This document shows, in pieces, positions 1 to 64,000 of a stretch of DNA of 64,000 nucleotides. The DNA is taken from contig NZ_JBGUAW010000003.1 of the NCBI RefSeq assembly GCF_041821045.1, forward strand, positions 310,001-374,000. Reading direction: 5' to 3'. The notes below the pieces were generated by a model that saw only the letters and a list, made by a program, of their open reading frames with translations, was not told where the DNA came from and ran no database searches. Positions within the stretch are counted from its first letter, which is position 1. Each line of letters begins with the position of its first letter. The translations under genes and the position numbers were made by a program. This DNA is from Thiohalorhabdus sp. Cl-TMA. GTDB lineage: Bacteria > Pseudomonadota > Gammaproteobacteria > Thiohalorhabdales > Thiohalorhabdaceae.

Positions 1-68
1 GGCTGAAGCCCCCATGCCCAGCCTCTTTAATCCGCATTCGCCTTCGTGGCGTACTCGGAGGTTCGGCG

Positions 69-1445
69 TTAATAGGCGTGCTCCCGGAAGATGGGATCGA
101 TGTCGCCGTGCCAGTCATTGTGGAACTCGTCGAGCAGGAGCTCGGCGGGGGTGCGACCGTTGTCCACCACCTCGAAGAGGTCGGCGAGGAAGACCCGCTC
201 GTCCTGCCCGCTGTCGTTGCGGCGATCGATGCGGCGCAGACCGGCCTCGGCGATGTTCAGCACCTCGCGGGCGATGTCCCGTACCGACCGGCCGCGGATC
301 TCGGCGTTCAGGGCCTTGTGCGGGACCTCGGCGCGCAGGCGCCAGCGCTCTTCCGCCGTCCACTCCTTGACCAGGTCCCAGGCGGCGTCCAGCGCAGTGG
401 TGTCGTAGAGGAGCCCCTTCCACAGGGCGGGCAGGGCGCACAGTCGGCCCCAGGGCCCGCCGTCGGCGCCGCGCATCTCCAGGAAGTGCTTGAGGCGCAC
501 CTCGGGGAACAGCGTGGTGAGGTGGGTCTCCCAGTCGTCCAGCGTGGGGTACTCCCCGGGCAGTGCGGGCAGCCGGCCGGCCATGAAGTCCCGGAAGGAC
601 TGCCCGGCGGCGTCCACGGCCACGCCGTCCCGCACCACGAGCAGCATGGGCACATCGAGGGCGTAGTCCACGTAGCGCTCGAAGCCCATCCCCGACTCGA
701 ACACGAAGGGCAGGTCCCCGCAGCGGTCGGGATCCGTATCCATCCAAACCGAGGAGCGGTAGCTCAGATAGCCGTTGGGGCGCCCCTCCGTGAAGGGGGA
801 GTTGGCGAACAGGGCCGTGGCCACCGGCTGCAGGGCCAGCCCGACGCGGAACTTGCGGATCATGTCCGCCTCCGAGTCGAAATCCAGGTTGGCCTGCACG
901 GTGGCGGTGCGGTACATCATCTCCAGGGCGTGGCCGCCCCGCGTCGGCATGTACCGGGTCATGATCCGGTAGCGCTTCTTCGGCATCTGCGGGATGTCGG
1001 CGAGCCGCCATTTCGGCTGGAAGCCCACGCCGAGGAAGGCCACCCCGAGCGGGTCGGCCACCTCCTTCACCTCCTTGAGGTGCTCGTTCACCTCGCAGCA
1101 GGTATCGTGGAGGGAATCGAGTGGCTCCCCAGAGAGCTCCACCTGCCCGCCGGGCTCCAGCGTCACCGAGCCCTTGCCCATCTTGAGGCCCACGACCCGG
1201 CCGCCCTCCTCCATGGGCTGCCAGCCGAAGCGGGTCAGGCCCCGGAGCACGGCCTCGATGCCCCGTTCGCCTTCGAAGGCCAGAGGGCGTAGGGTATCCA
1301 CCTCGAAGCCGAACTTCTCGTGCTCGGTGCCGATGCGCCAGGCCGAACTGGGCTTGGCGCCGGATTCCAGGTAGCGGACCAACTGGTCGCGGGAGGTGAC
1401 GGTTTCGTCGGAGGCCGGTGCCGGGCGGCCGCTGGACTGGGACAA
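69..1445 (-). CDS. gshA: Glutamate--cysteine ligase, plant/proteobacterial type
   Basis: This enzyme makes gamma-glutamylcysteine from glutamate, cysteine and ATP, the first step of glutathione synthesis in the cytoplasm. The 458-residue protein has the expected length for the plant/alphaproteobacterial class, with a near N-terminal GTEHEKFGF segment, LEPGGQVELSG near residue 100 and a middle KKRYRIMTRYMPTRG stretch, all typical of that class and unlike the E. coli GshA class. The start appears to be TTG at 1445, because AAGGAAG sits about seven bases upstream. It lies 89 bases downstream of the UPF0637 gene on the same strand, so the two may be cotranscribed. No gshB is visible in the window. 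Confidence 0.93.
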   Translation of the reverse strand: MSQSSGRPAPASDETVTSRDQLVRYLESGAKPSSAWRIGTEHEKFGFEVDTLRPLAFEGERGIEAVLRGLTRFGWQPMEEGGRVVGLKMGKGSVTLEPGGQVELSGEPLDSLHDTCCEVNEHLKEVKEVADPLGVAFLGVGFQPKWRLADIPQMPKKRYRIMTRYMPTRGGHALEMMYRTATVQANLDFDSEADMIRKFRVGLALQPVATALFANSPFTEGRPNGYLSYRSSVWMDTDPDRCGDLPFVFESGMGFERYVDYALDVPMLLVVRDGVAVDAAGQSFRDFMAGRLPALPGEYPTLDDWETHLTTLFPEVRLKHFLEMRGADGGPWGRLCALPALWKGLLYDTTALDAAWDLVKEWTAEERWRLRAEVPHKALNAEIRGRSVRDIAREVLNIAEAGLRRIDRRNDSGQDERVFLADLFEVVDNGRTPAELLLDEFHNDWHGDIDPIFREHAY

Positions 1446-1534
1446 GGCGGTCTTCCTTGGTCGGATGAGAGGCCGAGGGAGGGCTTACCGAATGGTCATT
1501 CTGCCCCCTCCCGCCGGACTCTTCAATGCGGCGG

Positions 1535-2122
1535 CTATTCCAGGCCGCGCAGGATCCGGTAGAGCGCGGTGAAATCCTGCAGCTCTTCAAGGAGCGGGTC
1601 GGGGTCGGAGCGTTCCGTTCCCACCGTGCGGCCCAGGTCCAGCCCGCCGGTCTTGAGCCGCATCTTGTGCAGGCGCTGCTCCCAGAATTCATCGTCGGCC
1701 ACCGCTTCCGGCGGTGCTTCGGTGAACTTCCAGTCCTGGAAATTTCCCAGCCGCATGGCCGGCCGGCGCGCGTCCAGGCGGTCCGCCATGGCGGGCCGGT
1801 TCTCCCAGGACTCCTGCTTGCAGACCACCTGGGTGTGGATGCCGAAGCGGCTGATGGCCACGCCCACGTAGGGATACTTCTTGTACCCGCGCTTTTCCGG
1901 CCCGAAGGCCACCCAGGTATCCTCGGGGGGATTCACGCTGCGCCGGGCGTGCTTGGCCACGTGCGCGAACATGGGCTCGCCGGTCTGGGCAGCCAGCGGG
2001 CCCGCCAGCTCCTCGCCCAGCTCCTTGAGGCGCGGATGGATGGATTCCCGGATGGCCCCCATGCGCTCCTCGAATCCGGGAATGGCGAATATCTCTAGAT
2101 CCTCGGGGGAAAACTTGGGCAT
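1535..2122 (-). CDS. UPF0637/DUF1054 family protein of unknown function
   Basis: This 195-residue cytoplasmic protein resembles the Bacillus YktB family: it begins with FSPEDLEIFAIPGFEERM and contains the conserved HVAKHARRSVNPPEDTWVAF stretch and GYKKYPYVGVAI. The family has no assigned biochemical role. An upstream GTG at 2233 keeps the frame open, but the ATG at 2122 is preferred because AGGAG precedes it at good spacing and the family N-terminus starts there; the longer form would also run into the opposing priA gene. It is divergent from priA, with a 73-base gap that must hold both promoters, and lies upstream of gshA. Family membership is recognised from motifs only. Confidence 0.85.
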   Translation of the reverse strand: MPKFSPEDLEIFAIPGFEERMGAIRESIHPRLKELGEELAGPLAAQTGEPMFAHVAKHARRSVNPPEDTWVAFGPEKRGYKKYPYVGVAISRFGIHTQVVCKQESWENRPAMADRLDARRPAMRLGNFQDWKFTEAPPEAVADDEFWEQRLHKMRLKTGGLDLGRTVGTERSDPDPLLEELQDFTALYRILRGLE

Positions 2123-2195
2123 GCCAGATGCTCCTGCGCGCAAGCGAAACAAGATCCCGGGCAACTGCCGGTCCCAGGGTGCCCGGTAGCCTATC

Positions 2196-4436
2196 ATGAA
2201 TGATCGGCCGCTCCAGCCGGACAGGGCGGACACGTCCGAGCGCTCTGAAGCGGGGGTGGTGCGGGTGGCCGTTCCCGTGCCCCTGCGCCGGCTGTTCGAC
2301 TATCTGCCGCCTGAAACGGGCCCCGCGCCCGTTCCGGGTGTCCGGGTCCGAGTGCCGTTCCGGGGCGGGGACCGGATCGGCGTGGTGGTGGCGGTGGAGG
2401 CCCATGCCCGGGTGGAGCAGGGGCGCCTCAAGCGGGTGGCGGAGACACTGGACACGGAGCCCCTCTGGCCGGCGCCCCTGTTCGCGCTCCTGCACTGGGC
2501 CGCCGGCTATTACCACCATCCGGAGGGGGAGGTGTTCGACGCCGCCCTGCCCGGCGTCCTGGGCCGGGGCGGTCAGCCACCCGAGCCGCCGCGCCTGTGG
2601 GGCCTTACCGGTGCCGGCCGGGAAGTGGATCCCGTCGGCCTGGCCCGGGCGCCCCGTCAGCAGGCGCTCCTGGAGGCCCTGCAGGACGGTCCCCTCTCCG
2701 AGGCGGAGCTGCGCACGGTTGCGCCCAACCTGCGTCCGCCGCTGGGCCGCCTTGCCGAGCGGGGCTGGATCGAGGCCCGGGCCGGGGCCCGAGTGTCCGA
2801 GCCCACCGTGGAGCCGGAGCCCGGCCCCGAGCTCAACCCGGCCCAGGCCGAGGCGGTGGCGCGCATCAAGGCGGCGGAGGGGTTTGCCGCCTTCCTTCTG
2901 GAGGGCGTCACCGGCAGCGGCAAGACGGAGGTGTACTTCCACGCCATACGGCCGGTGCTGGACCGGGGGGAGCAGGTGCTGGTGCTGGTTCCGGAGATTG
3001 CCCTGACGCCCCAGCTCCTGGCCCGCTTCCGCCGCCGCCTGACGCCGCGCCTGACGGTCCTGCATTCGGGCCTGGCGGAGGGAGAGCGGCTCGCCGGCTG
3101 GGAGGCGGCGCGCTCGGGGGAGGCGCAGGTGGTAATCGGCACCCGCTCCGCCGTCTTCACGCCTCTGGCCAATCCGGGCCTGATCGTCATCGACGAGGAG
3201 CACGACCCGAGCTTCAAGCAGCAGGAGGGCTTCCGCTACCACGGGCGGGACCTGGCCCTGGCACGCGGTGCCCGGGAAGCGGTGCCGGTGGTCATGGGTA
3301 CGGCCACGCCCAGCCTGGAGAGCCTGTACAACGCGGAGCGGGGTCGCTTCCAGCGTCTCCACCTGCCCGAGCGCGCCGGGGGGGCGCAGCTCCCGGGGAT
3401 CGACCTCCTCGACATGCGCGGGGTGGCCGAGGATGGCGGCCTGGCGCCCGCCTTGCTGCGGGAGGTGGTGGCCACCGTGGAGCGCGGCGAGCAGGCCCTG
3501 CTGTTCCTCAATCGGCGCGGGTATGCCCCGGTGCTGTTGTGTCCCGGCTGCGGCTGGACGCAGGAGTGCCCCCATTGCGACCGCCCCATGACCTTCCACC
3601 GCAGCAGGCGGCTACTGCTCTGCCACCTGTGCGGACACCACGGGCCGGTGCCCGTGCAGTGTCCGGAGGCGGACTGTGGCAATCCGGACCTGCAGACGGT
3701 GGGGTACGGCGTGGAGCAGGTGGAGCAGGCCCTGGCTCGCCACCTACCCGATGCCCGCGTGGTCCGAGTGGACCGCGACACCACCCGCCGCAAGGGCAGC
3801 CTGGAGAGTAAGCTGGACGCCATCCAGTCGGGCCAGGCACAGGTGATCGTCGGTACTCAGATGGTGGTCAAGGGCCACCATTTTCCGGGTGTCACCCTGG
3901 TTGGGGTGGTGGCCGCCGATGGCGGGCTCTACTCGGCGGATTTCCGCGCCCGCGAGCGCCTGTTCCAGCAGATCCTGCAGGTGGCGGGCCGGGCCGGGCG
4001 CGCCGAGCGGCCCGGCAGGGTCTGGGTGCAGACCTTCCACCCCGAGCACCCGGTGTTCGAGCCTTTGAAGGCCCATGACTACAATGCCTTTGCCGAGATG
4101 GAGCTGGCCGAGCGGCGGGCGGCGATCCTGCCGCCCTTCGCGCCCCTGGCCCTGCTGCGCAGCGAAGCCCCGGACGCCGACGCCGCCAACGGCTTCCTGG
4201 AGGCCGCCCGGGAGATGGGGCGGAGCCAGGGAGTGGAGGGCGTCCGGTTCCTGGGGCCCGCGCCGGCGCCGGTAGAGCGGCTGGAGGGGCGCAGCCGCGC
4301 CCAGCTTCTGGTTACCGCCCCGGACCGCAAAGCCCTGCATCGAGCCCTCGCGCCCTGGGCGCCGGGCCTGGAATCCATTCCGGCCGGAAGGGACCTGCGC
4401 TGGTCACTGGACGTGGACCCGGCGGACCTGTTTTGA
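2196..4436 (+). CDS. priA: Primosomal protein N' (replication restart helicase)
   Basis: PriA is a 3'-to-5' superfamily 2 DNA helicase that recognises stalled forks and reloads DnaB. The 746-residue protein shows the N-terminal 3'-DNA-binding domain, a Walker A motif GVTGSGKTE near residue 236, the Walker B box DEEHDPSFKQQ near 333 and the zinc-binding cysteine cluster (CPGCGW, CPHCDRP, CHLCGHHG, CPEADCGN) around residues 450-495. The C-terminal helicase motif QVAGRAGRAERPG is intact. The ATG at 2196 is the first start in frame; its Shine-Dalgarno sequence is weak. It stands alone on the plus strand, divergent from the UPF0637 gene. A hairpin-forming repeat follows the stop codon. Confidence 0.97.
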   Translation: MNDRPLQPDRADTSERSEAGVVRVAVPVPLRRLFDYLPPETGPAPVPGVRVRVPFRGGDRIGVVVAVEAHARVEQGRLKRVAETLDTEPLWPAPLFALLHWAAGYYHHPEGEVFDAALPGVLGRGGQPPEPPRLWGLTGAGREVDPVGLARAPRQQALLEALQDGPLSEAELRTVAPNLRPPLGRLAERGWIEARAGARVSEPTVEPEPGPELNPAQAEAVARIKAAEGFAAFLLEGVTGSGKTEVYFHAIRPVLDRGEQVLVLVPEIALTPQLLARFRRRLTPRLTVLHSGLAEGERLAGWEAARSGEAQVVIGTRSAVFTPLANPGLIVIDEEHDPSFKQQEGFRYHGRDLALARGAREAVPVVMGTATPSLESLYNAERGRFQRLHLPERAGGAQLPGIDLLDMRGVAEDGGLAPALLREVVATVERGEQALLFLNRRGYAPVLLCPGCGWTQECPHCDRPMTFHRSRRLLLCHLCGHHGPVPVQCPEADCGNPDLQTVGYGVEQVEQALARHLPDARVVRVDRDTTRRKGSLESKLDAIQSGQAQVIVGTQMVVKGHHFPGVTLVGVVAADGGLYSADFRARERLFQQILQVAGRAGRAERPGRVWVQTFHPEHPVFEPLKAHDYNAFAEMELAERRAAILPPFAPLALLRSEAPDADAANGFLEAAREMGRSQGVEGVRFLGPAPAPVERLEGRSRAQLLVTAPDRKALHRALAPWAPGLESIPAGRDLRWSLDVDPADLF

Positions 4437-4457
4437 GCGGTATCCGAAACGGCCGGG

Positions 4458-4586
4458 AAACGCCGAGGAGCCAATAAGCCAAGGAGGGTAATGCCCGAAA
4501 CGCCGTGAGAAGGTGTCCGATTGGGCCAGCATTTGCTTCTCAGGCCGGTTCTCCGGGCTCCTCGGCTTTTCTTTTCCTTGGCGTTT
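4458..4586. repeat. Long-range inverted repeat of the AACGCCAAG family, copy 1
   Basis: The gap after priA holds two imperfect inverted arms. The left arm (about 4458-4487) reads AAACGCCGAGGAGCC followed by AAGCCAAGGAGGG; the right arm (about 4555-4586) carries GGGCTCCTCGGC and CCTTGGCGTTT. The same half-site vocabulary recurs at 16291-16456 and 46595-46773. It could fold as a hairpin and may act as the priA terminator, but no clean U-tract is present. Confidence 0.6.
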
Positions 4587-4620
4587 CCTGTTTACGTTAA
4601 TTCCCGGAAAAGGAGCCCCC

Positions 4621-5556
4621 GTGCCTCTAGCCGAGCCGACTCCCGAGACGCTCACCAACCCCCTGACCCGCTACTTGCTGGCTACGCGCCCGGCATTCCT
4701 GTCGGCGGCGGTCCTGGCGGTGCTGGTGGGTCTGGCGGCCGCGCGCCCGGAGGGCGGTCTGGAGGTCATCCCCGCCCTGCTCACCCTGCTCGGGGCGGTC
4801 CTCGTCCATGCGGGGGTGAATGTCCTGAACGATTACTATGACGCCCTGTCCGGAAGCGACGGTCGGAATACGGAGCGCCTGTTCCCCTATACGGGAGGCA
4901 GCCGGTTCATCCAGAACGGGGTCCTGTCGCCCGCTGCGACGGCGCGCTTCGGCTGGGGCCTGCTGGCGGCGGCCGCGGGTATCGGTCTGGGGCTGGTCCA
5001 GCGGGCGGGTCCGGGGCTGCTGGCGGTGGGGGCCGCCGGCCTTCTGGTGGGCTGGGGCTATTCCGCGCGCTGGATCCGGCTCAGCGGCCGGGGACTGGGA
5101 GAGCTGGCCGTGCTGCTGGGGTTCGGGGTGCTCATCCCGGTGGGGACGGGCTGGGTCCAGCGGGGCGGGCTGGTTCCTGAATCCCTGCTGGCCGGTGTCC
5201 CCTTCGGGCTGCTCGCCCTCGACCTGCTGTTCATGAACCAATTCCCCGATTACCGGGCCGATGCCGCCACCGGCAAGCACCACTGGGTGGTGCGGCTGGG
5301 TCCACGCCGTGCACGCTGGCTCTACGGCGCCCTGGCCCTGCTGGCCTACGCCTGGGTGGCTACGGCCGTGTATCTGGGTGCCCTGCCGGATCTGGTCCTG
5401 ATCGCCCTGCTGGCGGCGGTGCCGAGCCTGCGCGCCTGGCGGGACCTGCTGCGCTGGGCGGATGCGCCGGCCCTGCTGGAGCCGGCCGTGCGCCGCAGCA
5501 TCAACGCCATGCTGACCTTCGGGGCGCTGCTGGCCGCCGGCCTCTGGTGGGGCTAG
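4621..5556 (+). CDS. UbiA-superfamily prenyltransferase, MenA-like
   Basis: This is a polytopic inner-membrane prenyltransferase of 311 residues, closest in motifs to 1,4-dihydroxy-2-naphthoate polyprenyltransferase (MenA), which attaches a polyprenyl tail in menaquinone synthesis. The first Asp-rich motif is LNDYYDALSGSD, followed by the MenA-like GGSRFIQNG segment; the second is NQFPDYRADAATGKHHWVV. About eight hydrophobic helices follow the N-terminus. A longer frame from 4513 exists, but the GTG at 4621 is chosen because AAGGAG lies about six bases upstream and the extra N-terminus would cover the repeat region. No other menaquinone gene is in the window, so the exact acceptor is inferred; another aromatic acceptor is possible. 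Confidence 0.85.
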   Translation: MPLAEPTPETLTNPLTRYLLATRPAFLSAAVLAVLVGLAAARPEGGLEVIPALLTLLGAVLVHAGVNVLNDYYDALSGSDGRNTERLFPYTGGSRFIQNGVLSPAATARFGWGLLAAAAGIGLGLVQRAGPGLLAVGAAGLLVGWGYSARWIRLSGRGLGELAVLLGFGVLIPVGTGWVQRGGLVPESLLAGVPFGLLALDLLFMNQFPDYRADAATGKHHWVVRLGPRRARWLYGALALLAYAWVATAVYLGALPDLVLIALLAAVPSLRAWRDLLRWADAPALLEPAVRRSINAMLTFGALLAAGLWWG

Positions 5557-5572
5557 AGGTCGGCGTGCCTGC

Positions 5573-5600
5573 TTGGCGTCCCATAAGGATGGGCTATGAT
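5573..5600 (+). promoter_or_regulatory. Candidate sigma-70 promoter for the envelope cluster
   Basis: TTGGCG at 5573-5578 and TATGAT at 5595-5600 are separated by 16 bases, upstream of the lipoprotein gene at 5781. The implied leader would be about 170 bases. This is a motif match only. The rest of the 224-base gap shows nothing I recognise. Confidence 0.35.
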
Positions 5601-5780
5601 CGGGACACGGGGTGCCGCGATGAGGTCCGGAAGAGCGCCTGAGCGCCGCTGTTGGCGCTGTTCCCGCGACTGATTGTCCTTCCCCTGTCACCCCTATATC
5701 CGCGGCGTCCTGCAGCGCGGGGGATGGCCCGAAGTGGGCGGGAAAGGTAGACTGCGCATGCCCCCAGCCCCGAGGTTGCC

Positions 5781-6914
5781 ATGCGTTCCCTCGTTCTCTC
5801 GTCCCCATGGCGGCTCTTCCCGGCCATACTTGTCCTGGTCCTGGCCGGATGTCAGACCATGTCCGCGCCAAGCAATGAGATGGAAAGCGGCGCCGAGCCC
5901 TGCTGGATGACCCATCCTTCCCCCGGGGGTCGGATCGGCGCCGTCGGCGTGTCGCGGACCCTTTCCGCAGGAGACCCGCCGCTGGTGATCGCCCGCCGCC
6001 GGGCTGCGCGGGGCCTCCTGGGGTATCTGGGCGGGGACGACCTGCCCGAGGGACTGGACAAGCGCTTGCGGGAGATGGCGGAGCGCGGTGGGACGGCGGA
6101 GCTGGCCGGAAGGGTGGTGCGTTTCGCGGCTCCCTTCGAACGGAAGGGCTACCTGTACGCCCATGCGGTGCTCGGCGGGAAGCCACTGGACCGGAGCTGG
6201 CGGTCCCCCTGTCCGGACAGAACCGCCGTGGCGCCCGGGGACTGTCGTCCGGCCTGGATCTGCACGCCCGTCCAGGGCGACCACGTCGGAGTCCTGGGCG
6301 TCAGCTTCCGCGCGGCCACCCGGCCCCGCCAGTTCGAGCTGGCGGCGAACAACGCCGTCAAGCTCCTGGAATACACCCTGGGCGTGCAGGTGGAGGGGGC
6401 GGAACGGTTCCTGCGGGCCCCCACCGCGGCGGGGACCATTCGGCTGCGCACCTCGGAGTTCGACATCGAGAAATCCGGCGGTGTGACAAAAGACATACGC
6501 CTCTATACAAAGCAATTGCGCATTCAGGGCGATGTCCTATATGTTTGGCTCGTCTCCCCGGATCTCCCGCCATATCCGGCTCCGGAGGACCTGGATTGGA
6601 TGCGGGAGCCATCCCCGGAAGGGATGAACGGGGCGGTGGGGATGTCCATTCGGACGGCGGACGGTCTGTTGTCCACCCAGATCGAGCGGGCGTTCGAGAA
6701 GGGAATCTTCGCCTTGGCGAAAAACCGCGGGGCCCATATCGAGAGTATCCAGCACCTTCGTCACGGCGGTGGCGGCCGCTACTATCTGGAAGGTGTCACC
6801 TCCGAAGTGGATACTTCCCTGCGGGCTCGCCTGTTGGGCTTTCATCCCCGGCCGGATGGTCGGGTGTTCGTCTGGGTCGTCGAGGCCGGGCCCGCAAGCA
6901 GGGCTCAGCGATGA
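5781..6914 (+). CDS. Lipoprotein with three LPP20-like repeats
   Basis: The 377-residue protein has a signal peptide ending in the lipobox LAGC (Cys near residue 24), so it should be lipid-anchored, probably in the outer membrane. Three segments echo each other: WMTHPSPGGRIGAVGVS near residue 42, PAWICTPVQGDHVGVLGVS near residue 157, and WMREPSPEGMNGAVGMS near residue 272. The pattern W-(I/M)-x-x-P-x-x-x-x-x-x-G-(A/V)-(V/L)-G-(V/M)-S resembles the start of LPP20-family domains, and the next gene encodes a single-domain LPP20-like lipoprotein. This suggests a triplicated domain. Function is unknown. It is the first gene of a same-strand cluster that runs to 10397. Confidence 0.75.
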   Translation: MRSLVLSSPWRLFPAILVLVLAGCQTMSAPSNEMESGAEPCWMTHPSPGGRIGAVGVSRTLSAGDPPLVIARRRAARGLLGYLGGDDLPEGLDKRLREMAERGGTAELAGRVVRFAAPFERKGYLYAHAVLGGKPLDRSWRSPCPDRTAVAPGDCRPAWICTPVQGDHVGVLGVSFRAATRPRQFELAANNAVKLLEYTLGVQVEGAERFLRAPTAAGTIRLRTSEFDIEKSGGVTKDIRLYTKQLRIQGDVLYVWLVSPDLPPYPAPEDLDWMREPSPEGMNGAVGMSIRTADGLLSTQIERAFEKGIFALAKNRGAHIESIQHLRHGGGGRYYLEGVTSEVDTSLRARLLGFHPRPDGRVFVWVVEAGPASRAQR

Positions 6915-6961
6915 TGCTGCATCCGGCTATGGCCAGGAACCAAGAACTGAAGGGGAAAAGC

Positions 6962-7534
6962 ATGAAGAAGCAAATCGTAATGGGCGCCCTGGTGCTGGGA
7001 GCGGGCGGGCTGATGGCGGGCTGCGCTTCCAGCGGCAAGTCCACGGAAGGCACTGCCGGTCTGCCCAGTTGGGTGATGAACCCCACCATCGAGGGTGGTA
7101 TCGCCGCCACCGAATGCGTGCCGGCCAGCCAGGACCTCAGCCTGGACAAGGCCGAGGCCACCGCGAAGGCCCGGGCCACCTTGGTCAAGCAGATCAACCT
7201 CAAGGTGAAGGCCATGGACAAGACCTACCAGCGCAAGGTCAAGAGCCAGTCCGGCACCACCACCGGCGGCACCTTCGAGAGCGTCTCCCGTCAGGTGGCC
7301 GACCAGTATCTGTCCGGCTCCCGCGCCACCAAGGTCAACTACGTGGACATCAACGGCAAGCGCAACCTGTGCGCCATGGTGACCATGGATCCCAAGACCA
7401 CCGAGAGCCTGTTCAAGGAGCTGGTGGCACAGAGCGAAAAGAAGCTCTCGCCCCAGGACGAGGAAGTGCTCTACGAGGAGTTCAAGGCGAAGAAAGCCCA
7501 GGAAGCGCTGACGGCGGCCACCTCCGAGGAGTAA
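6962..7534 (+). CDS. LPP20-family lipoprotein
   Basis: The 190-residue protein starts MKKQIVMGALVLG and has the lipobox LMAGC, so it is a predicted lipoprotein. The mature part begins LPSWVMNPTIEGGIAATEC, matching the P-x-W-V-x-x-P opening of LPP20-family domains, then has a helical KAEATAKARATLVKQI segment and the end of the domain near LCAMVTMDP. The C-terminus is charged and helical. The start at 6962 is supported by AAGGGG just upstream; the longer open frame from 6545 overlaps the previous gene and is rejected. LPP20-family proteins include flagellar and surface lipoproteins, but no flagellar gene is near, so the role here is open. Confidence 0.8.
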   Translation: MKKQIVMGALVLGAGGLMAGCASSGKSTEGTAGLPSWVMNPTIEGGIAATECVPASQDLSLDKAEATAKARATLVKQINLKVKAMDKTYQRKVKSQSGTTTGGTFESVSRQVADQYLSGSRATKVNYVDINGKRNLCAMVTMDPKTTESLFKELVAQSEKKLSPQDEEVLYEEFKAKKAQEALTAATSEE

Positions 7535-7543
7535 GGGAACGGC

Positions 7544-7566
7544 GGGGCGGGCGGAAAGCCCGCCCC
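7544..7566 (+). terminator. Intercistronic hairpin after the LPP20 lipoprotein
   Basis: A perfect nine-pair stem (GGGGCGGGC / GCCCGCCCC) with loop GGAAA follows the stop codon and is trailed by GATCCGGTTTT. The U-run is short and displaced, so it may weaken transcription or stabilise the upstream mRNA rather than fully terminate. Confidence 0.5.
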
Positions 7567-7612
7567 GATCCGGTTTTCATCCCGGGAACATCGAAGAAAG
7601 GGGACGCACGCC

Positions 7613-8851
7613 ATGTCCGGAAGCGAGGGGCGCCTTCCGCTGTACGTCTCCGGGCGGATATTCGGTAGGCCGTGCGTGGCCCGCAAGGTCGCCGGCCTGC
7701 TCCTGGCGGTGGCCCTGGTTCCGGCGGCCGGAGCGCAGGATTCGGGCGGTTTCGAGGCGTACCGGGACCGGCAGCAGGACGGCTTCGAGGCATACCGGTC
7801 CGGTCAGGAGGAGGCCTTCGCCGCCTACCGGGAGCGTGTCCGCGAGGCTTTCGCGGCCTATAAGCGCAAGGCGGCCCGCGTCTGGGGCCGGGATCGGGAT
7901 CTGGTTCCGGATCGCCAGACCTGGGTCTCCTACCGGCACGGCATGCGGGAGCGCCGGGTGGTGGACTTCGAGCGCGGCCAGGCGCGATTCCAGGTGGCGC
8001 TGGAGCCCGGTCAGCGGAAGGTCACGGCGCAGGCCCGGGCGTGGCTAAAGGATGCCATCGTCGACTCCCTGACGCGAGGGCCCGACCAGCGCACTATCGA
8101 GGAGATCGCCGAGGATCCCGACGCCGCCCGACCCGGTGGGGATCCGCTCCTGGACGGTCTGGCGGCGGACGATGCCGGAAGGCCGGTGGCTGCCGAGCAG
8201 GCCCGGGACTTCGCCGAGCAGGTGGTGAAGGAAGCGCGGGTGGAGGAGGTGGAAAGCGGCGATGGCCACGAGCGGGTGGCAGTCACCGCGGAGGTTCCCC
8301 TGATCCCCGACCATGTGCGCAAGCGGGCCGAGAAGTACCAGACGGTGGTGGAGCGGCAGGCCGAGCGGCGCTCCTTGGCTCCCGAGCTGGTCTTCGCCGT
8401 CATGGAGACGGAGAGCTTCTTCAACCCCATGGCCCGCTCCCCCATTCCCGCCTTCGGACTCATGCAGCTCGTTCCCGTGTCGGGCGGTTTGGAGGCTTAC
8501 CGCATGGTGCACGGCAAGGATAAAAAGCCCTCCGAGCAGTTTCTCTACGATCCGCAGAACAACGTGGAGCTGGGAGCGGCCTACCTCCACCGCCTCTATT
8601 ACGACTACATGCGGGGTATCGAGGACGACCGGGCGCGGCTCTGGTGCGCGGTAGCGGCCTACAATACCGGGCCGGGCAATCTGTATCGGACCTTTGCCGA
8701 GGCTGGCGGCCGCCAAGCGGCGGTGCGACGCGTTAATCGCATGGGCCCCGACGAGGTCTTCGACCATCTGGTGGTCAACCTCCCCTACGAGGAAACCCGC
8801 CATTACATACAGAAGGTCCGGGAGAAGATGCCCAAGTACCAGCGGCTGTAG
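7613..8851 (+). CDS. MltC-like lytic murein transglycosylase with hendecad repeats
   Basis: This 412-residue exported protein should cleave peptidoglycan glycan strands in the periplasm. A hydrophobic signal (around residues 23-41, ending AGAQ) is followed at residues 46-89 by four tandem 11-residue units with the pattern (G/A)-F-(E/A)-A-Y-(R/K). Next comes an MltC N-domain-like region (VWGRDRDLVPDRQTWVSYR), then the SLT domain: METESFFNP with catalytic Glu267, AFGLMQLVP and AYNTGPGN. There is no lipobox, unlike E. coli MltC. GAAAGGGG precedes the ATG at 7613; a GTG about 21 codons further in would give a more conventional signal peptide. The next gene shares the same repeat module. Confidence 0.88.
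   Translation: MSGSEGRLPLYVSGRIFGRPCVARKVAGLLLAVALVPAAGAQDSGGFEAYRDRQQDGFEAYRSGQEEAFAAYRERVREAFAAYKRKAARVWGRDRDLVPDRQTWVSYRHGMRERRVVDFERGQARFQVALEPGQRKVTAQARAWLKDAIVDSLTRGPDQRTIEEIAEDPDAARPGGDPLLDGLAADDAGRPVAAEQARDFAEQVVKEARVEEVESGDGHERVAVTAEVPLIPDHVRKRAEKYQTVVERQAERRSLAPELVFAVMETESFFNPMARSPIPAFGLMQLVPVSGGLEAYRMVHGKDKKPSEQFLYDPQNNVELGAAYLHRLYYDYMRGIEDDRARLWCAVAAYNTGPGNLYRTFAEAGGRQAAVRRVNRMGPDEVFDHLVVNLPYEETRHYIQKVREKMPKYQRL
7748..7879 (+). repeat. Four tandem 11-residue (33-bp) coding repeats
   Basis: Residues 46-89 of the transglycosylase form four units: GFEAYRDRQQD, GFEAYRSGQEE, AFAAYRERVRE and AFAAYKRKAAR. The aromatic positions recur exactly every 11 residues, which predicts a long amphipathic or right-handed coiled-coil helix. 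Confidence 0.85.
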
Positions 8852-8903
8852 TGGCTGGGCTTGGAGGCGCGAGGCCAGGATGGAAAGCGAGAGGGAGCCC
8901 CGC

Positions 8904-10397
8904 ATGGGAAGTCGCTTACGCTGGATGGTGCTGGCGGTGACAGGGCTGCTTACGGCGGCGCAGGCCGGAGCCCAGTCGGAGGAGGCGTTTCAGGAGTTCA
9001 TGAAGGAGCGGCGGGCCGAATTCCAGCAGTTCCGCTCCGAGCGGGACCGCCAATTCCACAGCTACCTGAAGCGGCAGTGGGAGGAGTTCCGGGCCTTCGC
9101 CGGGGAGGTGGAGGATCCGGCCCCCAAGCCTTCCAAGATTCCCGAGGCGGAGCCCGAGCCGGACAAGCCGCCCGAGCCGGTGGCCGTGCGCACCAAGGAG
9201 CCGGAGCGTACCGAGCCGGCCCCCGAGGAGCCCGCGCCCAGGGAAGAGCCCCCGGCGGTTCCGGCCCCCGAGCCCGAACCGGAGCCGAAGGCGCTTACTC
9301 CGGAGAAGAAGCGGATCAGGCTCTCGGCGCTGGGACACGAGCTGACTGTCGCGGTGCCCGCCGCCTGGGGCAAGATGCGCCTGGAGCGTCGCAGTCCCCA
9401 GGGCGTGGCCAAGTTCTGGAAGGCCTTCGCCCAGGGGCCGTCGGCAAGCCCCGTATTGAAGTCGCTGGCCGACGCCAGCGAGCGCTGGAGCCTGGGGGAC
9501 TGGGGATATCTGCGCCTCGTGCACGACCTCGGCCGTAAGGCCGCCTCCGGCGACGCCGAGAGCCGGCTCCTCGCCTGGGCCCTGTTGCTGGAATCCGGCT
9601 ACGCGGTGCGGGCGGGGCTGGCCAACGGCGAGGTGGCCGTGCTTTTCCGAAGCCGAAACCACCTGTTCGAGACCCCCTATTTCCGCATCGACGGCGAGCG
9701 GTATTACGTCTACGACCCCGACGGTGACCCGGTAACCTCCGGCCTGCGCTCCTACAAGGGCGATTTCCCGGGAAAGGTCCGGGCCGCGGTGGTGGCCAGC
9801 CGCCGGCCGCCGGACGCCGCGCCGGAGGAGGAAGCCCGGGAGCTGACCTTCAAGTACCAGGGCGAGCGCCACCGGGTTCGGGTGCCGGTGAACCCCAATC
9901 TGCTTTCCTACCAGGACTCGCTGCCGCAGCTTTCCCTGGCCAATTACTTCCTCATGGAGCCGCCCGCGGAATTCAGTGAGGGCCTGCGTCGGCAATTGAA
10001 GGCCGAGCTGCAGGGCCTGCCGCCCCGCGAGAAGGTGGAGCTCCTGCTCGCCTTCGTGCAGAAGGCCTTCCAGTACAAGCGGGACCAGGACCAGTTCGGT
10101 GGGGAGAACTACCTCCTCCCCACGGAGACCGCCCATTATTCCCATTCCGACTGCGAGGACCGGGCGGTGCTCTTCTCCTGGCTGGTCCACGACCTGCTCG
10201 GGTACCCGGTGGTGGCCCTGGACTATCCCGGGCACGTGGCCACGGCGGTGGCCCTGCCCGAGGGCGGACAGGGCCGGTACGTGGAATGGAAGGGCAAGCG
10301 CTTCTACGTGGCCGATCCCACCTACGTGAACGCCGGCCTGGGTACCGCCATGCCCCGCTACGCGGATGCTCAGCCCGAGATCCTGCCCGCCTGGTAG
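8904..10397 (+). CDS. Exported transglutaminase-like protein with hendecad repeats
   Basis: The 497-residue protein starts with a signal peptide (MGSRLRWMVLAVTGLL, ending AGAQ). Residues 28-71 are four 11-residue units like those of the preceding transglycosylase. A Pro/Glu-rich linker (about residues 73-132) follows, and the C-terminal half carries a transglutaminase-like cysteine-peptidase fold. Its likely triad is Cys417 in HSDCEDRA, His444 in YPGHVATAV and Asp471 in VADPTY, which are intact. Such domains can act as peptidases or amidases; the substrate is unknown. The ATG at 8904 is preferred (GGGAG upstream); an ATG at 8880 is the alternative. It ends the envelope cluster, 52 bases after the transglycosylase. 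Confidence 0.8.
   Translation: MGSRLRWMVLAVTGLLTAAQAGAQSEEAFQEFMKERRAEFQQFRSERDRQFHSYLKRQWEEFRAFAGEVEDPAPKPSKIPEAEPEPDKPPEPVAVRTKEPERTEPAPEEPAPREEPPAVPAPEPEPEPKALTPEKKRIRLSALGHELTVAVPAAWGKMRLERRSPQGVAKFWKAFAQGPSASPVLKSLADASERWSLGDWGYLRLVHDLGRKAASGDAESRLLAWALLLESGYAVRAGLANGEVAVLFRSRNHLFETPYFRIDGERYYVYDPDGDPVTSGLRSYKGDFPGKVRAAVVASRRPPDAAPEEEARELTFKYQGERHRVRVPVNPNLLSYQDSLPQLSLANYFLMEPPAEFSEGLRRQLKAELQGLPPREKVELLLAFVQKAFQYKRDQDQFGGENYLLPTETAHYSHSDCEDRAVLFSWLVHDLLGYPVVALDYPGHVATAVALPEGGQGRYVEWKGKRFYVADPTYVNAGLGTAMPRYADAQPEILPAW
8985..9116 (+). repeat. Four tandem 11-residue coding repeats, second copy of the module
   Basis: Residues 28-71 read AFQEFMKERRA, EFQQFRSERDR, QFHSYLKRQWE and EFRAFAGEVED. 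The spacing of aromatic residues matches the module at 7748-7879 in the neighbouring gene, although sequence identity is modest. Confidence 0.75.
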
Positions 10398-10601
10398 GCC
10401 GCGTTGACGCCCGGCCGGGGAGGGAGCAAACTGCCGCCCTTCCCAGCGCCGGGGTCGGCCAAGCGGGCCCTCTGCTAGTACAATACGAAACAGCGGCTCC
10501 GGGGCGCTTTTCCATCCGTGCGGCCCCCCATCCGGGAGGGGCGTCCGGGTCGCGGAGCCTCCGAGCCAGTTTCCCGCCCAAGCGATCAAGGATTTAGCCG
10601 G

Positions 10602-11476
<875 letters not shown>

Positions 11477-11480
<4 letters not shown>

Positions 11481-13675
11481 GTGAGGGAGCGAATTCTCTT
11501 CCGTTGCTGCTGGAGATCGGGGTGGAGGAGCTGCCCGCCGGGATGCAAGGCCGACTGGTGGAGCAGCTCAAAACTGACCTGGGGCATGCCCTGACCGAGC
11601 ATCACCTGTTGGGGGCGTTTGATCTGCAGGCGGCCCCGCGGGTTTATTCCACGCCTCGGCGACTGGCGGTCTTCTTCCCTGCCGTGCTCAGCCGGCAATC
11701 TGACCAGGAAGTAGAGCACCGTGGCCCGCCCGTCTCCGCGGCCTTCGACGACGCCGGCAATCCCACCAAGGCCGCCACCGGCTTCGCCGGCCGCTTCGGC
11801 GTGGGGGCCGAGGCCCTGGAACGTCGCGCCACCGACGGCGGCGAGTACCTGTATTATACCGAGCACCAGGCCGGCCGCGCGGCCATGAAGGTGCTCGCCG
11901 AGGTCCTGCCGCAGGTGATCGATTCCCTGCCGGTTCCCAAGCGCATGCGCTGGGGCGACCTGGAGTGGGGCTTCGCCAGGCCCATCCATTGCCTGCTGGC
12001 CCTGTTTGGCGAGGATGTGGTGCCCTTCGAGGTGGGAGGAATCAGCAGCGACCGCTTCACTCGGGGCCACCGTTACCACGCCCCGGACCCCGTTCATCTG
12101 GATGCTGCCGATTCCGGGGCCTATACCGGACTGCTGCGCGAGAACTTCGTGGAGGCCCATGCCACCGAGCGCCATCGCCAGATAGAGGCGGAGATCCGCA
12201 ATCAGGCTGACAAGGCAAAGGGGAGGATCCCCGATACCCCGCAGATCACCGACCTGCTCGATGAGGTGACTGGGCTGGTGGAATGGCCGGTGCCCTTCAC
12301 CGGCGGTTTCGGCGAGAAATTCCTGGAGCTGCCCAAGGAGGTGCTGGTCACCTCTATGGAGAAGCACCAGAAGTTCTTTCCCGTGGAGGACGGCGCGGGA
12401 AGCCTCCTGCCCGCCTTCATCGGCGTGGCCAATATCGACTCCAAGGACCCGGAGGCGCTGCGCGCCGGGCACGAGCGGGTGCTTCGGGCCCGGCTGGAGG
12501 ACGCGCGCTTCTTCTGGGAGGAGGACCGCAAGCGGCCCCTGGCCGATCGGGTGGATGCGCTGAAGCACGTGGTCTTCCAGGCCAAGCTGGGCACCTTGTT
12601 CGACAAGGCGGAGCGACTGGCCGTTTTGGCGCCGGCCATGGCGGAGGCCTTCGACCCCTCCGTGGCCAGCCTGGCGGAGCGGGCCGGCTGGCTGGCCAAG
12701 GCGGACCTCCTCACCGACATGGTGGACGAGTTCGACACCCTCCAGGGAATCATGGGCGGCTACTACGCCACGGGCGACGGTGAGGATCCCCAGGTTGCCG
12801 CGGCGCTGGCCGAGCAGTACCGGCCCGGGCACGCCCGGGATGTCCTCCCGGAGACGGGAACCGGCACGGCGCTTGCCCTGGCGGACCGGCTCGACACCAT
12901 GGTGGGCTGCTTCGGTGTCGGCCTGGAGCCCACCGGCACCAAGGATCCCTTCGCCCTGCGCCGCGCCGCCATCGGCATCCAGCGCATGGCCATCGAGAAG
13001 GGCATCCATCTGGACCTGCCGGATCTGCTGGCGCGTGCCTACCGCGCTTACGGCGATCGCCTGGAGCGGGACGCCGGCGAGACCGTGGACGCGGTGATCG
13101 ATTTCCTAAACGACCGCCTCGAGCCCATGTACACGGAGGCCGCCGGTCAGCCGGTGAACCGGGACGTGGTGGCCGGTGCCGAGCAGGTGGCGGGGCAGCA
13201 GGGCACCGGCGCGGTGGCCGGTCCGGACCGCAACCAGGTGAGCGCGGTTCTCAGCCTCCGGCCCACCGACCCCTATGATGCCCACCTGCGCCTGCGGGGC
13301 CTGCTGGCCCTGCTGTCGCATCCCAACGCCGACTCACTGATCGCCGCCAACAAGCGGATTGGAAACATCCTGCGCAAGGCCGAGGAGTCGGTCCCGGCGG
13401 GCTATGACGGGGAGGCCCTGAGCGAGGCGGAGGAGCGGGCCCTGGCGGCGGCCTTCGAGGAGGTGCGGCCGCGCTTCCAGGCCGCCGTGCAGGCCGGAGA
13501 CTATACAGCGGCGCTGTTGGCCCTCGCCGAGCTGCGCGAGCCCGCCGACCGCTTCTTCGACGCCGTGCTGGTGATGGCGGAGGACGACGCCGTGCGGCGC
13601 AACCGGCTGGCGCTGCTGCAGACCATCCACGCCGCCTTCCTCCAGGTGGCGGACCTCTCCAAGCTGCCCGGGTAG
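11477..13675 (+). CDS. glyS: Glycyl-tRNA synthetase beta subunit
   Basis: The 732-residue beta subunit binds tRNA-Gly and is needed for aminoacylation with GlyQ. It begins [16 protein letters not shown], contains [20 protein letters not shown] and [15 protein letters not shown], and has the C-terminal DALR-like anticodon-binding region ending [13 protein letters not shown] roughly 40-residue stretch near residues 560-590 (around [14 protein letters not shown]) is richer in Gly, Ala and Gln than expected and may be a lineage insertion. The start at 11477 overlaps the glyQ stop by four bases, indicating translational coupling. The gmhB start follows the stop after five bases. Confidence 0.97.
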
Positions 13676-13680
13676 CCCCG

Positions 13681-14253
13681 ATGACGGAGCGAGCCCTGCC
13701 CCGGGTGGTCCTGCTCGACCGCGACGGCGTGCTCAACGAGGACCGGACCGACTACGTGAAATCGGTGGCGGAATGGGTGTGGCTACCCGGCGCCCGGGAA
13801 GCCGTGGCCCGGCTCCATGCCGCCGGTATCCGGGTGGCGGTGCTCACCAATCAGTCCTGCGTGAACAAGGGCATCGTGGCGCTGGAGACCCTGGAGGCGG
13901 TGCATCGGCGCATGCACGGCGAGGCCGAGACGGCGGGCGGCCGCATCAGCGCGGTCTTCCACTGTCCCCACGTGGACGCCGATGCCTGCGACTGCCGCAA
14001 GCCGCTGCCGGGGATGATCCACCAAGCGGCCGCCCATTTCGGCGTGGATGCGCGAGAGATTCCCTTCGTCGGTGATGCCGGGCGGGACCTGGAAGCCGCC
14101 GCGGCGGCCGGTGCCCGTCCGGTCCTGGTGCGCACCGGCAAGGGGCGCGACACCGAGCAGGGGGCCTTGCCCCCGGGTACGCTCGTCTTCGATGATCTGC
14201 CCGCCTACACGGAGGCCCTGCTGGATTCGTCGCGGGAGGAGCCAGCGTGCTGA
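13681..14253 (+). CDS. gmhB: D-glycero-beta-D-manno-heptose-1,7-bisphosphate 7-phosphatase
   Basis: GmhB removes the 7-phosphate from heptose bisphosphate during synthesis of ADP-heptose for the LPS inner core. The 190-residue protein is a HAD phosphatase with the nucleophile motif LLDRDGVLNED (Asp13, Asp15), the TNQS loop and the zinc-binding CPHVDADACDCRKPLPGM segment typical of this enzyme, followed by VGDAGRDLEAA. It follows glyS after five bases and overlaps the acyltransferase start, so it belongs to a glyQ-glyS-gmhB-plsC transcription unit, an arrangement common in Gammaproteobacteria. Its product would feed the same pathway as the LPS genes near 39-41 kb. Confidence 0.95.
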   Translation: MTERALPRVVLLDRDGVLNEDRTDYVKSVAEWVWLPGAREAVARLHAAGIRVAVLTNQSCVNKGIVALETLEAVHRRMHGEAETAGGRISAVFHCPHVDADACDCRKPLPGMIHQAAAHFGVDAREIPFVGDAGRDLEAAAAAGARPVLVRTGKGRDTEQGALPPGTLVFDDLPAYTEALLDSSREEPAC

Positions 14254-14996
14254 CGGCCGTGCGCTCCATTCTCTTCTACCTGGGCATGGGGACGCTGACG
14301 CCGCTGTTCGCCCTGCCGCTGCTGGCATCCCGGCCGCTGCCCTTCGCCGTGCGCGAGTCCATCGCCCGGGGGTGGTGCCTGGCGGTGCTCGCATGGCTGC
14401 GATTCACCTGCGGGCTCCGGCATCGTGTGGAGGGGCTGGAGAATTTGCCGGATCACCCGGCGGTCATCCTCTCCAAGCACCAGTCCGCCTGGGAGACCAT
14501 CGCCTTCCGAACCCTGTTTCCGGCCCACCTTTCCTGGGTGCTGAAGAAGGACTTGTTCCGCATCCCCTTCTTCGGTTGGTCCCTGTTGGCGCTGGAAGAG
14601 ATTGGCATCGACCGCGCCTCGGGCCGGGAGGCCCTGCGGCAGGTGGAGGAAAAGGGTACGGCCCACCTCCGGTCGGGACGATGGGTGGTGGTATTCCCCG
14701 AAGGAACCCGGGTGGCGGTCGGGGAGACCGGCAAGTACGCCCAGGGAGGCGCACGCCTGGCGGTGGCGGCGGGCGCCCCCGTGGTGCCCGTGGCACTGAA
14801 CTCCGGTAGCTTCTGGGGACGGGAGAGCTGGCGCAAGCGGCCCGGGACCATCACGGTGCGCATCGGTCCCGCCTTCGATCCGGAGGGCTACTCCGCCGCG
14901 GGGCTGAATCGGGCCGTGCGCGACTGGATCGAGGCCCAGATGCCGGAGCTGGAGGAGCGGCCGGAGCCGGCGCGGGAGCCCGTGTCGCCCGCCTGA
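14247..14996 (+). CDS. PlsC-family lysophospholipid acyltransferase
   Basis: The 249-residue membrane-associated enzyme probably acylates 1-acylglycerol-3-phosphate to phosphatidic acid. Two hydrophobic N-terminal segments precede the acyltransferase motif I, here SKHQSAWET, in which the usual Asp of HxxxxD is Glu; this variant is common in one proteobacterial subgroup. Motif III appears as FPEGTR and motif IV as VVPVALNSG. The GTG start at 14247 overlaps the gmhB stop (GTGCTGA), implying translational coupling. The C-terminal tail is Glu/Pro-rich. Because several PlsC paralogs usually exist in such genomes, assignment as the essential enzyme is not certain, and no symbol is given. Confidence 0.9.
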   Translation: MLTAVRSILFYLGMGTLTPLFALPLLASRPLPFAVRESIARGWCLAVLAWLRFTCGLRHRVEGLENLPDHPAVILSKHQSAWETIAFRTLFPAHLSWVLKKDLFRIPFFGWSLLALEEIGIDRASGREALRQVEEKGTAHLRSGRWVVVFPEGTRVAVGETGKYAQGGARLAVAAGAPVVPVALNSGSFWGRESWRKRPGTITVRIGPAFDPEGYSAAGLNRAVRDWIEAQMPELEERPEPAREPVSPA

Positions 14997-15108
14997 GCGC
15001 GTGCCGCTTCCCTGGGGCCCGGGTGATGGGGCATTCTGGCCCGAATCCGACCATGTGCCGGCGTACGGATCCCGTCCCGCCGGCCGCCAGAAGGCAGTAG
15101 CCCGGACC

Positions 15109-16272
15109 ATGCTCCACATCGAATTCGGTGATAGCGTTGCCACCTTCCCGACCGCCGAATGGGATGCGCTGGCCGGCTCCGATCCCTTCCTTGCCCATGC
15201 CTTCCTCCGCGCCCTGGAGACTACCGGCTGCGTCGGTCCGGGCACCGGCTGGCATCCCGTGCCGCTCGGCGTGCGGGACGACGGCGGTGCGCTGATGGGG
15301 GCCGCGCCCCTGTACCTGAAGGATCACTCCTTCGGCGAGTACGTGTTCGATTGGGGCTGGGCCGGAGCGGCGGAACGGGCGGGCCTGGACTATTACCCCA
15401 AGCTGGTGGCGGCGGTGCCTTTCTCCCCGGTAACCGGCGCGCGGATGCTGGTGGCCGACCACGCCGATGCCGGAGCCGTGCGGGAGCGGCTCATGGCCGG
15501 CGCCATGGAGCTCGCCGAGCGCTACCGGTGCGGGGCGGTTCAGTGGCTCTTCCCCCGCCGGTCGGATCTGGGGCCGCTGGAGGAGGCGGGCTACCTGGGA
15601 CGCCGCGATGTGCAGTTCCACTGGTACAACCGCGGCTACGCCGATTTCGAGGATTTTCTCGGGGAATTCTCCTCCTCCAAGCGCAAGCAGGCGCGCAAGG
15701 AGCGCCGGCGGGCGGAGGAAACTGGCCTGGAGATCGCCGTCCGCCAGGGCGGCGAGGTGTCTCCCGAGGAGTGGGCGGCCTTCCACGAAGGCTACATGGT
15801 CACCACCGAGATGCGCGGCGCGCCCGCCTACCTGAACCGGGCGTTCTTCGAGGAGCTGGGCCGTTTGCTCGGCGACCGGGTCGTACTGGTGGGCGCCTAC
15901 CGGGAGGGCGCGCTCGTGGCGGGCGCCCTGAACCTGCGCTCGGACACGGCGCTGTACGGCCGCTACTGGAGCGCGCTGGAGGAGCACGATTTCCTCCACT
16001 TCGAGGTGTGCTTCTACCGGGGCATCGATTACGCCATAGAGCACGGCCTGGAACGGTTCGAGGGCGGCGCCCAGGGCGAGCACAAGGTCAAGCGCGGTTT
16101 CGTGCCCACCATCACCGCCAGCGCCCACTGGGTGGACCATCCCGGCCTGCGGAACGCGGTCTCGGAATTCCTGGAGCGGGAGACGCCGCAGGTCCGCGCC
16201 TATGCCAAGCAGGCGGCGGGGCACCTGCCCTTCAAGGAGGGGCGCAATCCGGGGGTGATGGAAGGACCCTAG
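15109..16272 (+). CDS. FemAB-like GNAT-fold protein (DUF482)
   Basis: The 387-residue protein matches the FemAB-like/DUF482 group, a double-GNAT fold related to peptidyl transferases that add residues to peptidoglycan precursors; the bacterial function of this group is not settled. Recognisable features are the opening SDPFLAHAFLRALETTGC, the lysine/arginine-rich SSKRKQARKERR stretch, TTEMRGAPAYLNRAFFEEL and the C-terminal YRGIDYAIEHGLERFEGGAQ with EHKVKRGF. An in-frame ATG at 15001 would extend it by 36 residues with no family similarity, so 15109 is chosen. It follows the acyltransferase by 112 bases on the same strand. No signal peptide is evident. Confidence 0.85.
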   Translation: MLHIEFGDSVATFPTAEWDALAGSDPFLAHAFLRALETTGCVGPGTGWHPVPLGVRDDGGALMGAAPLYLKDHSFGEYVFDWGWAGAAERAGLDYYPKLVAAVPFSPVTGARMLVADHADAGAVRERLMAGAMELAERYRCGAVQWLFPRRSDLGPLEEAGYLGRRDVQFHWYNRGYADFEDFLGEFSSSKRKQARKERRRAEETGLEIAVRQGGEVSPEEWAAFHEGYMVTTEMRGAPAYLNRAFFEELGRLLGDRVVLVGAYREGALVAGALNLRSDTALYGRYWSALEEHDFLHFEVCFYRGIDYAIEHGLERFEGGAQGEHKVKRGFVPTITASAHWVDHPGLRNAVSEFLERETPQVRAYAKQAAGHLPFKEGRNPGVMEGP

Positions 16273-16290
16273 GAAGACGGCGAAGACAAG

Positions 16291-16456
16291 AGAACGCCAA
16301 GAAGCCAAAAAGCGCCAAGGATCGCCAAGAAAACAAGAACTGCTCTAGCAGGAGTCAGTGGCTTTCCAGGGCCGGGGCTGGTGAGCCCGCTTAGCCGGCG
16401 AGCGCAAAGGCATTCCAATCGTTCTCCTAGGGCTCTTGGCGCCTTGGCGTTCCGCC
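16291..16456. repeat. Long-range inverted repeat of the AACGCCAAG family, copy 2
   Basis: The convergent gap between the FemAB-like and TraB-family genes has a left arm (about 16291-16334) built of AACGCCAAGAAGCC, AGCGCCAAGG and ATCGCCAAGA, and a right arm (about 16431-16456) reading GGCTCTTGGCGCCTTGGCG. The arms are inverted and about 95 bases apart. The rest of the gap shows no gene. Confidence 0.7.
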
Positions 16457-16459
16457 TTC

Positions 16460-17695
16460 CTATCCTACGAGCTGGCCCAGGATGCGGAAGCCGGCCAGAT
16501 AGGTGCCGGCCGCGGAGCCGAGCGTGGACAGCACGAATACCAGGAGGATGCGCGCCACGCGGTTGTGCCACCAGCCGCGCAGGCGGGTAACCTCGGTCCG
16601 CAGGCTGGTGAAATCGGCGACCCGCGGCCGGCGCAGGCCGGTCTCGATGGCGGCCACCACCATACCGGCGCCCACGGTGGGATTGAGGGAGGTGATGGGG
16701 GCGGCCAGGAAGGCGCCCAGGATGGTCAGGATATGGGCGCCGCCCAGGGCGGCGCCCAGGGCGCTCAGGCCGCCGTTGATGACCACCCATTCGCTCACCA
16801 GCCGCAGGCCCAGCTCCGGGCTGCGCTGGAAGCCGATGATGAAGCCGGCCACCACGGCGGCCACCACCGCCCACGGGATGGCCCGCAGCCAGCGTTTGCG
16901 GGGCGGCAGGCGGTCCAGCTCGGCGATCTCCGCGGCGGGATCGTGCTCGGCGGGACCTTCCAGGCGCTGGGCCATGCCGTTCAGGTGGCCGGCGCCGATC
17001 ACCACCAGCACGTGGCGGGGGCCGGCCTCGCCGATCTCCTGGCGCAGCCGGGCTACCATGTAGCGATCGCGCTCCCGTACCAGATGGTCGTAGAGAACCG
17101 GGGAATGCTCGGCGAACTCGCCGAAGGTGCTTTCCAGCCAATCCCCTTCCTTGAGCCGCTCGATCTCCTCCTCGGTGACCTTGTCCCGGCTCAGGAAGCT
17201 GGTCATTAAACCGCCGATCAGGGTCATGCGCTGGATCCAGGGGACGCCCCAGAGCAGGCGCTTGAGGGTGATGCCGACCTCCCGGTCCACGCACCAGAGG
17301 GGCAGATCCGCCCCCTCGGCGGCCTTGATGGCGGAGCGCATCTCCGCGCCCGGACTGACGCCGAGCTGGTCCGCAAGGCGCTGCTGATAGGCCGTGAGCG
17401 CCAGATGGGAGGCCAGCATGCCGGCCCGGCCCTCGCGGATGACGCGGAATAGGTCCATCTCGCCCCAGGCATCGGGCTGGGTCAGGGTTCGGTACCGGGA
17501 CGGGCACAGCTCCACGGCCACCGCGTCGTAGTGCCCGCTCTGGACCTGATCGGTGACTTCCTGGGCGCTGGCCTTGGATACGTGGGCGGTGCCCAGCAGC
17601 GTAATGCGGGCTTCACCCAGCTGGATGGTCCGGGTTGGTCCTTCAGTGGGAATGGCCGCGGCCTCCTGGGGGGACGATTGGGTAGCCTGATCCAT
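16460..17695 (-). CDS. TraB/PrgY-family membrane protein
   Basis: The 411-residue protein belongs to the TraB family, whose enterococcal members (PrgY, TraB) limit pheromone activity and which is distantly related to EreA/GumN-like hydrolases. The N-terminal domain has the family GTAHVSKASAQEV motif near residue 34, AVELCPSRYR near 60, and the second conserved GAGHLNGM near residue 241. The C-terminal third has four or so hydrophobic segments, so the protein is anchored in the membrane by its tail. ATG at 17695 is the only sensible start but lacks a clear Shine-Dalgarno sequence; the upstream region is AT-rich. It is divergent from the ABC transporter. Its substrate here is unknown. Confidence 0.88.
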   Translation of the reverse strand: MDQATQSSPQEAAAIPTEGPTRTIQLGEARITLLGTAHVSKASAQEVTDQVQSGHYDAVAVELCPSRYRTLTQPDAWGEMDLFRVIREGRAGMLASHLALTAYQQRLADQLGVSPGAEMRSAIKAAEGADLPLWCVDREVGITLKRLLWGVPWIQRMTLIGGLMTSFLSRDKVTEEEIERLKEGDWLESTFGEFAEHSPVLYDHLVRERDRYMVARLRQEIGEAGPRHVLVVIGAGHLNGMAQRLEGPAEHDPAAEIAELDRLPPRKRWLRAIPWAVVAAVVAGFIIGFQRSPELGLRLVSEWVVINGGLSALGAALGGAHILTILGAFLAAPITSLNPTVGAGMVVAAIETGLRRPRVADFTSLRTEVTRLRGWWHNRVARILLVFVLSTLGSAAGTYLAGFRILGQLVG

Positions 17696-17760
17696 TTAAA
17701 GAATTTCTTTTTGCGGGACCTTGATGCAATGGTACCGGAGGCCAAGGAGTTCGCCTAACC

Positions 17761-18741
17761 ATGTCGCGCAAGCGGAGCGAATTCGAAGCCCGGTCGGGTG
17801 CCCCGGGAGGCACCTCCCCGCCACCCGCGGCAACGGTCATCCGGGCGCGCGGCCTGACCAAGCGCTTCGCCGGGGCGGCCCCCGTGGTGGACGGCATCGA
17901 CCTGGAGGTCCGGCGCGGCGAGTGCTTCGGGCTGCTGGGGCCCAACGGCGCGGGCAAGAGCACCACCATCCGCATGATCCTGGGTCTGTCGCCGTTTACG
18001 GCCGGGGAGCTGACCGTACTAGGACAGCCGGTTCCGGAGGCGGTTCGCCGGATTCGGGCCCGCTGTGGCGTCGTACCCCAGCACGACAATCTCGACATCG
18101 ATCTGACCGTGGCCGCCAACCTGGAGGTCTACGGCCGGTATTTCGGCGTGGGCCGCCGGGAGGTGCGGGAGCGCATGGACCGGCTGCTGGCGGTCTTCCA
18201 GCTGGATAAACGCAAGCACGCACCCATCGAGGCCCTTTCCGGAGGCATGAAGCGGCGCCTCGCCATCGCCCGGGCGCTCATCAACGACCCCGAGCTCGTC
18301 GTCCTCGACGAGCCCACCACCGGCCTGGATCCGCAGGCGCGTCGCAATGCCTGGCAGCGCCTCCGCCAGCTCAAGGGCGAGGGCCGGACCCTCCTCCTCA
18401 CCACCCATTACATGGAAGAGGCGGCGCGGCTGTGCGACCGGCTGGTGGTCATGGACCGGGGCCGCATCCTGGACCTGGGCGCTCCGGGGGAGCTGGTGGC
18501 CCGCAACGTGGAGCCGCAGGTGGTGGAGGTGCCCCTGGAGCAGGAGTCCCTGCCGGATCTGGCGCGGTCCCTGGATTACCGGCTGGTGACGGCGGGGGAT
18601 ACGGCCTACTTCTACACCCACGACGCCGCGCCGGTGCTCGAGCATCTGCACGCCGCGGGCAGCACCACCCACTTCCACCGCCCCGCCAACCTGGAAGATG
18701 TCTTTCTCCGGTTGACGGGGCACGAGCTGCAGGAGGCCTGA
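17761..18741 (+). CDS. ABC transporter ATP-binding protein, NodI-type
   Basis: This 326-residue ATPase should energise an ABC-2 type exporter with the next gene. It has Walker A GPNGAGKST (residues 60-68), the signature ALSGGMKRRLAIARAL, Walker B LVVLDEPTTGLDPQARR and the TTHYMEEAARLCD switch. The TGLDPQAR and GGMKRRL forms are those of the NodI/daunorubicin-exporter subgroup. The C-terminal region (about residues 245-326) resembles the regulatory tail of that subgroup. An unusual, low-complexity 25-residue N-terminal extension precedes the ATPase domain. AAGGAG lies 11 bases before the ATG. The permease start follows the stop immediately. The exported substrate cannot be read from the sequence. 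Confidence 0.92.
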   Translation: MSRKRSEFEARSGAPGGTSPPPAATVIRARGLTKRFAGAAPVVDGIDLEVRRGECFGLLGPNGAGKSTTIRMILGLSPFTAGELTVLGQPVPEAVRRIRARCGVVPQHDNLDIDLTVAANLEVYGRYFGVGRREVRERMDRLLAVFQLDKRKHAPIEALSGGMKRRLAIARALINDPELVVLDEPTTGLDPQARRNAWQRLRQLKGEGRTLLLTTHYMEEAARLCDRLVVMDRGRILDLGAPGELVARNVEPQVVEVPLEQESLPDLARSLDYRLVTAGDTAYFYTHDAAPVLEHLHAAGSTTHFHRPANLEDVFLRLTGHELQEA

Positions 18742-19530
18742 ATGAAGCGGGGAAGCATCGGCGTAGCCGTCCCCCGCCCCCCGTTCCTGGCGGTGTGGGC
18801 CCGCAATCTCCGGGTATGGCGGCGCTTCGCCATCCCTTCGCTGCTGGGCAATTTCGGCGAGCCGCTGCTTTACCTCCTGGGCCTGGGCTACGGGCTGGGC
18901 CGGTTCATATCCGGCATGTCGGAGATCCCCTATTTGGTCTATCTGGCCTCCGGAATCCTCTGCGCCACGGCCATGAACACGGCCAGCTACGAGGGGCTGT
19001 ACGCCGCCTTCACCCGGATGACCCGCCAGGACACTTACGGCGCCATGCTGGCGACGCCCCTGCGGGTGGAGGAGGTGGTGGCAGGCGAGGTGGCCTGGTG
19101 CGCCACCAAGAGCCTCATAAGCGGTACCACCCTGTTCGTGGTGGCGCTCTTCCTGGGGGCGGTGCCTCCGGAGCCGGAGATCCTGGCCGCCCTGCCGGTG
19201 GTCTTCCTCATCGGGCTGGTATTCGGTGCCCTGGCCATGGTGGTCACCAGCCTGGCGCCCTCCTACGACTTCTTCCTCTACTATTTCACCATCTTCATTA
19301 CCCCCATGTTCATGTTCTCGGGGGTCTTCTATCCCATCGATACCCTCCCGGGATGGCTGCGCACAGGGATGCAGTTCCTGCCCCTGGTGCACGGGGTGGA
19401 GCTGGTGCGCCCCATGCTGACCGGCGCCATGCCGCGGGAAGTGCCGCTGCACCTCGGCGTGCTGGTCCTGTATCTGTTCGGTGCCTACCAGGTAGCAGTG
19501 GCGCAGCTTCGACGGCGTTTGCTGGTGTGA
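18742..19530 (+). CDS. ABC-2 type transporter permease, NodJ-type
   Basis: The 262-residue inner-membrane protein has six predicted membrane segments and the NodJ-like opening AVWARNLRVWRRFAIPSLLG followed by FGEPLLYLLGLGYGLG. Later features are the FTRMTRQDTYGAMLATPL cytoplasmic loop, and FIITPMFMFSG-like segment FITPMFMFSGVFYPIDTLP. These are typical of the ABC-2 permeases that pair with NodI-type ATPases. The ATG at 18742 abuts the preceding stop, and AGGAGG lies inside the end of the ATPase gene, so the two are translationally coupled. Rhizobial NodIJ export lipochitin oligosaccharides, but most family members in other bacteria do not; lipid or glycolipid export is only a guess. Confidence 0.92.
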   Translation: MKRGSIGVAVPRPPFLAVWARNLRVWRRFAIPSLLGNFGEPLLYLLGLGYGLGRFISGMSEIPYLVYLASGILCATAMNTASYEGLYAAFTRMTRQDTYGAMLATPLRVEEVVAGEVAWCATKSLISGTTLFVVALFLGAVPPEPEILAALPVVFLIGLVFGALAMVVTSLAPSYDFFLYYFTIFITPMFMFSGVFYPIDTLPGWLRTGMQFLPLVHGVELVRPMLTGAMPREVPLHLGVLVLYLFGAYQVAVAQLRRRLLV

Positions 19531-19592
19531 TCGCCGGGGAATCCGGTTTCCCCGGGGAGGGCATTCCCGGAGGGGTCTGGAGCGCCACGGCC

Positions 19593-19618
19593 TGTCGCGG
19601 CCGGAGGCCGCTCCCATA
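19593..19618 (-). repeat. REP-like palindromic element
   Basis: TGTCGCGGCCGGAGGCCGCT followed by CCCATA is the reverse-orientation form of the TGTGGGAGCGGC...GCCGCGACA element. It pairs with an opposite copy about 90 bases away. The remaining 19531-19850 stretch holds no gene I can support. Confidence 0.8.
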
Positions 19619-19705
19619 GAACCCGAAACAGCCCCGAAGGCCTTTTCTGGAAGGGTAAAAAGGAGGCTGCGCCTGGAGTGCCAATCATAGCCTGCAGAGG
19701 GCAAC

Positions 19706-19733
19706 TGTGGGAGCGGCCTCCGGCCGCGACAGG
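19706..19733 (+). repeat. REP-like palindromic element, partner copy
   Basis: TGTGGGAGCGGCCTCCGGCC followed by GCGACAGG lies in inverted orientation to the copy at 19593-19618. Together they could fold into a long stem, and may protect the 3' end of the ABC transporter mRNA. Confidence 0.8.
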
Positions 19734-19853
19734 AGCTTCTGGGAAGCGTATGGAAAAGGCTGGTACGCCGGACGAAGGTGTGCCGGATAGGGCTCGCCTG
19801 CGGGAGACGCGCGCTGACCGGCAGGTAGCGGCGAGTGGGAGACCGGTAAAGCA

Positions 19854-19877
19854 AAAGGCCCCCAATGGGGGCCTTCA
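19854..19877 (-). terminator. Rho-independent terminator of bcp
   Basis: Read on the minus strand, GAAGGCCCCCATTGGGGGCC followed by TTTTGC forms a strong stem with a U-tract. It sits about 50 bases after the bcp stop codon. Confidence 0.8.
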
Positions 19878-19927
19878 AGGGAGCTCGTGGGCGCATCCGC
19901 GCCCCCGGTAACCGGACCACTCCGGTT

Positions 19928-20407
19928 TTACCCGGCCAGTCCCCGCACTTCCTCGAGCACCTGGTCCACATGGCCGTCCACCTTCACCTTGCGGTGGGCA
20001 TGGCGGATCACCCCATCGGCGTCGATGACGAAGGTGGAGCGTTCCACGCTCCAGACCTTCTTGCCGTACATGTTCTTTTCCTTCATCACGCCGTAGGCGT
20101 TGCAGACCGCCTCGTCGGGGTCCGCCAGCAGGGGGAAGGGGAATTCCTGTTTGGCGGCGAACTTCTCGTGACTCGCCAGGCTGTCCCGGGAGATCCCCAG
20201 GACCTCCGCGCCGAGCTCCTGGAATTGCGGGTAGCGGTCCCGGAACTCCTGGCCCTCCTGGGTGCAGCCCGGCGTGTCGTCGCGGGGGTAGAAATAGAGC
20301 ACTACAAGCTTGCCGCGCAGGTCCGACAGGCGGACCTTGCCGTCGCGGGTAGCCTCCAGCTCGAAATCGGGGGCGGCCGCGCCCTCGATGACCGTTTCCT
20401 CGCTCAT
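19928..20407 (-). CDS. bcp: Thioredoxin-dependent thiol peroxidase (Bcp/PrxQ)
   Basis: This 159-residue peroxiredoxin reduces hydrogen peroxide and organic hydroperoxides with thioredoxin-type electron donors. The peroxidatic Cys48 sits in YPRDDTPGCTQEGQEF. The resolving cysteine found five residues later in E. coli Bcp is absent (Gln53); a second cysteine, Cys102 in DEAVCNAYG, could serve in intra- or intermolecular disulfide formation, as in other PrxQ groups. The rest of the fold, ISRDSLASHEKFAAKQ and ERSTFVIDADGVIRH, is standard. It is monocistronic, bounded by a terminator at 19854-19877 and, upstream, by the terminator of the next minus-strand gene at 20431-20457. Confidence 0.95.
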   Translation of the reverse strand: MSEETVIEGAAAPDFELEATRDGKVRLSDLRGKLVVLYFYPRDDTPGCTQEGQEFRDRYPQFQELGAEVLGISRDSLASHEKFAAKQEFPFPLLADPDEAVCNAYGVMKEKNMYGKKVWSVERSTFVIDADGVIRHAHRKVKVDGHVDQVLEEVRGLAG

Positions 20408-20430
20408 GCGATCCCTCCCTGGCTCAACGG

Positions 20431-20457
20431 AAAAAGGGCCCGTCTAGGGACGGGCCC
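20431..20457 (-). terminator. Rho-independent terminator of the TraF-like gene at 20486-22027
   Basis: On the minus strand GGGCCCGTCCCTAGACGGGC CC is followed by TTTTT. The nine-base-pair stem and U-tract lie 29 bases beyond the stop codon and upstream of bcp. Confidence 0.85.
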
Positions 20458-20485
20458 GGGATTCTACCGAAAAATCCGCGGCAAA

Positions 20486-22027
20486 TCAGAAGTCCACGGT
20501 GATCTCGGCGGAGGCGCGGAATTCCTTGGGAATGTCCTCGCCGTCCACGGTGGTGGTCTCCGGGGACATGGCCGCGCCCACGTCGGCGCGGACGGCCCAC
20601 AGGTTCAGACCCAGCCCCGCGGTGTAGACCGTGCCGATGTCGTCCTCGGCCATGTTCTTGTAGGCGCCGGCCCGCAGGGCGAGGAAGCGGAAGGCGTCCC
20701 ACTCGAAGCCGCCGGAAAGGAATTGGGTGTGGTAGTCCTGGAACACGGTCTCGTTGGCGGTGATGTCGTAGTCCACCTCCAGGGTTAGCGTGTTGTAGGG
20801 GATGAAGGCCACCCCCGCGCGCACCTGGGGCGACAGGGTGATGGAATCGTATTTCTGGCCGGTGTCCGAGTCCCGGAAGCCGTCGAAGGTGGGGCTGTTG
20901 AGGTTGCGGGCCATGAGGCCGAAATTGAACATGTCGTAGCGGCCCATGATGCCCAGGTCGGCGCCGACGTTGGTGCTCTCGTTGTACTTCTCGTCGGTCT
21001 TGGCGATGGTGTCGCCGGAATCGTCGTTGAAGACGATCACCTGGTTGCCGTACACCCGGCCCTGCATGAGCTTCAGGTTGCCGCCGACGGACCAGTGGTC
21101 ATTGAGGGCGTAGCCGTAGCTGAGCGGCACCTCGGCCAGGGCGAAGCCGCGCAGGGTGACCTCGGTGGCGTTTTGGTCGGTGCTTGAGGAAGACGAACCG
21201 GTATTGCCCAGGGTGGTATCCAGAAGGTCGACAGTCTCATCGGCCTGGCTTGAGCTTACCCCGGCGTCCTTGGCTGCATCGTCAAGGGCGAGGACCGCAG
21301 ACTGGGCATCGCCCGAGCTGACCCCCTGATTGATCAGAGTCTGTTCCAGGGTGCTTTGTTGGTCGGAGGTGAAAACGTCCAGGTTGCTGTCCCCAGATGT
21401 GTTGTTATTTATGCCATTAACAACGGTAGTCACGTCGGCGCTGAATCCCAGGTTCTGGGTGTCCAGCTCGGTGACGCGGGCATTGACCTGGCCGTATACG
21501 CGGACGCCCAGGCCGAAATGGCCGATCCGGGTGCTGAAGCCGCCGTTGGCGTCCGCCAGCAGGGCGTTGTTGGGGTCGTCCACGCCGGAGAGGCTGGAGG
21601 TCAGATTCAGCAGCTCCTCCGCTTCGCTCTTGCTGTCGATGCCGTCGGACAGGGAATCCAGGTCCACATCGGAGAGGGTATCCATGTGGTCGGCCATCCG
21701 GCCGTGGAAGCGGGCGCCGGCCCCGACGTCCAGGCCCAGCCCGAAGTCCTTGCGGCCCAGGTTGTTGTTGTCGTTCTCGCTCTGGTAGCCGCCCTCGGTC
21801 CGCTTGTTGAAGAAGCCGAAAGCGGCGGGGTTGTAGTACTGGGCGTCGGTGTCGTCCACGGCGGCGGTCAGGGCGCCGGCCATGCCCTGGCCGCGGGCGC
21901 CGACGAAGAAGGTGTCCAGCGCGCTGGCGGGAGTGGCCGCCAGGGCCAGGGTCGCGGCGCTGCCCAGAACGGTCAGGGCGCGCGCATGGGAAAGAGCGTG
22001 GCGTGGGGGGCGGCTCTTCTTGTCCAT
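20486..22027 (-). CDS. TraF-like outer-membrane beta-barrel protein, copy 1
   Basis: The 513-residue protein has a signal peptide ending PASALDTFFVGARGQGMAGA and the YYNPAAFGFF segment near residue 65, then many alternating beta-strand stretches ending in a C-terminal phenylalanine (ITVDF), as outer-membrane barrels do. The pattern matches the 'TraF-like' family (named after an F-plasmid operon protein), related to the FadL/OmpP1 group; there are no conjugation genes nearby. Residues about 215-290 form a Ser/Asp/Gln-rich, probably helical insertion. AAAGGGG lies upstream of the ATG at 22027. The next upstream gene is a paralog. Function is unknown; transport of hydrophobic substrates is possible. 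Confidence 0.8.
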   Translation of the reverse strand: MDKKSRPPRHALSHARALTVLGSAATLALAATPASALDTFFVGARGQGMAGALTAAVDDTDAQYYNPAAFGFFNKRTEGGYQSENDNNNLGRKDFGLGLDVGAGARFHGRMADHMDTLSDVDLDSLSDGIDSKSEAEELLNLTSSLSGVDDPNNALLADANGGFSTRIGHFGLGVRVYGQVNARVTELDTQNLGFSADVTTVVNGINNNTSGDSNLDVFTSDQQSTLEQTLINQGVSSGDAQSAVLALDDAAKDAGVSSSQADETVDLLDTTLGNTGSSSSSTDQNATEVTLRGFALAEVPLSYGYALNDHWSVGGNLKLMQGRVYGNQVIVFNDDSGDTIAKTDEKYNESTNVGADLGIMGRYDMFNFGLMARNLNSPTFDGFRDSDTGQKYDSITLSPQVRAGVAFIPYNTLTLEVDYDITANETVFQDYHTQFLSGGFEWDAFRFLALRAGAYKNMAEDDIGTVYTAGLGLNLWAVRADVGAAMSPETTTVDGEDIPKEFRASAEITVDF

Positions 22028-22190
22028 GACTTCCAGTCCCCTTTGTGCGGAAGGCCAGTAGTGTGCTCTGTGTTTGCCCGTAATCCAGTGCGGGATTATC
22101 CGTACCCTACCAAAATCGGGCGGGCCAAGGCAGTGATCCGGGTCACAGGACGGATGCGCACGGGCGGAGCCGACCCCGCAAGCGGAGGAA

Positions 22191-23738
22191 TCAGAAGTCG
22201 GCGCTTACCTTCAGACTGGCGCGCATCTCCTTGGGCAGGCGGTTGCCGTAAAAGGGGATGTCCAGATTTTTGACAGTGGTGGTCTCCGCGGACATGGCCA
22301 GGGAGAGGTCGGCGCGCACGGTCCACAGGTTGAGCCCCAGCCCCCCGGTGTAGACCGTGCCCATGTCCCGCTCGGCGAGGTTCCGGTAGGCGCCCGCCCG
22401 AACCGCCACGATCCGGAGGATGTCCCATTCCATGCCGCCCGCCAGCATCTGGGTGTCGTAGCCCCGTAGCACCGTGTCGTTGCGGGTCAGGTCGTAGTCC
22501 AGCTCGAAGGTCACCGTGTGGAAGGGGATGAGGGCGACCCCGGCGCGTACCTGGGGCTCCACTTCCACGTCGGAGATGGAATAGGAATCGCCGTTGGCGT
22601 CGGTGTAGGTGAAGCCGTCGAAGGTGGGGCTGTTGAGGTTGCGGGCCATGAGGCCGAAGTTGACCCGCGGATAGCGGGCCATGATGCCCACGTCCACGCC
22701 CACCCGGCTGGTCTCCTCGTAGCGCTCGTCGGTCTTGGCGAGGACGTCGCCGGCGTCGCTGTCGAAGACCAGCACATGGTTGCCGTAGACCCGGCCGCGC
22801 ATGAGCTTCAGGTTGGCGCCCACCGCCCAGCGGTCGTTGAAGGCGTGGCCGTAGGTGACGGGCACCTCGGTGAGCAGGAAGCCCTTGAGGGTGAGCAGCG
22901 TGCCGTTTTCGGAGACGGTGCTGGAGGTCCCGGAGCCGGAGGAGCCGGCCACGTCGTCGAGGACCTGGACCGCCGCATCGGCGTCCTCGGTGCTGAGCCC
23001 CTGCTCGTCGGCGAGGGTATCCAGGTCGACAATGGTCTGGTCGGCGAAGCCGGCGGCGGCGAGGCTATCCTTCTGATCGGCGCTCAGGACCGTAAGGTCG
23101 TCGATGGTCTTGGAGCCGTCGCTGGTGACGTTGTTCTGGATTTCCGTATCGAGCTGGTCGGTGCTTATGCCCAGATTGGCGGAATCGAGCTCGGTCACCT
23201 GCGCCGAGGCCTGGCCCAGCGCCCGTATGCCGATCCCGAAGTGCCGGAAGCGCACCGCGGCGCCGGCGTTGCTGTCCACCATCAGCCCGGTGCCCTTGTC
23301 GTCGATGCCGCCGAGGCTCTCCGTGAAGGCGAGCAGGTCCTCGGCCTCCGATGGGGAATCGATGCCGTTGGTGAGGGCGTCGAGATCCGTGGTCGAAAGG
23401 GTGTGCAGGTACTCGCCCATCTTCCCGGAGGCGCGCAGGCCGATGCCGGCGTCGGCGCCGTGCCCGTAGAGCTTGCGGGCCAGGTCGTTGTTGTCGAAGC
23501 GGATGCTGGCGTCGCGGTGGAAGAAGCCGAAAGCGGCGGGGTTGTAGTACTGGGCGTCGGTGTCGTCCACGGCGGCGGTCAGGGCTCCGGCCATGCCCTG
23601 GGCCCGGGGCCCGACGAAGAAGGTGTCCAGGGCGTGCGCCGGCGGAACGGTACAGGCGGCGACGATCCCGGCCAGGAAGGCCCGCCCGTATCGGATTCCC
23701 GGTGCCCGCCCGCGGTCTTTGCGCGGCGATGCAGGCAT
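22191..23738 (-). CDS. TraF-like outer-membrane beta-barrel protein, copy 2
   Basis: This 515-residue paralog of the downstream gene shares the ALDTFFVGPRAQGMAGALTA opening after its signal peptide, the YYNPAAFGFF segment, KLMRGRVYGNHVLVF, ARNLNSPTFDGF and a C-terminal VSADF. Its insertion (about residues 235-295) differs in sequence but is again rich in Asp, Ala and Gln and probably helical. The ATG at 23738 is preferred over the longer frame from 23852, because AAAGGGG precedes it and the longer version would cross a terminator. The 163-base gap to copy 1 has no obvious terminator, so the two are probably cotranscribed. A tandem duplication is the simplest origin. Confidence 0.8.
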   Translation of the reverse strand: MPASPRKDRGRAPGIRYGRAFLAGIVAACTVPPAHALDTFFVGPRAQGMAGALTAAVDDTDAQYYNPAAFGFFHRDASIRFDNNDLARKLYGHGADAGIGLRASGKMGEYLHTLSTTDLDALTNGIDSPSEAEDLLAFTESLGGIDDKGTGLMVDSNAGAAVRFRHFGIGIRALGQASAQVTELDSANLGISTDQLDTEIQNNVTSDGSKTIDDLTVLSADQKDSLAAAGFADQTIVDLDTLADEQGLSTEDADAAVQVLDDVAGSSGSGTSSTVSENGTLLTLKGFLLTEVPVTYGHAFNDRWAVGANLKLMRGRVYGNHVLVFDSDAGDVLAKTDERYEETSRVGVDVGIMARYPRVNFGLMARNLNSPTFDGFTYTDANGDSYSISDVEVEPQVRAGVALIPFHTVTFELDYDLTRNDTVLRGYDTQMLAGGMEWDILRIVAVRAGAYRNLAERDMGTVYTGGLGLNLWTVRADLSLAMSAETTTVKNLDIPFYGNRLPKEMRASLKVSADF

Positions 23739-23831
23739 GGCTTCCGATCCCCTTTGCTGGAAAGCCCGTTGTTCATCGGGGAAAACCCCGATCATACCGG
23801 GGAATATACCGAATTTTTCCGGGGATACCGA

Positions 23832-23864
23832 TAAAAAAATGGCCCCGGTCACCGGACCGGGGCC
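23832..23864 (-). terminator. Rho-independent terminator of the pyruvate dehydrogenase operon
   Basis: On the minus strand GGCCCCGGTCCGGTGACCGG GGCC is followed by ATTTTTTT. The ten-base-pair stem lies 43 bases after the stop of the E2-E3 fusion gene. Confidence 0.9.
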
Positions 23865-23907
23865 ACGGGCGGGCGGTTTCGGGGTCCGGTTCCGGACCCC
23901 GCCGCGC

Positions 23908-26577
23908 TCAGGCCTTGGCCTTCCTGGCGGCGCGCTTGAGGCGCGAAAGCAGGCGGCGGGCCAGGTCGCCGAACATCTCGGTCTGCGTCGGGTGGGGATG
24001 GATGGCCTCCGCCACCTGATCCACGGTCAGCCGGCCGGAAACCATCATCACCGCCTCGCCGATGAGGTTGTCGGCGTGGTCGGCAAGGATGTGGACGCCC
24101 AGGATCCGGTGGGTGGTCTTGTCCACCACCATCTTGATCAGGCCTTCCTCCTCGCCCTCGATCATGGCCATGGCGTCGATCTTCACCAGGGTCTTGGCGG
24201 CCACCGGATCGTAGCCGGCCTCCTTGGCCTGCTCCTCGGTGAGGCCGGCGAAGGCGGCCTCGGGGCGGGTGAAGATCACACCGCAGTCCAGCGCCTGATC
24301 GTAGCGGGCGCGCTCGCCCAGGAGGTTGGCGGCGGCCACGCGGCCCTGGGTGGCGGCGGTGTGGGCCAGCATGAGGCCCGGCACCACGTCGCCCACGGCG
24401 AAGATGTGCGGCACGCTGGTCCGGCAGCGGTCGTCCACCTTGATAAAGCCGGTCTCGGTGTCCACGCCGGCGGCGTCGAGGCCGAAGCCGTCGAAGTTCG
24501 GCCGCTTTCCGGTGGCCACCAGCACCCGGTCCACCTGCACGGTGCCCTGTTTGCCGTCGGCGTCGGTGTAGTGAACGGTCATGTCGCCCACCGCACCGTC
24601 GATCTTGTCCACCTTGGCGCCCAGATTCAGGGCCAGCCGGTCCTCGCCCTCCAGGATCTGGGTGAGGCTCTTGGCCACCTCGCCTTCCACCTCGGGGAGC
24701 ACCCGGTCGGCGATCTCGAAGGTGGTCACCTCGGCGCCGAAGTCGCGGAAGATCTGCGCCATCTCCAGGCCGATGGCACCGCAGCCGATTACGGCCAGGC
24801 GCTTGGGCGGCTCGGGCAGGTGCCAGATGGAGTTGGAGGTCTCCACCCCCTCGCTATCGGCGCCCGGGATGGGCGGCACGAAGGGCGGGGCGCCGGTGGC
24901 GACGATGGCCGCGCCGAAGGTGAGCTGCTGCTCGTTGCCGTCGGCGTCGGTGTAGGCCAGGCTGTGATCGCCGGTGAGGCGGGCGCGGCCCTGGCGGTAG
25001 TCGATCTTCAGGCCCTTGTCCGCCTTGTAGGCCATCTCGCCGCGGGATTGCATGACGCCCTTGCGGTGCGTCTCCAGGGCGTTCCAGTCCAGGGTCCCCT
25101 GGTCCGTACCCCGTACGCCGAGCTGGCTGTCGCCGGCGCGGTCACGCAGCCGGTTGGCGCTCGCCCGCCACGCCTTGGAGGGGATGCAGCCACGCCAAAG
25201 GCATTCGCCGCCGGGCAGCTCGTCGTCGTTGATCAGGGCCACGGAGTGGCCGTTCTCGGCCAGCTCGCGGGCGGCGTCCTCGCCGCCGGTGCCGCCGCCG
25301 ATCACTGCCACCTCCACGTCCCAGTCCCCTTCCGGGATGAGCGGGAAGCCGCCCTCCAGCCAGGAATCCGGGTTCTCGATCAGCGTCTTGAGGTCGCCCA
25401 GGTAGCGGGCGGCGTCGGCGCCGTTGATGACACGGTGGTCGCAGGACAGGGTCAGGCCCATGCCCTGCTCGGTGACCGCGCCCACGGCGAGGATGCCGCT
25501 GGCCCCCGGCACCGGGATGGCGTCGAAGTGCTCCACGCCGAACATGCCCAGGTTGGAGAGCATGAAGGTGGGGTGCTCGTATTCCGCGGGCGTCAGGCGC
25601 CGGCCGCGGGCGCGGCTCACCAGGTCCTTCCAGCCGCTAGCCAGGTCGGAGAGCTCGCGGTTGTTCACGTCGCGCAGCACGGGAACCACAAGGCCGCCCT
25701 TGTCCGCCTCCACGGCGATGCCCACGTCCACGTTGGAGCGCTCCACCACCTTGTCGCCGAACTGGTAGGCGTTGTTCATGGCCGGGTGCTTCTTGATGGC
25801 CTCGCCGCAGGCGCGCGCCAGCAGGATGGTGAAGCTGATGCCCATGGACTTGGCGGCCTGCTGCAGGCGCTCCGGGTGGGCGTGCATGCTTACCCGGAAC
25901 AGCGGCATGGTGAGCGCGTCCTGCATGTTGTGCGCCACCGCCCGCTCCAGGGAGGTCATGTCGCGCTCGTGGCCCGGGATGGAGCGGCGCGGCGCCACGG
26001 CGCCGCTGGCGGGCTCGCCGCCCGCGGCGGCACCGGCGGGCGCGGCAGCCTCCACATCCTTGGCGGTGATCTCGCCGTCGGGGCCGGTGCCTACCAGACG
26101 CTCCAGATCCACACTGAGCAGGCGCGCCAGGACGCGCGAATAGGGGGTGGCCTTCTTGCCCTTGGGGCGCGGCGCGGGCGCCTGGGGGCCGCCCGCTTGC
26201 TGGGGCGCCTCGGCCGCCGGCTGCTCGGTGGCGGGCTGTTGCGGCGCGGCCGGCTGCTCCTCCGGCGCGGGAGCGGCCTCCGGCTTGGCGGCCGGGGCCC
26301 CGCCCTCGGCCTCCTCGTGGACCACCTCGTCCTCGGATTCCACCAGGTAGCCGAGGGCGTCGCCCACGGGAACGGTGGCATCCACGGGGGCGATGGGGCC
26401 GGAGAGGTAGCCCTCGCGGAAGACCTCCACGTCCATGATGGCCTTGTCGGTCTCCACCTGGGCCACCACGTCGCCGCGCGCGACGTGCTCCCCGGGCTGT
26501 TTCTCCCATTCCACCAGTACGCCCTCGGTCATGGTGTCCGAGAGCTGCGGCATCTTGATGGTGTAGCTGCTCGCCAT
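23908..26577 (-). CDS. Fused dihydrolipoamide acetyltransferase (E2) - dihydrolipoyl dehydrogenase (E3)
   Basis: One uninterrupted 889-residue frame carries both remaining activities of the pyruvate dehydrogenase complex. Order: lipoyl domain (residues 1-80, lipoyl Lys45 in VETDKAIMD), an Ala/Pro/Glu linker, an E1/E3-binding domain (about 143-177), the acyltransferase core (about 205-405) with active His381 in CDHRVINGADAA, then directly an E3 flavoprotein. E3 shows FAD motif VIGGGTGGEDA (425-435), redox Cys459 and Cys464 in GGECLWRGCIPSK, a second dinucleotide motif AVIGCGAIGLEMA, and the catalytic HPHPTQTE (His862, Glu867). The usual Asp of HRxxDG is Asn385. No separate E3 gene follows. It starts two bases after the E1-beta gene, with a weak GGGA ribosome site. 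Confidence 0.93.
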   Translation of the reverse strand: MASSYTIKMPQLSDTMTEGVLVEWEKQPGEHVARGDVVAQVETDKAIMDVEVFREGYLSGPIAPVDATVPVGDALGYLVESEDEVVHEEAEGGAPAAKPEAAPAPEEQPAAPQQPATEQPAAEAPQQAGGPQAPAPRPKGKKATPYSRVLARLLSVDLERLVGTGPDGEITAKDVEAAAPAGAAAGGEPASGAVAPRRSIPGHERDMTSLERAVAHNMQDALTMPLFRVSMHAHPERLQQAAKSMGISFTILLARACGEAIKKHPAMNNAYQFGDKVVERSNVDVGIAVEADKGGLVVPVLRDVNNRELSDLASGWKDLVSRARGRRLTPAEYEHPTFMLSNLGMFGVEHFDAIPVPGASGILAVGAVTEQGMGLTLSCDHRVINGADAARYLGDLKTLIENPDSWLEGGFPLIPEGDWDVEVAVIGGGTGGEDAARELAENGHSVALINDDELPGGECLWRGCIPSKAWRASANRLRDRAGDSQLGVRGTDQGTLDWNALETHRKGVMQSRGEMAYKADKGLKIDYRQGRARLTGDHSLAYTDADGNEQQLTFGAAIVATGAPPFVPPIPGADSEGVETSNSIWHLPEPPKRLAVIGCGAIGLEMAQIFRDFGAEVTTFEIADRVLPEVEGEVAKSLTQILEGEDRLALNLGAKVDKIDGAVGDMTVHYTDADGKQGTVQVDRVLVATGKRPNFDGFGLDAAGVDTETGFIKVDDRCRTSVPHIFAVGDVVPGLMLAHTAATQGRVAAANLLGERARYDQALDCGVIFTRPEAAFAGLTEEQAKEAGYDPVAAKTLVKIDAMAMIEGEEEGLIKMVVDKTTHRILGVHILADHADNLIGEAVMMVSGRLTVDQVAEAIHPHPTQTEMFGDLARRLLSRLKRAARKAKA

Positions 26578-26579
26578 GT

Positions 26580-27557
26580 TCAGTGTCCCAGCAGTTTCTG
26601 CGTGGCGGTGACGATCTTGTCCGCGTCGGGCAGGGCGGCTTTCTCGAGCTCGTGGTTATACGGCATGGGCACGTCCTCGGCGGTGACGCGCACGGGCGGG
26701 GCGTCCAGCTCGAAGAAGCACTCCTCGTTGAGAACGGCCATGATCTCGGCGCTCATGCCCACCGGCGCCTCGTCCTCGGTGCAGATCACCGCCTTGTGGG
26801 TCTTGGCCAGGGAGGCCCGCAGGGTGGCGCCGTCGATGGGCTTGAGGCTGCGCAGGTCGATGACCTCGGCGGAGATGCCCTGCTCCGCCAGCTTGTCGGC
26901 GGCGGCCAGGTTCCAGTGGGTGCTCATGAGGTAGCCGACGAGGGTCACGTCGGTGCCCTCGCGCACCACCCGGGCACCCTCCAGCGGCGCAAAGTACTCC
27001 TCGTCGGGCACCTCGCCCTTGAGGTTGTAGATGGCCTCGTGCTCCAGGATCACCACCGGATCGTCGCAGCGCACCGCGGTCTTGAGCATGCCGTAAGCGT
27101 CCACCGGGAACGCCGGAGTCACCACGCGCAGCCCGGAGGTGCCGGCGAACAGCTTCTCCAGGCGGCCGGAGTGCTGGGCGCCGAGCTGGTGGGCCACGCC
27201 GCCGGGGCTGCGCACCACGAGCGGGCAGCCCACCTGGCCGCCCGACATGTAGCGGATTTTGGCGGCGGCGTTGATGATCTGGTCGGTGGCCAGCAGGGCG
27301 AAGTTCACCGACATGATCTCGACGATGGGTCGGCAGCCGATCATGGAGGCGCCCACCCCGATGCCGGTGTAGCTGTTCTCCGAGATCGGCGTGTCCATCA
27401 CCCGCTCTTCGCCGTACTTGTCGAAAAGCCCCTGCGTGGCCTTGTAGGTGCCCCCGGGCAGGCCGATGTCCTCGCCCATGGCGAATACCAGGGGGTCGTT
27501 GTCCATCTCCTCGTCATGGGCCCGGCGTACGGCGTCCCAGTAGAAAATCTCCGCCAT
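26580..27557 (-). CDS. pdhB: Pyruvate dehydrogenase E1 component, beta subunit
   Basis: The 325-residue beta subunit pairs with E1-alpha as an alpha2-beta2 thiamine diphosphate enzyme that decarboxylates pyruvate and acetylates the E2 lipoyl group. It shows GEDIGLPGGTYKATQGL near residue 29, RVMDTPISENSYTGIGVGA, and the AIYNLKGEVPDEEYF stretch in which plastid/cyanobacterial PDH beta subunits also align well. GGAGGG precedes the ATG at 27557, which is only three bases beyond the pdhA stop. Branched-chain or acetoin E1 subunits are the main alternatives, but the alpha subunit favours pyruvate. Confidence 0.93.
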   Translation of the reverse strand: MAEIFYWDAVRRAHDEEMDNDPLVFAMGEDIGLPGGTYKATQGLFDKYGEERVMDTPISENSYTGIGVGASMIGCRPIVEIMSVNFALLATDQIINAAAKIRYMSGGQVGCPLVVRSPGGVAHQLGAQHSGRLEKLFAGTSGLRVVTPAFPVDAYGMLKTAVRCDDPVVILEHEAIYNLKGEVPDEEYFAPLEGARVVREGTDVTLVGYLMSTHWNLAAADKLAEQGISAEVIDLRSLKPIDGATLRASLAKTHKAVICTEDEAPVGMSAEIMAVLNEECFFELDAPPVRVTAEDVPMPYNHELEKAALPDADKIVTATQKLLGH

Positions 27558-27560
27558 TGC

Positions 27561-28568
27561 TTACTTCCCTCCGCCCGCGATCTGGCCCATGGCGCAGCTG
27601 TCGTCGTCGCTGAGCACGTACTTGGTCAGGTCCTTCACATCCGGCTCGGGACTGTTCTCGGCGAACGGGATCACCTCGTCGTCCACGTGGTCCCGGGCCT
27701 CCTTGTCCATCCGGTCGAAGTCGTCGGCGGTGATCACGCCTTCTTCCACCAGCCGGTCCCGGAACAGGTAGATGGGATCCCGCTCCATCCACCGCTTGAT
27801 CTCCTCCTCCGACCGGTAGCCGCGCCCGGAATCGGACATGGAGTGGCCGCGCAGCCGATAGGTCATGAGCTCCAGGAAATAGGGGCCCTTGCCGGAGCGC
27901 ACGAAATCCACGGCCTTCGCGGCGGCGTCCATGACCGTGTCGATGTCCTGGCCGTCCACCTGGGCCGCCTCCATGGCGTAGGCCTCGGCCCGCTTGTACT
28001 GATCGTGCATGGGGGTGGAGCGTTCCAGGGAGGTGCCGATGGCGTAGAGGTTGTTCTCGCAGACGAACAGCACCGGAAGCTCCCAGAGCTGGGCCATGTT
28101 CAGGGTCTCGTGGAAGGTGCCCTGGTTGTTGGCACCGTCGCCCAGGAAGCAGATGGCGATCTGGTCGGAGCCCTTCATCTTAGCGCCCTTGGCCAGGCCG
28201 GCGGCCAGCGGGAAGGGCTCGCCCACCAGGGCGTAACCGCCCATGAAGTGGTTCTGCACATCGAAGATATGCATGGAGCCGCCGCGTCCCCGGGAGGAGC
28301 CGGTTTCCTTGCCGTACAGCTCCGCCATGACCTCCTTGGGGTCCGCGCCGCATTTGAGCGCATGAACGTGGTCCCGGTAGCCGGTGATCACATAGTCATG
28401 CCCCACGCGGGCCTTTTCCAAGACTCCGAAGGCGCAGGCTTCCTGACCCGGATACAGGTGCAGGAACCCGCCGATGTCCCGGTGGTGGTATGCCTCGGCA
28501 CAGCGTTCCTCGAAACGCCGCGCGAATACCATCTCCTGGAGCAACCGCTTGCGGTCTGCGGCTTCCAT
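27561..28568 (-). CDS. pdhA: Pyruvate dehydrogenase E1 component, alpha subunit
   Basis: The 335-residue alpha subunit holds the thiamine diphosphate motif GDGANNQGTFHETLN, the GGSMHIFD loop and the YRLRGHSMSD loop that is diagnostic of pyruvate (rather than branched-chain) E1-alpha. AAAGGA lies upstream of the ATG at 28568. The gene heads a tight three-gene operon, pdhA-pdhB-(E2-E3). In the 288-base upstream gap a TATAAC box (minus strand, 28583-28588) and TTGAAA (28615-28620) can be seen, but their spacing is not ideal, so no promoter is called. This operon would supply acetyl-CoA for the citric acid cycle and lipid synthesis. Confidence 0.95.
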   Translation of the reverse strand: MEAADRKRLLQEMVFARRFEERCAEAYHHRDIGGFLHLYPGQEACAFGVLEKARVGHDYVITGYRDHVHALKCGADPKEVMAELYGKETGSSRGRGGSMHIFDVQNHFMGGYALVGEPFPLAAGLAKGAKMKGSDQIAICFLGDGANNQGTFHETLNMAQLWELPVLFVCENNLYAIGTSLERSTPMHDQYKRAEAYAMEAAQVDGQDIDTVMDAAAKAVDFVRSGKGPYFLELMTYRLRGHSMSDSGRGYRSEEEIKRWMERDPIYLFRDRLVEEGVITADDFDRMDKEARDHVDDEVIPFAENSPEPDVKDLTKYVLSDDDSCAMGQIAGGGK

Positions 28569-28801
28569 GGCACGTCCTTTCTGTTATACAGGCTATGCGG
28601 TTCGGCGAGATCGGTTTCAATGTCGGCGGCATATTTTTGCCGGCAGCGTATGATTCCCGGAAGGTCTTCCCAGGTCAAGTCACGGCCCGATCCCGCCCCT
28701 CGCGGCCTGGCCCCTCCGTCCGGGGCGGCGGGTGCTCCGGGTCCGCGTGTCCGGAGCGCACCTCGCGGTGGATATCCGAAAAAAAAAGCCGGGCCCATTC
28801 G

Positions 28802-28828
28802 TAAAAATGGCGCCCCGTGAGGGGCGCC
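28802..28828 (-). terminator. Rho-independent terminator of the superoxide dismutase gene
   Basis: On the minus strand GGCGCCCCTCACGGGGCGCC is followed by ATTTTTAC. The stem of eight pairs is perfect and lies 29 bases after the stop codon. Confidence 0.9.
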
Positions 28829-28856
28829 GATAAGGGCAGGCAAGCGGCCGCATAGC

Positions 28857-29474
28857 CTAGAAGCGCTTCCAGATCTTGCCTTCCTGGGCCGCCTCGGTGC
28901 GGGCATCGAGGATGTCCCAGTTCAGATTCTCCACCACCGCGTCGATGTAGGCCCCGCGGCCGCCGGCACCGTGGTCCACCATCCAGGCGTGCTCGAAGCA
29001 GTCCATGATGGCGAGCGGCGCGAAGCCGGCGATGTGGCCATCCTCATGGTGCTGGATGAAGTGGTTGTTGATCTGGCCGGTGGCGGGGTCGTAGTAGGCG
29101 ATGGCCCAGCCGATGCCCCGGGACTTGCCGCAGGTCTTGAAGTCCTCGACCCAGGCGTCGAAGGAACCGAACTGCTCAGCCACGGCCTTGCTGAAGGCGC
29201 CGCCGTCGTTGCGGCTCACCCCGGCCTTCAGGTTGCCGAAGTAGTACTCGTGCAGCACCATGCCGTCGTACTCGAAGCCGAAGCGGCGCCGGCGGTCGGT
29301 GTACGCGGCGGTGCCGCCCTGGCCGTTGGCCCGCATGTCGGCGAGCTCCTTGTGCAGGGCATTGGCGTTGTTGACGTAGCCGACGTACAGATTCCAGTGA
29401 TCGTTGATCTGGTCGTCCGAGATGCCGTTGAGGCCGGACGGTTTCAGTTCTTCGCGGACGGAGTAAACGGACAT
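28857..29474 (-). CDS. Fe/Mn-family superoxide dismutase, divergent
   Basis: The 205-residue enzyme disproportionates superoxide. The four metal ligands are recognisable: His26 (NDHWNLYVGYVNN), His75 (VLHEYYFGNL), Asp158 and His162 (MDCFEHAWMVDH). The segments around them differ from E. coli SodA and SodB: for example DVWEHAYYLD is replaced by DCFEHAWMVD, and QHHEDGHI replaces the usual loop, so the metal cannot be assigned by eye. The ATG at 29474 follows AGGAGG; a longer frame from 29660 covers the promoter and is rejected. There is no signal peptide. It is monocistronic with its own strong promoter and terminator, divergent from argD. Confidence 0.88.
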   Translation of the reverse strand: MSVYSVREELKPSGLNGISDDQINDHWNLYVGYVNNANALHKELADMRANGQGGTAAYTDRRRRFGFEYDGMVLHEYYFGNLKAGVSRNDGGAFSKAVAEQFGSFDAWVEDFKTCGKSRGIGWAIAYYDPATGQINNHFIQHHEDGHIAGFAPLAIMDCFEHAWMVDHGAGGRGAYIDAVVENLNWDILDARTEAAQEGKIWKRF

Positions 29475-29561
29475 TCTGGCCCCTCCTGGTTTTCCTGAGC
29501 GTAAAGTGGGTAAATCCCCAAGGGGTCGGTCGAAATCGTTTTCGGATCGATGAAAAAGATG

Positions 29562-29591
29562 ATTATAGACCCGGATAGAGTTTTCCGACAA
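29562..29591 (-). promoter_or_regulatory. Promoter of the superoxide dismutase gene
   Basis: On the minus strand TTGTCG (29586-29591) and a consensus TATAAT (29562-29567) are separated by 18 bases, giving a leader of about 80 bases. No regulator site is recognised. Confidence 0.65.
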
Positions 29592-29624
29592 TGGCGCCGG
29601 GCCGTTAAAATCCTTGCGCCCGTG

Positions 29625-29653
29625 TTGGCTAGCCCGAAAAGGCAGGGTAAACT
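29625..29653 (+). promoter_or_regulatory. Candidate promoter of argD-argF
   Basis: TTGGCT (29625-29630) and TAAACT (29648-29653) are 17 bases apart, 27 bases upstream of the argD start. No clear ARG box is visible. Confidence 0.5.
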
Positions 29654-29680
29654 CTCCCATTTTGCCCGGAGCTTCTGCCC

Positions 29681-30847
29681 ATGCCGAGCTCGCACCTGAT
29701 GGATACCTACAAACGGCTTCCCGTGGCCTTCGAGAGCGGTAGCGGGGCGACCCTGGTGGATACCGAGGGGCGCGAATACCTGGACGCGGTGAGCGGCATC
29801 GCCGTATGCGGCCTCGGCCATGCGCATCCGGCGGTGACCGGGGCGCTGTGCGAGCAGGCGGACCGGCTGGTGCACACCTCCAACCTGTACGGCGTTCCCC
29901 TGCAGGAGGAGGTGGGCACCGAGCTTGCGCGTCTCTCCGGCATGGACCGGGTCTTCTTCGCCAATTCCGGCGCCGAGGCCAACGAGGCGGCCATCAAGCT
30001 GGCCCGCCGCTTCGGCCATGCCCGGGAGATCGAGCGCCCGGAGATCGTGGTCATGCAGGGCAGCTTCCACGGCCGCACCCTGGCCACCCTCACCGCCACC
30101 GGCAACCGCAAGGTGCAGGCGGGCTTCGAGCCCCTCGTCCCGGGCTTCAAGCGCATCCCCTACAACGACCTGGAAGCCGTGGAGCGGGTGGGCTCCGAGA
30201 GCACCGTGGCGGTGCTGGTGGAGCCCATCCAGGGCGAGGGCGGGGTAGTAACGCCCGACCCCGAATACCTGGCCGGCCTGCGGCGGCTCTGCGACGAGCA
30301 CGGCTGGCTGCTCATGCTGGACGAGGTGCAGACCGGCATGGGCCGCACCGGCGCCTGGTTCGCCTTCCAGCACGCGGGTATCCGGCCCGACGTGGTGACC
30401 GTGGCCAAGGCCCTGGGCAATGGCGTGCCGGTGGGGGCCATGCTGGCCACCGAGTCCGCGGCCTCGCTATTCGGGCCCGGCACGCACGCCACCACCTTCG
30501 GCGGCAATCCCCTCGCCATGGCCGCGGTGCGCGCCGTTCTCCGCACCATCGAGCGGGAGGACCTGGTGGCCGGGGCGGCGGAGATCGGCACCTATCTGCA
30601 GGACCGGCTCCGGGAGACGGTGGGCCGCCGCGAGGCGGTGCGGGAGATCCGGGGCCGGGGGCTCATGATCGGCATCGAGGTGGAGGCGGATCTCAGCGGG
30701 CTGGTGCAGCGGGCCCTGGACCACGGCCTGCTGATCAACGTCACCGCCGAGCGGGTCATCCGTCTGCTGCCGCCCCTGATCCTGAGCCGCGAGCAGGCCG
30801 ACCGCATCGCCGAGGGCCTGGACTACCTGCTGGGAGAGATCCTGTGA
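29681..30847 (+). CDS. argD: Acetylornithine aminotransferase
   Basis: This 388-residue pyridoxal-phosphate enzyme converts N-acetylglutamate semialdehyde to N-acetylornithine in arginine synthesis. Motifs: FANSGAEANEAAIKLAR, GSFHGRTLATL, the cofactor-binding LLMLDEVQTGMGRTG, and Lys243 in TVAKALGNGVPVGAM. Length and motifs match ArgD closely; some ArgD proteins also act as succinyldiaminopimelate aminotransferase. CGGAG lies ten bases before the ATG. Its stop overlaps the argF start (GTGA), so the two are translationally coupled. Confidence 0.96.
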   Translation: MPSSHLMDTYKRLPVAFESGSGATLVDTEGREYLDAVSGIAVCGLGHAHPAVTGALCEQADRLVHTSNLYGVPLQEEVGTELARLSGMDRVFFANSGAEANEAAIKLARRFGHAREIERPEIVVMQGSFHGRTLATLTATGNRKVQAGFEPLVPGFKRIPYNDLEAVERVGSESTVAVLVEPIQGEGGVVTPDPEYLAGLRRLCDEHGWLLMLDEVQTGMGRTGAWFAFQHAGIRPDVVTVAKALGNGVPVGAMLATESAASLFGPGTHATTFGGNPLAMAAVRAVLRTIEREDLVAGAAEIGTYLQDRLRETVGRREAVREIRGRGLMIGIEVEADLSGLVQRALDHGLLINVTAERVIRLLPPLILSREQADRIAEGLDYLLGEIL

Positions 30848-31746
30848 GCCCCCGCCATTTCCTGCGCCTGGACGATCTCTCCGCCGCGGAGCTGGAGGCG
30901 TTGCTGGCCCGGGCCGGGGAGCTGAAGAAGGAGCGGCGCGCGGGACAGGGGCACCCCGTGCTGGCGGGCAGGATCCTGGGTCTGCTCTTCGAGAAGCCCT
31001 CCACCCGCACCCGGGTCTCCTTCGAGTCCGGCATCTACCAGCTCGGCGGCTACGGGATGTTCCTCTCCCATAACGACATGCAGCTGGGACGCGGCGAGCC
31101 CATCGGCGACACGGCGGAGGTGGTGTCGCGCATGGTGGACGGCATCATGATCCGCACCTTCGGCCACGAGCGCATCACCGAATTCGCCGCGGCCAGTCAC
31201 GTTCCGGTGATCAACGGCCTTACCGACCGCTTCCATCCCTGCCAGGTGCTCACCGACCTGTTCACCTGGTACGAGCTGCGCGGCTCCATGGCCGGCCGCA
31301 CCGTGGCCTGGATCGGCGACGGCAACAACATGGCCCACTCCTGGATCAACGCCGCCCGGCTGCTCGATTTCGAGCTGCGGATCGCCTGTCCGGAGGGCTT
31401 CGACCCGGAGCCCGACGTGGTGGCCGCGGCCGGCTCCAACGTCCAGGTGCTGCGCGACCCCGCCCAGGCGGCGCGTGACGCGGACATCGTGACCACCGAT
31501 GTCTGGGCGAGCATGGGCCAGGAGGAGGAGCGGGCAGCCCGCGAGCGGGCCTTCGGCGCCTATCGCGTGGATGCCGCGCTCATGGGCGCGGCCAAGGCCG
31601 ATGCAATGTTCATGCACTGCCTGCCTGCCCACCGCGGCGAGGAAGTGGACGCCGAGGTACTGGAGGGGCCGCAGAGCGTGGTCTGGGAGGAAGCGGAAAA
31701 CCGGCTGCACGCCCAGAAGGCGCTCATGGAGCTGCTGATGGGCTAG
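30844..31746 (+). CDS. argF: Ornithine carbamoyltransferase
   Basis: The 300-residue enzyme forms citrulline from ornithine and carbamoyl phosphate. The carbamoyl-phosphate motif is KPSTRTR (residues 51-57), with FHPCQVLTDL in the middle and the ornithine-binding FMHCLPAHRGEEV near the C-terminus, all intact. GTG at 30844 overlaps the argD stop. Together with argD upstream and argG at 35054 it supplies most of the second half of arginine synthesis; argG is separated by five minus-strand genes. A strong hairpin terminator follows. Confidence 0.97.
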   Translation: MSPRHFLRLDDLSAAELEALLARAGELKKERRAGQGHPVLAGRILGLLFEKPSTRTRVSFESGIYQLGGYGMFLSHNDMQLGRGEPIGDTAEVVSRMVDGIMIRTFGHERITEFAAASHVPVINGLTDRFHPCQVLTDLFTWYELRGSMAGRTVAWIGDGNNMAHSWINAARLLDFELRIACPEGFDPEPDVVAAAGSNVQVLRDPAQAARDADIVTTDVWASMGQEEERAARERAFGAYRVDAALMGAAKADAMFMHCLPAHRGEEVDAEVLEGPQSVVWEEAENRLHAQKALMELLMG

Positions 31747-31780
31747 GGTCTGTTCGCCACCGCCCGGTGGAGGCATGTAA

Positions 31781-31818
31781 AACGGCGGCGGCCCCGATGG
31801 GCCGCCGCCGTTTTTTTC
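31781..31818 (+). terminator. Bidirectional terminator between argF and the next convergent gene
   Basis: ACGGCGGCGGCCC, a short GATG-type loop and GGGCCGCCGCCGT form a long stem followed by TTTTTTT on the plus strand; the minus strand has TTTT at the same distance. It serves convergent genes ending at 31746 and 31839. Confidence 0.9.
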
Positions 31819-31838
31819 GAGAACGCGGAGCCCGGCGC

Positions 31839-32516
31839 TTACTGGCTCTGCTGGCCTTTCAGGACCTCCTCGAGGGAGCGGCGTTCATAGCCTTCGGGGG
31901 CCTTGAACAGCGCCGGATCGAGGTCCACACCGGACTTGATCTTGAGGATCTCGCTGTTGCCGCCGTCGGGCTTGGTGGTACGCATGGCGAGGCCGATATC
32001 CCGGAATCGCTCTCCCAGGTGCTCCAGGGCCCGGTCGCACGGCTTGGGCTGGGACTGCCGGCCGCTTTTGCCCTGCCTGGAAAGCATCTCGAACACCCGG
32101 ACGGCGTCATCTCCGCCCGCATCGGCGAGGGCCTTCGGGGAGGCCAGGACCTTTCCGCAGCGTTTCCCGTTGAAGTGCACGTCGTAACGGGTGGTGGAAT
32201 AGCCGGCCACTTCGGGGCCGCTGCCTTTTTCCCGCAGTTCGATGTCGGCCGCGGAGAACTCGTCGGAAGGTTCCGCGGCGGGCATTTCCACGATCTGCTT
32301 CCGGGGGCCGTTCACGAACAGGCGATCCCCTTCGGAGGCGTCGAAGAGCATGTAGAAGCCATCGGTCGAAGGGTTCACCCGCACCTTGTCCCCCGTCAGC
32401 AGCATTTCCGAACGGCCTTCGGCATGCTTCATGAAGATCCGGGTTCCGGCCTGGGCCGGAGCGGCCAGCGCCACGGCCAGGAAAACGGCGAACAGCATGT
32501 GCATCGGTTTAGGCAT
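31839..32516 (-). CDS. Periplasmic protein of unknown function (DUF4412-like)
   Basis: The 225-residue protein has a clear signal peptide (MHMLFAVFLAVALAAPAQAG). The mature part starts with TRIFMKHAEGRSEMLLTGDKVRVN and continues with DGFYMLFDASEGDRLFVN, a pattern of short beta strands that loosely resembles DUF4412-type periplasmic domains. Two cysteines (in GKRCGK and PKPCDRAL) may form a disulfide. GGGAGG precedes the ATG at 32516; the longer frame from 32597 is rejected because the signal peptide would then be internal. It is convergent with argF and shares its terminator. No function can be proposed. Confidence 0.7.
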   Translation of the reverse strand: MPKPMHMLFAVFLAVALAAPAQAGTRIFMKHAEGRSEMLLTGDKVRVNPSTDGFYMLFDASEGDRLFVNGPRKQIVEMPAAEPSDEFSAADIELREKGSGPEVAGYSTTRYDVHFNGKRCGKVLASPKALADAGGDDAVRVFEMLSRQGKSGRQSQPKPCDRALEHLGERFRDIGLAMRTTKPDGGNSEILKIKSGVDLDPALFKAPEGYERRSLEEVLKGQQSQ

Positions 32517-32745
32517 CCAGGCCTCCCTGCGGAAAGGTTCGTCGATGGTTGGTGTGTCGGGGGCGATACTAACAGCCATTCCGCGGGAAAGGCCCATACC
32601 TTTTTGCCTCCCGGCGCAGAACGGCCCCGGGTCCCCCTCCTATGACCGCCTCCAGTGTACCCCAAGGCGGGCGACGCCGGTCCGCCGGGCACCGGCCTAT
32701 ACGAATTCGATTCCCGGCGGCGGCGTATGTTTCCGGGGCACGCCT

Positions 32746-33174
32746 TCAAGGGGGCTGGAACAGGAGGAGGTAATAGCCGCTGTTGTAGGTGGCGTGCAGG
32801 GTGATGGGGGCGGAGAGCCGCCCGTAGCGGTCCTTGAAGTATCCGAAAAGCAGCGAGGGGAGGAAGACGCCGGCGGCCCAGAGCGGCGGATGGCCGGGGA
32901 AATGGAGCGCGGAGAAGGCGGCGCTCGTGGCCAGGTTGGCGCTGGACAAGGGCCCCCGGGGAACCGTCGGCAGGCGGCGGGCGAGCGCTTCCTGCAGGAG
33001 GCCGCGGAATAGCACCTCCTCGGCTACCGGATAGAGCAGGGCGAGGCTCAGGAATAGCCCGGGACGCTCCAGAGCCCACTCCGGGCGGGCCGGGGAAAAG
33101 CCCGCGGCCAGCAGCAGGAGCCAGAAGAGGGGCCCGGCCGCCAGGGCGGCCCGGAAACGTGGATCGCCGAGCAT
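32746..33174 (-). CDS. Short CPBP-family intramembrane metalloprotease-like protein
   Basis: The 142-residue membrane protein shows the CPBP (CAAX protease and bacteriocin-processing) motifs: PVAEEVLFRGLLQ (EExxxR) near residue 50, FSALHF near residue 89, and PITLHATYN near residue 124. It is much shorter than most CPBP proteins, retaining about four membrane helices, although compact members with this layout exist. No Shine-Dalgarno sequence is obvious at the ATG at 33174. The family includes glutamic-type intramembrane proteases that process sorting tags, but no C-terminally tagged substrate is recognised in this window. The 229-base gap between it and the preceding gene shows nothing further. 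Confidence 0.8.
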   Translation of the reverse strand: MLGDPRFRAALAAGPLFWLLLLAAGFSPARPEWALERPGLFLSLALLYPVAEEVLFRGLLQEALARRLPTVPRGPLSSANLATSAAFSALHFPGHPPLWAAGVFLPSLLFGYFKDRYGRLSAPITLHATYNSGYYLLLFQPP

Positions 33175-33225
33175 GCCCGGAGCATAGCCCAGGGGGGAGC
33201 CGGATGCAGCCCCGGAGCCGGGCGG

Positions 33226-34110
33226 CTACGGGGTGGGCAAGGCCTCCCGGCGGCTGCGCCAGGCTTCCGGAATGCCTTCCGGACCCACCGCCAGGGCCGC
33301 GACGCCGCCGGCGATGGCGCAGGTGGTGTCCCGGTCGCCGCCCCCGGAGACGGTGGCCCAGAGGGTCTCGGTGAAATCGCCGAGGTGGCGGGCGGCGCAC
33401 CAAAGGGCGAAGGGGACGGTATCGGCGGCGAGCAACTGACTGCCGTTGCCCAGCGTGGCCACGGCCTGACCGATGGGGGCCACTGGGGGCAGTGCCGCGG
33501 CGGTCTCCAGTCCGCGCCGGAGCGGGCCCTCCGGAGTGGCGGCCAGGGCCGCCCCCAGTAGGTCCGGCTCGGGGTCGCGTGCCGCCGCCGCGGCGGCGGC
33601 CACGGCGATGGCTCCGGCGCGACCCTCGGTATGGGCGTGCGTGACCCGTGCGGAGCGGTCGGCCTGCTCCCGCAGGGCCTCCCGGCTTCCGGCGAAGAAG
33701 GCGCCCAGCGGGGCGGCCCGCATGGCGCCGCCGTTACCCATGGAGCCCGCGCCCCCGAAGGCTGCGCCGGCCAGCTCCCGCCAATCGCCGCCTTCGGCAA
33801 CGGCCTCCAGGAGGCGTTTCGCGCCGGGGCCGTAGCCGCGCCCGGGGGAGGCCGCGTGGTCGCGGGAGAAGACGGCGGCGAGCCGGTCGGGATGGATCTC
33901 CCCGTCCTCGCGCAGCACCTCGAAAATCCCCAGGGCCATGGCCGTGTCGTCCGTCCAGGTCCAGGGGCCGTCGGGAAGCGGGCGCCCGCCGCGCGCCAAG
34001 TCCTCGGCGAGCTCCGCGGCGAAGAACCGCTCGCCGAAGGCGTCGCCCACGGAAAGTCCTTCCAGGGCCAGGCGGGCTCGCCCGATCGGGGAATCCGGCG
34101 CGGCTTCCAT
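33226..34110 (-). CDS. ADP-ribosylglycohydrolase family protein
   Basis: The 294-residue protein has the metal-binding signatures of the DraG/ARH family: WTDDTAMALGIFEVL near residue 50, GSMGNGGAMRAAPLG near 125 and the C-terminal GGDRDTTCAIAGGVAAL. These enzymes remove ADP-ribose from proteins, nucleic acids or small molecules using two Mg ions. In nitrogen fixers DraG reactivates nitrogenase reductase, but no ADP-ribosyltransferase or nif gene is present here, so the substrate is unknown. The ATG at 34110 lies eight bases after the bolA stop; an extended frame to 34752 is spurious. Likely cotranscribed with bolA and msrB. Confidence 0.9.
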   Translation of the reverse strand: MEAAPDSPIGRARLALEGLSVGDAFGERFFAAELAEDLARGGRPLPDGPWTWTDDTAMALGIFEVLREDGEIHPDRLAAVFSRDHAASPGRGYGPGAKRLLEAVAEGGDWRELAGAAFGGAGSMGNGGAMRAAPLGAFFAGSREALREQADRSARVTHAHTEGRAGAIAVAAAAAAARDPEPDLLGAALAATPEGPLRRGLETAAALPPVAPIGQAVATLGNGSQLLAADTVPFALWCAARHLGDFTETLWATVSGGGDRDTTCAIAGGVAALAVGPEGIPEAWRSRREALPTP

Positions 34111-34118
34111 GTCGCGGC

Positions 34119-34433
34119 CTACTTGCCGAAGCCGCCCTTGCAGTTGGGGGACTGCAGGGACTCGGGATTCTGGGCCCGCCACTCCTCGGGGGTCATGGTG
34201 TGCATGGACAGCGCGTGCACGCCGCCGGCCAGCTCCTCGGACAGCGCCTTGTTCACGGCGCGCTGCCGGGCCACTTTCTTCTCCCCCTCGAAGGCCTCGG
34301 AAACGATGTAGACCTTGAAATGGGATTCCGATCCGGGCGGCACGTTGTGCATGTAGCTCTCGTTGATCACCTCCAGGTGCTCGGGGGTGAAGGCGGAGCG
34401 CAGCTTGTCCTCTATGGTGGCTTGTACGGTCAT
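34119..34433 (-). CDS. BolA family protein
   Basis: The 104-residue protein has the BolA fold: IEDKLRSAFTPEHLEVINES, the ESHFKVYIVSEAF loop and RQRAVNKALSEEL helix with the AGGVHALSMHTMTPEEW end. BolA proteins work with monothiol glutaredoxins in iron-sulfur trafficking and influence cell shape and stress responses. The conserved invariant His (MHTMTPEEW region) needed for cluster binding is present. The C-terminal tail SPNCKGGFGK adds a cysteine. It lies between msrB and the ADP-ribosylglycohydrolase gene, with gaps of 66 and 8 bases. Assignment to bolA proper, rather than the ibaG group, is likely from length but not proven. Confidence 0.93.
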   Translation of the reverse strand: MTVQATIEDKLRSAFTPEHLEVINESYMHNVPPGSESHFKVYIVSEAFEGEKKVARQRAVNKALSEELAGGVHALSMHTMTPEEWRAQNPESLQSPNCKGGFGK

Positions 34434-34499
34434 TGTGTGCGCTTACTCCTATAGCGGTTGTACGGCCTTGCCCCGGCTTCCCGGGGCCCGACCTTGCGG

Positions 34500-34898
34500 C
34501 TACTCCTCCTGCTCCAGGTTCAGAGAGACCGAGTTGATGCAGTAGCGGAGCCCCGTGGGGGCCGGGCCGTCGTTGAACAAATGGCCGAGATGGGCGTCGC
34601 AGCTGGCGCAGCGCACCTCGGTGCGGATCATGCCCAGGCTGCGGTCGGTGTGGGTGTGGATGTTCTCCTCCACAACCGAGGTCCAGAAGCTCGGCCATCC
34701 GGTGCCGGATTCGAACTTGTGGTCGGAATGGAACAGCGGGGCTTCGCAGCAAATGCAGCGATAGGTACCCGGTTCCTTGTTATGCACGTATTCCCCGGAG
34801 AACGGGGGCTCGGTACCGCCCTGGCGGCAGACCCGGTACTGCTCCGGGGTGAGCCGGGTTCGCCAATCTATATTCGAGCTGCGGCGCGCGTCCTTCAT
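34500..34898 (-). CDS. msrB: Peptide-methionine (R)-S-oxide reductase
   Basis: MsrB reduces the R form of methionine sulfoxide. The 132-residue protein has the zinc cysteines of CICCEAPLF and [12 protein letters not shown], the substrate loop SGTGWPSFW, and the catalytic cysteine in RYCINSVSL near the C-terminus. The ATG at 34898 follows an AGAAAGG-like ribosome site; an upstream frame to 35039 has no family similarity. It is divergent from argG and heads the msrB-bolA-ADP-ribosylglycohydrolase group, which reads as a stress and maintenance unit. There is no signal peptide, so it acts in the cytoplasm. Confidence 0.95.
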
Positions 34899-35053
34899 GG
34901 CCTTTCTCCCGCGGGGGTAACAGGATGCCGTTCGTTGGATTCTAAAACAGGCCCCGGGTTTTCCGCCTCTGGACGGTGGGCCCAGGGAGTGGAAAAATTG
35001 CCCGCTTCGGCGGCGGTTCCCGTCGCCATCGATGAACAAGGAAGGGTTCGAGA

Positions 35054-36265
35054 ATGGCGGACGTGAACAAGGTGGTGCTCGCCTATTCCGGCGGGCTGGA
35101 TACCTCCATTATCCTGAAATGGCTCCAGGATACCTACGGTTGCGAAGTCGTAACCTTTACGGCGGATATCGGCCAGGGCGAGGAAGTGGAGCCGGCCCGG
35201 GAGAAGGCTAAGCAGCTCGGCGTCTCCGAGATCTTCATCGACGACCTGCGCGAGGAGTTCGCCCGCGACTTCGTCTTCCCCATGTTCCGGGCCAATACGG
35301 TCTACGAGGGCCAGTATCTGCTCGGCACCTCCATCGCCCGCCCCCTGATCGCCAAGCGCCAGATCGAGATTGCCCGCCATACCGGAGCGGACGCGGTGGC
35401 CCACGGCGCCACCGGCAAGGGTAACGACCAGGTCCGCTTCGAGCTGGGCTACTACGGCCTGGAGCCCGGCATCCGCGTCATCGCCCCCTGGCGGGAATGG
35501 GACCTGAATTCCCGCGAGAAGCTGCTCGCCTACGCCGAGCAGCACGGCATCCCCATCGAGGGGAAGAAGGAAGGGGGCGGCTCGCCGTACTCCATGGACG
35601 CCAACCTGCTGCACATTTCCTACGAGGGGGGCGTCCTGGAGGATCCCTGGGCGGAGCCGGAGGAGGCCATGTACCGCTGGTCCGTGTCCCCCGAGGAGGC
35701 CCCCGACCGCCCCACCTACATCGAGGTGGACTTCGCCGGTGGCGATCCAGTGGCCATCGACGGCGAGCGGCTGTCCCCGGGTGCGCTCCTGTCCCGGCTC
35801 AATCGGCTCGGCATGGACAACGGCATCGGCCGCCTGGACATCGTCGAGAACCGCTACGTGGGCATGAAGTCGCGCGGCGTCTACGAGACCCCGGGCGGTA
35901 CCATCCTTCTCGAGGCGCACCGTGCCATCGAGTCGCTCACCGTGGACCGGGAGGCCGCCCACCTCAAGGACACCCTCATGCCCCGCTACGCGGAGCTCAT
36001 CTACAACGGCTACTGGTGGGCCCCCGAGCGGCGCATGCTACAGGCGGCCATCGACGAGAGCCAGACCAACGTCCACGGCACCGTGCGGCTCAAGCTCTAC
36101 AAGGGCAACGTTACCGTCGTCGGCCGCAGCTCCGAAAGCAGCCTCTACAACCCCGAGCTGGCCACCTTCGAGGAGGATACGGTCTACGACCAAGCGGACG
36201 CCGAGGGCTTCATCAAGCTGAACGCCCTGCGCCTGCGGGTCGGCCAGTCCGTACAGGGAGGCTGA
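35054..36265 (+). CDS. argG: Argininosuccinate synthase
   Basis: The 403-residue enzyme condenses citrulline and aspartate with ATP. It opens with [19 protein letters not shown], the N-type ATP pyrophosphatase loop, and contains [18 protein letters not shown] and [20 protein letters not shown]. Length fits the type I family. AAGGAAGGG lies about eight bases before the ATG at 35054. It stands alone on the plus strand, divergent from msrB and convergent with the Sel1 gene. argH is not adjacent; it must lie elsewhere. Confidence 0.97.
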
Positions 36266-36277
36266 TCGCCGGCCGCG

Positions 36278-36312
36278 TTTCCCCTGGCCGTGTGTCGCGC
36301 GGCCAGGGAAAG
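36278..36312. terminator. Hairpin between argG and the Sel1 lipoprotein gene
   Basis: TTTCCCCTGGCCG and CGGCCAGGGAAA pair across a nine-base loop with one bulge, in the 54-base convergent gap. There is no good U-tract on either strand, so it may be a weak bidirectional terminator. Confidence 0.45.
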
Positions 36313-36319
36313 CGCCCCC

Positions 36320-37132
36320 CTATTCTTCCCGAAGCTCCTGCAGTCGGCGGTTCAGCTCGATGGTCTGGGCTTTGTCCCGGGTCATCTCCTGCGCCCGGGC
36401 GATCTCGTCGCGCTCCATCCGCTTCTCGATGATCTCCCGGTTCTTGCGCGCCGCGGGAACGCCCTGGGACGCCGCGAAGTTGAACCACATGTGCGCCTTC
36501 ACGTAATCCTTCGGCACCCCCTGCCCCTGGCTGTACATGTAGCCGAGATTGCTCTGGGCCTTGGGGTGGCCCTGCTCGGCGGCCATGCGGAACCACTGCA
36601 CCGCTTTGGCATCGTCCTGGGACACCCCCTCCCCGTTGCTGTACATGACCCCGAGGTTGAACTGGGAGACCGCCTTGCCCTGCTCGGCGGCGCGCCGGAA
36701 CCACTGGGCCGCCTTGGCGTTGTCCTTCGCGACCCCCTCGCCCGTCTTGTAGCGCACCCCGAGATCGTGCTGGGCGTCCGCGTCCCCCTGGGCGGCCGCC
36801 TGGCGCAGCCAGCGTATGTCCTTGTCCTGGGGGGCCTCGCCGCCCTCGCCGTACAGGCCGCCGTTCCCGGAATCCTGCTCTTCCTTGCTGGCCAGGTCCT
36901 GGAAGACCCGGGTGGCCACGCCGTAATTACCGTTCTCCAGGGCGTACACGCCCCGCAGGTACTCGCGGTCGGAGGAAAAGCCCTGCATGAACTCCAGCAG
37001 GCTCGATTCCTCCTCCTCCTTATTCTGGTCGGAGGAGCCGGACTGACCATCGCCAGCCGACGGAGGAGCGGCGCATCCGCCCAGCACGCTTCCCGCAAGG
37101 AGGGCCGCCAGGATCCTCGAGCATAGGGCCAT
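36320..37132 (-). CDS. Sel1-repeat lipoprotein
   Basis: The 270-residue protein has a lipoprotein signal peptide with lipobox VLGGC (Cys near residue 20) and an acidic, low-complexity linker after it. From about residue 100 it has four Sel1-like (TPR-related) repeats: AQHDLGVRYKTGEGVAKD, SQFNLGVMYSNGEGVSQD, AQSNLGYMYSQGQGVPKD and a weaker preceding unit. A charged helical tail ends the protein. Sel1 proteins act as scaffolds in the envelope, often in signalling or cell-wall contexts. It is convergent with argG and faces no obvious partner. Confidence 0.9.
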   Translation of the reverse strand: MALCSRILAALLAGSVLGGCAAPPSAGDGQSGSSDQNKEEEESSLLEFMQGFSSDREYLRGVYALENGNYGVATRVFQDLASKEEQDSGNGGLYGEGGEAPQDKDIRWLRQAAAQGDADAQHDLGVRYKTGEGVAKDNAKAAQWFRRAAEQGKAVSQFNLGVMYSNGEGVSQDDAKAVQWFRMAAEQGHPKAQSNLGYMYSQGQGVPKDYVKAHMWFNFAASQGVPAARKNREIIEKRMERDEIARAQEMTRDKAQTIELNRRLQELREE

Positions 37133-37284
37133 ACCGTTCGTCCTCGTTCTGCCGTCGCTTTTCGGCGACCCGATTGTCGCATTTCAGCGCGGCTCTCGGG
37201 CATCCGCGGGGTCGCCGTGGCCCAATCATACACGCCCGGGATGCCGGCTGGGACTCGGCGGAGCCGGCTTTCTCCGACAACTCC

Positions 37285-38136
37285 TCAGGAGGGGGCGGTT
37301 CGCCAGCGGCGCTCTTTCCAGCGGTTGGCCGCGCGTCCGGGGGCGGACACCAGGCCGATGCCCGCCTTGGCGAGGGGGTCGAGCTCCGTCTCCCAGCTGC
37401 GGTCGGGGACGATGGCGCTGTCTCGTGCGGTGCGGACGCGGTTGCCCGCAAGGTTATGGTTGTCCCGGTCGGCCCAGTTCCGGATCTGGCCGTCCTCCAG
37501 GGGCAGCCCCAGGAAGTCCATGAGCGGCCGCATCTCCCACTCCGGACTGGCGGCAAGGCGCTCGTAGCGGATCACCCAGTGGGGCCGGTTGAACAGCAGC
37601 CGGAACAGCCGCAGGGAGCGGTAGGAAAATTGGACTGCCGGCCCGAACAGGCGGCCGTTGCGCCGCCGGATGGAATTGGAGCGCCCCCTGGGATCCCGCA
37701 GGATGTGGACGGGCACCACCTCCAGCTCTGGGTGGGCGAGGAGCCGCCGCAGCCGGGATACCCTTTTGGAGGAGTCCACCACGTAGGCCGTCCCCGAGGC
37801 CCGCCCCGCCGCCGCGAACAGCCGCGCGTTGTCGCGACGGAAGTCCGCCGGGTCCCGGGCCTCCAGATCCAGGGCCGCGAGCCCGCCGTGGCTGGCGGAT
37901 ACCAGCTCGGCGTTGACCCGGGTCCAGAATGGGCAGTCCCAGACGGTGGGCGCTCCGCAGGCGCAGCTGTTGCCGATCCGGTCCAGACTCCCGGGCCTCC
38001 CGCTGCGCTCGAGGCGGGCGAATTTCCGCAGCTTGTGGACCTCGCCCACGCCGACCATGCCGGAATGGGCGTTGAGCAGGACATCCAGGAGGGTGGAGCC
38101 GCTGCGCCCCAGGCCGGTGATATAGACCACCTTCAT
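37285..38136 (-). CDS. PAPS-dependent sulfotransferase family protein
   Basis: The 283-residue protein has the 5'-phosphosulfate-binding loop ITGLGRSGSTLLDVLLN at its N-terminus and a 3'-phosphate-binding segment LRDPRGRSNSIRRRN near residue 145, the two signatures of the sulfotransferase fold. The acceptor is not recognisable. It lies downstream of waaA and a family-9 glycosyltransferase on the same strand, separated by 104 bases, so a cell-surface glycan acceptor is a reasonable inference. Four cysteines (in NSCACGAPTVWDCPFW) cluster near residue 60, a feature seen in one bacterial sulfotransferase subgroup. No signal peptide or membrane helix is seen. Confidence 0.87.
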   Translation of the reverse strand: MKVVYITGLGRSGSTLLDVLLNAHSGMVGVGEVHKLRKFARLERSGRPGSLDRIGNSCACGAPTVWDCPFWTRVNAELVSASHGGLAALDLEARDPADFRRDNARLFAAAGRASGTAYVVDSSKRVSRLRRLLAHPELEVVPVHILRDPRGRSNSIRRRNGRLFGPAVQFSYRSLRLFRLLFNRPHWVIRYERLAASPEWEMRPLMDFLGLPLEDGQIRNWADRDNHNLAGNRVRTARDSAIVPDRSWETELDPLAKAGIGLVSAPGRAANRWKERRWRTAPS

Positions 38137-38240
38137 CCCGTTTTCCTCCGTTCGCGCACGTGATGACCGGATGGCGGGCCTTCAGTCACGTCCTTCGGGT
38201 TGGAAGGGCCTTGTGGGGGTGCTCTCCCGGCGAGCCTGGT

Positions 38241-39302
38241 CTAGATGGCTCGAACGGGCCGCCCGGCTTCCCGCTGGGCTTGATCCGCCAGCAGCCGGTC
38301 CAGCCGGGCCGTGACCGAATCCACGTCGATGAGGCGCATGGCCGCCGCGCCGCGGCCCAGGCCTCGCGAGGAGGCCGCCGGGTAGCGGTCCACGCACCAT
38401 TCCCGGGACCGGTAGGGGCCGGAGCGCGCCGGATCGGAGGCGGCATAGAGCCCGATCACCGGGGTGCCGACGGCGGTGGCCATGTGCACGGGTCCCGTAT
38501 CGGGTGCGAGCAGGACGGTCGACTCCCCGAGGAGGGCCAGCATCTCCTTCAGCGAGGTCCGGCCCGCGAGATTGCTGGCGGGATGGGCCATCGCCCCCCG
38601 GATGGTCTCGATGAAGCGGTGATCCCGGGGCGCGGCCCCCCCGGTGAACAGGACCTGGCAGCCGTGCCGGGCGGCGGCGTGATCGGCCACCCGGGCATAG
38701 CGCTCCGGGAGCCAGTTGCGCCGGTTTCCGGCGCTGGCGCAGGGATTGATCACCAGTGCCCGCCTGTCCGGCACCATCAGGGAGCGGGCCCGGAGGCGGG
38801 CCGCCTCCGGAATGGGAATGCCCCATTCCAGGTGCCGCTCCTTGATCCCCAGGGCCCGGCTGAAGCCGAAATAGCCGTCCAGGGTATGCGGCGAAGGGCC
38901 CGGATGGATGGCGCCGTGGACGAAGGCTCGCTGGAAGTCCTTGGCCCGCGGACGGTCGTAGCCGATCCGGAATCCCGCCCGGACCGCCGTGCTCACCAGG
39001 TTGGCCCGCCAGGCCGCCTGCGCGTGCAGCAGGACATCGAAGCGCCGGCCGCGGAGGCGGGACCAAAGCGCGGTTAGGGAGCGGGCCGTGCGCGCCTTGT
39101 CGAGCACCAGCAGCTCCACCCCCTCCAGGCCCGCCACCAGTTCCGCCTCCGTCCGACCGATGATCCAGGTGAGGCGCGTTTCCGGAAGCTCCCGCTGCAG
39201 GGTGCGGACCAGGGGAACGATGTTCACGACGTCGCCGATGGCCGAAAGGCGAAGCAGGCAGAGCGAGCGGGGTGGATCCGGGATCCGCGGAGCGGGGGTC
39301 AC
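38241..39302 (-). CDS. Glycosyltransferase family 9 (heptosyltransferase-like)
   Basis: The 353-residue protein belongs to GT9, which adds heptose to the LPS inner core from ADP-heptose. The opening SLCLLRLSAIGDVVNIVPLV is typical, followed by LTWIIGRTEAELV, the HAQAAWRANLVS segment, the nucleotide-binding NPCASAGNRRNW and LLAPDTGPVHMATAVGTPVI. GTG at 39302 is chosen: GGGAGG precedes it, and it overlaps the waaA stop by four bases. The longer open frame to 39896 runs inside waaA. It most resembles heptosyltransferase I-type proteins, but the exact acceptor is not settled; the gmhB product at 13.7 kb supports use of heptose. Confidence 0.9.
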   Translation of the reverse strand: MTPAPRIPDPPRSLCLLRLSAIGDVVNIVPLVRTLQRELPETRLTWIIGRTEAELVAGLEGVELLVLDKARTARSLTALWSRLRGRRFDVLLHAQAAWRANLVSTAVRAGFRIGYDRPRAKDFQRAFVHGAIHPGPSPHTLDGYFGFSRALGIKERHLEWGIPIPEAARLRARSLMVPDRRALVINPCASAGNRRNWLPERYARVADHAAARHGCQVLFTGGAAPRDHRFIETIRGAMAHPASNLAGRTSLKEMLALLGESTVLLAPDTGPVHMATAVGTPVIGLYAASDPARSGPYRSREWCVDRYPAASSRGLGRGAAAMRLIDVDSVTARLDRLLADQAQREAGRPVRAI

Positions 39303-40630
39303 GGGTGGCCTCCCTGTAGGCGGTACGCCTGCGCGGCCGGGTCTGATCCTCGCGACGCGGACGTACGGATGGGCCCTGGCGTGAAGTGCTCGGGGCAGAG
39401 CTCGGCCAGGGTCTCCAGATAGCGCTCCAGGACGTTGCCGTGGTCGTGGACGAACCGGTGGCCCGCCGCGCCGATGGCCGCCCTTCGCCGCGGATCCCGG
39501 AGGAGCGCGGCCAGCTCTTCCGCCAGCTCGGGCGCGCCGCTTACCTGGATGGCGCCGCCCGCGCCCTGAAGCCCTTCCAGCTCGCCGCGGAATTTCTCCA
39601 TGTGCGGCCCCACGAGCACCGGTCGGCCCAGGGCCGCGGGCTCGAGGAGGTTGTGTCCGCCAATCGGCACCAGCGAGCCGCCCAGGAAGACCAGGTCGGC
39701 GTGCCCCAGGAACCAGGTCAGCTCCCCGAGGGTGTCCGCCAGGTAGATGGCCGTGTCCGCCGTGATCGGGTCGCCGCGGCTGCGGACGGCCACCCGGGAG
39801 GTTCGGGCCTGGAGCTCGTGAAGGATCCGCGTCCCCCGAGCGGGGTGGCGGGGCGCGATGACGAGCAGCCTGTCCGTCGGTGCCGCCCGAAGCCACAGGT
39901 CGGCGAGCGCCGCCTCCTCCCCGGCATGGGTGGAGCCCGCCAGGACATACGGACGGGCGACCGGGGACGCCTCGGGGACCTCACGGGCGAGCTCCCCGGC
40001 CCGCGCGAACTTCAGATTCCCCAGCACGCGGATGCGCTCCGGGGGCATGCCCAGGGCGTGGAAGCGCCTGCCGTCCTCCTGGGAACGCGCCAGGCAGCCG
40101 TGCACCGCGCCCAGAGCGGCGGCAAGGACGGCCCGGATCCACGCGGGGGCCTCCAGGGTGCGCCGGGAAAGCCGGCCGTTGATCACGAACAGCGGGATAT
40201 CGCGCTCGCGGCAGGCCTTGAAGAGATTGGGCCAGAGCTCGGTCTCCACCACGAGTGCGCAACGGGGCTGCGCCCGCCGGAAGAAACGGTGGACCGCGCC
40301 CCGGAAATCCACCGGGAGGTAGGTGTGCCGCGTGCCCGAGGGCAGCCGCTTTTCCGCCGTTTCCGCACCGGTGGGGGTGCAGGTGGACACCAGGATGCGC
40401 CGCCGGGGATGGGCTGAGGCCAGCGCCTGGACGAGGGAGCAGGCGGCCCATACCTCGCCCACGGACACGCAGTGCACCCAGAAGTCGAAAGGTCCTTCGG
40501 GCAGACTCCAGCCGAGGCGCTGCCGGAAATATCGGCCGCCCCGGTTATCGCGCACGGTGCGCCACAGCAGGTAGCCGGTGGCCGGTGGCGCCGCCAAACT
40601 GGTCACCACGCGGTAGATATCCGGTCGCAT
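39299..40630 (-). CDS. waaA: 3-deoxy-D-manno-octulosonate (Kdo) transferase
   Basis: WaaA (KdtA) transfers Kdo residues from CMP-Kdo to lipid A precursors at the inner membrane. The 443-residue protein has an N-terminal anchor, the catalytic VSVGEVWAA (conserved Glu), LVVETELWPNLF, the GRLSRRTLEAPAW loop and the donor-side FLGGSLVPIGGHNLLEPAALG segment. Length is normal. The ATG at 40630 has no strong Shine-Dalgarno sequence. Its stop overlaps the glycosyltransferase start, so the pair is coupled. Whether it is mono- or bifunctional cannot be told by eye. Confidence 0.96.
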   Translation of the reverse strand: MRPDIYRVVTSLAAPPATGYLLWRTVRDNRGGRYFRQRLGWSLPEGPFDFWVHCVSVGEVWAACSLVQALASAHPRRRILVSTCTPTGAETAEKRLPSGTRHTYLPVDFRGAVHRFFRRAQPRCALVVETELWPNLFKACRERDIPLFVINGRLSRRTLEAPAWIRAVLAAALGAVHGCLARSQEDGRRFHALGMPPERIRVLGNLKFARAGELAREVPEASPVARPYVLAGSTHAGEEAALADLWLRAAPTDRLLVIAPRHPARGTRILHELQARTSRVAVRSRGDPITADTAIYLADTLGELTWFLGHADLVFLGGSLVPIGGHNLLEPAALGRPVLVGPHMEKFRGELEGLQGAGGAIQVSGAPELAEELAALLRDPRRRAAIGAAGHRFVHDHGNVLERYLETLAELCPEHFTPGPIRTSASRGSDPAAQAYRLQGGHP

Positions 40631-40772
40631 GGGAATGGACCCGGGTGGCAGGGAAGAGGGGGAACCTCAGACCAAGCTGCCACGGGGGGCGCGGCGCGTC
40701 ATGACGCCTCGGCGGGGAATTTGAGGCGGGACAAGATCGCCCACCGGCATGGCCGCGGGAGACCGGCTCCGC

Positions 40773-42836
40773 TCAGGAGTCGCGGTTCGCCCCGGCCGTG
40801 CCCATGGACTCGGAGGAAGGCGCCTGCGGAACGCTTTCCATCCCGGAAGAGGAGGTGGCGAAATGGATGTCCCGCTGCGGGAAGGGGATGATGACGCCGT
40901 GCTGCCGGAACAGCTCGTCGATGCGGAACCGGAGGTCCGAGGGGACCGACAGCATATAGTCCAGATGGGTGAAGCAGCGCAGCTCGAAGAGCAGCGCGCT
41001 GTCCCCGAAGTCCCGGAACAGCACCAGGGGCTGCGGCTCCTCGTAGACCTGGGTGTGCTCCTGGGCCACCTGCGTCAGCAGCTCATGGACCAGGCCGGTA
41101 TCGGAGCCGTAGGCCACGTTCACGTTGATGATCAGGCGGGTGCGGTAGTCGGAATGGGTCCAGTTGGTGACCGTGGAGGAGACTAGCTCGGAGTTGGGAA
41201 CGATCAGCTCCGCACGGTCATAGGTGCGCACCACGGTGGACCGGACCCGGATATGCAGGACCTCCGCCCACTGCTTCTGGTACTCCACCACGTCGCCCAC
41301 CTTGATGGGGCGCTCGAAGAGCAGGATCAGGCCGGAGACGAAATTGTTGATGACGTTCTGCAGCCCGAAGCCGATACCCACGGAGAGGGCGCCGGCGATG
41401 ATGGCGAGGTTGGTGAGATCGAAGCCGGCCACCGAGATGGCGATGAAGGCCCCTACCACCAGCACGGTGTAGAACACCAGCGAGGAGATGCTGTTGCGCA
41501 GGCCCGCGTCCGGGGTGAATCGCGGCAGGATGCGGTAGTGGAGCCCCGCGCGCAGCCAGCGGCCCAGGTAGAAGACCACCAGGAACACGGCGAGGGCCAC
41601 GCCGATGCCGACGAGCGAGAACTCGTACTGGCCGATGTGGAAGCCGAACAGGATCGGCCGCACGGACCACCAGACCCGCTCCAGGGGAAACTGCCAGAGC
41701 GCCAGCACGGTGAGCAGCCCGCCGGCCATGACCACCACCCGTACCAGCATCCCCAGCAGCTCCACGGCGTTGGCCTGTCGGGCGGGGGTGAGGAAGGGCG
41801 CCAGCGACTCCGGAGGGCGGCTCTTCTTGAGGCGCCCCACGCCGCGGCTCAGGCCGCTGGCCAGGGCGCCGGCGGCCAGCAGGAGGAGTATGGAGGCGAG
41901 CAGGTTGAGAAGCAGGAATCCGGCCAGACGGTGGTAGCCCATCAGGGCGATGGTGGGCAGGGCCAGGGCGGTGGCCGCCACCAGCAGCCGGCCCAGCCCC
42001 AGCGCCAGCTCGCGCATGGGCGGCAGGGGCTCTCCCGGGCGCGCCCCGCCGATGCTGCGCCAGCCCTCCCGGTTCCGCAGGCTCCATAGCGCCGGCAGGG
42101 TCACCAGGGTAAGCAGCAGGACCAGCACCGACTGGAGGGCCACCGGTAAGGGGAAGCTCTGGTGGGCGATCACCAGGAAGGCCACCGTGCCGGTCACGGC
42201 GAACAGTCCGCGCCCGGCGTTCCAGAGCCGCCTGATGCCCGGCTGCTCCAGCCGCTTGGCCAGATCGTCCGACTCGAAGGGTCGCAGTAGGACCGGAAAC
42301 AGGGCCAGACCCAACCGGTAGGCAGCGAAAATCCCCAGGCCCGTCTCGAGGAAAAAGCCGAATGCGTGCTCCCGGGCCGCCACCAGCTCCAGCGCCACCA
42401 CCAGGGCGGCGGGTATGCACAGGGAGAAGGCACGGTCGCGCACCGCGCCGGCCAGTCCCGCGCCCAGGTAGCGCAGCCGGTAGTGACGCGTCGGGCCGCC
42501 GGGGGTGGCGGCCCAGTGCCCCGTGCCACGCCGCAGGGCCCACCCCAGAAGCAGCCCCAGGACGAGCCCCGCGCCGATCGCCCAGTAGACCTCGGCCGCG
42601 CTGGGGAGGCCCCAGTCCGGCCGGATGGTGGCGATGGCGGCCAGCTGCTTCCAGGCCGTTTGCAGGGTCTCGGGGGCCCACGGGTAGGGACCGTTCTCCA
42701 CCACCTTCTCCATGGGCACCTCCTCCTCTGCCGCCAGCCCGATCAGGGGGAGAAAGGGCAGCGCGAGCAGGAACGGCACCGCGAGCAGGCCGGCGATGGA
42801 CAGCAGCCGGTGCGGATGTTCCTCGGTGTCGGCCAT
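40773..42836 (-). CDS. Large MscS-family mechanosensitive channel
   Basis: The 687-residue inner-membrane protein has a periplasmic N-terminal segment and about ten membrane helices, ending in an MscS core. The pore helix and loop read AGALSVGIGFGLQNVINNF, then ILLFERPIKVGDVVEY, and the cytoplasmic beta domain contains RSTVVRTYDRAELIVPNSEL. Such large MscS proteins (MscK/YbiO-like) release solutes under hypo-osmotic stress or sense ions. The C-terminus is a typical vestibule followed by a short Ser-rich tail. The gene starts six bases after ilvD copy 1, so the two are probably cotranscribed, which is an odd functional pairing. Upstream of waaA the 142-base gap holds nothing I recognise. Confidence 0.93.
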   Translation of the reverse strand: MADTEEHPHRLLSIAGLLAVPFLLALPFLPLIGLAAEEEVPMEKVVENGPYPWAPETLQTAWKQLAAIATIRPDWGLPSAAEVYWAIGAGLVLGLLLGWALRRGTGHWAATPGGPTRHYRLRYLGAGLAGAVRDRAFSLCIPAALVVALELVAAREHAFGFFLETGLGIFAAYRLGLALFPVLLRPFESDDLAKRLEQPGIRRLWNAGRGLFAVTGTVAFLVIAHQSFPLPVALQSVLVLLLTLVTLPALWSLRNREGWRSIGGARPGEPLPPMRELALGLGRLLVAATALALPTIALMGYHRLAGFLLLNLLASILLLLAAGALASGLSRGVGRLKKSRPPESLAPFLTPARQANAVELLGMLVRVVVMAGGLLTVLALWQFPLERVWWSVRPILFGFHIGQYEFSLVGIGVALAVFLVVFYLGRWLRAGLHYRILPRFTPDAGLRNSISSLVFYTVLVVGAFIAISVAGFDLTNLAIIAGALSVGIGFGLQNVINNFVSGLILLFERPIKVGDVVEYQKQWAEVLHIRVRSTVVRTYDRAELIVPNSELVSSTVTNWTHSDYRTRLIINVNVAYGSDTGLVHELLTQVAQEHTQVYEEPQPLVLFRDFGDSALLFELRCFTHLDYMLSVPSDLRFRIDELFRQHGVIIPFPQRDIHFATSSSGMESVPQAPSSESMGTAGANRDS

Positions 42837-42842
42837 GTCGAT

Positions 42843-44516
42843 TCAGTCCGTGGTGGCGCCCCGGCTCGCCTCGCCGGCCAGCTTGGCGTACTTGGCCAGC
42901 ATCCCGCGGGTATACCGGGGCGCCGGCGGGCTCCACGCTTGCCGCCGACGCTCGATTTCCTCCTCGCTCAGCCGGGCCTCGAGCAGGCGCCGGTCGGCGT
43001 CGATGGTGATCTCGTCCCCTTCCCGAAGCAGTCCGATGGGCCCGCCGGCGGCCGCTTCCGGCGCCACGTGGCCCACCACCATGCCGTAGGTGCCGCCGGA
43101 GAAGCGGCCGTCCGTGATCAGGCCAACGGAGTCACCGAGTCCTTGACCCACCAGTGCCGAGGTGGGGCCCAGCATCTCGCGCATGCCCGGACCGCCCTTG
43201 GGGCCCTCGTTGCGGATCACCACCACGTCGCCCGCGCGGATCTCGCGGCCCTCGATGGCGTCCATGGCGGCGTCCTCCGAGTCGAAGATCCGCGCCGGGC
43301 CGGTGATGGTGGTGGTCTTCAGGCCGGAGATCTTGGCCACGGCGCCGCCGGGGGCCAGGTTGCCCTTGAGGATGGCCAGGTGTCCGCGGGCATAGACGGG
43401 ATCGTCGAAGGGCCGGATGACCGCCTGTTCCGGGTCGGGATCCTCCGGAATCCCTTCCAGCACCTCGGCCACGGTGCGTCCGGTGACGGTGAGGCAGTCC
43501 CCGTGCAGCAGGTCGCGGGCGAGCAGCATCTTCATCACCTGCGGTACGCCGCCGGCGTGATGGAACTGGGTGGTGACGAAGCGGCCGGAGGGCTTGAGGT
43601 CGCAGAGCACCGGGACCTGCTGGCGGATGCGCTCGAAGTCGTCGATCTCCAGGTCCACCTCGGCGGCCCGGGCGATGGCGAGCAGATGGAGCACCGCGTT
43701 GGTGGAGCCGCCGAGGGCCATGACCACGGCGATGGCGTTCTCGAAGGCCGCTCGGGTCAGGATGTCGCGGGGCAGGATCTGCTCGTGGATGGCATGGGCG
43801 AGGGCGCGGGCGGATTCCTCCGCGGACTTGGCCTTCTCCTCGTCCTCGGCGGCCATGGTGGAGGAATAGGGCAGGCTCATGCCCATGGCCTCGAAGGCGG
43901 AGGACATGGTGTTGGCGGTGAACATGCCGCCGCAGGAGCCCGCGCCGGGGCAGGCGTTGCGCTCCACGCCCTTGAGGTCCTCCTCGGCCAGGTTTTGGGC
44001 CTGGTATTTCCCCACCGCCTCGAAGGCGGAGACGATGGTGAGGTCCTCGCCTTTGTACCAGCCCGGCTTGATGGTCCCGCCGTAGACGAATACCGCCGGG
44101 ATGTTCATGCGGGCGATGCCGATCATGGCGCCGGGCATGTTCTTGTCGCAGCCCCCCAGGGCGATCACCCCGTCCATGGACTGGCCCTGGCACACCGTCT
44201 CGATGGAGTCGGCGATCACCTCCCGGGACACCAGGGAGTACTTCATGCCCTCGGTGCCCATGGAGATGCCGTCGGAGATGGTGATGGTGCCGAACAGCTG
44301 GGGCATGGCCCCGGCCTCGCGCAGGGCCTCCTCGGCGCGGTGGGCCTGATCGCCGATTTTCACGTTGCAGGGGGTGATGGTGCTGTGTCCGCTGGCGACG
44401 CCGACGATGGGCTTGTTGAAGTCCTCGTCTCCGAAGCCCACGGCGCGCAGCATGGCGCGGTTGGGGGTTCGCCGCACCCCGTCGGTGGTGGCGCGGCTAC
44501 GGCGGTTATCCGGCAT
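42843..44516 (-). CDS. ilvD: Dihydroxy-acid dehydratase, short (plant/cyanobacterial-like) type
   Basis: The 557-residue iron-sulfur enzyme dehydrates dihydroxy acids in valine and isoleucine synthesis. Cluster cysteines sit in the segments [11 protein letters not shown] and [19 protein letters not shown]; substrate segments include [18 protein letters not shown] and [20 protein letters not shown]. The length and these motif variants are those of the plant/cyanobacterial-type group, described as having an oxygen-stable [2Fe-2S] cluster, in contrast with the E. coli-type enzyme encoded by the next upstream gene. It is followed after six bases by the MscS gene. Sugar-acid dehydratases are relatives, but the motif set favours IlvD. 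Confidence 0.93.
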
Positions 44517-44713
44517 GGCGTTTGGTGCCCTTAGTTTGTCCCGTTTGGGTTTTCGGGATTGCCCTTATGCAGGATGCTGGTAACTGTTCCAGCGAACAAT
44601 CCCTACCAGACTAATCGGATCGGGGCCCGAATGATGCCCCCTTCCCGTCCCTCGTGGCCGCGAGGCGACGGATGGGCCGGGGCGTCCGTCCCCGATCCGG
44701 ACCATTCCGCCGC

Positions 44714-46564
44714 TCAGGACGTTACCTGCGAGAGGTCGCGCACGGCGCCGCGGGCGGCGGAGGTGGTCAGCGCCGCGTAGGCGCGCAGCGCCTGGGAGAC
44801 GGGCCGTTCGCGGTCCACGGGCTTCCAGGCCCCGGCGCCGCGCTCCGCCATCGCCGTCCGTCGGCGCCCCAGCTCCGCTTCGTCGGCATCGATGTCGATG
44901 GTACGCCCCGGGATGTCGATGACCACCGTGTCGCCCTCCTCCACCAGGCCGATGGGGCCGCCCTGGGCGGCCTCCGGGGAGACGTGGCCGATGGAGAGTC
45001 CCGAGGTGCCGCCGGAGAAGCGGCCGTCGGTGATCAGGGCGCATTCGGCCCCGAGCCCCTTGGACTTCAGGTAGCTTGTGGGGTAGAGCATCTCCTGCAT
45101 GCCCGGGCCGCCCTTGGGCCCCTCATAGCGGATGATCACCACGTCGCCCGGATTGATCTTATCCCCCAGGATGGCCTCCACGGCGGCATCCTGGCTCTCG
45201 AAGATGCGTGCCGGGCCGGTGAACTGGAGGATGGACGCATCCACCCCGGCGGTCTTCACGATGCAGCCCTCGGGGGCCAAGTTGCCGTAGAGCACCGCCA
45301 GGCCGCCGTCGGGGCTGTAGGCGTGCGCCACGTCGCGGATGCAGCCGTCCTCGCGATCCAGGTCCAGGGACGGCCAGCGGGTGGCCTGGAAGAAGGGGTC
45401 CTGGCTGGGGATGCCGGCCGGTCCGGCCAGGTAGCGGGTGACCACCGCCTCGTCGTCCGTGCGGTGGATGTCCCAGCGGGCCAAGGCGTCGCCCATGGTG
45501 GGGCTATGCACCGTTGGCAGCTCCGTGTGCAGCAGTCCCCCCCGGTCCAGCTCGCCCAGGATGCCCATGACGCCGCCGGCGCGGTGGACGTCCTCCATGT
45601 GGTACTGGTTGCTCGAGGGCGCCACCTTGGACAGGTGCGGCACATACCGCGACAGCCGGTCGATGTCGGCCATGTCGAAATCCACCTCGCCCTCGCGGGC
45701 CGCCGCCAGCAGGTGCAGCACCGTGTTGGTGGAGCCGCCCATGGCGATGTCCAGAGACATGGCGTTCTCGAAGGCCTCGAACGTGGCGATGGAGCGCGGC
45801 AGCACGGAGCTATCGTCACCCTCGTAGTAGCGCTTGGCCAGATCCACCACCAGCTCGCCGGCCTGCTCGAACAAGGCCTTGCGGTCGGCGTGGGTGGCCA
45901 GCAGCGAGCCGTTGCCCGGCAGCGAGAGGCCCAGCGCCTCGGTGAGGCAGTTCATGGAATTGGCGGTGAACATGCCGGAGCAGGAGCCGCAGGTGGGGCA
46001 GGCGGAACGCTCCACATTCTCCATGTCGTCGTCGGACAGCTCCGGGTTCACGGCGTAGACCATGGCGTCCACCAGGTCGAGCTTGGTGTCCTTGCCCGCC
46101 AGCTTGGTCTTGCCCGCCTCCATGGGCCCGCCCGAGACGAACACCACCGGGATGTTCAGGCGCATGGCGGCGTTGAGCATGCCCGGGGTGATCTTGTCGC
46201 AGTTGGATATGCACACCAGGGCGTCGGCGCAGTGGGCATTCACCATGTACTCGATGGAGTCGGCGATCAGCTCCCGCGAGGGCAGGCTGTAGAGCATGCC
46301 GCCGTGGCCCATGGCGATGCCGTCGTCCACGGCGATGGTGTCGAACTCCTTGGCGATGCCGCCCGCCTCTTCCACCGCTCCGGCCACCAGCTGACCCAGA
46401 TCCTTGAGATGGACGTGGCCGGGCACGAACTGGGTAAAGGAGTTGGCCACGGCGACGATGGGCTTGCCGAAGTCGTCGTCGGTGACGCCGGTGGCCCGCC
46501 ACAGGGCGCGCGCGCCGGCCATGTTGCGGCCGTGGGTGGTGGTGCGGGAGCGGTATTGCGGCAT
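44714..46564 (-). CDS. ilvD: Dihydroxy-acid dehydratase, E. coli type
   Basis: This 616-residue enzyme has exactly the length of E. coli IlvD and its motifs: [21 protein letters not shown] at the N-terminus (shown only in part), [48 protein letters not shown], and [20 protein letters not shown]. The E. coli enzyme carries an oxygen-sensitive [4Fe-4S] cluster. It catalyses the same step as the shorter copy 197 bases downstream on the same strand. 6-Phosphogluconate dehydratase (Edd) is the nearest alternative, but the overall motif match is to IlvD. No other ilv gene is in the window. The repeat-rich gap at 46565-46792 lies upstream. Confidence 0.95.
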
Positions 46565-46594
46565 GGGGGTCGTCTCCGGGGGCTAAGTCGATGA

Positions 46595-46773
46595 GGAACC
46601 GCCAAGAAGGCTTAAAGAACAATACCCTAAATCGGGATGTAGGAGCGGCGTCCCCGCCGCGACCTACCGAAATAGGCATCCAACCCGAAAGGCGTCGCGG
46701 CGGGGACGCCGCTCCTACAGGGGGTGCGGTTTCGGGCCGTTTTCCTCGGCGCGCTTGGCGTCCTTGGCGGTTT
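46595..46773. repeat. Long-range inverted repeat of the AACGCCAAG family, copy 3
   Basis: The left arm GAACCGCCAAGAAGGC (about 46595-46611) faces a right arm CGCTTGGCGTCCTTGGCGGTTT (given here as two overlapping half-sites, about 46751-46773). Between them lies a perfect REP pair (46638-46719). The region separates ilvD copy 2 from the NAD-binding protein gene. Confidence 0.65.
46638..46719. repeat. Inverted pair of REP-like elements (perfect 26-base arms)
   Basis: The arm at 46638-46663 begins TGTAGGAGCGGCGTCCCCGC and ends CGCGAC; the arm at 46694-46719 is its exact reverse complement over 26 bases, with 30 bases between. The element uses GGCGTCCCC instead of GGCCTCCGG inside the palindrome. 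Confidence 0.9.
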
Positions 46774-46792
46774 GGTGTTTTCTGTTTTTCGT

Positions 46793-47566
46793 TTAAGAAG
46801 CAGCGTGCTCCTTCGCCAGCGCCCGCAGCTTGGGCACCTCCAGCCCCGCCTCGTCGGCGTAGCCGATGGCCCGCGCCAGGCGGGCCGGCGCGGAGCGGCC
46901 GGTGTTGCCGTGCTCGGGGTCGGCGAGCATGGCCTCGGCCATGCCGGCCACCAGCCGCTCGCGCTCCAGCTCGGCCCCGGTGAGCCAGGCCTGGATGTCC
47001 ATGATCTCGTCGGCCACCTGGTGGGCGAGCTCGCGGTGGTGGTTCCACAGCGTGCCCGTGGTGCCCCCGGTCTCCAGGCCGGCGATGTTGGTGGTGAGGA
47101 TATAGACGTTCTTGCGCACCAGCTCGAAGAGCATCTCCTCGTAGTCCTCCACCCGGCGCGCTGGGATGCCGATGCTGTCCAGGGCGTTCACCAGCAGGCC
47201 GGCGTTGGGGCCGTAGGCGGGCGAGGCGATGATGGGGTTCACTGCCTTGCCGGGCTTCTTCTCGAACCACACGGCGCTCGCGGTGGGCTGCGGCAGGTCG
47301 TGCGCCTCCCAGTCCCGCGGCAGCAGCTCGTTCTGGATCAGCCCTACCCGGTCTGCCCAGGCGGCGGGCAGGTGCGCCAGGGTGGGATGCAGGTCCTTCT
47401 CCCCGACGGTCACCAGGACCAGGGCAGGCTCCGGGTAGCGCGCCGCCGCCTCCACCGGGTCCATGTCGCGCGTGACCGGGTACACGGCGTGTCCGGCGCG
47501 CAGCAGTCCGTGGGCGAAGACGCCGCCCATCTCGCCGACGCCGAGGAGTACGACGGGTGCCTGCAT
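46793..47566 (-). CDS. NAD(P)-binding protein, ketopantoate-reductase-like
   Basis: The 257-residue protein starts with a dinucleotide-binding motif, VVLLGVGEMGGVFAHGL, in place of the classic GxGxxG spacing (GVGEMG). Later features are LVTVGEKDLHPTLAHL, GLIQNELLPRDWE and a helical C-terminal half including HHRELAHQVADEIMDIQ. The layout of a Rossmann domain followed by an all-helical domain resembles ketopantoate reductase and 6-phosphogluconate dehydrogenase-like proteins, but I do not recognise the substrate residues. GGGAGG precedes the ATG at 47566. The gene is flanked on both sides by REP-like repeats and appears to be monocistronic. Confidence 0.7.
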   Translation of the reverse strand: MQAPVVLLGVGEMGGVFAHGLLRAGHAVYPVTRDMDPVEAAARYPEPALVLVTVGEKDLHPTLAHLPAAWADRVGLIQNELLPRDWEAHDLPQPTASAVWFEKKPGKAVNPIIASPAYGPNAGLLVNALDSIGIPARRVEDYEEMLFELVRKNVYILTTNIAGLETGGTTGTLWNHHRELAHQVADEIMDIQAWLTGAELERERLVAGMAEAMLADPEHGNTGRSAPARLARAIGYADEAGLEVPKLRALAKEHAAS

Positions 47567-47621
47567 GGGATCCTCCCTTGTTTGCCAATCATGGTCGGGA
47601 TTGCGGGGCTCCGCTTTTGCT

Positions 47622-47700
47622 TGTCGCGGCCGGAGGCCGCTCCCACAGGTACTTCCAGGGGGCCGGCGCAATTTGTGGGAGCGACTTCCGACCGCGACGT
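47622..47700. repeat. Inverted pair of REP-like elements
   Basis: TGTCGCGGCCGGAGGCCGCT with CCCACAGG (47622-47649) and the opposing TGTGGGAGCGACTTCCGACC with GCGACGT (47674-47700) form an inverted pair, lying between the NAD-binding protein gene and the DUF4124 gene. Confidence 0.85.
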
Positions 47701-47752
47701 CTGGCCCACTGAATCGGGCTCCCAGCCCCCGAGGCGCTGACCGGGATGGCCG

Positions 47753-48304
47753 CTACTGCTCCCTGGCCTTTTCGCGGGCTTTCTCCAGCCGGCTGCGGGC
47801 CTGCTCCAGCTTCTGGCGGAGCGATTCGAGCTTCTCCTTGGCCTGCTTTTCCTGTTCCTTGAGCTTTTCGATGCGCTCCAGGTAGCGGACATAGTTCTGC
47901 TCGCTGCCCAAGCGCACCTTTTCGCCCTCGATGCGGTTCTGCCGGGCCTGCTCGTAGACCTTCCGCGCCTGTTCCACCCGCTTCTCCAGCTTCTGCACCT
48001 GGATCTCGGCCTGGGTGATGTTCACGTCCGAGGCGTCGGGGGGCTCGTCCTTCGGGGTATCGGACTGCTTCCGCCCGGAGGGGTCCGTGCTCGGGGCGCC
48101 CGATTTCATCTCGATGCGCTGGACGTCCTCGCGGCCCGGCGGCGGGGAATCGGCGTAGTGGACCGTGCCGTCGTCGTCGGTCCACTTGTAGATGACCTCG
48201 GCCGCCGCCGGTGCGGGGATCCAGGCGGCCAGCGCCAGGAGCAGGAGCGCGGTTCCCGGAACCGTATTCCCGTACGGCCTCCGGGTAGAGGCGGATAGTG
48301 GCAT
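47753..48304 (-). CDS. DUF4124 domain protein with long coiled coil
   Basis: The 183-residue exported protein has a signal peptide ending PAPAAAEVIYKWTDDDGTVH; the last part is the start of a DUF4124 domain (YKWTDDDGTVHYADSPP). From about residue 90 to the end it is a continuous charged coiled coil (for example KLEKRVEQARKVYEQA and EKLKEQEKQAKEKLESLRQK). The family is envelope-located and poorly characterised. The ATG at 48304 is weakly supported, as only a GGGGA stretch precedes it. The gene is 26 bases downstream of the CDF transporter on the same strand and may belong to that operon. Confidence 0.8.
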   Translation of the reverse strand: MPLSASTRRPYGNTVPGTALLLLALAAWIPAPAAAEVIYKWTDDDGTVHYADSPPPGREDVQRIEMKSGAPSTDPSGRKQSDTPKDEPPDASDVNITQAEIQVQKLEKRVEQARKVYEQARQNRIEGEKVRLGSEQNYVRYLERIEKLKEQEKQAKEKLESLRQKLEQARSRLEKAREKAREQ

Positions 48305-48330
48305 GGGTGACGAATCCCCATATTCCGTGG

Positions 48331-49536
48331 TTATGCCCCGCTCAAGGGGGCTTTGCCGCTCTCGCCGTGCGGCACGAACAGGGTCACCTGGACCTCGTGG
48401 ACTTCCGTTTCGGCGCAGATCTCCCGGCGGAGCCGCTCGGCGATCTCGTAGGCCTCCGCCAGGGTGCGGTTCGGATCCACCTCCACGGCCAGCTCCAGGG
48501 TGACGCGTCCGTCCAGATAGTGGACGGTATGGTCCCGGATGGCGAGGGGGTGCGCCCGGGCCTCGATGCGGCGGCGCACCTCGGCCATGATCTGGTCCCG
48601 GTTGGGGAGGAGCGGCGCGCCCTGCTCGTCGTTCTCCGGGTCCACGTGCACCAGCACCTCGGAGACCTCCGGGTGCTGCTGAATGACGTGCTTGCGCACC
48701 CGCTCCGCGATCTGGTGGCCCTCGGAGACGCTCACCGTCCCGGGCACCTGCACGTGCACGTCCACCAGCACCTCCGGCCCCATGCGCCGGGTCTTGAGAT
48801 TGTGCACGGATTTGACCCCCTCGACGCGGAGCATCAAGCGCCGGATCTGCTCCACTTCCTGCTGGTCCAGGGCGGTGTCCACCAGCTCCTTGATGGCGTC
48901 CCAGCCGAGCTTGCCGCCCGCCCAGACCACCATGAAGGCCACCGCCACGGCGGCCACCGTGTCCAGTACCGCCCAGCCCATCATGGAGCCTGCAATGCCG
49001 GCCAGCGCGGCCACCGAGGAAAGGGCGTCGGTGCGGTGGTGCCAGGCGTTGGCCACCACCGTGGTGGCCTGATACCGGCGGCCGATGCGCACCTGGATCC
49101 GGTACAGCCACTCGTTGGCGCCGATGGAGAACAGGGCGGCCACCAGCGCCGGCCAGGTGGGCAGCGGGACCTCGCCCGCGGCCAGGCGGACGGCCGCGTT
49201 GATGGCGATGCCCAGCCCGGCGCCAATGAGGATCAGGCCCAGCAGCACCGTGGCCAGAGTCTCGAAGCGGCCGTGGCCGTAGGGGTGGTCGGCGTCCGGC
49301 TCGCGGGCCCCCATGCGTACCGCCGCCAGCACCAGGGCGTCGGTGAGCAGGTCGGACAGGGAGTGCAGCCCGTCGGCGATGAGCGCCTGGGAGCTGGCCA
49401 GTACTCCGATAACGGTCTTCACCGCCGCCAGCACCAGGTTGGTGACCGCGCCGATAAGGGTCACCTTCTGGGCGGCTTCGGTGCGCTCGGGGTCGGTGGC
49501 GGCAGACCCCGGCCCGGTCTCAGGCGCCTCCGTCAT
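48331..49536 (-). CDS. Cation diffusion facilitator family transporter with duplicated C-terminal domain
   Basis: This 401-residue inner-membrane protein exchanges divalent cations (Zn, Fe, Mn or similar) for protons. It has six predicted helices with metal sites ADGLHSLSDLLTD (helix 2) and NAWHHRTDALSS (helix 5), and GHGRFE in the first loop. Most family members are about 300 residues; here two ferredoxin-like C-terminal domains follow, one around VLVDVHVQVPGTVSVSEGH and a second around VTLELAVEVDPNRTLAEAYE. The start overlaps the end of tusA by 17 bases, so translation is probably coupled. Metal specificity cannot be read by eye. Confidence 0.92.
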   Translation of the reverse strand: MTEAPETGPGSAATDPERTEAAQKVTLIGAVTNLVLAAVKTVIGVLASSQALIADGLHSLSDLLTDALVLAAVRMGAREPDADHPYGHGRFETLATVLLGLILIGAGLGIAINAAVRLAAGEVPLPTWPALVAALFSIGANEWLYRIQVRIGRRYQATTVVANAWHHRTDALSSVAALAGIAGSMMGWAVLDTVAAVAVAFMVVWAGGKLGWDAIKELVDTALDQQEVEQIRRLMLRVEGVKSVHNLKTRRMGPEVLVDVHVQVPGTVSVSEGHQIAERVRKHVIQQHPEVSEVLVHVDPENDEQGAPLLPNRDQIMAEVRRRIEARAHPLAIRDHTVHYLDGRVTLELAVEVDPNRTLAEAYEIAERLRREICAETEVHEVQVTLFVPHGESGKAPLSGA

Positions 49537-49777
49537 CGTCTCCGTGCACTTGCAGAACCACTACCAGCTCCTCGCCCTCCTCGCGCGCCTCGAGCACGGT
49601 ATGGCCGTGGACACGGCTCCAGGCCGGGATGTCGTGCAGCACCCCCGGATCGCTGGCTCGGACCTCCAGCACCGTACCCGGTGCGAGCTCGGCCACCCGC
49701 TCCCCGGTGCGGATCACCGGCATGGGGCAAAGCATACTGCGGGCGTCGAGGAATTCCCGCTGCGCTTCTTCAGACAT
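49520..49777 (-). CDS. TusA-family sulfur carrier protein
   Basis: The 85-residue protein carries the sulfur relay motif LDARSMLCPMP with Cys17 in the CPxP box, then a VLEVRASDPGVLHDIPAW segment; these define the TusA family. TusA proteins accept persulfide sulfur from a cysteine desulfurase or rhodanese and pass it to tRNA thiolation or sulfur oxidation systems. It overlaps the preceding PP-loop gene by eight bases (ATGTCTGA) and the following transporter gene by 17 bases. The neighbour is a tRNA-thiouridylase-like enzyme, which suggests that the two work together, but the CDF gene has no evident link. Confidence 0.93.
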   Translation of the reverse strand: MSEEAQREFLDARSMLCPMPVIRTGERVAELAPGTVLEVRASDPGVLHDIPAWSRVHGHTVLEAREEGEELVVVLQVHGDDDGGA

Positions 49778-50813
49778 GCCATTCCTCGGGAATCTGCGCG
49801 GGGGGCATGGGCGCCACCTCGGTGACGTAGGGCTCGCCCCCCGGCGGGGTGATCTCCGCGCGGACGCGGTCGGCGCTGCGGCCCTTGCCGTAGCGGGCGG
49901 TGATGCGCGCGGCCATCTGCAGGTCGGAGTCGTCGGGCTCGCCCTGCACCAGCGCCAACGGCCCCGGGAAGTCCAGGTCCCGTACGGCGTGGAAGCGCTT
50001 GCGGTAGCCGTTCATGAAGCGGTTCTCGCCGTCCTCGCGAGCGATGATCAGCTTGTAGTTCGGTGCCGGACGCAGGTGTCGCCCCATCTTCAGGAGCATG
50101 ATGTCGTCCAGGTCGTATTCCTTCTTGCCCCGGACGTTCCAGAGATCCGCCAGCTTGCGCGAGAAGTTCTCGTCGGTGAGAAAACAGCAGCCGCCGGCCG
50201 GCTGGCTGTATTCCTCGAAGCCGAACTGGGCGGCGAGCTGCATCTGGGGCTTACGCGAACGGCCGGTGAACCCGTAAAGCCCCTCGCGGTCCACCCAGCC
50301 CTCGCGCTCGGGGAGGGTGGGCTCGAGCTGCTGGGCGCACAGGGGGCGCAGCAGGCGGTCGCCCGCGCCGGACTCGTCGGCGACCACCGGAAAGGTGTCG
50401 CGGCGCTGGGATTTGGGGCGCTGGCCGATGACCTCGCCGGTGATGATGAAGTCGAAGCCGTTGGCCTCCATCCATTCCCGAGCCTTGGCCACCATGAAGC
50501 CCTTGCAGTCCAGGCACGGGTTGAGGTTCTGGCCGTAGCCGTGCTTGGGGTTGGTCACCACGCCCACGTATTCCTGCGAGATGTCCACGATATGGAGCTT
50601 GATCCCCACCTGCTCGGCGGACCACAAGGCGTTGTTGCGCTTGGCCTTATCCTTGTCCTTCTGGCGGATGGCGTGGGTATGGCCCTCCACGCAGAAGCCG
50701 GTGAAGAAATTGATCGCCTCCACGTGGACGCCCTGGTCCTGCACCACCTTAGCGGCCAGCATCGAGTCCAGCCCGCCGGAGAGAAGCGCAACGGCCTTGG
50801 GCTGCGCGCTCAT
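49770..50813 (-). CDS. MnmA-like PP-loop thiouridylase with C-terminal NFACT-R-like domain
   Basis: The 347-residue protein has the ATP pyrophosphatase loop LLSGGLDS (residues 11-17), the MnmA-like NPCLDCK motif (Cys100, Cys103), and GGCC (Cys209, Cys210) in the middle; in MnmA a cysteine pair at such positions carries sulfur to uridine 34. The C-terminal third (from about DDIMLLKMGRHLRP through KLIIAREDGENR) resembles the NFACT-R RNA-binding domain, which is found fused to some PP-loop enzymes. It is therefore probably an RNA or tRNA thiolation enzyme, distinct from canonical MnmA. AGGAGG precedes the ATG at 50813. It heads the tusA-CDF operon. Confidence 0.85.
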   Translation of the reverse strand: MSAQPKAVALLSGGLDSMLAAKVVQDQGVHVEAINFFTGFCVEGHTHAIRQKDKDKAKRNNALWSAEQVGIKLHIVDISQEYVGVVTNPKHGYGQNLNPCLDCKGFMVAKAREWMEANGFDFIITGEVIGQRPKSQRRDTFPVVADESGAGDRLLRPLCAQQLEPTLPEREGWVDREGLYGFTGRSRKPQMQLAAQFGFEEYSQPAGGCCFLTDENFSRKLADLWNVRGKKEYDLDDIMLLKMGRHLRPAPNYKLIIAREDGENRFMNGYRKRFHAVRDLDFPGPLALVQGEPDDSDLQMAARITARYGKGRSADRVRAEITPPGGEPYVTEVAPMPPAQIPEEWHV

Positions 50814-51030
50814 TCCGCTATCCTCCTGCATATTCGTGCTCCCGGCGCGAAGCCGGTACGGAAAAATTCGGGATGACACGGGTAAATCGGGCCCTGGAGG
50901 GGAGATTCCCTCAAGGGCCCGGTTACGCGTAGAATTTTACGCCTGGATGGTAACGTATTGCGGCAAAAAATTCCCCCGGAGAGGAAGCCCCACCCGTTTC
51001 CGGGCAAGGATTCCCATGTAGGAGACGTAC

Positions 51031-51516
51031 ATGAGCGAGGAAGGTTCCCGGATTCCCGACGAGGATCCCCAGGCGATTCTCGACCGCGCCCACGAACGGG
51101 CGCAGGAAGCGGGCAAGGAGTACCAGGGCGAGCTTACCCCGGAAGAGGCCTACGCCATCCTGGAGAAGCTGCCCAACGCCCAGCTGGTGGACGTGCGGAC
51201 CCGCCCCGAGCGGGATTTCGTGGGGTATCCCACCCTGGGAACCCACGTGGAGTGGGAGACGTACCCGGGGATGGAGTACAACCCCGATTTCCCCGGCCAG
51301 CTCCAGAACGAGGTGGGCACGGATACCTCCCAGGTGCTGGTGTTCATGTGCCGCAGCGGTGCGCGCTCTGGAAAGGCGGCCGAGGCCATGACGAGCCAGG
51401 GGTATGCCCACTGCTACAATCTGATCCAGGGCTTCGAGGGCGACAAGGACGAGCAGGGTCATCGCGGCCGCAAGGGCGGCTGGCAGGCGGCCGGTCTGCC
51501 CTGGGAGCAGAAATAA
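51031..51516 (+). CDS. Rhodanese-like domain protein
   Basis: The 161-residue cytoplasmic protein has one rhodanese domain with active Cys107 in FMCRSGARSGKAA, the CRSGAR loop, preceded by AQLVDVRTRPERDF and followed by the typical YNLIQGFEG helix. It probably transfers sulfane sulfur. The C-terminal extension (HRGRKGGWQAAGLPW) is a common variant ending, as in ThiQ- or PspE-type proteins with GGW. AGGAG precedes the ATG. Its gene is divergent from the PP-loop-tusA operon and 22 bases upstream of the Crp/Fnr gene, with which it probably shares a transcript. Confidence 0.92.
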   Translation: MSEEGSRIPDEDPQAILDRAHERAQEAGKEYQGELTPEEAYAILEKLPNAQLVDVRTRPERDFVGYPTLGTHVEWETYPGMEYNPDFPGQLQNEVGTDTSQVLVFMCRSGARSGKAAEAMTSQGYAHCYNLIQGFEGDKDEQGHRGRKGGWQAAGLPWEQK

Positions 51517-51538
51517 CCGCGCAGAAAGGGGCTGGTCG

Positions 51539-52195
51539 ATGACCGACGCCTTGTTCGCCGAGGTTCCACTGTTCGCCGGCCTCTCCAGCGACAAGCTGGA
51601 GGCGCTGGAACGGCTCTCCCTGTCCCGCACCTACGAGCGGGGTGCGGTGATCTTCCGCCAGGGCGACCCGGCGGATGGCCTCTACCTGATCGAGACGGGC
51701 CGGGTGAAGCTCCAGCTCACGCAGCAGGACGGCGAGGAAGTGATCGTGGACCTGCTGGGCGAGGGGGAATACTTCGGCGAGATGGCCCTCATCGATGCCG
51801 AGCCCCGCTCCACCGGAGTGGTGGCGCTGCAGGAAACCGCAATCCGTTATCTCCCCAAGGCCGATTTCCGGCACTTTCTGAGCCGGTCGAACGAGCTGGC
51901 CCAGAGCCTGCTCCAGGGCATGACCGAGCGCCTGCGCAACGCCAACCGCATGATCGAGTCCCTTGCCACTCTGGACGTTTACGGCCGGGTGGCCCGCACC
52001 CTGATGCAGTACGCCGACCAGGAGGAAGGCCGACTGGTGGTCTCGGAGCCCCTAACCCAGCAGGACATCGCCCACATGGTGGGGGCCTCGCGGGAGATGG
52101 TGAACCGGGTCTTCCAGGATCTGGTGCGCCAGGGCCTGATCCGCCGCGAGGGCCGGACCATCGTCCTGAGCGGCTTCTCCGCAGAGGTGGCCTGA
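51539..52195 (+). CDS. Crp/Fnr family transcriptional regulator
   Basis: The 218-residue protein has an N-terminal cyclic-nucleotide-binding-type beta roll (YERGAVIFRQGDPADGLYLI, and GEYFGEMALIDAEPRST, with a PRST end like Crp) and a C-terminal helix-turn-helix, TQQDIAHMVGASREMVNRVF. It lacks the N-terminal cysteines of Fnr, so it does not carry that cluster; a Crp-like or other ligand is possible. It follows the rhodanese gene by 22 bases and is convergent with the DUF3187 gene at 52203. It might control the adjacent sulfur-relay genes; no candidate binding palindrome was identified. Confidence 0.93.
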   Translation: MTDALFAEVPLFAGLSSDKLEALERLSLSRTYERGAVIFRQGDPADGLYLIETGRVKLQLTQQDGEEVIVDLLGEGEYFGEMALIDAEPRSTGVVALQETAIRYLPKADFRHFLSRSNELAQSLLQGMTERLRNANRMIESLATLDVYGRVARTLMQYADQEEGRLVVSEPLTQQDIAHMVGASREMVNRVFQDLVRQGLIRREGRTIVLSGFSAEVA

Positions 52196-52202
52196 CCCTC
52201 CC

Positions 52203-53252
52203 TTATCGCGGGCCGCCCCGGAGCCTGACCGTCCAGGCCAGGTGGAAGGTGATGTCCGGGGCGGTCTCCACCAGCAGGTCTTCCGATACACCGAGGCGCA
52301 GCTCCCCCCAGCCGGTCAGGTCGAGCCCCGCGCCCAGCCGGAATTCGCCCGCGGTTCCGCCCAGCGGACGAGCCGGGCTGTCGTAGAAGGGGGAATGGAG
52401 GTCCACCTGCCCCCGCAGGGTGATGGGCCTCCAGGGTCGGAAGCCTGCCGCCAACCGCCCGAATCCCGCCCAATTCCGGTGCAGCCCGGACAGGACTTCC
52501 GAGCCGGTCATGCCCAACAGACCCGCGGCGCCGTGCACGGCCACCTCGCCATGCGCGGTGGTAATCGAGCGGTTGGCGCCCACCCAGGCCGCCAGGTCCC
52601 AGCCGCCGCTTCCGAGCAGATGATCGGGGCTGCCGGTAGGGGCCTCCAGGCGGATTCCCAGTGTGGCCGGGGCCGTCCCGGCCTTGCCGCGCATCAGCGG
52701 CAGCCGCAGCCCCAGCGCCACGTCCCCCGGCCCGGATCGGTGCCGGTCCAGGAACACCCCTTCTCCGCCATTCCCGTCCCTTACCCGGAAGAGCACCGCG
52801 TTCCTTGGCCGGATGGGCCGGCCCCCCTGGGGGAGCCCCAGCAGGCGGTGCCAGGTATCGATGGGCTGATCCAGCGATCCCCCTGCGTGCCGTACATAGG
52901 GAGCCTCCAGCGTCCAGCCGCCCGTGCCCGCCGGAAGCGGTCCGGAAAGGGCCAGCGTGAGCCGCTGCGTCTCGCCGTCGAACAGCACGCCGGTGCCCGC
53001 GGCGGACTCGATGGTGTCGTGGCTGGCCCAGTCGAGGTGCAGCCGGGCGGTGAAAGGCTGTCGTCCAGGGGTGAGCGGCTCCGTGCTCCGCGGCAGGCCG
53101 TAGATGTGGGAAACCGGAGAGAGCGTCGCCGTGACGAAGGACGGGCGGAGGGGGTTGTCCGTCGCCGCCCGGGGCGGAGAGGAAGGCGCCAGGCAGGCCA
53201 GGATGCTCAAAATGGTGCCGAGGATCGGCGCCTTCCGGGGAATCTGTGTCAA
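52203..53252 (-). CDS. DUF3187 family outer-membrane protein
   Basis: The protein of about 349 residues (start uncertain) has an N-terminal signal-like segment (APILGTILSILACLAP) and then the conserved opening of the DUF3187 family, DNPLRPSFVTATLSPVSHI and IYGLPRS. Alternating hydrophobic strands, for example FTARLHLDWASHDT and WTLEAPYVRHAGGSLD, and a DITFHLAWTVRLRG end suggest a beta-barrel. There is no ATG near the expected start, so TTG at 53252 is proposed, with TTG at 53261 as an alternative; neither has a strong ribosome site. It is convergent with the Crp/Fnr gene after a gap of seven bases. Function is unknown. Confidence 0.7.
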   Translation of the reverse strand: MTQIPRKAPILGTILSILACLAPSSPPRAATDNPLRPSFVTATLSPVSHIYGLPRSTEPLTPGRQPFTARLHLDWASHDTIESAAGTGVLFDGETQRLTLALSGPLPAGTGGWTLEAPYVRHAGGSLDQPIDTWHRLLGLPQGGRPIRPRNAVLFRVRDGNGGEGVFLDRHRSGPGDVALGLRLPLMRGKAGTAPATLGIRLEAPTGSPDHLLGSGGWDLAAWVGANRSITTAHGEVAVHGAAGLLGMTGSEVLSGLHRNWAGFGRLAAGFRPWRPITLRGQVDLHSPFYDSPARPLGGTAGEFRLGAGLDLTGWGELRLGVSEDLLVETAPDITFHLAWTVRLRGGPR

Positions 53253-53336
53253 AGCGCACAAACGGAGAGTTGCGGAATGAGGGAGGGATAGTACCTTAAA
53301 AGGCTTCCTTCGGGGACGGGATTGCTCGGTAGCTGT

Positions 53337-53366
53337 CGGGGAGCCCCTGCGGTTCGGGGCTCCCCG
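53337..53366. repeat. Perfect 11-bp stem-loop in the divergent gap
   Basis: CGGGGAGCCCC and GGGGCTCCCCG pair exactly around an eight-base loop, in the 220-base gap between the DUF3187 gene and the lipoprotein gene at 53473. There is no U-tract. It could be an operator, leader element or DNA cruciform. Confidence 0.6.
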
Positions 53367-53472
53367 AAGCCGTTCGCTGCACGGGACGGGCCGGCTCCGG
53401 GGGAGTGAAGAAGTGGGTCGGCCGGTGCTCCGGTCCGGGCGAAAAAGGGGAAAACGGCAAAAGGAGGCCGTA

Positions 53473-54579
53473 ATGAAGGGGGTTAAGGGTTCATTGTGCG
53501 CCGCTGCTCTAGTGACGCTGATCGCACTTTCCGCGTGCGGAGGCGGTAGTGGCGGCGGTGGTGGAGGGAGCGACGATCTGAGCGGGTACGATGCGAGCAG
53601 CCTGAGCGGCGTCACCATCGACAGCGGCAACGTCGATGAAGTGGGCGAGGTCGGGGGAAGCGGCGGGAAATCCCTCGGGGACCTCTCCAGCTCCGACTTC
53701 CAGGATCTGGTCATTAGCGGCGTGCACGGGGGCGGAGCGGAAGATTCCGGCCGGTCGGCCTCGGTGGCCGAGCTCACGCGCATTGCCATCACCAAGGTCC
53801 TGGAGCGTACCGACGGCTCCGCGAGCGTTGCGGGCCTGGTGCAGGAGGAAAACTGCGATTCCGGATCGGTGGCCGTGGTGGAGGAGGGTACGAGCAACGG
53901 CGCCCTCGATGCCGGGGACCGCTTCGAGGTGGATTTCGATAACTGCGTCATCACCTACGGCGGGTTCTCGAGCTTCACCTACGACGGCGGCTTCGAGCTG
54001 GAGGTGAAAACCCTCACGGGGGATATCAGCGACGATTCCGCCGATTGGAGCTACAAGTTCGTCCTGACCTACAAGCCCTGGTCCATCAAGGGCAGCGGCG
54101 GGTTCAGCATGGACCTGCTGATCGACGGGCAGCTGGTGCAGACGGGCAGTTGGAACAGTACTTCCGAGCTGCTCACGGTGGGGCTGACCACCGGGTCGGA
54201 CAAGGATTACTGGGTTTTCCGGGACAACGAAACGGATGTGGTGATCGGCTACGCGGACTTCGATGCGCAGCACGAGATCGACAAGTCCGGCAGTACCAAC
54301 ACCTTCGAAACCACCATTACCTCCACGCACATCACCGGCAGTGCCGGGGTGCTGGGGGACGGTTCCTATCGGATCACGGTGAACACCGAGTCGGGCAAGC
54401 CGCTCGCGGGGGATGTGAACGGCAACCCGAGCTCCGGCGTGGTGACCATTTCCGGCGCCGGCGGGGCCCGTGCCCGGGTGGATGCCGGCGATGGCGCCTG
54501 TAACCCGGGGACCAGCTACATGCTTCTGTTCGATGATGGCTCGGGCTTCACTTCGAAGGGATGCAAGAACTGGGATTAG
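53473..54579 (+). CDS. Lipoprotein of unknown function with Gly-rich N-terminus
   Basis: The 368-residue protein has a lipoprotein signal peptide with lipobox LSAC, followed by a glycine-rich linker (GGGSGGGGGGSDDLSGYDA). The mature part has many beta strands and acidic residues, for example DRFEVDFDNCVITYGGFS and DLLIDGQLVQTGSWN, and five cysteines in the mature part. The pattern resembles extracellular or periplasmic beta-sandwich proteins but no family is recognised. AAGGAGG lies six bases before the ATG at 53473, so the longer open frame from 53413 is rejected. A terminator follows. It has no close partner gene. Confidence 0.75.
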   Translation: MKGVKGSLCAAALVTLIALSACGGGSGGGGGGSDDLSGYDASSLSGVTIDSGNVDEVGEVGGSGGKSLGDLSSSDFQDLVISGVHGGGAEDSGRSASVAELTRIAITKVLERTDGSASVAGLVQEENCDSGSVAVVEEGTSNGALDAGDRFEVDFDNCVITYGGFSSFTYDGGFELEVKTLTGDISDDSADWSYKFVLTYKPWSIKGSGGFSMDLLIDGQLVQTGSWNSTSELLTVGLTTGSDKDYWVFRDNETDVVIGYADFDAQHEIDKSGSTNTFETTITSTHITGSAGVLGDGSYRITVNTESGKPLAGDVNGNPSSGVVTISGAGGARARVDAGDGACNPGTSYMLLFDDGSGFTSKGCKNWD

Positions 54580-54600
54580 CCTGTTCCGTCCTGCCAACCC

Positions 54601-54636
54601 GAAAAGGGCGGCCTGGGGCCGCCCTTTTCGTTTTTC
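54601..54636 (+). terminator. Rho-independent terminator of the lipoprotein gene
   Basis: AAAAGGGCGGCCTGGGGCCG followed by CCCTTTTCGTTTTT gives a ten-base-pair stem with a U-tract, 22 bases after the stop codon. Confidence 0.9.
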
Positions 54637-54734
54637 GGTCCGGTGGGCTCCCGATGGCAATGCCGAGAGCGGCTGGTAAGCCGGAGGGGCGGAAAAGGCG
54701 CTGCGAAAAGCCGATGGCGTGCGGGAAGGCGGAC

Positions 54735-54758
54735 GCCCCCTTCCGGTTCGAAGGGGGC
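54735..54758. repeat. Nine-base-pair hairpin downstream of the Fpg-family gene
   Basis: GCCCCCTTC, loop CGGTTC and GAAGGGGGC form a perfect stem 50 bases past the stop of the minus-strand glycosylase gene. It lacks a U-tract on that strand; it may serve as a weak terminator. Confidence 0.45.
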
Positions 54759-54807
54759 CAGGATGAGACCGCGGGCCGGGTCCCGCTGGCCGTTCGCGAG
54801 GCTCCGC

Positions 54808-55599
54808 TCAGCTCTGGCAGGCCGGACAGAAGACGGAAGCCCGCCCCTGGATCTGGCGCTTCTCCAGCGGACCGCCGCACTTGGGGCAGTCCTCGCGCTC
54901 CTCGGAACGTGCCCGTGTCAGGAAGGACTTGGGGAGCTGCTGGGGGTTGGCCTGGCACTGCACGGCCTTCTGCAGGGTGGCCCGGACCGCCTCGCGCAGC
55001 CGGTCGGCTTCCTCGTCGCCGAGGTCCGAGGCGCGGCGGTCGGGTCGGATGCCCGCCTGGAACAGGATCTCGTCGGTGAACAGGGGGCCGAGGCCGGCGA
55101 TCAGGGTGGGCTCCAGCAACAGGCCCTTGATTTGGGCGCGGCGGGCCTGCAGGGCTTCCCGCCACTCCTCCGGATCCGGGCTCCCGTTGAGGGCGTCGGG
55201 GCCGAAAGTGCCTAGGTCCGGCACTTCCTCTTCGTCCTGGATGAGGGTCAGCCAGGTGCGTGCCTGGGGGTCCACCACCGCAAGGCCGCCGCCGTCCTGG
55301 AACAGGAGGCCCAGGCGGGTGTTCTTCGGGGGCTCTTCCTGGGGCCGGACCTGCTGGATCGCGGCGCTATTGCTCAGGCTGAGCAGCAAGACGCCCTTCT
55401 GGGCGACCTCAAGGAGGAGGTAGTGCCCGAAGCGGGCGATACCGGTGAAGGAGGCGCCGAGCAGCCCCGCCCGCAGCTCTTCGGAGGGGAAATCCCGCAA
55501 GAGGCGCTCGTCCAGCACCGTGAATGCCTGGAGCGGCCGATTGAGGATTTTCGGATCGAGGCGTTGGCGGCTGATTTCGAGTTCGGGTAGTTCCGGCAT
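54808..55599 (-). CDS. Divergent Fpg/Nei-family DNA glycosylase
   Basis: The 263-residue protein opens MPELPELEI, whose Pro2 and Glu3 are the catalytic residues of Fpg, and ends in a zinc finger with Cys238, Cys241, Cys258 and Cys261 (CPKC ... CPAC) and the Arg253 finger residue. Several other conserved positions differ: the HLGMSG loop is LSLSNS (residues 74-79), the Lys of RRGKYL is His59 in RFGHYLLLEV, and the Asn of GIGNIY is Pro172 in GLGPLF. So it may have altered damage specificity or a structural role. A separate canonical Fpg may exist elsewhere. There is no adjacent partner gene. Confidence 0.88.
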   Translation of the reverse strand: MPELPELEISRQRLDPKILNRPLQAFTVLDERLLRDFPSEELRAGLLGASFTGIARFGHYLLLEVAQKGVLLLSLSNSAAIQQVRPQEEPPKNTRLGLLFQDGGGLAVVDPQARTWLTLIQDEEEVPDLGTFGPDALNGSPDPEEWREALQARRAQIKGLLLEPTLIAGLGPLFTDEILFQAGIRPDRRASDLGDEEADRLREAVRATLQKAVQCQANPQQLPKSFLTRARSEEREDCPKCGGPLEKRQIQGRASVFCPACQS

Positions 55600-55758
55600 G
55601 GTTTCCGTTCGTGGCGGAATGGGGGCCGAGCTGTCATGCTTCGGGTCTCGCGGAGCGAGAGGGTATCAGCTTCCCGGTGGGTGTGCATCGTCGGCCCGAG
55701 GAAATTTTGCCACGAATATGATACAAGGTTGTCGCATGAAACGGGCATCGGGCAGATC

Positions 55759-56715
55759 ATGACAAATATTCCCTGGAATCCGCTAGCCTCCGCCCTGAAC
55801 CGCGCCTCCACCCAGACGGGGGGTGCTGGTCGCGGGGACGCCGGTGCCGGGTTTCAGGCCCGGCTGGACGGCCTGACCGCCCGTGGGGGCGGCGTTCCCG
55901 ACGGCAGCCCCCTGGATGCGCGCCTGCTTGCGACACTGGCCCGGCTGGTGCAGCAGCGCCTCGCCTACGGCGGCATGGCCATCCTTTCCGGCGGCCAATC
56001 CCCCGGCGGCATGGGGGGCATGGGCTCCGGAGGGGGCATCTTCGCCGGTCTGTCCGGCTGGGGAGCCGCCGGGGCCCCCGGAGGCCGCCAGCAGGCGCAG
56101 CCGGCCCGGCTTTCCGAGGCCCTCTCCCGGCTGACCGGACGGGCCGCCGCCCCGGAGTCTGAGTCCGGCGGCGCGCCGGGGGCGAGCGCGGCACCCGCCG
56201 CTCCGGGAAGCGCTTCCGGTGCGTCGAACAAGTCCGCCCGGGTGGACTCCGAAGAAGGATCCGACAATGCTGATGCGCCCCCCGAGCGCAAGGAGGGCGG
56301 CACGGTGAAGACGGCCGTGGCGCCCGCCGCCTCGGAAGAGGAGGAGGGCCCCTACGCGGACCTGATCCGCGAGGCCTCGGACCGCCACGACCTTCCCGAG
56401 GAGCTGATCCGCTCGGTGATCCGCGTGGAAAGCGACTTCCAGCACGACGCGGTCTCCTCCGCCGGCGCCCAGGGCCTCATGCAGCTCATGCCCGAGACCG
56501 CCAAGGACCTGGGCGTCACCGATCCCTTCGATCCGCGGCAGAACATCATGGGTGGCAGCCGCTACCTCAAGCAGCTGCTGAGCCGTTACGACGGCGACCG
56601 GGACATGGCGCTGGCCGCCTACAACTGGGGCATGGGCAACCTGGAGCGCCATCCCGAGCGCATGCCCGACGAGACCGTGCGCTACGTCCACAAGGTCAAC
56701 AGCCTGCTCGCCTGA
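55759..56715 (+). CDS. Lytic transglycosylase (SLT domain) without obvious signal peptide
   Basis: The C-terminal half of this 318-residue protein is an SLT domain: IRSVIRVESDFQHDAVSSAG (catalytic Glu in VESDF), AQGLMQLMPETAKDLG and ALAAYNWGMGNLERHP. The N-terminal half is low complexity, rich in Gly, Ala, Pro and Ser, with MTNIPWNPLASALNR at the start but no hydrophobic signal segment. Secretion could occur by another route (as in FlgJ- or type III-associated enzymes), or the protein could act on the cytoplasmic side; no flagellar gene is nearby. The ATG at 55759 has a weak ribosome site; an upstream frame from 55636 has no better case. A REP pair follows. Confidence 0.85.
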   Translation: MTNIPWNPLASALNRASTQTGGAGRGDAGAGFQARLDGLTARGGGVPDGSPLDARLLATLARLVQQRLAYGGMAILSGGQSPGGMGGMGSGGGIFAGLSGWGAAGAPGGRQQAQPARLSEALSRLTGRAAAPESESGGAPGASAAPAAPGSASGASNKSARVDSEEGSDNADAPPERKEGGTVKTAVAPAASEEEEGPYADLIREASDRHDLPEELIRSVIRVESDFQHDAVSSAGAQGLMQLMPETAKDLGVTDPFDPRQNIMGGSRYLKQLLSRYDGDRDMALAAYNWGMGNLERHPERMPDETVRYVHKVNSLLA

Positions 56716-56736
56716 AACCGCACGCCGGCGGCGCGT

Positions 56737-56824
56737 TGTGGGGGCGACCTCCGGTCGCGACGCCGTTGCCGAACGATGTTGCGGGCTTTTTCCGCATGTC
56801 GTGACCGGAGGCCGCTCCCCCATA
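56737..56824. repeat. Inverted pair of REP-like elements
   Basis: TGTGGGGGCGACCTCCGGTC with GCGAC (56737-56761) and TGTCGTGACCGGAGGCCGCT with CCCCCATA (56797-56824) form an inverted pair 21 bases after the transglycosylase stop. The rest of the 328-base gap to leuS (56825-57043) holds no gene I can support; leuS has an unused upstream start at 56954. Confidence 0.85.
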
Positions 56825-57043
56825 AGCTGGCCGGGCTGTGTCCCCGTTCTATCATGAAAGGCTTGGGGAGGCCGTTCCCTCAAAGGCGGGTCGGATCCTG
56901 TCTCCGCCCCCGACTTCCGCCCACGGGCCGCGCTTCCGCGATTTGCCCGGCCTGTGTCACAATTCCGAGTTTCGGAGGTCCCGGCCCGCATCCGTGGTGC
57001 CGGGGCCTGTTCGTCAGGGGAACCCAAGATCGGCAGGACCGCC

Positions 57044-59497
57044 ATGGAGCGTGAATACAACCCCCAAGCGGTAGAGCAGGCCGCCCAGGCCCGCTGGGAA
57101 GCGGAGGACGCCTTCGCCGTGGACGAGGATCCGGAGCGGGAGAAGTTCTACTGCCTCTCCATGTTCCCGTATCCCTCCGGGCGCCTGCACATGGGCCACG
57201 TGCGCAACTACACCATCGGCGACGTGATTGCCCGCTACCAGCGCATGGAGGGCAAGAACGTCCTCCAGCCCATGGGCTGGGACGCCTTCGGTCTGCCTGC
57301 CGAGAACGCCGCCATCAAGCACGGCACCTCCCCGGCGCGGTGGACCCGGGAGAACATCGAGGAGATGCGGGTCCAGCTCAAGCGCCTGGGCTTCGGCTAC
57401 GACTGGAATCGCGAGCTCGCCACCTGCGACCCCGAATACTACAAGTGGGAGCAGTGGCTGTTCGTGCGCCTGCTCAAGGAGGGCTTGGCCTACCGCAAGC
57501 AGGCGGCGGTGAACTGGTGCCCCAATGACCAGACCGTGCTCGCCAACGAGCAAGTGGTGGAGGGGCTGTGCTGGCGCTGCGACACGCCGGTGGAGCGCCG
57601 CGAGATCGACCAGTGGTTCCTGCGCATCACCGACTACGCCGACGAGCTGCTGGACGAGCTGGACAACCTGCCCGGCTGGCCCGACGAGGTGCGGGCCATG
57701 CAGCGCAACTGGATCGGCCGCTCCGAGGGGGTGGAGGTTCGCTTCGACGTGGAGGCCGGCGATCGGGCGCTCTCGGTGTTCACCACCCGGCCCGACACCC
57801 TCATGGGCGTCACCTACGTGGCCGTGGCCCCGGAGCATCCCCTGGCTCAGAATGCTGCCGAGCGGGACGGCGACGTGGCCGCCTTCGTGGAGCGCATGCG
57901 CCACCGCTCCACCGCCGAGGGTGATCTGGAGGCCCAGGAGAAGGAGGGCATTCCCACCGGCGACTATGTGCTGCATCCCATTACCGGGGAGCGGCTTCCG
58001 GTCTACGCCGCCAACTTCGTGCTTATGGAATACGGCGAGGGCGCGGTGATGGCGGTTCCGGGGCACGACCAACGCGACTTCGAGTTCGCCGGCAAGTACG
58101 GCATCGACATCCGCGTGGTCATCACCCCGGAAGACGAGGAACTGGAGCCGTCCGGGATGGAGGAGGCCTTCACCGAGCCCGGCGTGCTGAAGAATTCCGG
58201 CGAATTCGACGGCCTCGATTCCGCCCGCGCCTTCGAGGCCATCGCCGACAAGCTGGCGGCCCTTGGCAAGGGCGAGCGCCGGGTCAACTATCGGCTGCGC
58301 GATTGGGGCGTCTCCCGCCAGCGTTACTGGGGCGCGCCCATCCCGGTGGTGCACTGCGATTCCTGCGGGGCGGTCCCGGTGCCGGAGGAGGACCTGCCGG
58401 TGGTGCTGCCCGAGCTGGAGCTCCACGAGGCCGGCTCGCCGCTCAAGCAAACCCCGGAATTCCACGAAACCGCCTGCCCGGAGTGCGGCGGCGCGGCGGT
58501 ACGCGAGACCGATACCTTCGACACCTTCATGGAATCCTCCTGGTACTTCGCCCGCTACGCCTGCCCGGACAGCGAGCAGGCCATGGTGGACGGACGGGCC
58601 CACTACTGGCTGCCCGTGGACCAGTACGTGGGCGGGGTGGAGCACGCCGTGCTGCACCTGCTGTACGCGCGCTTCTTCAACAAGCTCATGCGCGACGCCG
58701 GCCTCCTGGAGAACGACGAGCCGTTCAGCCGCCTGCTGACCCAGGGCATGGTGCTCAAGGAAGGCGCCAAGATGTCCAAGTCCAAGGGCAACGTGGTGGA
58801 TCCGCAGGAGATGATCGACCGCTTCGGCGCCGACACCGTGCGGCTGTTCATCCTGTTCGCCGCCCCGCCCGACCAGGCCCTGGAGTGGCACGAGGAGGGC
58901 GTCCAGGGTATGCACCGCTTCCTCCATCGGCTGTGGCGGCTGGTGGCGGGCTTCGCGGAGGCTGGTCCCGCCCCGGCGCTGCCCGCCGAGCTTCCCGAGG
59001 AGGCCGTGGAGCTGCGCCACCAGGTCCATCAGCTGGTCCAGCGCGCCAGCCAGGACGTGCGCGAGCGCTACCACTTCAATACCGCGGTGGCGGCGGCCAT
59101 GGAGATCACCAACGCCCTTGGCAAGCAGGCGGAGAACGGAGACCCGGCCATGCGGGCGGTGGTGGGCGAGGGCCTGGGTGCCGTGGTGCGCCTGCTCGCG
59201 CCCATGACCCCACACATCGCCAGCGCCCTTTGGCAGGGGCTCGGCGGGGAGGGCGCCGTGGAGCGGGCCGCCTGGCCCGAGGCCGATCCGGTCGCCCTGG
59301 AGCGCGATACCGTGCAGCTGGTGGTGCAGGTGAACGGCAAGAACCGCGCCCAGATCCAGGTGCCCGCCGACGCCGGCGAGGAGACCATCCGTGAGCAGGC
59401 CCTGGCCAACGAGCGGATCCGTGAGCTCGTGGGCGAGACCCCGGTGCGCAAGGTGATCGTTGTGCCGGACAAGCTGGTGAACGTGGTGGCCAAATGA
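57044..59497 (+). CDS. leuS: Leucyl-tRNA synthetase
   Basis: The 817-residue class I synthetase has the HIGH motif as HMGH (in [16 protein letters not shown]), the editing domain ([15 protein letters not shown] region, with [16 protein letters not shown]), and the KMSKS motif ([14 protein letters not shown]). The length is close to E. coli LeuS. The ATG at 57044 matches the family N-terminus [15 protein letters not shown]; the longer frame from 56954 is not conserved. Its stop overlaps the lptE start (ATGA), placing it first in a leuS-lptE-holA-like unit. It is needed for translation of leucine codons. Confidence 0.98.
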
Positions 59498-60117
59498 AGG
59501 GTGGGCCGCTTTTGGGGCGGATGCTGCTGTTCGCGGTGCTCGTCGCCCTGACGGCCTGCGGCTACCGCTTCCCCGGAGGCGGCGGCTTCCCGGGCGGCAT
59601 TCAGAGCGTCTACCTGGAGGTGGACCCGGAGGATTCGCCCCTGGCCCAGGCCCTGGAGGAGACCCTAAGCCGCGACCGCAACGTGGAGCTGGTCGCGTCC
59701 CCGGCGGCGGCCGATGCGGTGCTGCAGGTGCAGGGCGGCGAGATCAGCAGCAGCTCCGCGGCCATCGGCGAATCCGGCGTGGCCACGGAGTACGAGGTGG
59801 CGGTGCGCGCCGATTATCGCCTGATCCGGGACCGGGCCGCGGGCGACGGGGGAGCGCGAGAGCCGGCGGAAGAAGCCGCCGGCGAGCAGGACCGGGAGGC
59901 CGCGGCCGCGCCGGAAACGGAAGGGGCCGCCGACGGGGCCCCGGCCCGCGGTCCCGTGGTGATCCGCAAGCGCGAAGGCCTGGAGGTGACCAGCACCTAT
60001 CCCTTCGACGCCGGCTCCAACCCGGCGGCGGAGGAGGCCAACAAGCGACGGGCCGGGCGGCAGGCGGCGGAGGAGCTGGCGGACCGCATCTTGGAGTCCA
60101 TCAAGACCGGCTTCTAG
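59494..60117 (+). CDS. lptE: LPS-assembly lipoprotein LptE
   Basis: LptE plugs the LptD barrel in the outer membrane and helps insert lipopolysaccharide. The 207-residue lipoprotein has a lipobox LTAC followed by GYRFPGGG, a hallmark of LptE (GYxLR-like start), then [18 protein letters not shown] and [14 protein letters not shown] Glu/Ala-rich insertion (about residues 115-145) interrupts the domain. The C-terminal helix [19 protein letters not shown] is typical. The start overlaps the leuS stop, which is the usual arrangement in Gammaproteobacteria. Confidence 0.9.
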
Positions 60118-60144
60118 GGCGCTTCCCCGGTGCGCTACCTCGTC

Positions 60145-60169
60145 TGTGGGATCGGCCTCCGGCCGCGAC
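60145..60169 (+). repeat. Single REP-like element
   Basis: TGTGGGATCGGCCTCCGGCC followed by GCGAC lies between lptE and holA. One base differs from the consensus (GATC instead of GAGC). Confidence 0.75.
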
Positions 60170-60275
60170 TTGCCGGAAGGACCTATTCATCGCGGTCATG
60201 GACCGTTCCCGCAAGCCTCCGCAGGCAAGGGCGGGGCAGGCAAATGCGAGCCACAATACCGAGGAAGCCCTGACC

Positions 60276-61313
60276 ATGGCCCTGCGCTCCGTCGAGGAAC
60301 TGGAAAAGCGTCTGCGGGGCTCTGCACCGCCGGTGGTCCTGGTCCACAGCGACGCCCCGCTCCTGCGGGAGGAGGCGGCGCGCAGCGTGCGGTCCGCCGT
60401 GCTGGCGGATCCCGAGGTGGAGCGTCACGCCTTCCGGGCGGACGACCAGGTGGACTACACCGTCATCCGCCAGGAGCTGGCGGCGCCCTCCCTGTTCGCC
60501 GCCCGGCGCCTGGTGGAGATCCATTACGGGGGCGGGGCGCCCAAGGACGAGGGCGGCAAGTGGCTGCAGGAGTACTGCGCGAATCCCGCGCCGGACGTGG
60601 TTCTGTTGCTGACCACCGGGTACCAGTCCAAGCAGGCCCAGAAGAAGAAATGGTTCCAGGCGGTGGAGGCCGCCGGCGAGACGCTGGCCCTGTTCGCGCC
60701 GCGCCGGGGGGAGCTCCCCAACTGGCTGCGCGGGCGGCTGGCCGCGCACGGTCTGGAGGTTTCGCGGGATGCCCTCACCCTGTTGGCGGAACGGGTGGAG
60801 GGCAACCTGGAGGCCGCCGCCGGGGAGGTGGAGAAGCTGGTGCTCCACGTGGGCGGTGGTCCGGCGACTCTCGACACGGACGCCGTGCTGGCGGCGGTGG
60901 GGGACCAGGCCCGTTTCTCGGTCTTCGACCTCGCCGAGGCGGCGCTGGCCCGCGAGCCCCGGCGGGTGGTGCGGGCGCTCGGCGCCCTGCGCGCGGAGGG
61001 CACCGAGCTGCCGCCGCTGGTGGGCGCCCTGGCCCGGGAGGTGCGCAACCTGATTATCCTTCGGGACCGCTATCGGCGCGGCGGGGACCTGGAAGCCGCC
61101 TGCAAGGAGCTGCGGCTGTTCCCGCCGCGCAAGCAGGTGGCCCAGAAGCTGGCCCGCACGCTCCGAGACGGCGAGGCGGAGGCCGTGCTGCAGGCGCTCG
61201 CCCGGGTGGACCGCATGAGCAAGGGGGTAGCGGGCGGTGATCCCTGGAGCACCCTGGAGAATGCCGTGCTGGCGCTGGCCGGCGTGGATACGGGGCTGGT
61301 GGCAGAGGCTTGA
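60276..61313 (+). CDS. holA: DNA polymerase III delta subunit
   Basis: The delta subunit opens the beta sliding clamp in the clamp loader. The 345-residue protein shows APPVVLVHSDAPLLREEAAR at the N-terminus, APSLFAARRLVEIHYGGG and GNLEAAAGEVEKLVL, then FDLAEAALAREPRRVVRALG; these are conserved delta features. The ATG at 60276 has GAGGAAG upstream; the open frame from 60198 adds a non-conserved, basic N-terminus. It is a close neighbour of lptE, as in many Gammaproteobacteria. A REP element separates it from proA. Confidence 0.93.
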   Translation: MALRSVEELEKRLRGSAPPVVLVHSDAPLLREEAARSVRSAVLADPEVERHAFRADDQVDYTVIRQELAAPSLFAARRLVEIHYGGGAPKDEGGKWLQEYCANPAPDVVLLLTTGYQSKQAQKKKWFQAVEAAGETLALFAPRRGELPNWLRGRLAAHGLEVSRDALTLLAERVEGNLEAAAGEVEKLVLHVGGGPATLDTDAVLAAVGDQARFSVFDLAEAALAREPRRVVRALGALRAEGTELPPLVGALAREVRNLIILRDRYRRGGDLEAACKELRLFPPRKQVAQKLARTLRDGEAEAVLQALARVDRMSKGVAGGDPWSTLENAVLALAGVDTGLVAEA

Positions 61314-61366
61314 GACACAAGGTGCCCACTCTGGCGGGTCGGGGCTCCGCGGCCTAAGGGAGTCCA

Positions 61367-61393
61367 TGTGGGAGCGGCCGCCCCCGCCGCGAT
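61367..61393 (+). repeat. Single REP-like element (GCCCCC variant)
   Basis: TGTGGGAGCGGCCGCCCCCG followed by CCGCGAT lies between holA and proA. Its centre resembles the GGCGTCCCC form at 46638-46719. Confidence 0.7.
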
Positions 61394-61480
61394 CGAACCT
61401 GCCGGATCCTTCGGGGCTGCTTCCCGAACGGGTGTGAATGGAAGGCCGCAAATGCAGAAGCGGTTCAGGGAGAGAGGACC

Positions 61481-62740
61481 ATGGACGACGTTACCGCATA
61501 CGTGCAGGAGCTGGGCCGCTCGGCCCGCGAGGCGGCTCGGCAGATGAACCGGCTCGATCCGGGGCTGAAGGACCGTGCCCTGCTGACCATGGCGGACCGC
61601 ATCGAGGCCCAGGCCGCGGATATCCAAGCTGCAAACCGCGAGGACCTGGAACGGGCACGTGCCGAGGGGCTGGACCCCGCCCTGGTGGATCGCCTGGAGC
61701 TCACCGGAGACCGGGTGGCGGCCATGGCGGACGGCCTTCGGCAGGTGGCCGGGCTGCCGGACCCGGTGGGCGCCATCAACGGCCTGAGCACGCGGCCCAG
61801 CGGCATCCAGGTGGGCAAGATGCGCGTGCCCCTGGGCGTCATCGGTATCATCTACGAGTCGCGTCCCAACGTCACCGCCGACGCCGCGGCGCTGTGCCTG
61901 AAGTCCGGCAATGCCGCCATCCTGCGCGGCGGCAAGGAGGCCCTCTCCTCCAACCGCGCCATCAGCCATATCATGCGCACGGTGCTTGCCGAGGTGGGCC
62001 TGCCCGAGGGGGTGGTGTCCGTGATCGATACCCCGGACCGCGCCGCGGTGGGCGCTTTGCTGACCATGCCGGAATACGTGGACATCATCATCCCGCGCGG
62101 CGGCAAGGGCCTCATCGAGCGCGTTGCTGCTGATTCCCAGGTGCCGGTGATCAAGCACCTGGAGGGGGTGTGCCACACCTATATCGACGCCGACGCGGAC
62201 CTGGACCAGGCCGCGTCTATCGCCCTCAACGCCAAGACCCAGCGCTACGGTACCTGCAACACCATGGAGACCCTACTGGTGGACGCGGCGGTGGCCGAAT
62301 CGGTGCTGCCCCATCTCGGCGAGCGGTTCCGGGACGCCGGCGTGGAGCTGCGCGGCTGTTCCCGGACCCGGGAGCTGGTGCCCGGCGCGGCGGAGGCCAG
62401 CGAGGAGGACTGGTCCACCGAGTACCTGGGCCCCATCCTTGCGGTCCGGGTGGTGGCGGACCTGGACGCGGCCCTGAGCCACATCGCCGAATACGGCTCC
62501 GGCCACACGGACGTGATCGTCACCGAGAGCTATTCGCGGGCGCGGCGCTTCCTCCGCGAGGTGGACTCCTCCTCGGTGATGGTGAACGCCTCCAGCCGCT
62601 TCGCCGACGGCTACGAGTACGGACTCGGCGCGGAGATCGGCATCTCCACCAACAAGCTCCACGCACGCGGCCCCGTGGGCCTCGAGGGCCTGACCACGGA
62701 GAAGTTCGTGGTCCTGGGCTCCGGCCAGACCCGCGGTTGA
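61481..62740 (+). CDS. proA: Gamma-glutamyl phosphate reductase
   Basis: ProA reduces gamma-glutamyl phosphate to the semialdehyde in proline synthesis. The 419-residue NAD(P)-dependent enzyme has the segments [35 protein letters not shown] and [14 protein letters not shown], in which the active cysteine is in GVCHTY, and the C-terminal [20 protein letters not shown]. Length is normal. A GGAC-type ribosome site precedes the ATG. proB is not adjacent. In many Gammaproteobacteria proA also lies near holA and nadD, so the order here is conventional. nadD follows after seven bases. Confidence 0.96.
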
Positions 62741-62747
62741 GCGCGCA

Positions 62748-63431
62748 TTGAGCCCGGAGGCCGAAGCGCGCGATCCCTTGGAGGGAACAGGTCCGCTGCT
62801 GCTCCTGGGCGGGACCTTCGATCCCGTCCACTTCGGCCACCTGCGGCCGGGGGAGGAGGTTCGTCAGCGGGTGGGTGCGGAGCGGGTGGTGCTGGTGCCT
62901 TCCGGGGAGCCGCCGCACCGAACCGCCCCGAAGACCCCGGCGGCCCACCGCCTCGCCATGACCCGAAAGGCGGTTTCCGGCCATCCCACCCTGGGCGTGC
63001 TGGACTGGGAGGCGGAGGCCTCCGGTCCCTCGTACACGGTGCGTACCCTGGAATGGCTCAGGGAACGTTTGGGGGAGCGGCCCATACTAATTATTATAGG
63101 CAGTGACGCCTTCACCCAACTGAACCACTGGCACCAGTGGGAGCGCATGCTCGAGCTGACCCATATCGCCGCCGTTCGCCGTCCCGGAACCTCCCTGGAG
63201 GCGCTGGATCCGGAGCTTTCCGGCGCGTTGGAGGGCCGTTGGACGAAGGATCCTGCCGTGCTCCACGAACGTCCGGCCGGGTCGGTCATGGCCTTCGATG
63301 TGACCCGCCTCGATATCAGCGCCACCGCCATCCGGACCATGGTGGCGGCGGGGGAGAGCCCGCGCTTCCTGCTGCCCCAGCAAGTGGAGGAATACATCTC
63401 AGCCCATGGCCTCTATCGCCAAGAACCGTAA
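62748..63431 (+). CDS. nadD: Nicotinate-nucleotide adenylyltransferase
   Basis: NadD joins nicotinate mononucleotide with ATP to form deamido-NAD. The 227-residue protein has the nucleotidyltransferase motif LLLLGGTFDPVHFGHL near residue 17, IIIGSDAFTQLNHWHQW in the middle and LDISATAIRTMVAAGES and [11 protein letters not shown] at the end (ISxTxxR motif as ISATAIR). No ATG is available in the right place; TTG at 62748 is chosen because it follows proA directly, with TTG at 62778 as an alternative. The 3' end overlaps rsfS by 26 bases, so the two are coupled. Confidence 0.92.
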   Translation: MSPEAEARDPLEGTGPLLLLGGTFDPVHFGHLRPGEEVRQRVGAERVVLVPSGEPPHRTAPKTPAAHRLAMTRKAVSGHPTLGVLDWEAEASGPSYTVRTLEWLRERLGERPILIIIGSDAFTQLNHWHQWERMLELTHIAAVRRPGTSLEALDPELSGALEGRWTKDPAVLHERPAGSVMAFDVTRLDISATAIRTMVAAGESPRFLLPQQVEEYISAHGLYRQEP

Positions 63432-63816
63432 GCCGACCGCGAACAAGGAAGAAGCGGACCGCATGCTGGAGATCATCCAGACCGTCCTCGACGACCGCAA
63501 GGCCAAGGATGTCCAGACCCTGGATGTATCGGAGCGCAGCGGGTTCGCCGATTATTTCGTCATTGCCACCGGAACGTCGGATCGCCATGTGGGATCCATC
63601 GCCGACCACCTCCAGGAAGAGGTCAAGCATGCCGGTTTCCAGCCCAACGGCATCGAGGGCGCGGAGAGCGGTGACTGGATACTCCTCGACCTGGGTGGCG
63701 TGATCGTGCACGTCATGCGCGCCGAGACGCGGGCCTTCTACAACCTCGAAGAGCTCTGGACCGACATCCTGTCCGGGGAACCGGACAGCGGCTCCGGACC
63801 GGCCTCCGAGCACTAG
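63406..63816 (+). CDS. rsfS: Ribosomal silencing factor RsfS
   Basis: RsfS binds ribosomal protein L14 and blocks joining of the subunits when nutrients run low. The 136-residue protein has the family core: [34 protein letters not shown] and [15 protein letters not shown] followed by [10 protein letters not shown] in the form [10 protein letters not shown]. It carries an N-terminal basic extension and an acidic, Ser/Gly-rich tail. The start overlaps nadD, the usual nadD-rsfS order. The usual next gene, rlmH, is not present; instead maf starts 17 bases after the stop. Confidence 0.95.
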
Positions 63817-63833
63817 GCCGGTCCGGCGCCCGG

Positions 63834-64000
63834 ATGCGCGATTCCTCCTCCCTCTACCTCGCCAGCCGTTCGCCCCGCAGGGCGGAGCTCCTGGATCAGA
63901 TCGGCGTCCCCCACCAGCCCGTGGAGTCCGAGGTGGACGAGGCTCCGCGGGCCGGGGAGCCGCCGGCTTCCTACGTGGAGCGCCTCGCTCGGGACAAGGC
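63834..64000 (+). CDS. maf: Maf-family nucleotide pyrophosphatase (partial, runs off the window)
   Basis: The first 55 residues are present and read [19 protein letters not shown] after the start, with the conserved SRSPRR nucleotide-binding motif of Maf, followed by [20 protein letters not shown] and RDKA. Maf proteins hydrolyse non-canonical nucleoside triphosphates and are linked to septum formation. The ATG at 63834 lies 17 bases after rsfS. The gene is cut by the window edge, so its end and subtype (YhdE or YceF) are unknown. Confidence 0.88.

Follow-up and report, generated by a model that had tools for sequence, protein, structure and literature searches.

A clustered set of LPP20-like lipoproteins, an MltC-like transglycosylase and a transglutaminase-fold cysteine enzyme in Thiohalorhabdus sp. 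Cl-TMA as a putative wall-remodelling system

Four genes of Thiohalorhabdus sp. Cl-TMA, here called A to D, probably encode one wall-remodelling system, because related gene sets, often with LpoB, recur together in distant bacteria. Our computations showed that the families of B, C and D are inherited together and cluster in distant genomes, along with A or its single-module counterpart. With moderate confidence, we interpret A–D as a peptidoglycan remodelling module that is tethered to the outer membrane and allied to LpoB-controlled wall synthesis. The system seems to be without a name so far: in literature searches that covered few subscription papers, we found no work linking LPP20 with a lytic transglycosylase and a transglutaminase, or with MltC, none linking LpoB with COG3014, and none on TglA, and the matches for MltC with transglutaminase were all off-topic.

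The genes lie on the plus strand of the window, that is, the whole 64,000-nt stretch that was analysed. ORF calling placed A at 5781–6914, B at 6962–7534, C at 7613–8851, and D at 8880–10397, with gaps of 47, 78, and 28 bp, thereby bearing out the initial annotation, which had described four same-strand genes at 5781–10397. Its claim that all four products are exported also held, with a lipobox in A and B and a Sec signal in C and D, each read by eye from the sequence with no predictor program. The entire cassette spans 5557–10397 (plus strand). In a collinear congener (G001) it is absent as a unit, the flanking homology picks up again at a spacing of 217 bp, and LpoB is absent as well. We rejected the cassette as a mobile element: its two ends shared no exact direct repeats of at least 9 bases, the 64,000-nt window contained no tRNA genes, and D turned up in just one record of the plasmid collection and one of the phage collection. 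No Rfam match was found in window positions 1–20000.

A is a predicted outer-membrane lipoprotein of 377 aa (lipobox LAGC/Q) in which ORF, lipobox, and segment comparisons suggested three tandem LPP20-like modules. Searches of A against Pfam, NCBIfam, and PHROGs returned no family at E ≤ 1, and the gathering cut-off of LPP20 (PF02169) was not reached; the LPP20 label derives from weak profile matches of three segments. Against a small-LPP20 profile, the full sequence gave an E-value of 1.1e-10 (Z set to 1000), with weak matches for the individual modules. A homologue with 36% identity adjoins C and B in another genome (G181). A thus looks like a triple, very divergent version of LPP20. B, a 190-aa LPP20-type lipoprotein (lipobox MAGC/A), starts at the ATG at 6962 within a longer open frame. 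It scored 24.3 bits against PF02169, just under the gathering cut-off of 25.9, whereas relatives in the same neighbourhood clear this cut-off (33.8 bits at L026 and 43.3 bits at L092). The B model (pLDDT 79) matched the solved Lpp20 structure (5ok8_A) with Z 12.2 and rmsd 2.1 Å over 105 residues, the next rows having Z ≤ 8.6, so that B has the Lpp20 fold as far as the model indicates. Of the two LPP20-like lipoproteins initially annotated, B is therefore supported by fold but not by the Pfam cut-off, and A by weak segment matches.

C is a 412-aa exported MltC-like lytic transglycosylase, with the Pfam domains SLT (87.9 bits) and Mltc_N (44.8 bits) both over their cut-offs. Its residues 86–411 align to Escherichia coli MltC (4c5f) with an E-value of 1.5e-42, and the catalytic Glu is retained. 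The signal sequence appears to be of the Sec type without a lipobox, and the score against the NCBIfam MltC equivalog was 195.3 bits, under the cut-off of 375. Judged by sequence, C is MltC-like, yet not MltC; the earlier assignment as an MltC-like transglycosylase stands for the two domains but does not extend to the equivalog.

D is a predicted 505-aa exported cysteine enzyme with a transglutaminase fold, with an alternative start at 8904 and a Sec signal without a lipobox. Its AlphaFold2 model (pLDDT 91, pTM 0.84) contains a first globular domain (residues 143–292; 9306–9755), delimited from the secondary structure, and a predicted catalytic domain (residues 316–504; 9825–10391) carrying the triad C425, H452, and D479. 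This Cys-His-Asp triad was invariant in all 57 aligned sequences. The best fold match of the catalytic domain was LapG (4u65_E; Z 11.4, 139 residues, 4.0 Å; Foldseek E 1.9e-4), and the pseudomurein endoisopeptidases PeiW and PeiP gave Z 8.6 and 8.5. At the sequence level, D had no significant match in Pfam or NCBIfam, LapG/BTLCP included, did not reach the cut-off of Transglutaminase core (PF01841), and as a profile found nothing at E ≤ 1 among the sequences of solved structures. Among its 57 relatives, 18 matched PF01841 (best E 0.012) and 2 weakly matched the LapG model (best E 0.0013). The D family is thus one with no Pfam or NCBIfam assignment and, according to the model, a LapG/transglutaminase fold with a Cys-His-Asp triad, in agreement with the initial description of a transglutaminase-like cysteine-triad enzyme. 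In the model, strands and helices succeed each other in the first domain as they do in the catalytic domain, and the first domain is possibly a degenerate copy of the latter; a profile comparison between the two domains gave a non-significant probability of 1.5, and 2 of the 30 controls with shuffled columns exceeded the real score.

The unusual repeat that the initial annotation had noticed in two of the products is carried by C and D, not by the lipoproteins. It is an aromatic hendecad, seen as pairs of aromatic residues at a spacing of 11, and covers residues 42–92 of C (7736–7888, plus strand) and 31–76 of D (8970–9107, plus strand), where it lies mostly within a single long helix (residues 11–65) predicted by AlphaFold2. 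We counted 7 pairs in C (1.1 expected) and 6 in D (1.2 expected), and none of 5000 shuffles reached either count; these p-values are optimistic, because the best 56-residue window was chosen and shuffling was confined to that same window. When all 27 MltC-like proteins in 276 gammaproteobacterial genomes were scored, 10 carried the hendecad, all of them in genomes with B, whereas none of the 17 without it came from a genome with B or D. The two groups were separated by a gap (at least 4 pairs versus at most 2) that is independent of the shuffle p-values.

We then examined gene neighbourhoods at 80 retrieved D loci. A B-type gene was found within 1.5 kb of D at 50 of them, and B, a small LPP20 gene, C, and D occurred together at 5 loci from several phyla, so that the neighbourhood is conserved beyond close relatives. 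The other 30 loci, including every Cloacimonadota-titled locus checked, had no B within this distance, although some contigs stop near D. C accompanies D in a minority, being near it at only 5 of the 80 loci. The E-values of the labels at these loci are not independent evidence, because the HMMs were built from the same loci. Many D–B pairs adjoin genes for cytochrome c maturation or DsbA-like proteins, which the wall-remodelling model does not explain.

The 276 gammaproteobacterial genomes, 13 with D and 263 without, gave a second view. B was present in 12 of the 13 D genomes and in 8 of the 263 others (Fisher p 5e-15), where some matches near 1e-14 come from the LpoB operon, namely from its longer LPP20 gene, and the genomes are not phylogenetically independent. 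C at 1e-30 was found in 6 of 13 and 17 of 263, respectively (p 2e-4), leaving 7 D genomes without C; at 1e-100 the p-value was 2e-7, but this threshold was picked after the list had been seen. Counts from the two sets are not additive, because some contigs are common to both (L107, L182, and apparently also L041, L055, and L093).

LpoB followed a similar distribution, occurring in 10 of 13 D genomes versus 48 of 263 others (p 1.5e-5, again among genomes that are not phylogenetically independent); the D genomes without it at 1e-10 were G005, G049, and G143. In G084 it forms a row with module genes, COG3014-like, LpoB, LPP20, C, B, and D being contiguous on one strand; it also does so at L026, and it lies near D at L107, L089, L109, L096, and a Bacteroides locus, whose operon reads LpoB-domain, DUF6175, LPP20, LPP20, hypothetical, and D. 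The genome of the window itself carries COG3014-like, LpoB, and LPP20 on another contig (C4), and at a Cloacimonadota locus (L074) D adjoins a class A penicillin-binding protein. According to PMC11394524, HP1457 is an LpoB homologue whose gene is syntenic in some Helicobacter with that of HP0018, which pulled down MltD and AmiA. The dedicated envelope apparatus proposed initially is thus supported by recurrent clustering and by the distribution of B, although the set is broader than four genes and takes in LpoB, COG3014-like, and a longer LPP20.

In the mechanism that we propose, A and B would be lipoproteins beneath the outer membrane that serve for docking or activation, and C would cleave the glycan strands of the sacculus. 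The hendecad helix, which in C would occupy the position of the MltC lipid anchor, may hold C and D together or bind both to the same partner. The amide bond that D would hydrolyse may lie in a wall peptide or in a partner protein, and its cleavage would control or complete the cut; the LpoB operon, here on another contig, would couple the module to a class A penicillin-binding protein.

Among other explanations, it is possible, though on balance not what we expect, that D acts, like LapG, as a regulatory protease on a substrate at the surface or among the lipoproteins, such as an adhesin or A/B, and that C merely breaches the sacculus so that assembly or release can proceed. The fold match to LapG and the weak LapG matches of two relatives point in this direction, as does HvyA, a related BTLCP that, according to PMC4241560, needs its triad to restrict the capsule in Caulobacter. 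However, a general survey of recurring D neighbours recognised no adhesin or LapD-like gene, and the associations with LpoB and a lytic transglycosylase favour the wall. The same restriction of capsulation by HvyA would suit a role in capsule or exopolysaccharide control, which we regard as very improbable, since by eye no obvious polysaccharide export cluster stood among these neighbours.

It is unlikely that the products assemble, like the SHS2-fold proteins FlgP and FlgT, into a ring or basal disk belonging to a trans-envelope machine (flagellum, pilus, or secretion system) for which C opens the wall. An SHS2-like fold is common to FlgP, Lpp20, and FlgT, and ring formation is linked to an inserted beta-hairpin that follows the SHS2 helix (both from PMC12222027); one small LPP20 member also weakly matched FlgT_N (E 0.0037). 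Against this, no flagellar, pilus, or secretion family was prominent by eye among recurring D neighbours, and the FlgP-type insert is absent from the B model, which is helical there at low confidence. Least credible is that A–D lie together by chance and act independently: the order A-B-C-D in exactly this form was found only in the Thiohalorhabdus sp. Cl-TMA genome and the cassette is missing from two congeners, but repeated clustering across several phyla and co-inheritance contradict such an origin.

The wall-remodelling reading ties LPP20, in several phyla, to LpoB, an MltC-like enzyme in modified form, and an unassigned cysteine enzyme family, and so offers a testable non-flagellar role for LPP20 in wall remodelling; the aromatic hendecad helix may be a periplasmic docking motif common to two enzymes. 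A bolder version, which we consider rather doubtful, is that D founds a family of LapG-fold wall endopeptidases or amidases and that the hendecad docks it to a matching helix on a free MltC-type transglycosylase, giving an LPP20-anchored, two-blade machine that excises peptidoglycan by cutting glycan and peptide bonds together and works alongside a class A penicillin-binding protein whose insertion of new material is driven by LpoB. If so, LPP20 lipoproteins, Lpp20 of Helicobacter pylori included, would be scaffolds of wall remodelling.

Compared with known systems, B resembles Lpp20 (HP1456) in its modelled fold and differs by a C-terminal helical extension, whereas A departs from LPP20 lipoproteins in its apparent triple, very divergent form. 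Neither is LpoB, as neither has an LpoB Pfam match; LpoB, the activator of PBP1B, is itself part of the wider gene set. C shares the SLT catalytic and N-terminal domains of MltC but differs in its missing lipobox, the aromatic hendecad repeat in front, and its score below the equivalog cut-off. D is like LapG/BTLCP proteins, HvyA among them, in predicted fold and triad, but differs in having no family-level sequence match, an extra first domain, the hendecad helix, and other gene neighbours. LapG has a calcium site with a DCED-like motif, and its substrate is a protein rather than peptidoglycan, which counts against reading D as a wall enzyme. PeiW and PeiP, whose substrate is archaeal, are likewise transglutaminase-fold cysteine enzymes and do cut wall peptides, but the match of D to them is middling in Z, at a level that many transglutaminases reach.

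The four genes A (5781–6914), B (6962–7534), C (7613–8851) and D (8880–10397) were gained or lost together, as one unit. Their ORFs run consecutively along the + strand, separated by 47, 78 and 28 bp, and reading of the sequences places lipoprotein signals at the N-termini of A and B and Sec signals at those of C and D. Both flanks of the cassette are collinear with the congener G001, which is 99% complete and has no cassette, the counterparts of window positions 5551 and 10579 being just 217 bp apart there; by eye, homology to the G001 spacer restarts immediately past the D stop codon. The cassette is likewise absent from the compared genome G002 (82% complete), and GC and GC3 gave no clear separation of the four genes.

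We examined co-inheritance in 276 gammaproteobacterial genomes of at least 90% completeness, which contained D, B and LpoB in 13, 20 and 58 cases, respectively. B was present in 12 of 13 D genomes versus 8 of 263 others (p = 5e-15), and LpoB in 10 of 13 versus 48 of 263 (p = 1.5e-5), both values uncorrected for kinship. The window's own genome encodes a COG3014-like lipoprotein, LpoB and LPP20 on contig C4, and LpoB was not found in G001. COG3014, which we take to be the name of this lipoprotein family, here denotes similarity to a protein of locus L026.

Scanning genome contigs for D relatives gave 514 stretches, of which the best 80 were retained; by record title, these came from Gamma-, Beta- and Deltaproteobacteria, Cloacimonadota, Calditrichota, KSB1, Marinimicrobia and others. 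Among these best 80 of 514, a B-profile gene lay within 1.5 kb of D in 50, a small LPP20 gene in 23 and C in 5, and none of the Cloacimonadota loci checked had B within that distance. The five loci with C (L033, L039, L092, L105 and L107) hold B, small LPP20, C and D all together, in the same-strand order D, B, small LPP20, C in L092 (Desulfobacteraceae) and L039 (titled Deferribacteraceae), and L107 also has genes for LpoB, for a COG3014-like lipoprotein and for a longer LPP20. Among compared genomes, G084 carries COG3014-like, LpoB, LPP20, C, B and D in that order on one strand, and G054 groups B, small LPP20, C, COG3014-like, LpoB and LPP20, with D on a separate contig. D is absent from G181 (C, A and B present) and G212 (C, B and small LPP20 present). 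In a Bacteroides finegoldii record, a gene whose LpoB domain scores 25.5 bits (cut-off 22.3) is followed by DUF6175, two LPP20 genes, a hypothetical gene and D. A class A PBP lies near D in L074 (Cloacimonadota).

Other neighbours were also observed. In many gammaproteobacterial loci (L033–L112), the B–D pair often lies directly behind genes that we presume from their sequences to be ccmG/ccmH/ccmI-like and DsbA-like. A FecR-domain protein directly follows D in L089 (11452–12252; Pfam, 40.5 bits), and FecR-like-looking proteins lie directly 3′ of D in L034 (3341–4066) and L189 (5563–6276). L200 (NZ_OY725910.1), titled Bacteroides finegoldii "plasmid 8", carries dprA and other chromosomal-looking genes and may be a mislabelled chromosomal contig.

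For A, no family match at E ≤ 1 was found in Pfam, NCBIfam or PHROGs. Its three segments, with borders set by eye, resemble one another with local scores of 59, 58 and 41 against shuffled means of 26–30, equalled by 0, 0 and 3 of 300 shuffles. Against a profile built from small LPP20 lipoproteins adjoining D in other loci, A as a whole reached E = 1.1e-10 and its individual modules just 0.0025–0.05. This putative triple lipoprotein occurred in 2 of 370 genomes, adjoining C and B both times. B scores slightly below the Pfam LPP20 cut-off, and its predicted model (pLDDT 79) aligns to Lpp20 (5ok8) with Z 12.2. L031 7267–7995 (−) (G000:C11:125272–125841) encodes a further lipoprotein of B type, with about 50% identity and no other module genes found nearby.

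D received no family assignment in Pfam or NCBIfam. In its AlphaFold2 model (pLDDT 91, pTM 0.84), residues 316–504 matched LapG (Z 11.4, 4.0 Å, 139 residues), S. pyogenes TglA (10.2), the pseudomurein endoisopeptidases PeiW (8.6) and PeiP (8.5) and many transglutaminases (about 8). LapG was the sole Foldseek match under 0.001, and the main rival to the model favoured below is that D is a LapG-like regulatory protease. D424-C425-E426-D427-R428, H452 and D479-P480-T481 were invariant in all 57 aligned family sequences. The family comprises triad-bearing cysteine enzymes, which may cut, link or transfer. The unannotated 4-kb "Bacteriophage sp." record MT839828.1, from human faeces, also encodes a stretch resembling D at 427–1494 (−), with 32% identity over residues 145–502; this DNA is probably bacterial.

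In C, Pfam recognises both an SLT domain and the MltC N-terminal domain, and the catalytic glutamate is kept in alignment to MltC. Elsewhere in the window, 55636–56715 (+) encodes a further lytic transglycosylase-type protein, whose SLT domain scores 97 bits. C and D share a hendecad repeat of aromatic residues: lag-11 pairs numbered 7 versus 1.1 expected in C residues 42–92 and 6 versus 1.2 in D residues 31–76, with 0 of 5000 shuffles as high in either case. Totals were 269 versus 66 expected across 57 D sequences and 31 versus 10 across 7 C sequences, and one helix is predicted by AlphaFold2 to span most of the stretch in D. At 1e-30, the C profile found 27 proteins in the 276 genomes, scored as repeat-bearing at a maximum lag-11 count of at least 4 and repeat-less at 2 or fewer. 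Ten carried the repeat, 7 of them in D genomes, and none of the 17 lacking it came from a D genome; because presence tracks B genomes (10/10 versus 0/17), the repeat marks module-associated transglycosylases.

We consider it most likely that A–D work as a module in which A and B would sit under the outer membrane, C would cleave glycan and D would target an amide bond. The hendecad helix would hold C and D, and the whole module would be allied to LpoB-controlled synthesis, coupled to PBP1. Published work on Helicobacter pylori lends support: PMC11394524 gives HP1457 as an LpoB homologue and reports recovery of MltD and AmiA in an HP0018 pull-down, and PMC11756786 identifies Lpp20 as HP1456; the consecutive numbering of HP1456 and HP1457 suggests that the LPP20–LpoB pairing also exists there.

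Neither the family libraries nor the partially covered literature that we searched contained the D family, a subfamily of MltC-like proteins with the hendecad, or the module as a whole. The folds themselves are already known. Compared with MltC itself, C scores far under the NCBIfam equivalog cut-off and, unlike MltC, has no lipid anchor.

Follow-up and report, generated by a model that had tools for sequence, protein, structure and literature searches.

The locus studied here raises the question of whether two components of the pyruvate dehydrogenase (PDH) complex, E2 and E3, can be made as one continuous chain, and whether such a chain is a peculiarity of one genome. The E2 and E3 of PDH are normally separate proteins and, to our knowledge, the E3 of this textbook multienzyme machine has always been regarded as non-covalently held, shared and substoichiometric. 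A widespread natural E2-E3 chain breaks that rule and makes it readily testable whether exchange of E3, and its low ratio, are of importance.

ORF analysis of the window, i.e. the whole stretch of 64,000 nucleotides from Thiohalorhabdus sp. Cl-TMA that was analysed, displayed at 23908..26577 of the minus strand a single stop-free frame of 889 codons with an ATG start, encoding both E2 and E3 in 889 aa. From the N-terminus, the Pfam architecture comprises a lipoyl domain (Biotin_lipoyl PF00364, residues 6-76, 26350..26562) with its lipoyl lysine K45 in an ETDKA motif, a peripheral subunit-binding domain or PSBD (E3_binding PF02817, 36.3 bits against a cut-off of 23.7; residues 142-176, 26050..26154) and an E2 acetyltransferase core (2-oxoacid_dh PF00198, residues 205-407, 25357..25965) carrying H381 and N385 in DHRVING. 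A joint of 13 residues (408-420, 25318..25356) then leads into E3 dihydrolipoyl dehydrogenase (residues 421-889, 23911..25317; PF07992 and PF02852), with Pyr_redox_2 at 422-745 and Pyr_redox_dim at 766-871, a redox-active disulfide C459/C464 in GGECLWRGCIPSK (25186..25203) and a His-Glu dyad H862/E867 in HPTQTE (23977..23994), all of these features lying on the minus strand. The Pfam domains of both halves scored above their curated cut-offs. The motifs of a PDH E2 (DKA lysine, PSBD, core) are invariant in A1, as are H381, N385 and the preceding S341, in agreement with DHRxx(D/N)G, and so are the CxxxxC pair, the FAD/NAD Rossmann motifs and the HxxxxE of the dimerisation domain in E3. The original prediction, namely an unbroken 889-residue frame in which the C-terminus of E2 is attached to a complete E3 with its own active-site cysteines and His-Glu dyad, was thus confirmed.

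Some departures from known E2s were also noted. The NCBI equivalog cut-off for PDH E2 was missed (TIGR01349, a model of the mitochondrial form, 244 bits versus 445), and two lipoyl domains are usual in relatives, two ETDKA motifs being found in 72 of the 93 counted loci and one in the other 21. Alignment to the solved E2p indicated that the E2 core is about 14 residues shorter before DHR than mammalian E2p; an adaptation to the fusion was considered and rejected, the unfused sister proteins L126 and L127 lacking these residues as well. Antisense to the whole fused gene runs an open frame of 1124 aa (23560-26934, plus strand) which, because the DNA is GC-rich, is most likely a shadow frame.

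The genes for E1-beta (325 aa, 26580..27557, minus strand; NF006667 over cut-off) and E1-alpha (335 aa, 27561..28568, minus strand; TIGR03182 over cut-off) are located directly upstream of the fusion, with intergenic gaps of 2-3 nt, E1-beta ending 2 nt before the fused gene. The same two genes precede the fused gene in every relative locus on a long enough contig. The fused protein very probably supplies E2 and E3 as one subunit to a PDH complex of the alpha/beta type, with E1-alpha and E1-beta. Directly downstream of the operon, two tandem paralogous outer-membrane proteins are encoded on the minus strand (20486-22027 and 22191-23852), which, by sequence reading, are presumably FadL/OmpP1-like.

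The alternative that survives best is that the frame is fused but free E3 is also made, by an internal start or by proteolysis, so that the complex would be classical in effect. A GTG codon (V421) preceded by a Shine-Dalgarno (SD)-like AAGGGG is found exactly at the expected start of a separate E3, in the window gene and in a congener, and could in principle yield some free E3 in this genus. Across 95 distinct joints, however, a start codon with an SD-like sequence was found in only two, both from this genus, and three sites were counted against 4.9 expected by chance; internal initiation as a family-wide source of free E3 was rejected, such sites being no commoner than chance. Moreover, valine codon usage at the joint equals the gene background, codons 373 to 509 contain no ATG, and the joint is strongly conserved at the protein level (0.82, versus 0.79 and 0.80 for the catalytic domains and 0.33 and 0.54 for the swinging arms). 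This alternative is consequently judged unlikely. In an AlphaFold monomer model (pTM 0.59) the joint has a pLDDT of 72-78 and the middle of each swinging arm falls under 50; the joint is thus predicted to be ordered, unlike the swinging-arm linkers. One subclade carries longer, Ala/Pro-rich joints, indicating that a rigid joint is not universal.

A second alternative is that the E3-like half is another disulfide reductase, with a different thiol partner, the true E3 being separate. The best model for this half, lipoamide dehydrogenase TIGR01350, was matched at 373-375 bits and its cut-off of 408.8 missed, as is also the case for the fused E3s of relatives; the redox motif GGECLWRGCIPSK is divergent, and the nearest free relatives, L128-L130, form a clade apart from classical Lpd. 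The assignment of the substrate, the half being under that cut-off, rests on motifs and context. Lipoamide dehydrogenase nevertheless remains the top model (373 bits versus 324 for MerA), the half is linked to E2 in every family member, and no better separate E3 was found among the other reductases of the genome. The nearest solved structures in the PDB, by sequence as well as by fold, are dihydrolipoyl dehydrogenases; no fused E2-E3 chain was present among the matches listed. The genome encodes four other full-length flavin disulfide reductases, all outside the window, so that the expectation of no separate E3 gene nearby holds. None of them reaches the lipoamide dehydrogenase cut-off, their best models being glutathione reductase, MerA and FAD-oxidoreductase, with one weakly Lpd. 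These other reductases could act as free E3. In the same genome, a MerA-type reductase (L005:1273-2883, plus strand) that attains the MerA cut-off has INVGAVPSK and lacks the second redox cysteine. A different reductase with its own partner is therefore very improbable, and dihydrolipoamide is the probable substrate of the E3 half, well supported by context.

As for the reality of the fused frame, the stretch 25310-25370, where the original prediction called for a search for a stop or frameshift, is in frame in the window gene and in two congeners, G121 (93% identity) and G236 (76%), which excludes a sequencing frameshift at that place. E2 and E3 share one frame in all 110 related loci, from independent assemblies; 93 of the joints were detected by a simple motif, and 17 were missed by it because DHRI (once NGT) occurs there, most of these 17 having a longer joint and all of them being in one frame. 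Adjacent E2 and E3 genes do exist elsewhere, but read-through alignments there cross at least one stop codon and the joint here is conserved, so that a missed stop or frameshift between two neighbouring genes has practically no probability left and is already refuted by the relatives. On this comparison of sequences, chance and assembly error can be regarded as excluded.

The E2-E3 fusion had been treated as an isolated oddity; this view was not sustained, as the architecture is ancient and has become fixed across much of the class. When the fused architecture was searched across genomes, as had been suggested, the fused protein or unmistakable fragments, the latter mostly where a contig ends, were recovered in 56 of 274 genomes sampled evenly across the class, belonging to at least 35 families, with an identity of mostly 51-61%. 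Named carriers include Thiohalobacter, Thiohalophilus, Thiogranum, Thiohalomonas and Acidiferrobacteraceae. At a strict cut-off, a phylum sample of 200 genomes gave no additional fusion, adjacent E2 and E3 genes there being separated by stop codons. The plasmid records listed contained no pairs other than distant or separately annotated ones. The few fusion records labelled as other groups (labels as deposited) are metagenome bins in the same identity range.

With an E2-E3 subunit as the preferred reading, and since the catalytic motifs are intact, the chemistry of each domain can be proposed. E1 would decarboxylate pyruvate and acetylate the lipoyl lysine carried by the N-terminal arm, which would then move to the E2 core for acetyl transfer to CoA, and subsequently reach the covalently attached E3 for lipoyl reoxidation and NADH production; lipoylation and activity of the fused chain are presumed on the same basis. 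This order of chemistry, together with E1-alpha, E1-beta, a lipoyl-PSBD-core E2 and an FAD/NAD disulfide E3, is that of classical alpha/beta-type PDH, whose E3 is non-covalent and substoichiometric, whereas here it is covalent to E2 at a predicted 1:1. One E3 per E2 had been anticipated, and it follows from the covalent link within a single chain; the same ratio would be expected in the cell. In the E. coli complex, 24 E2 are found with 6 E3 dimers (PMC6270654). The retained PSBD would recruit mainly E1, and it is plausible that the fused complex keeps it mainly for that partner and no longer exchanges E3 freely; being intact and conserved, the PSBD could still bind an E3.

The catalytic form of E2 is a trimer and that of E3 a dimer, the active sites of each lying between subunits, so a closed symmetric assembly is expected when both are on one chain, and an assembly problem arises in which three-fold and two-fold symmetry have to be satisfied on a short conserved joint. 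The E2 trimers and E3 dimers may close as a D3 hexamer like that of OdhA, or as a 24-mer whose two-fold edges are spanned by E3 dimers. OdhA, the actinobacterial E2o-E1o fusion, is a D3 hexamer (PMC10415282), and its trimer-dimer closure is counted as a precedent for the fused E2-E3 assembly. Both systems join a trimeric acyltransferase at the C-terminus of E2 to a dimeric partner enzyme, but in OdhA/KGD the partner is E1o and not E3, OdhA is without its own lipoyl group, and the phylum is another one (PMC10415282). The window protein has E3 as its partner, with E1-alpha and E1-beta encoded by genes of their own, and the sequence around residues 403-407 shows no evident counterpart of the three-residue insertion at the C-terminus of actinobacterial E2p. 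The E2-E3 fusion mirrors the fusion of E2 with E1 in actinobacteria. It is tentatively suggested, as a possibility rather short of even, that these proteins constitute a separate structural class of PDH, built on an E2-trimer/E3-dimer scaffold (for example hexameric with D3 symmetry, or cage-like and carrying E3 along each edge), in which E3 would belong to the structure of the core and the chain would serve as general E3 of the cell, including for glycine cleavage.

Fusions of a lipoyl domain with E3 are known from the p64k protein of Neisseria. Another is the LpdA of halophilic archaea (PMC11237513). These resemble the window protein in that a single chain carries a lipoyl domain together with E3, but have no PSBD and no acyltransferase core; here the PSBD and a full 2-oxoacid_dh core lie between lipoyl domain and E3. 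No description of an E2-E3 fusion was found in the open-access literature, subscription papers being outside the scope of the search, and the architecture appears undescribed, though its sequences are public and automatically annotated.

The fused protein is the sole E2 of any kind in this 99%-complete genome, and E1-alpha/E1-beta at the fusion locus represent the sole PDH-type E1; family searches of the genome detected neither AceE nor 2-oxoglutarate dehydrogenase. Three genes for the RuBisCO large subunit and four GcvH-like proteins are present (GcvH-like and neighbouring names being given by sequence reading), one of the latter adjoining glycine-cleavage genes and two, L136 and L138 on contig C2, clustering with Hdr-like and radical-SAM lipoate-assembly-like proteins. 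Clusters of GcvH-like, heterodisulfide reductase-like and lipoate genes are a pattern of sulfur-oxidising bacteria. The single E2 and E1, the absence of AceE, the presence of RuBisCO genes and the GcvH-like/Hdr-like cluster together suggest that Thiohalorhabdus sp. Cl-TMA is a sulfur-oxidising autotroph without 2-oxoglutarate dehydrogenase. The fused E2 is alone in about half of the fused genomes, and most of the others add an E2 of 2-oxoglutarate type, which adjoins its own Lpd in the cases checked. The lipoamide dehydrogenase cut-off is exceeded by some protein in 10 of 32 fused genomes, never by the fused E3 itself.

Concerning the origin of the fusion, all fused E3s fall in one clade of the E3-half tree (SH-aLRT 100), beside the free reductases L128-L130, and in the E2-half tree the fused E2s group together beside the free E2s L126 and L127 of E1-alpha-E1-beta-E2 operons. 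The simplest reading of both trees is one ancestral fusion for the two halves. L126 and L127 (L126:867-2117, L127:2882-4111) are the nearest unfused E2s (42-43% identity), with the same gene order and the short loop before DHR, but they stop at the E2 core with no E3 behind, and they carry DHRVVYG/DHRVVFG versus DHRVxNG in the fused E2; a Tyr or Phe thus occupies the position of the Asp/Asn of catalytic E2s. Inside the fused E2 clade an E2-only copy in an unrelated gene context (L131:1587-2900, minus strand) ends in ...GRWLIRGIS* just past the E2 core and looks like a detached copy ending at the joint. Finally, the product of L151:1434-3575 (minus strand), 714 aa long, is E3-like in its C-terminal half and has about 240 additional residues at its N-terminus.
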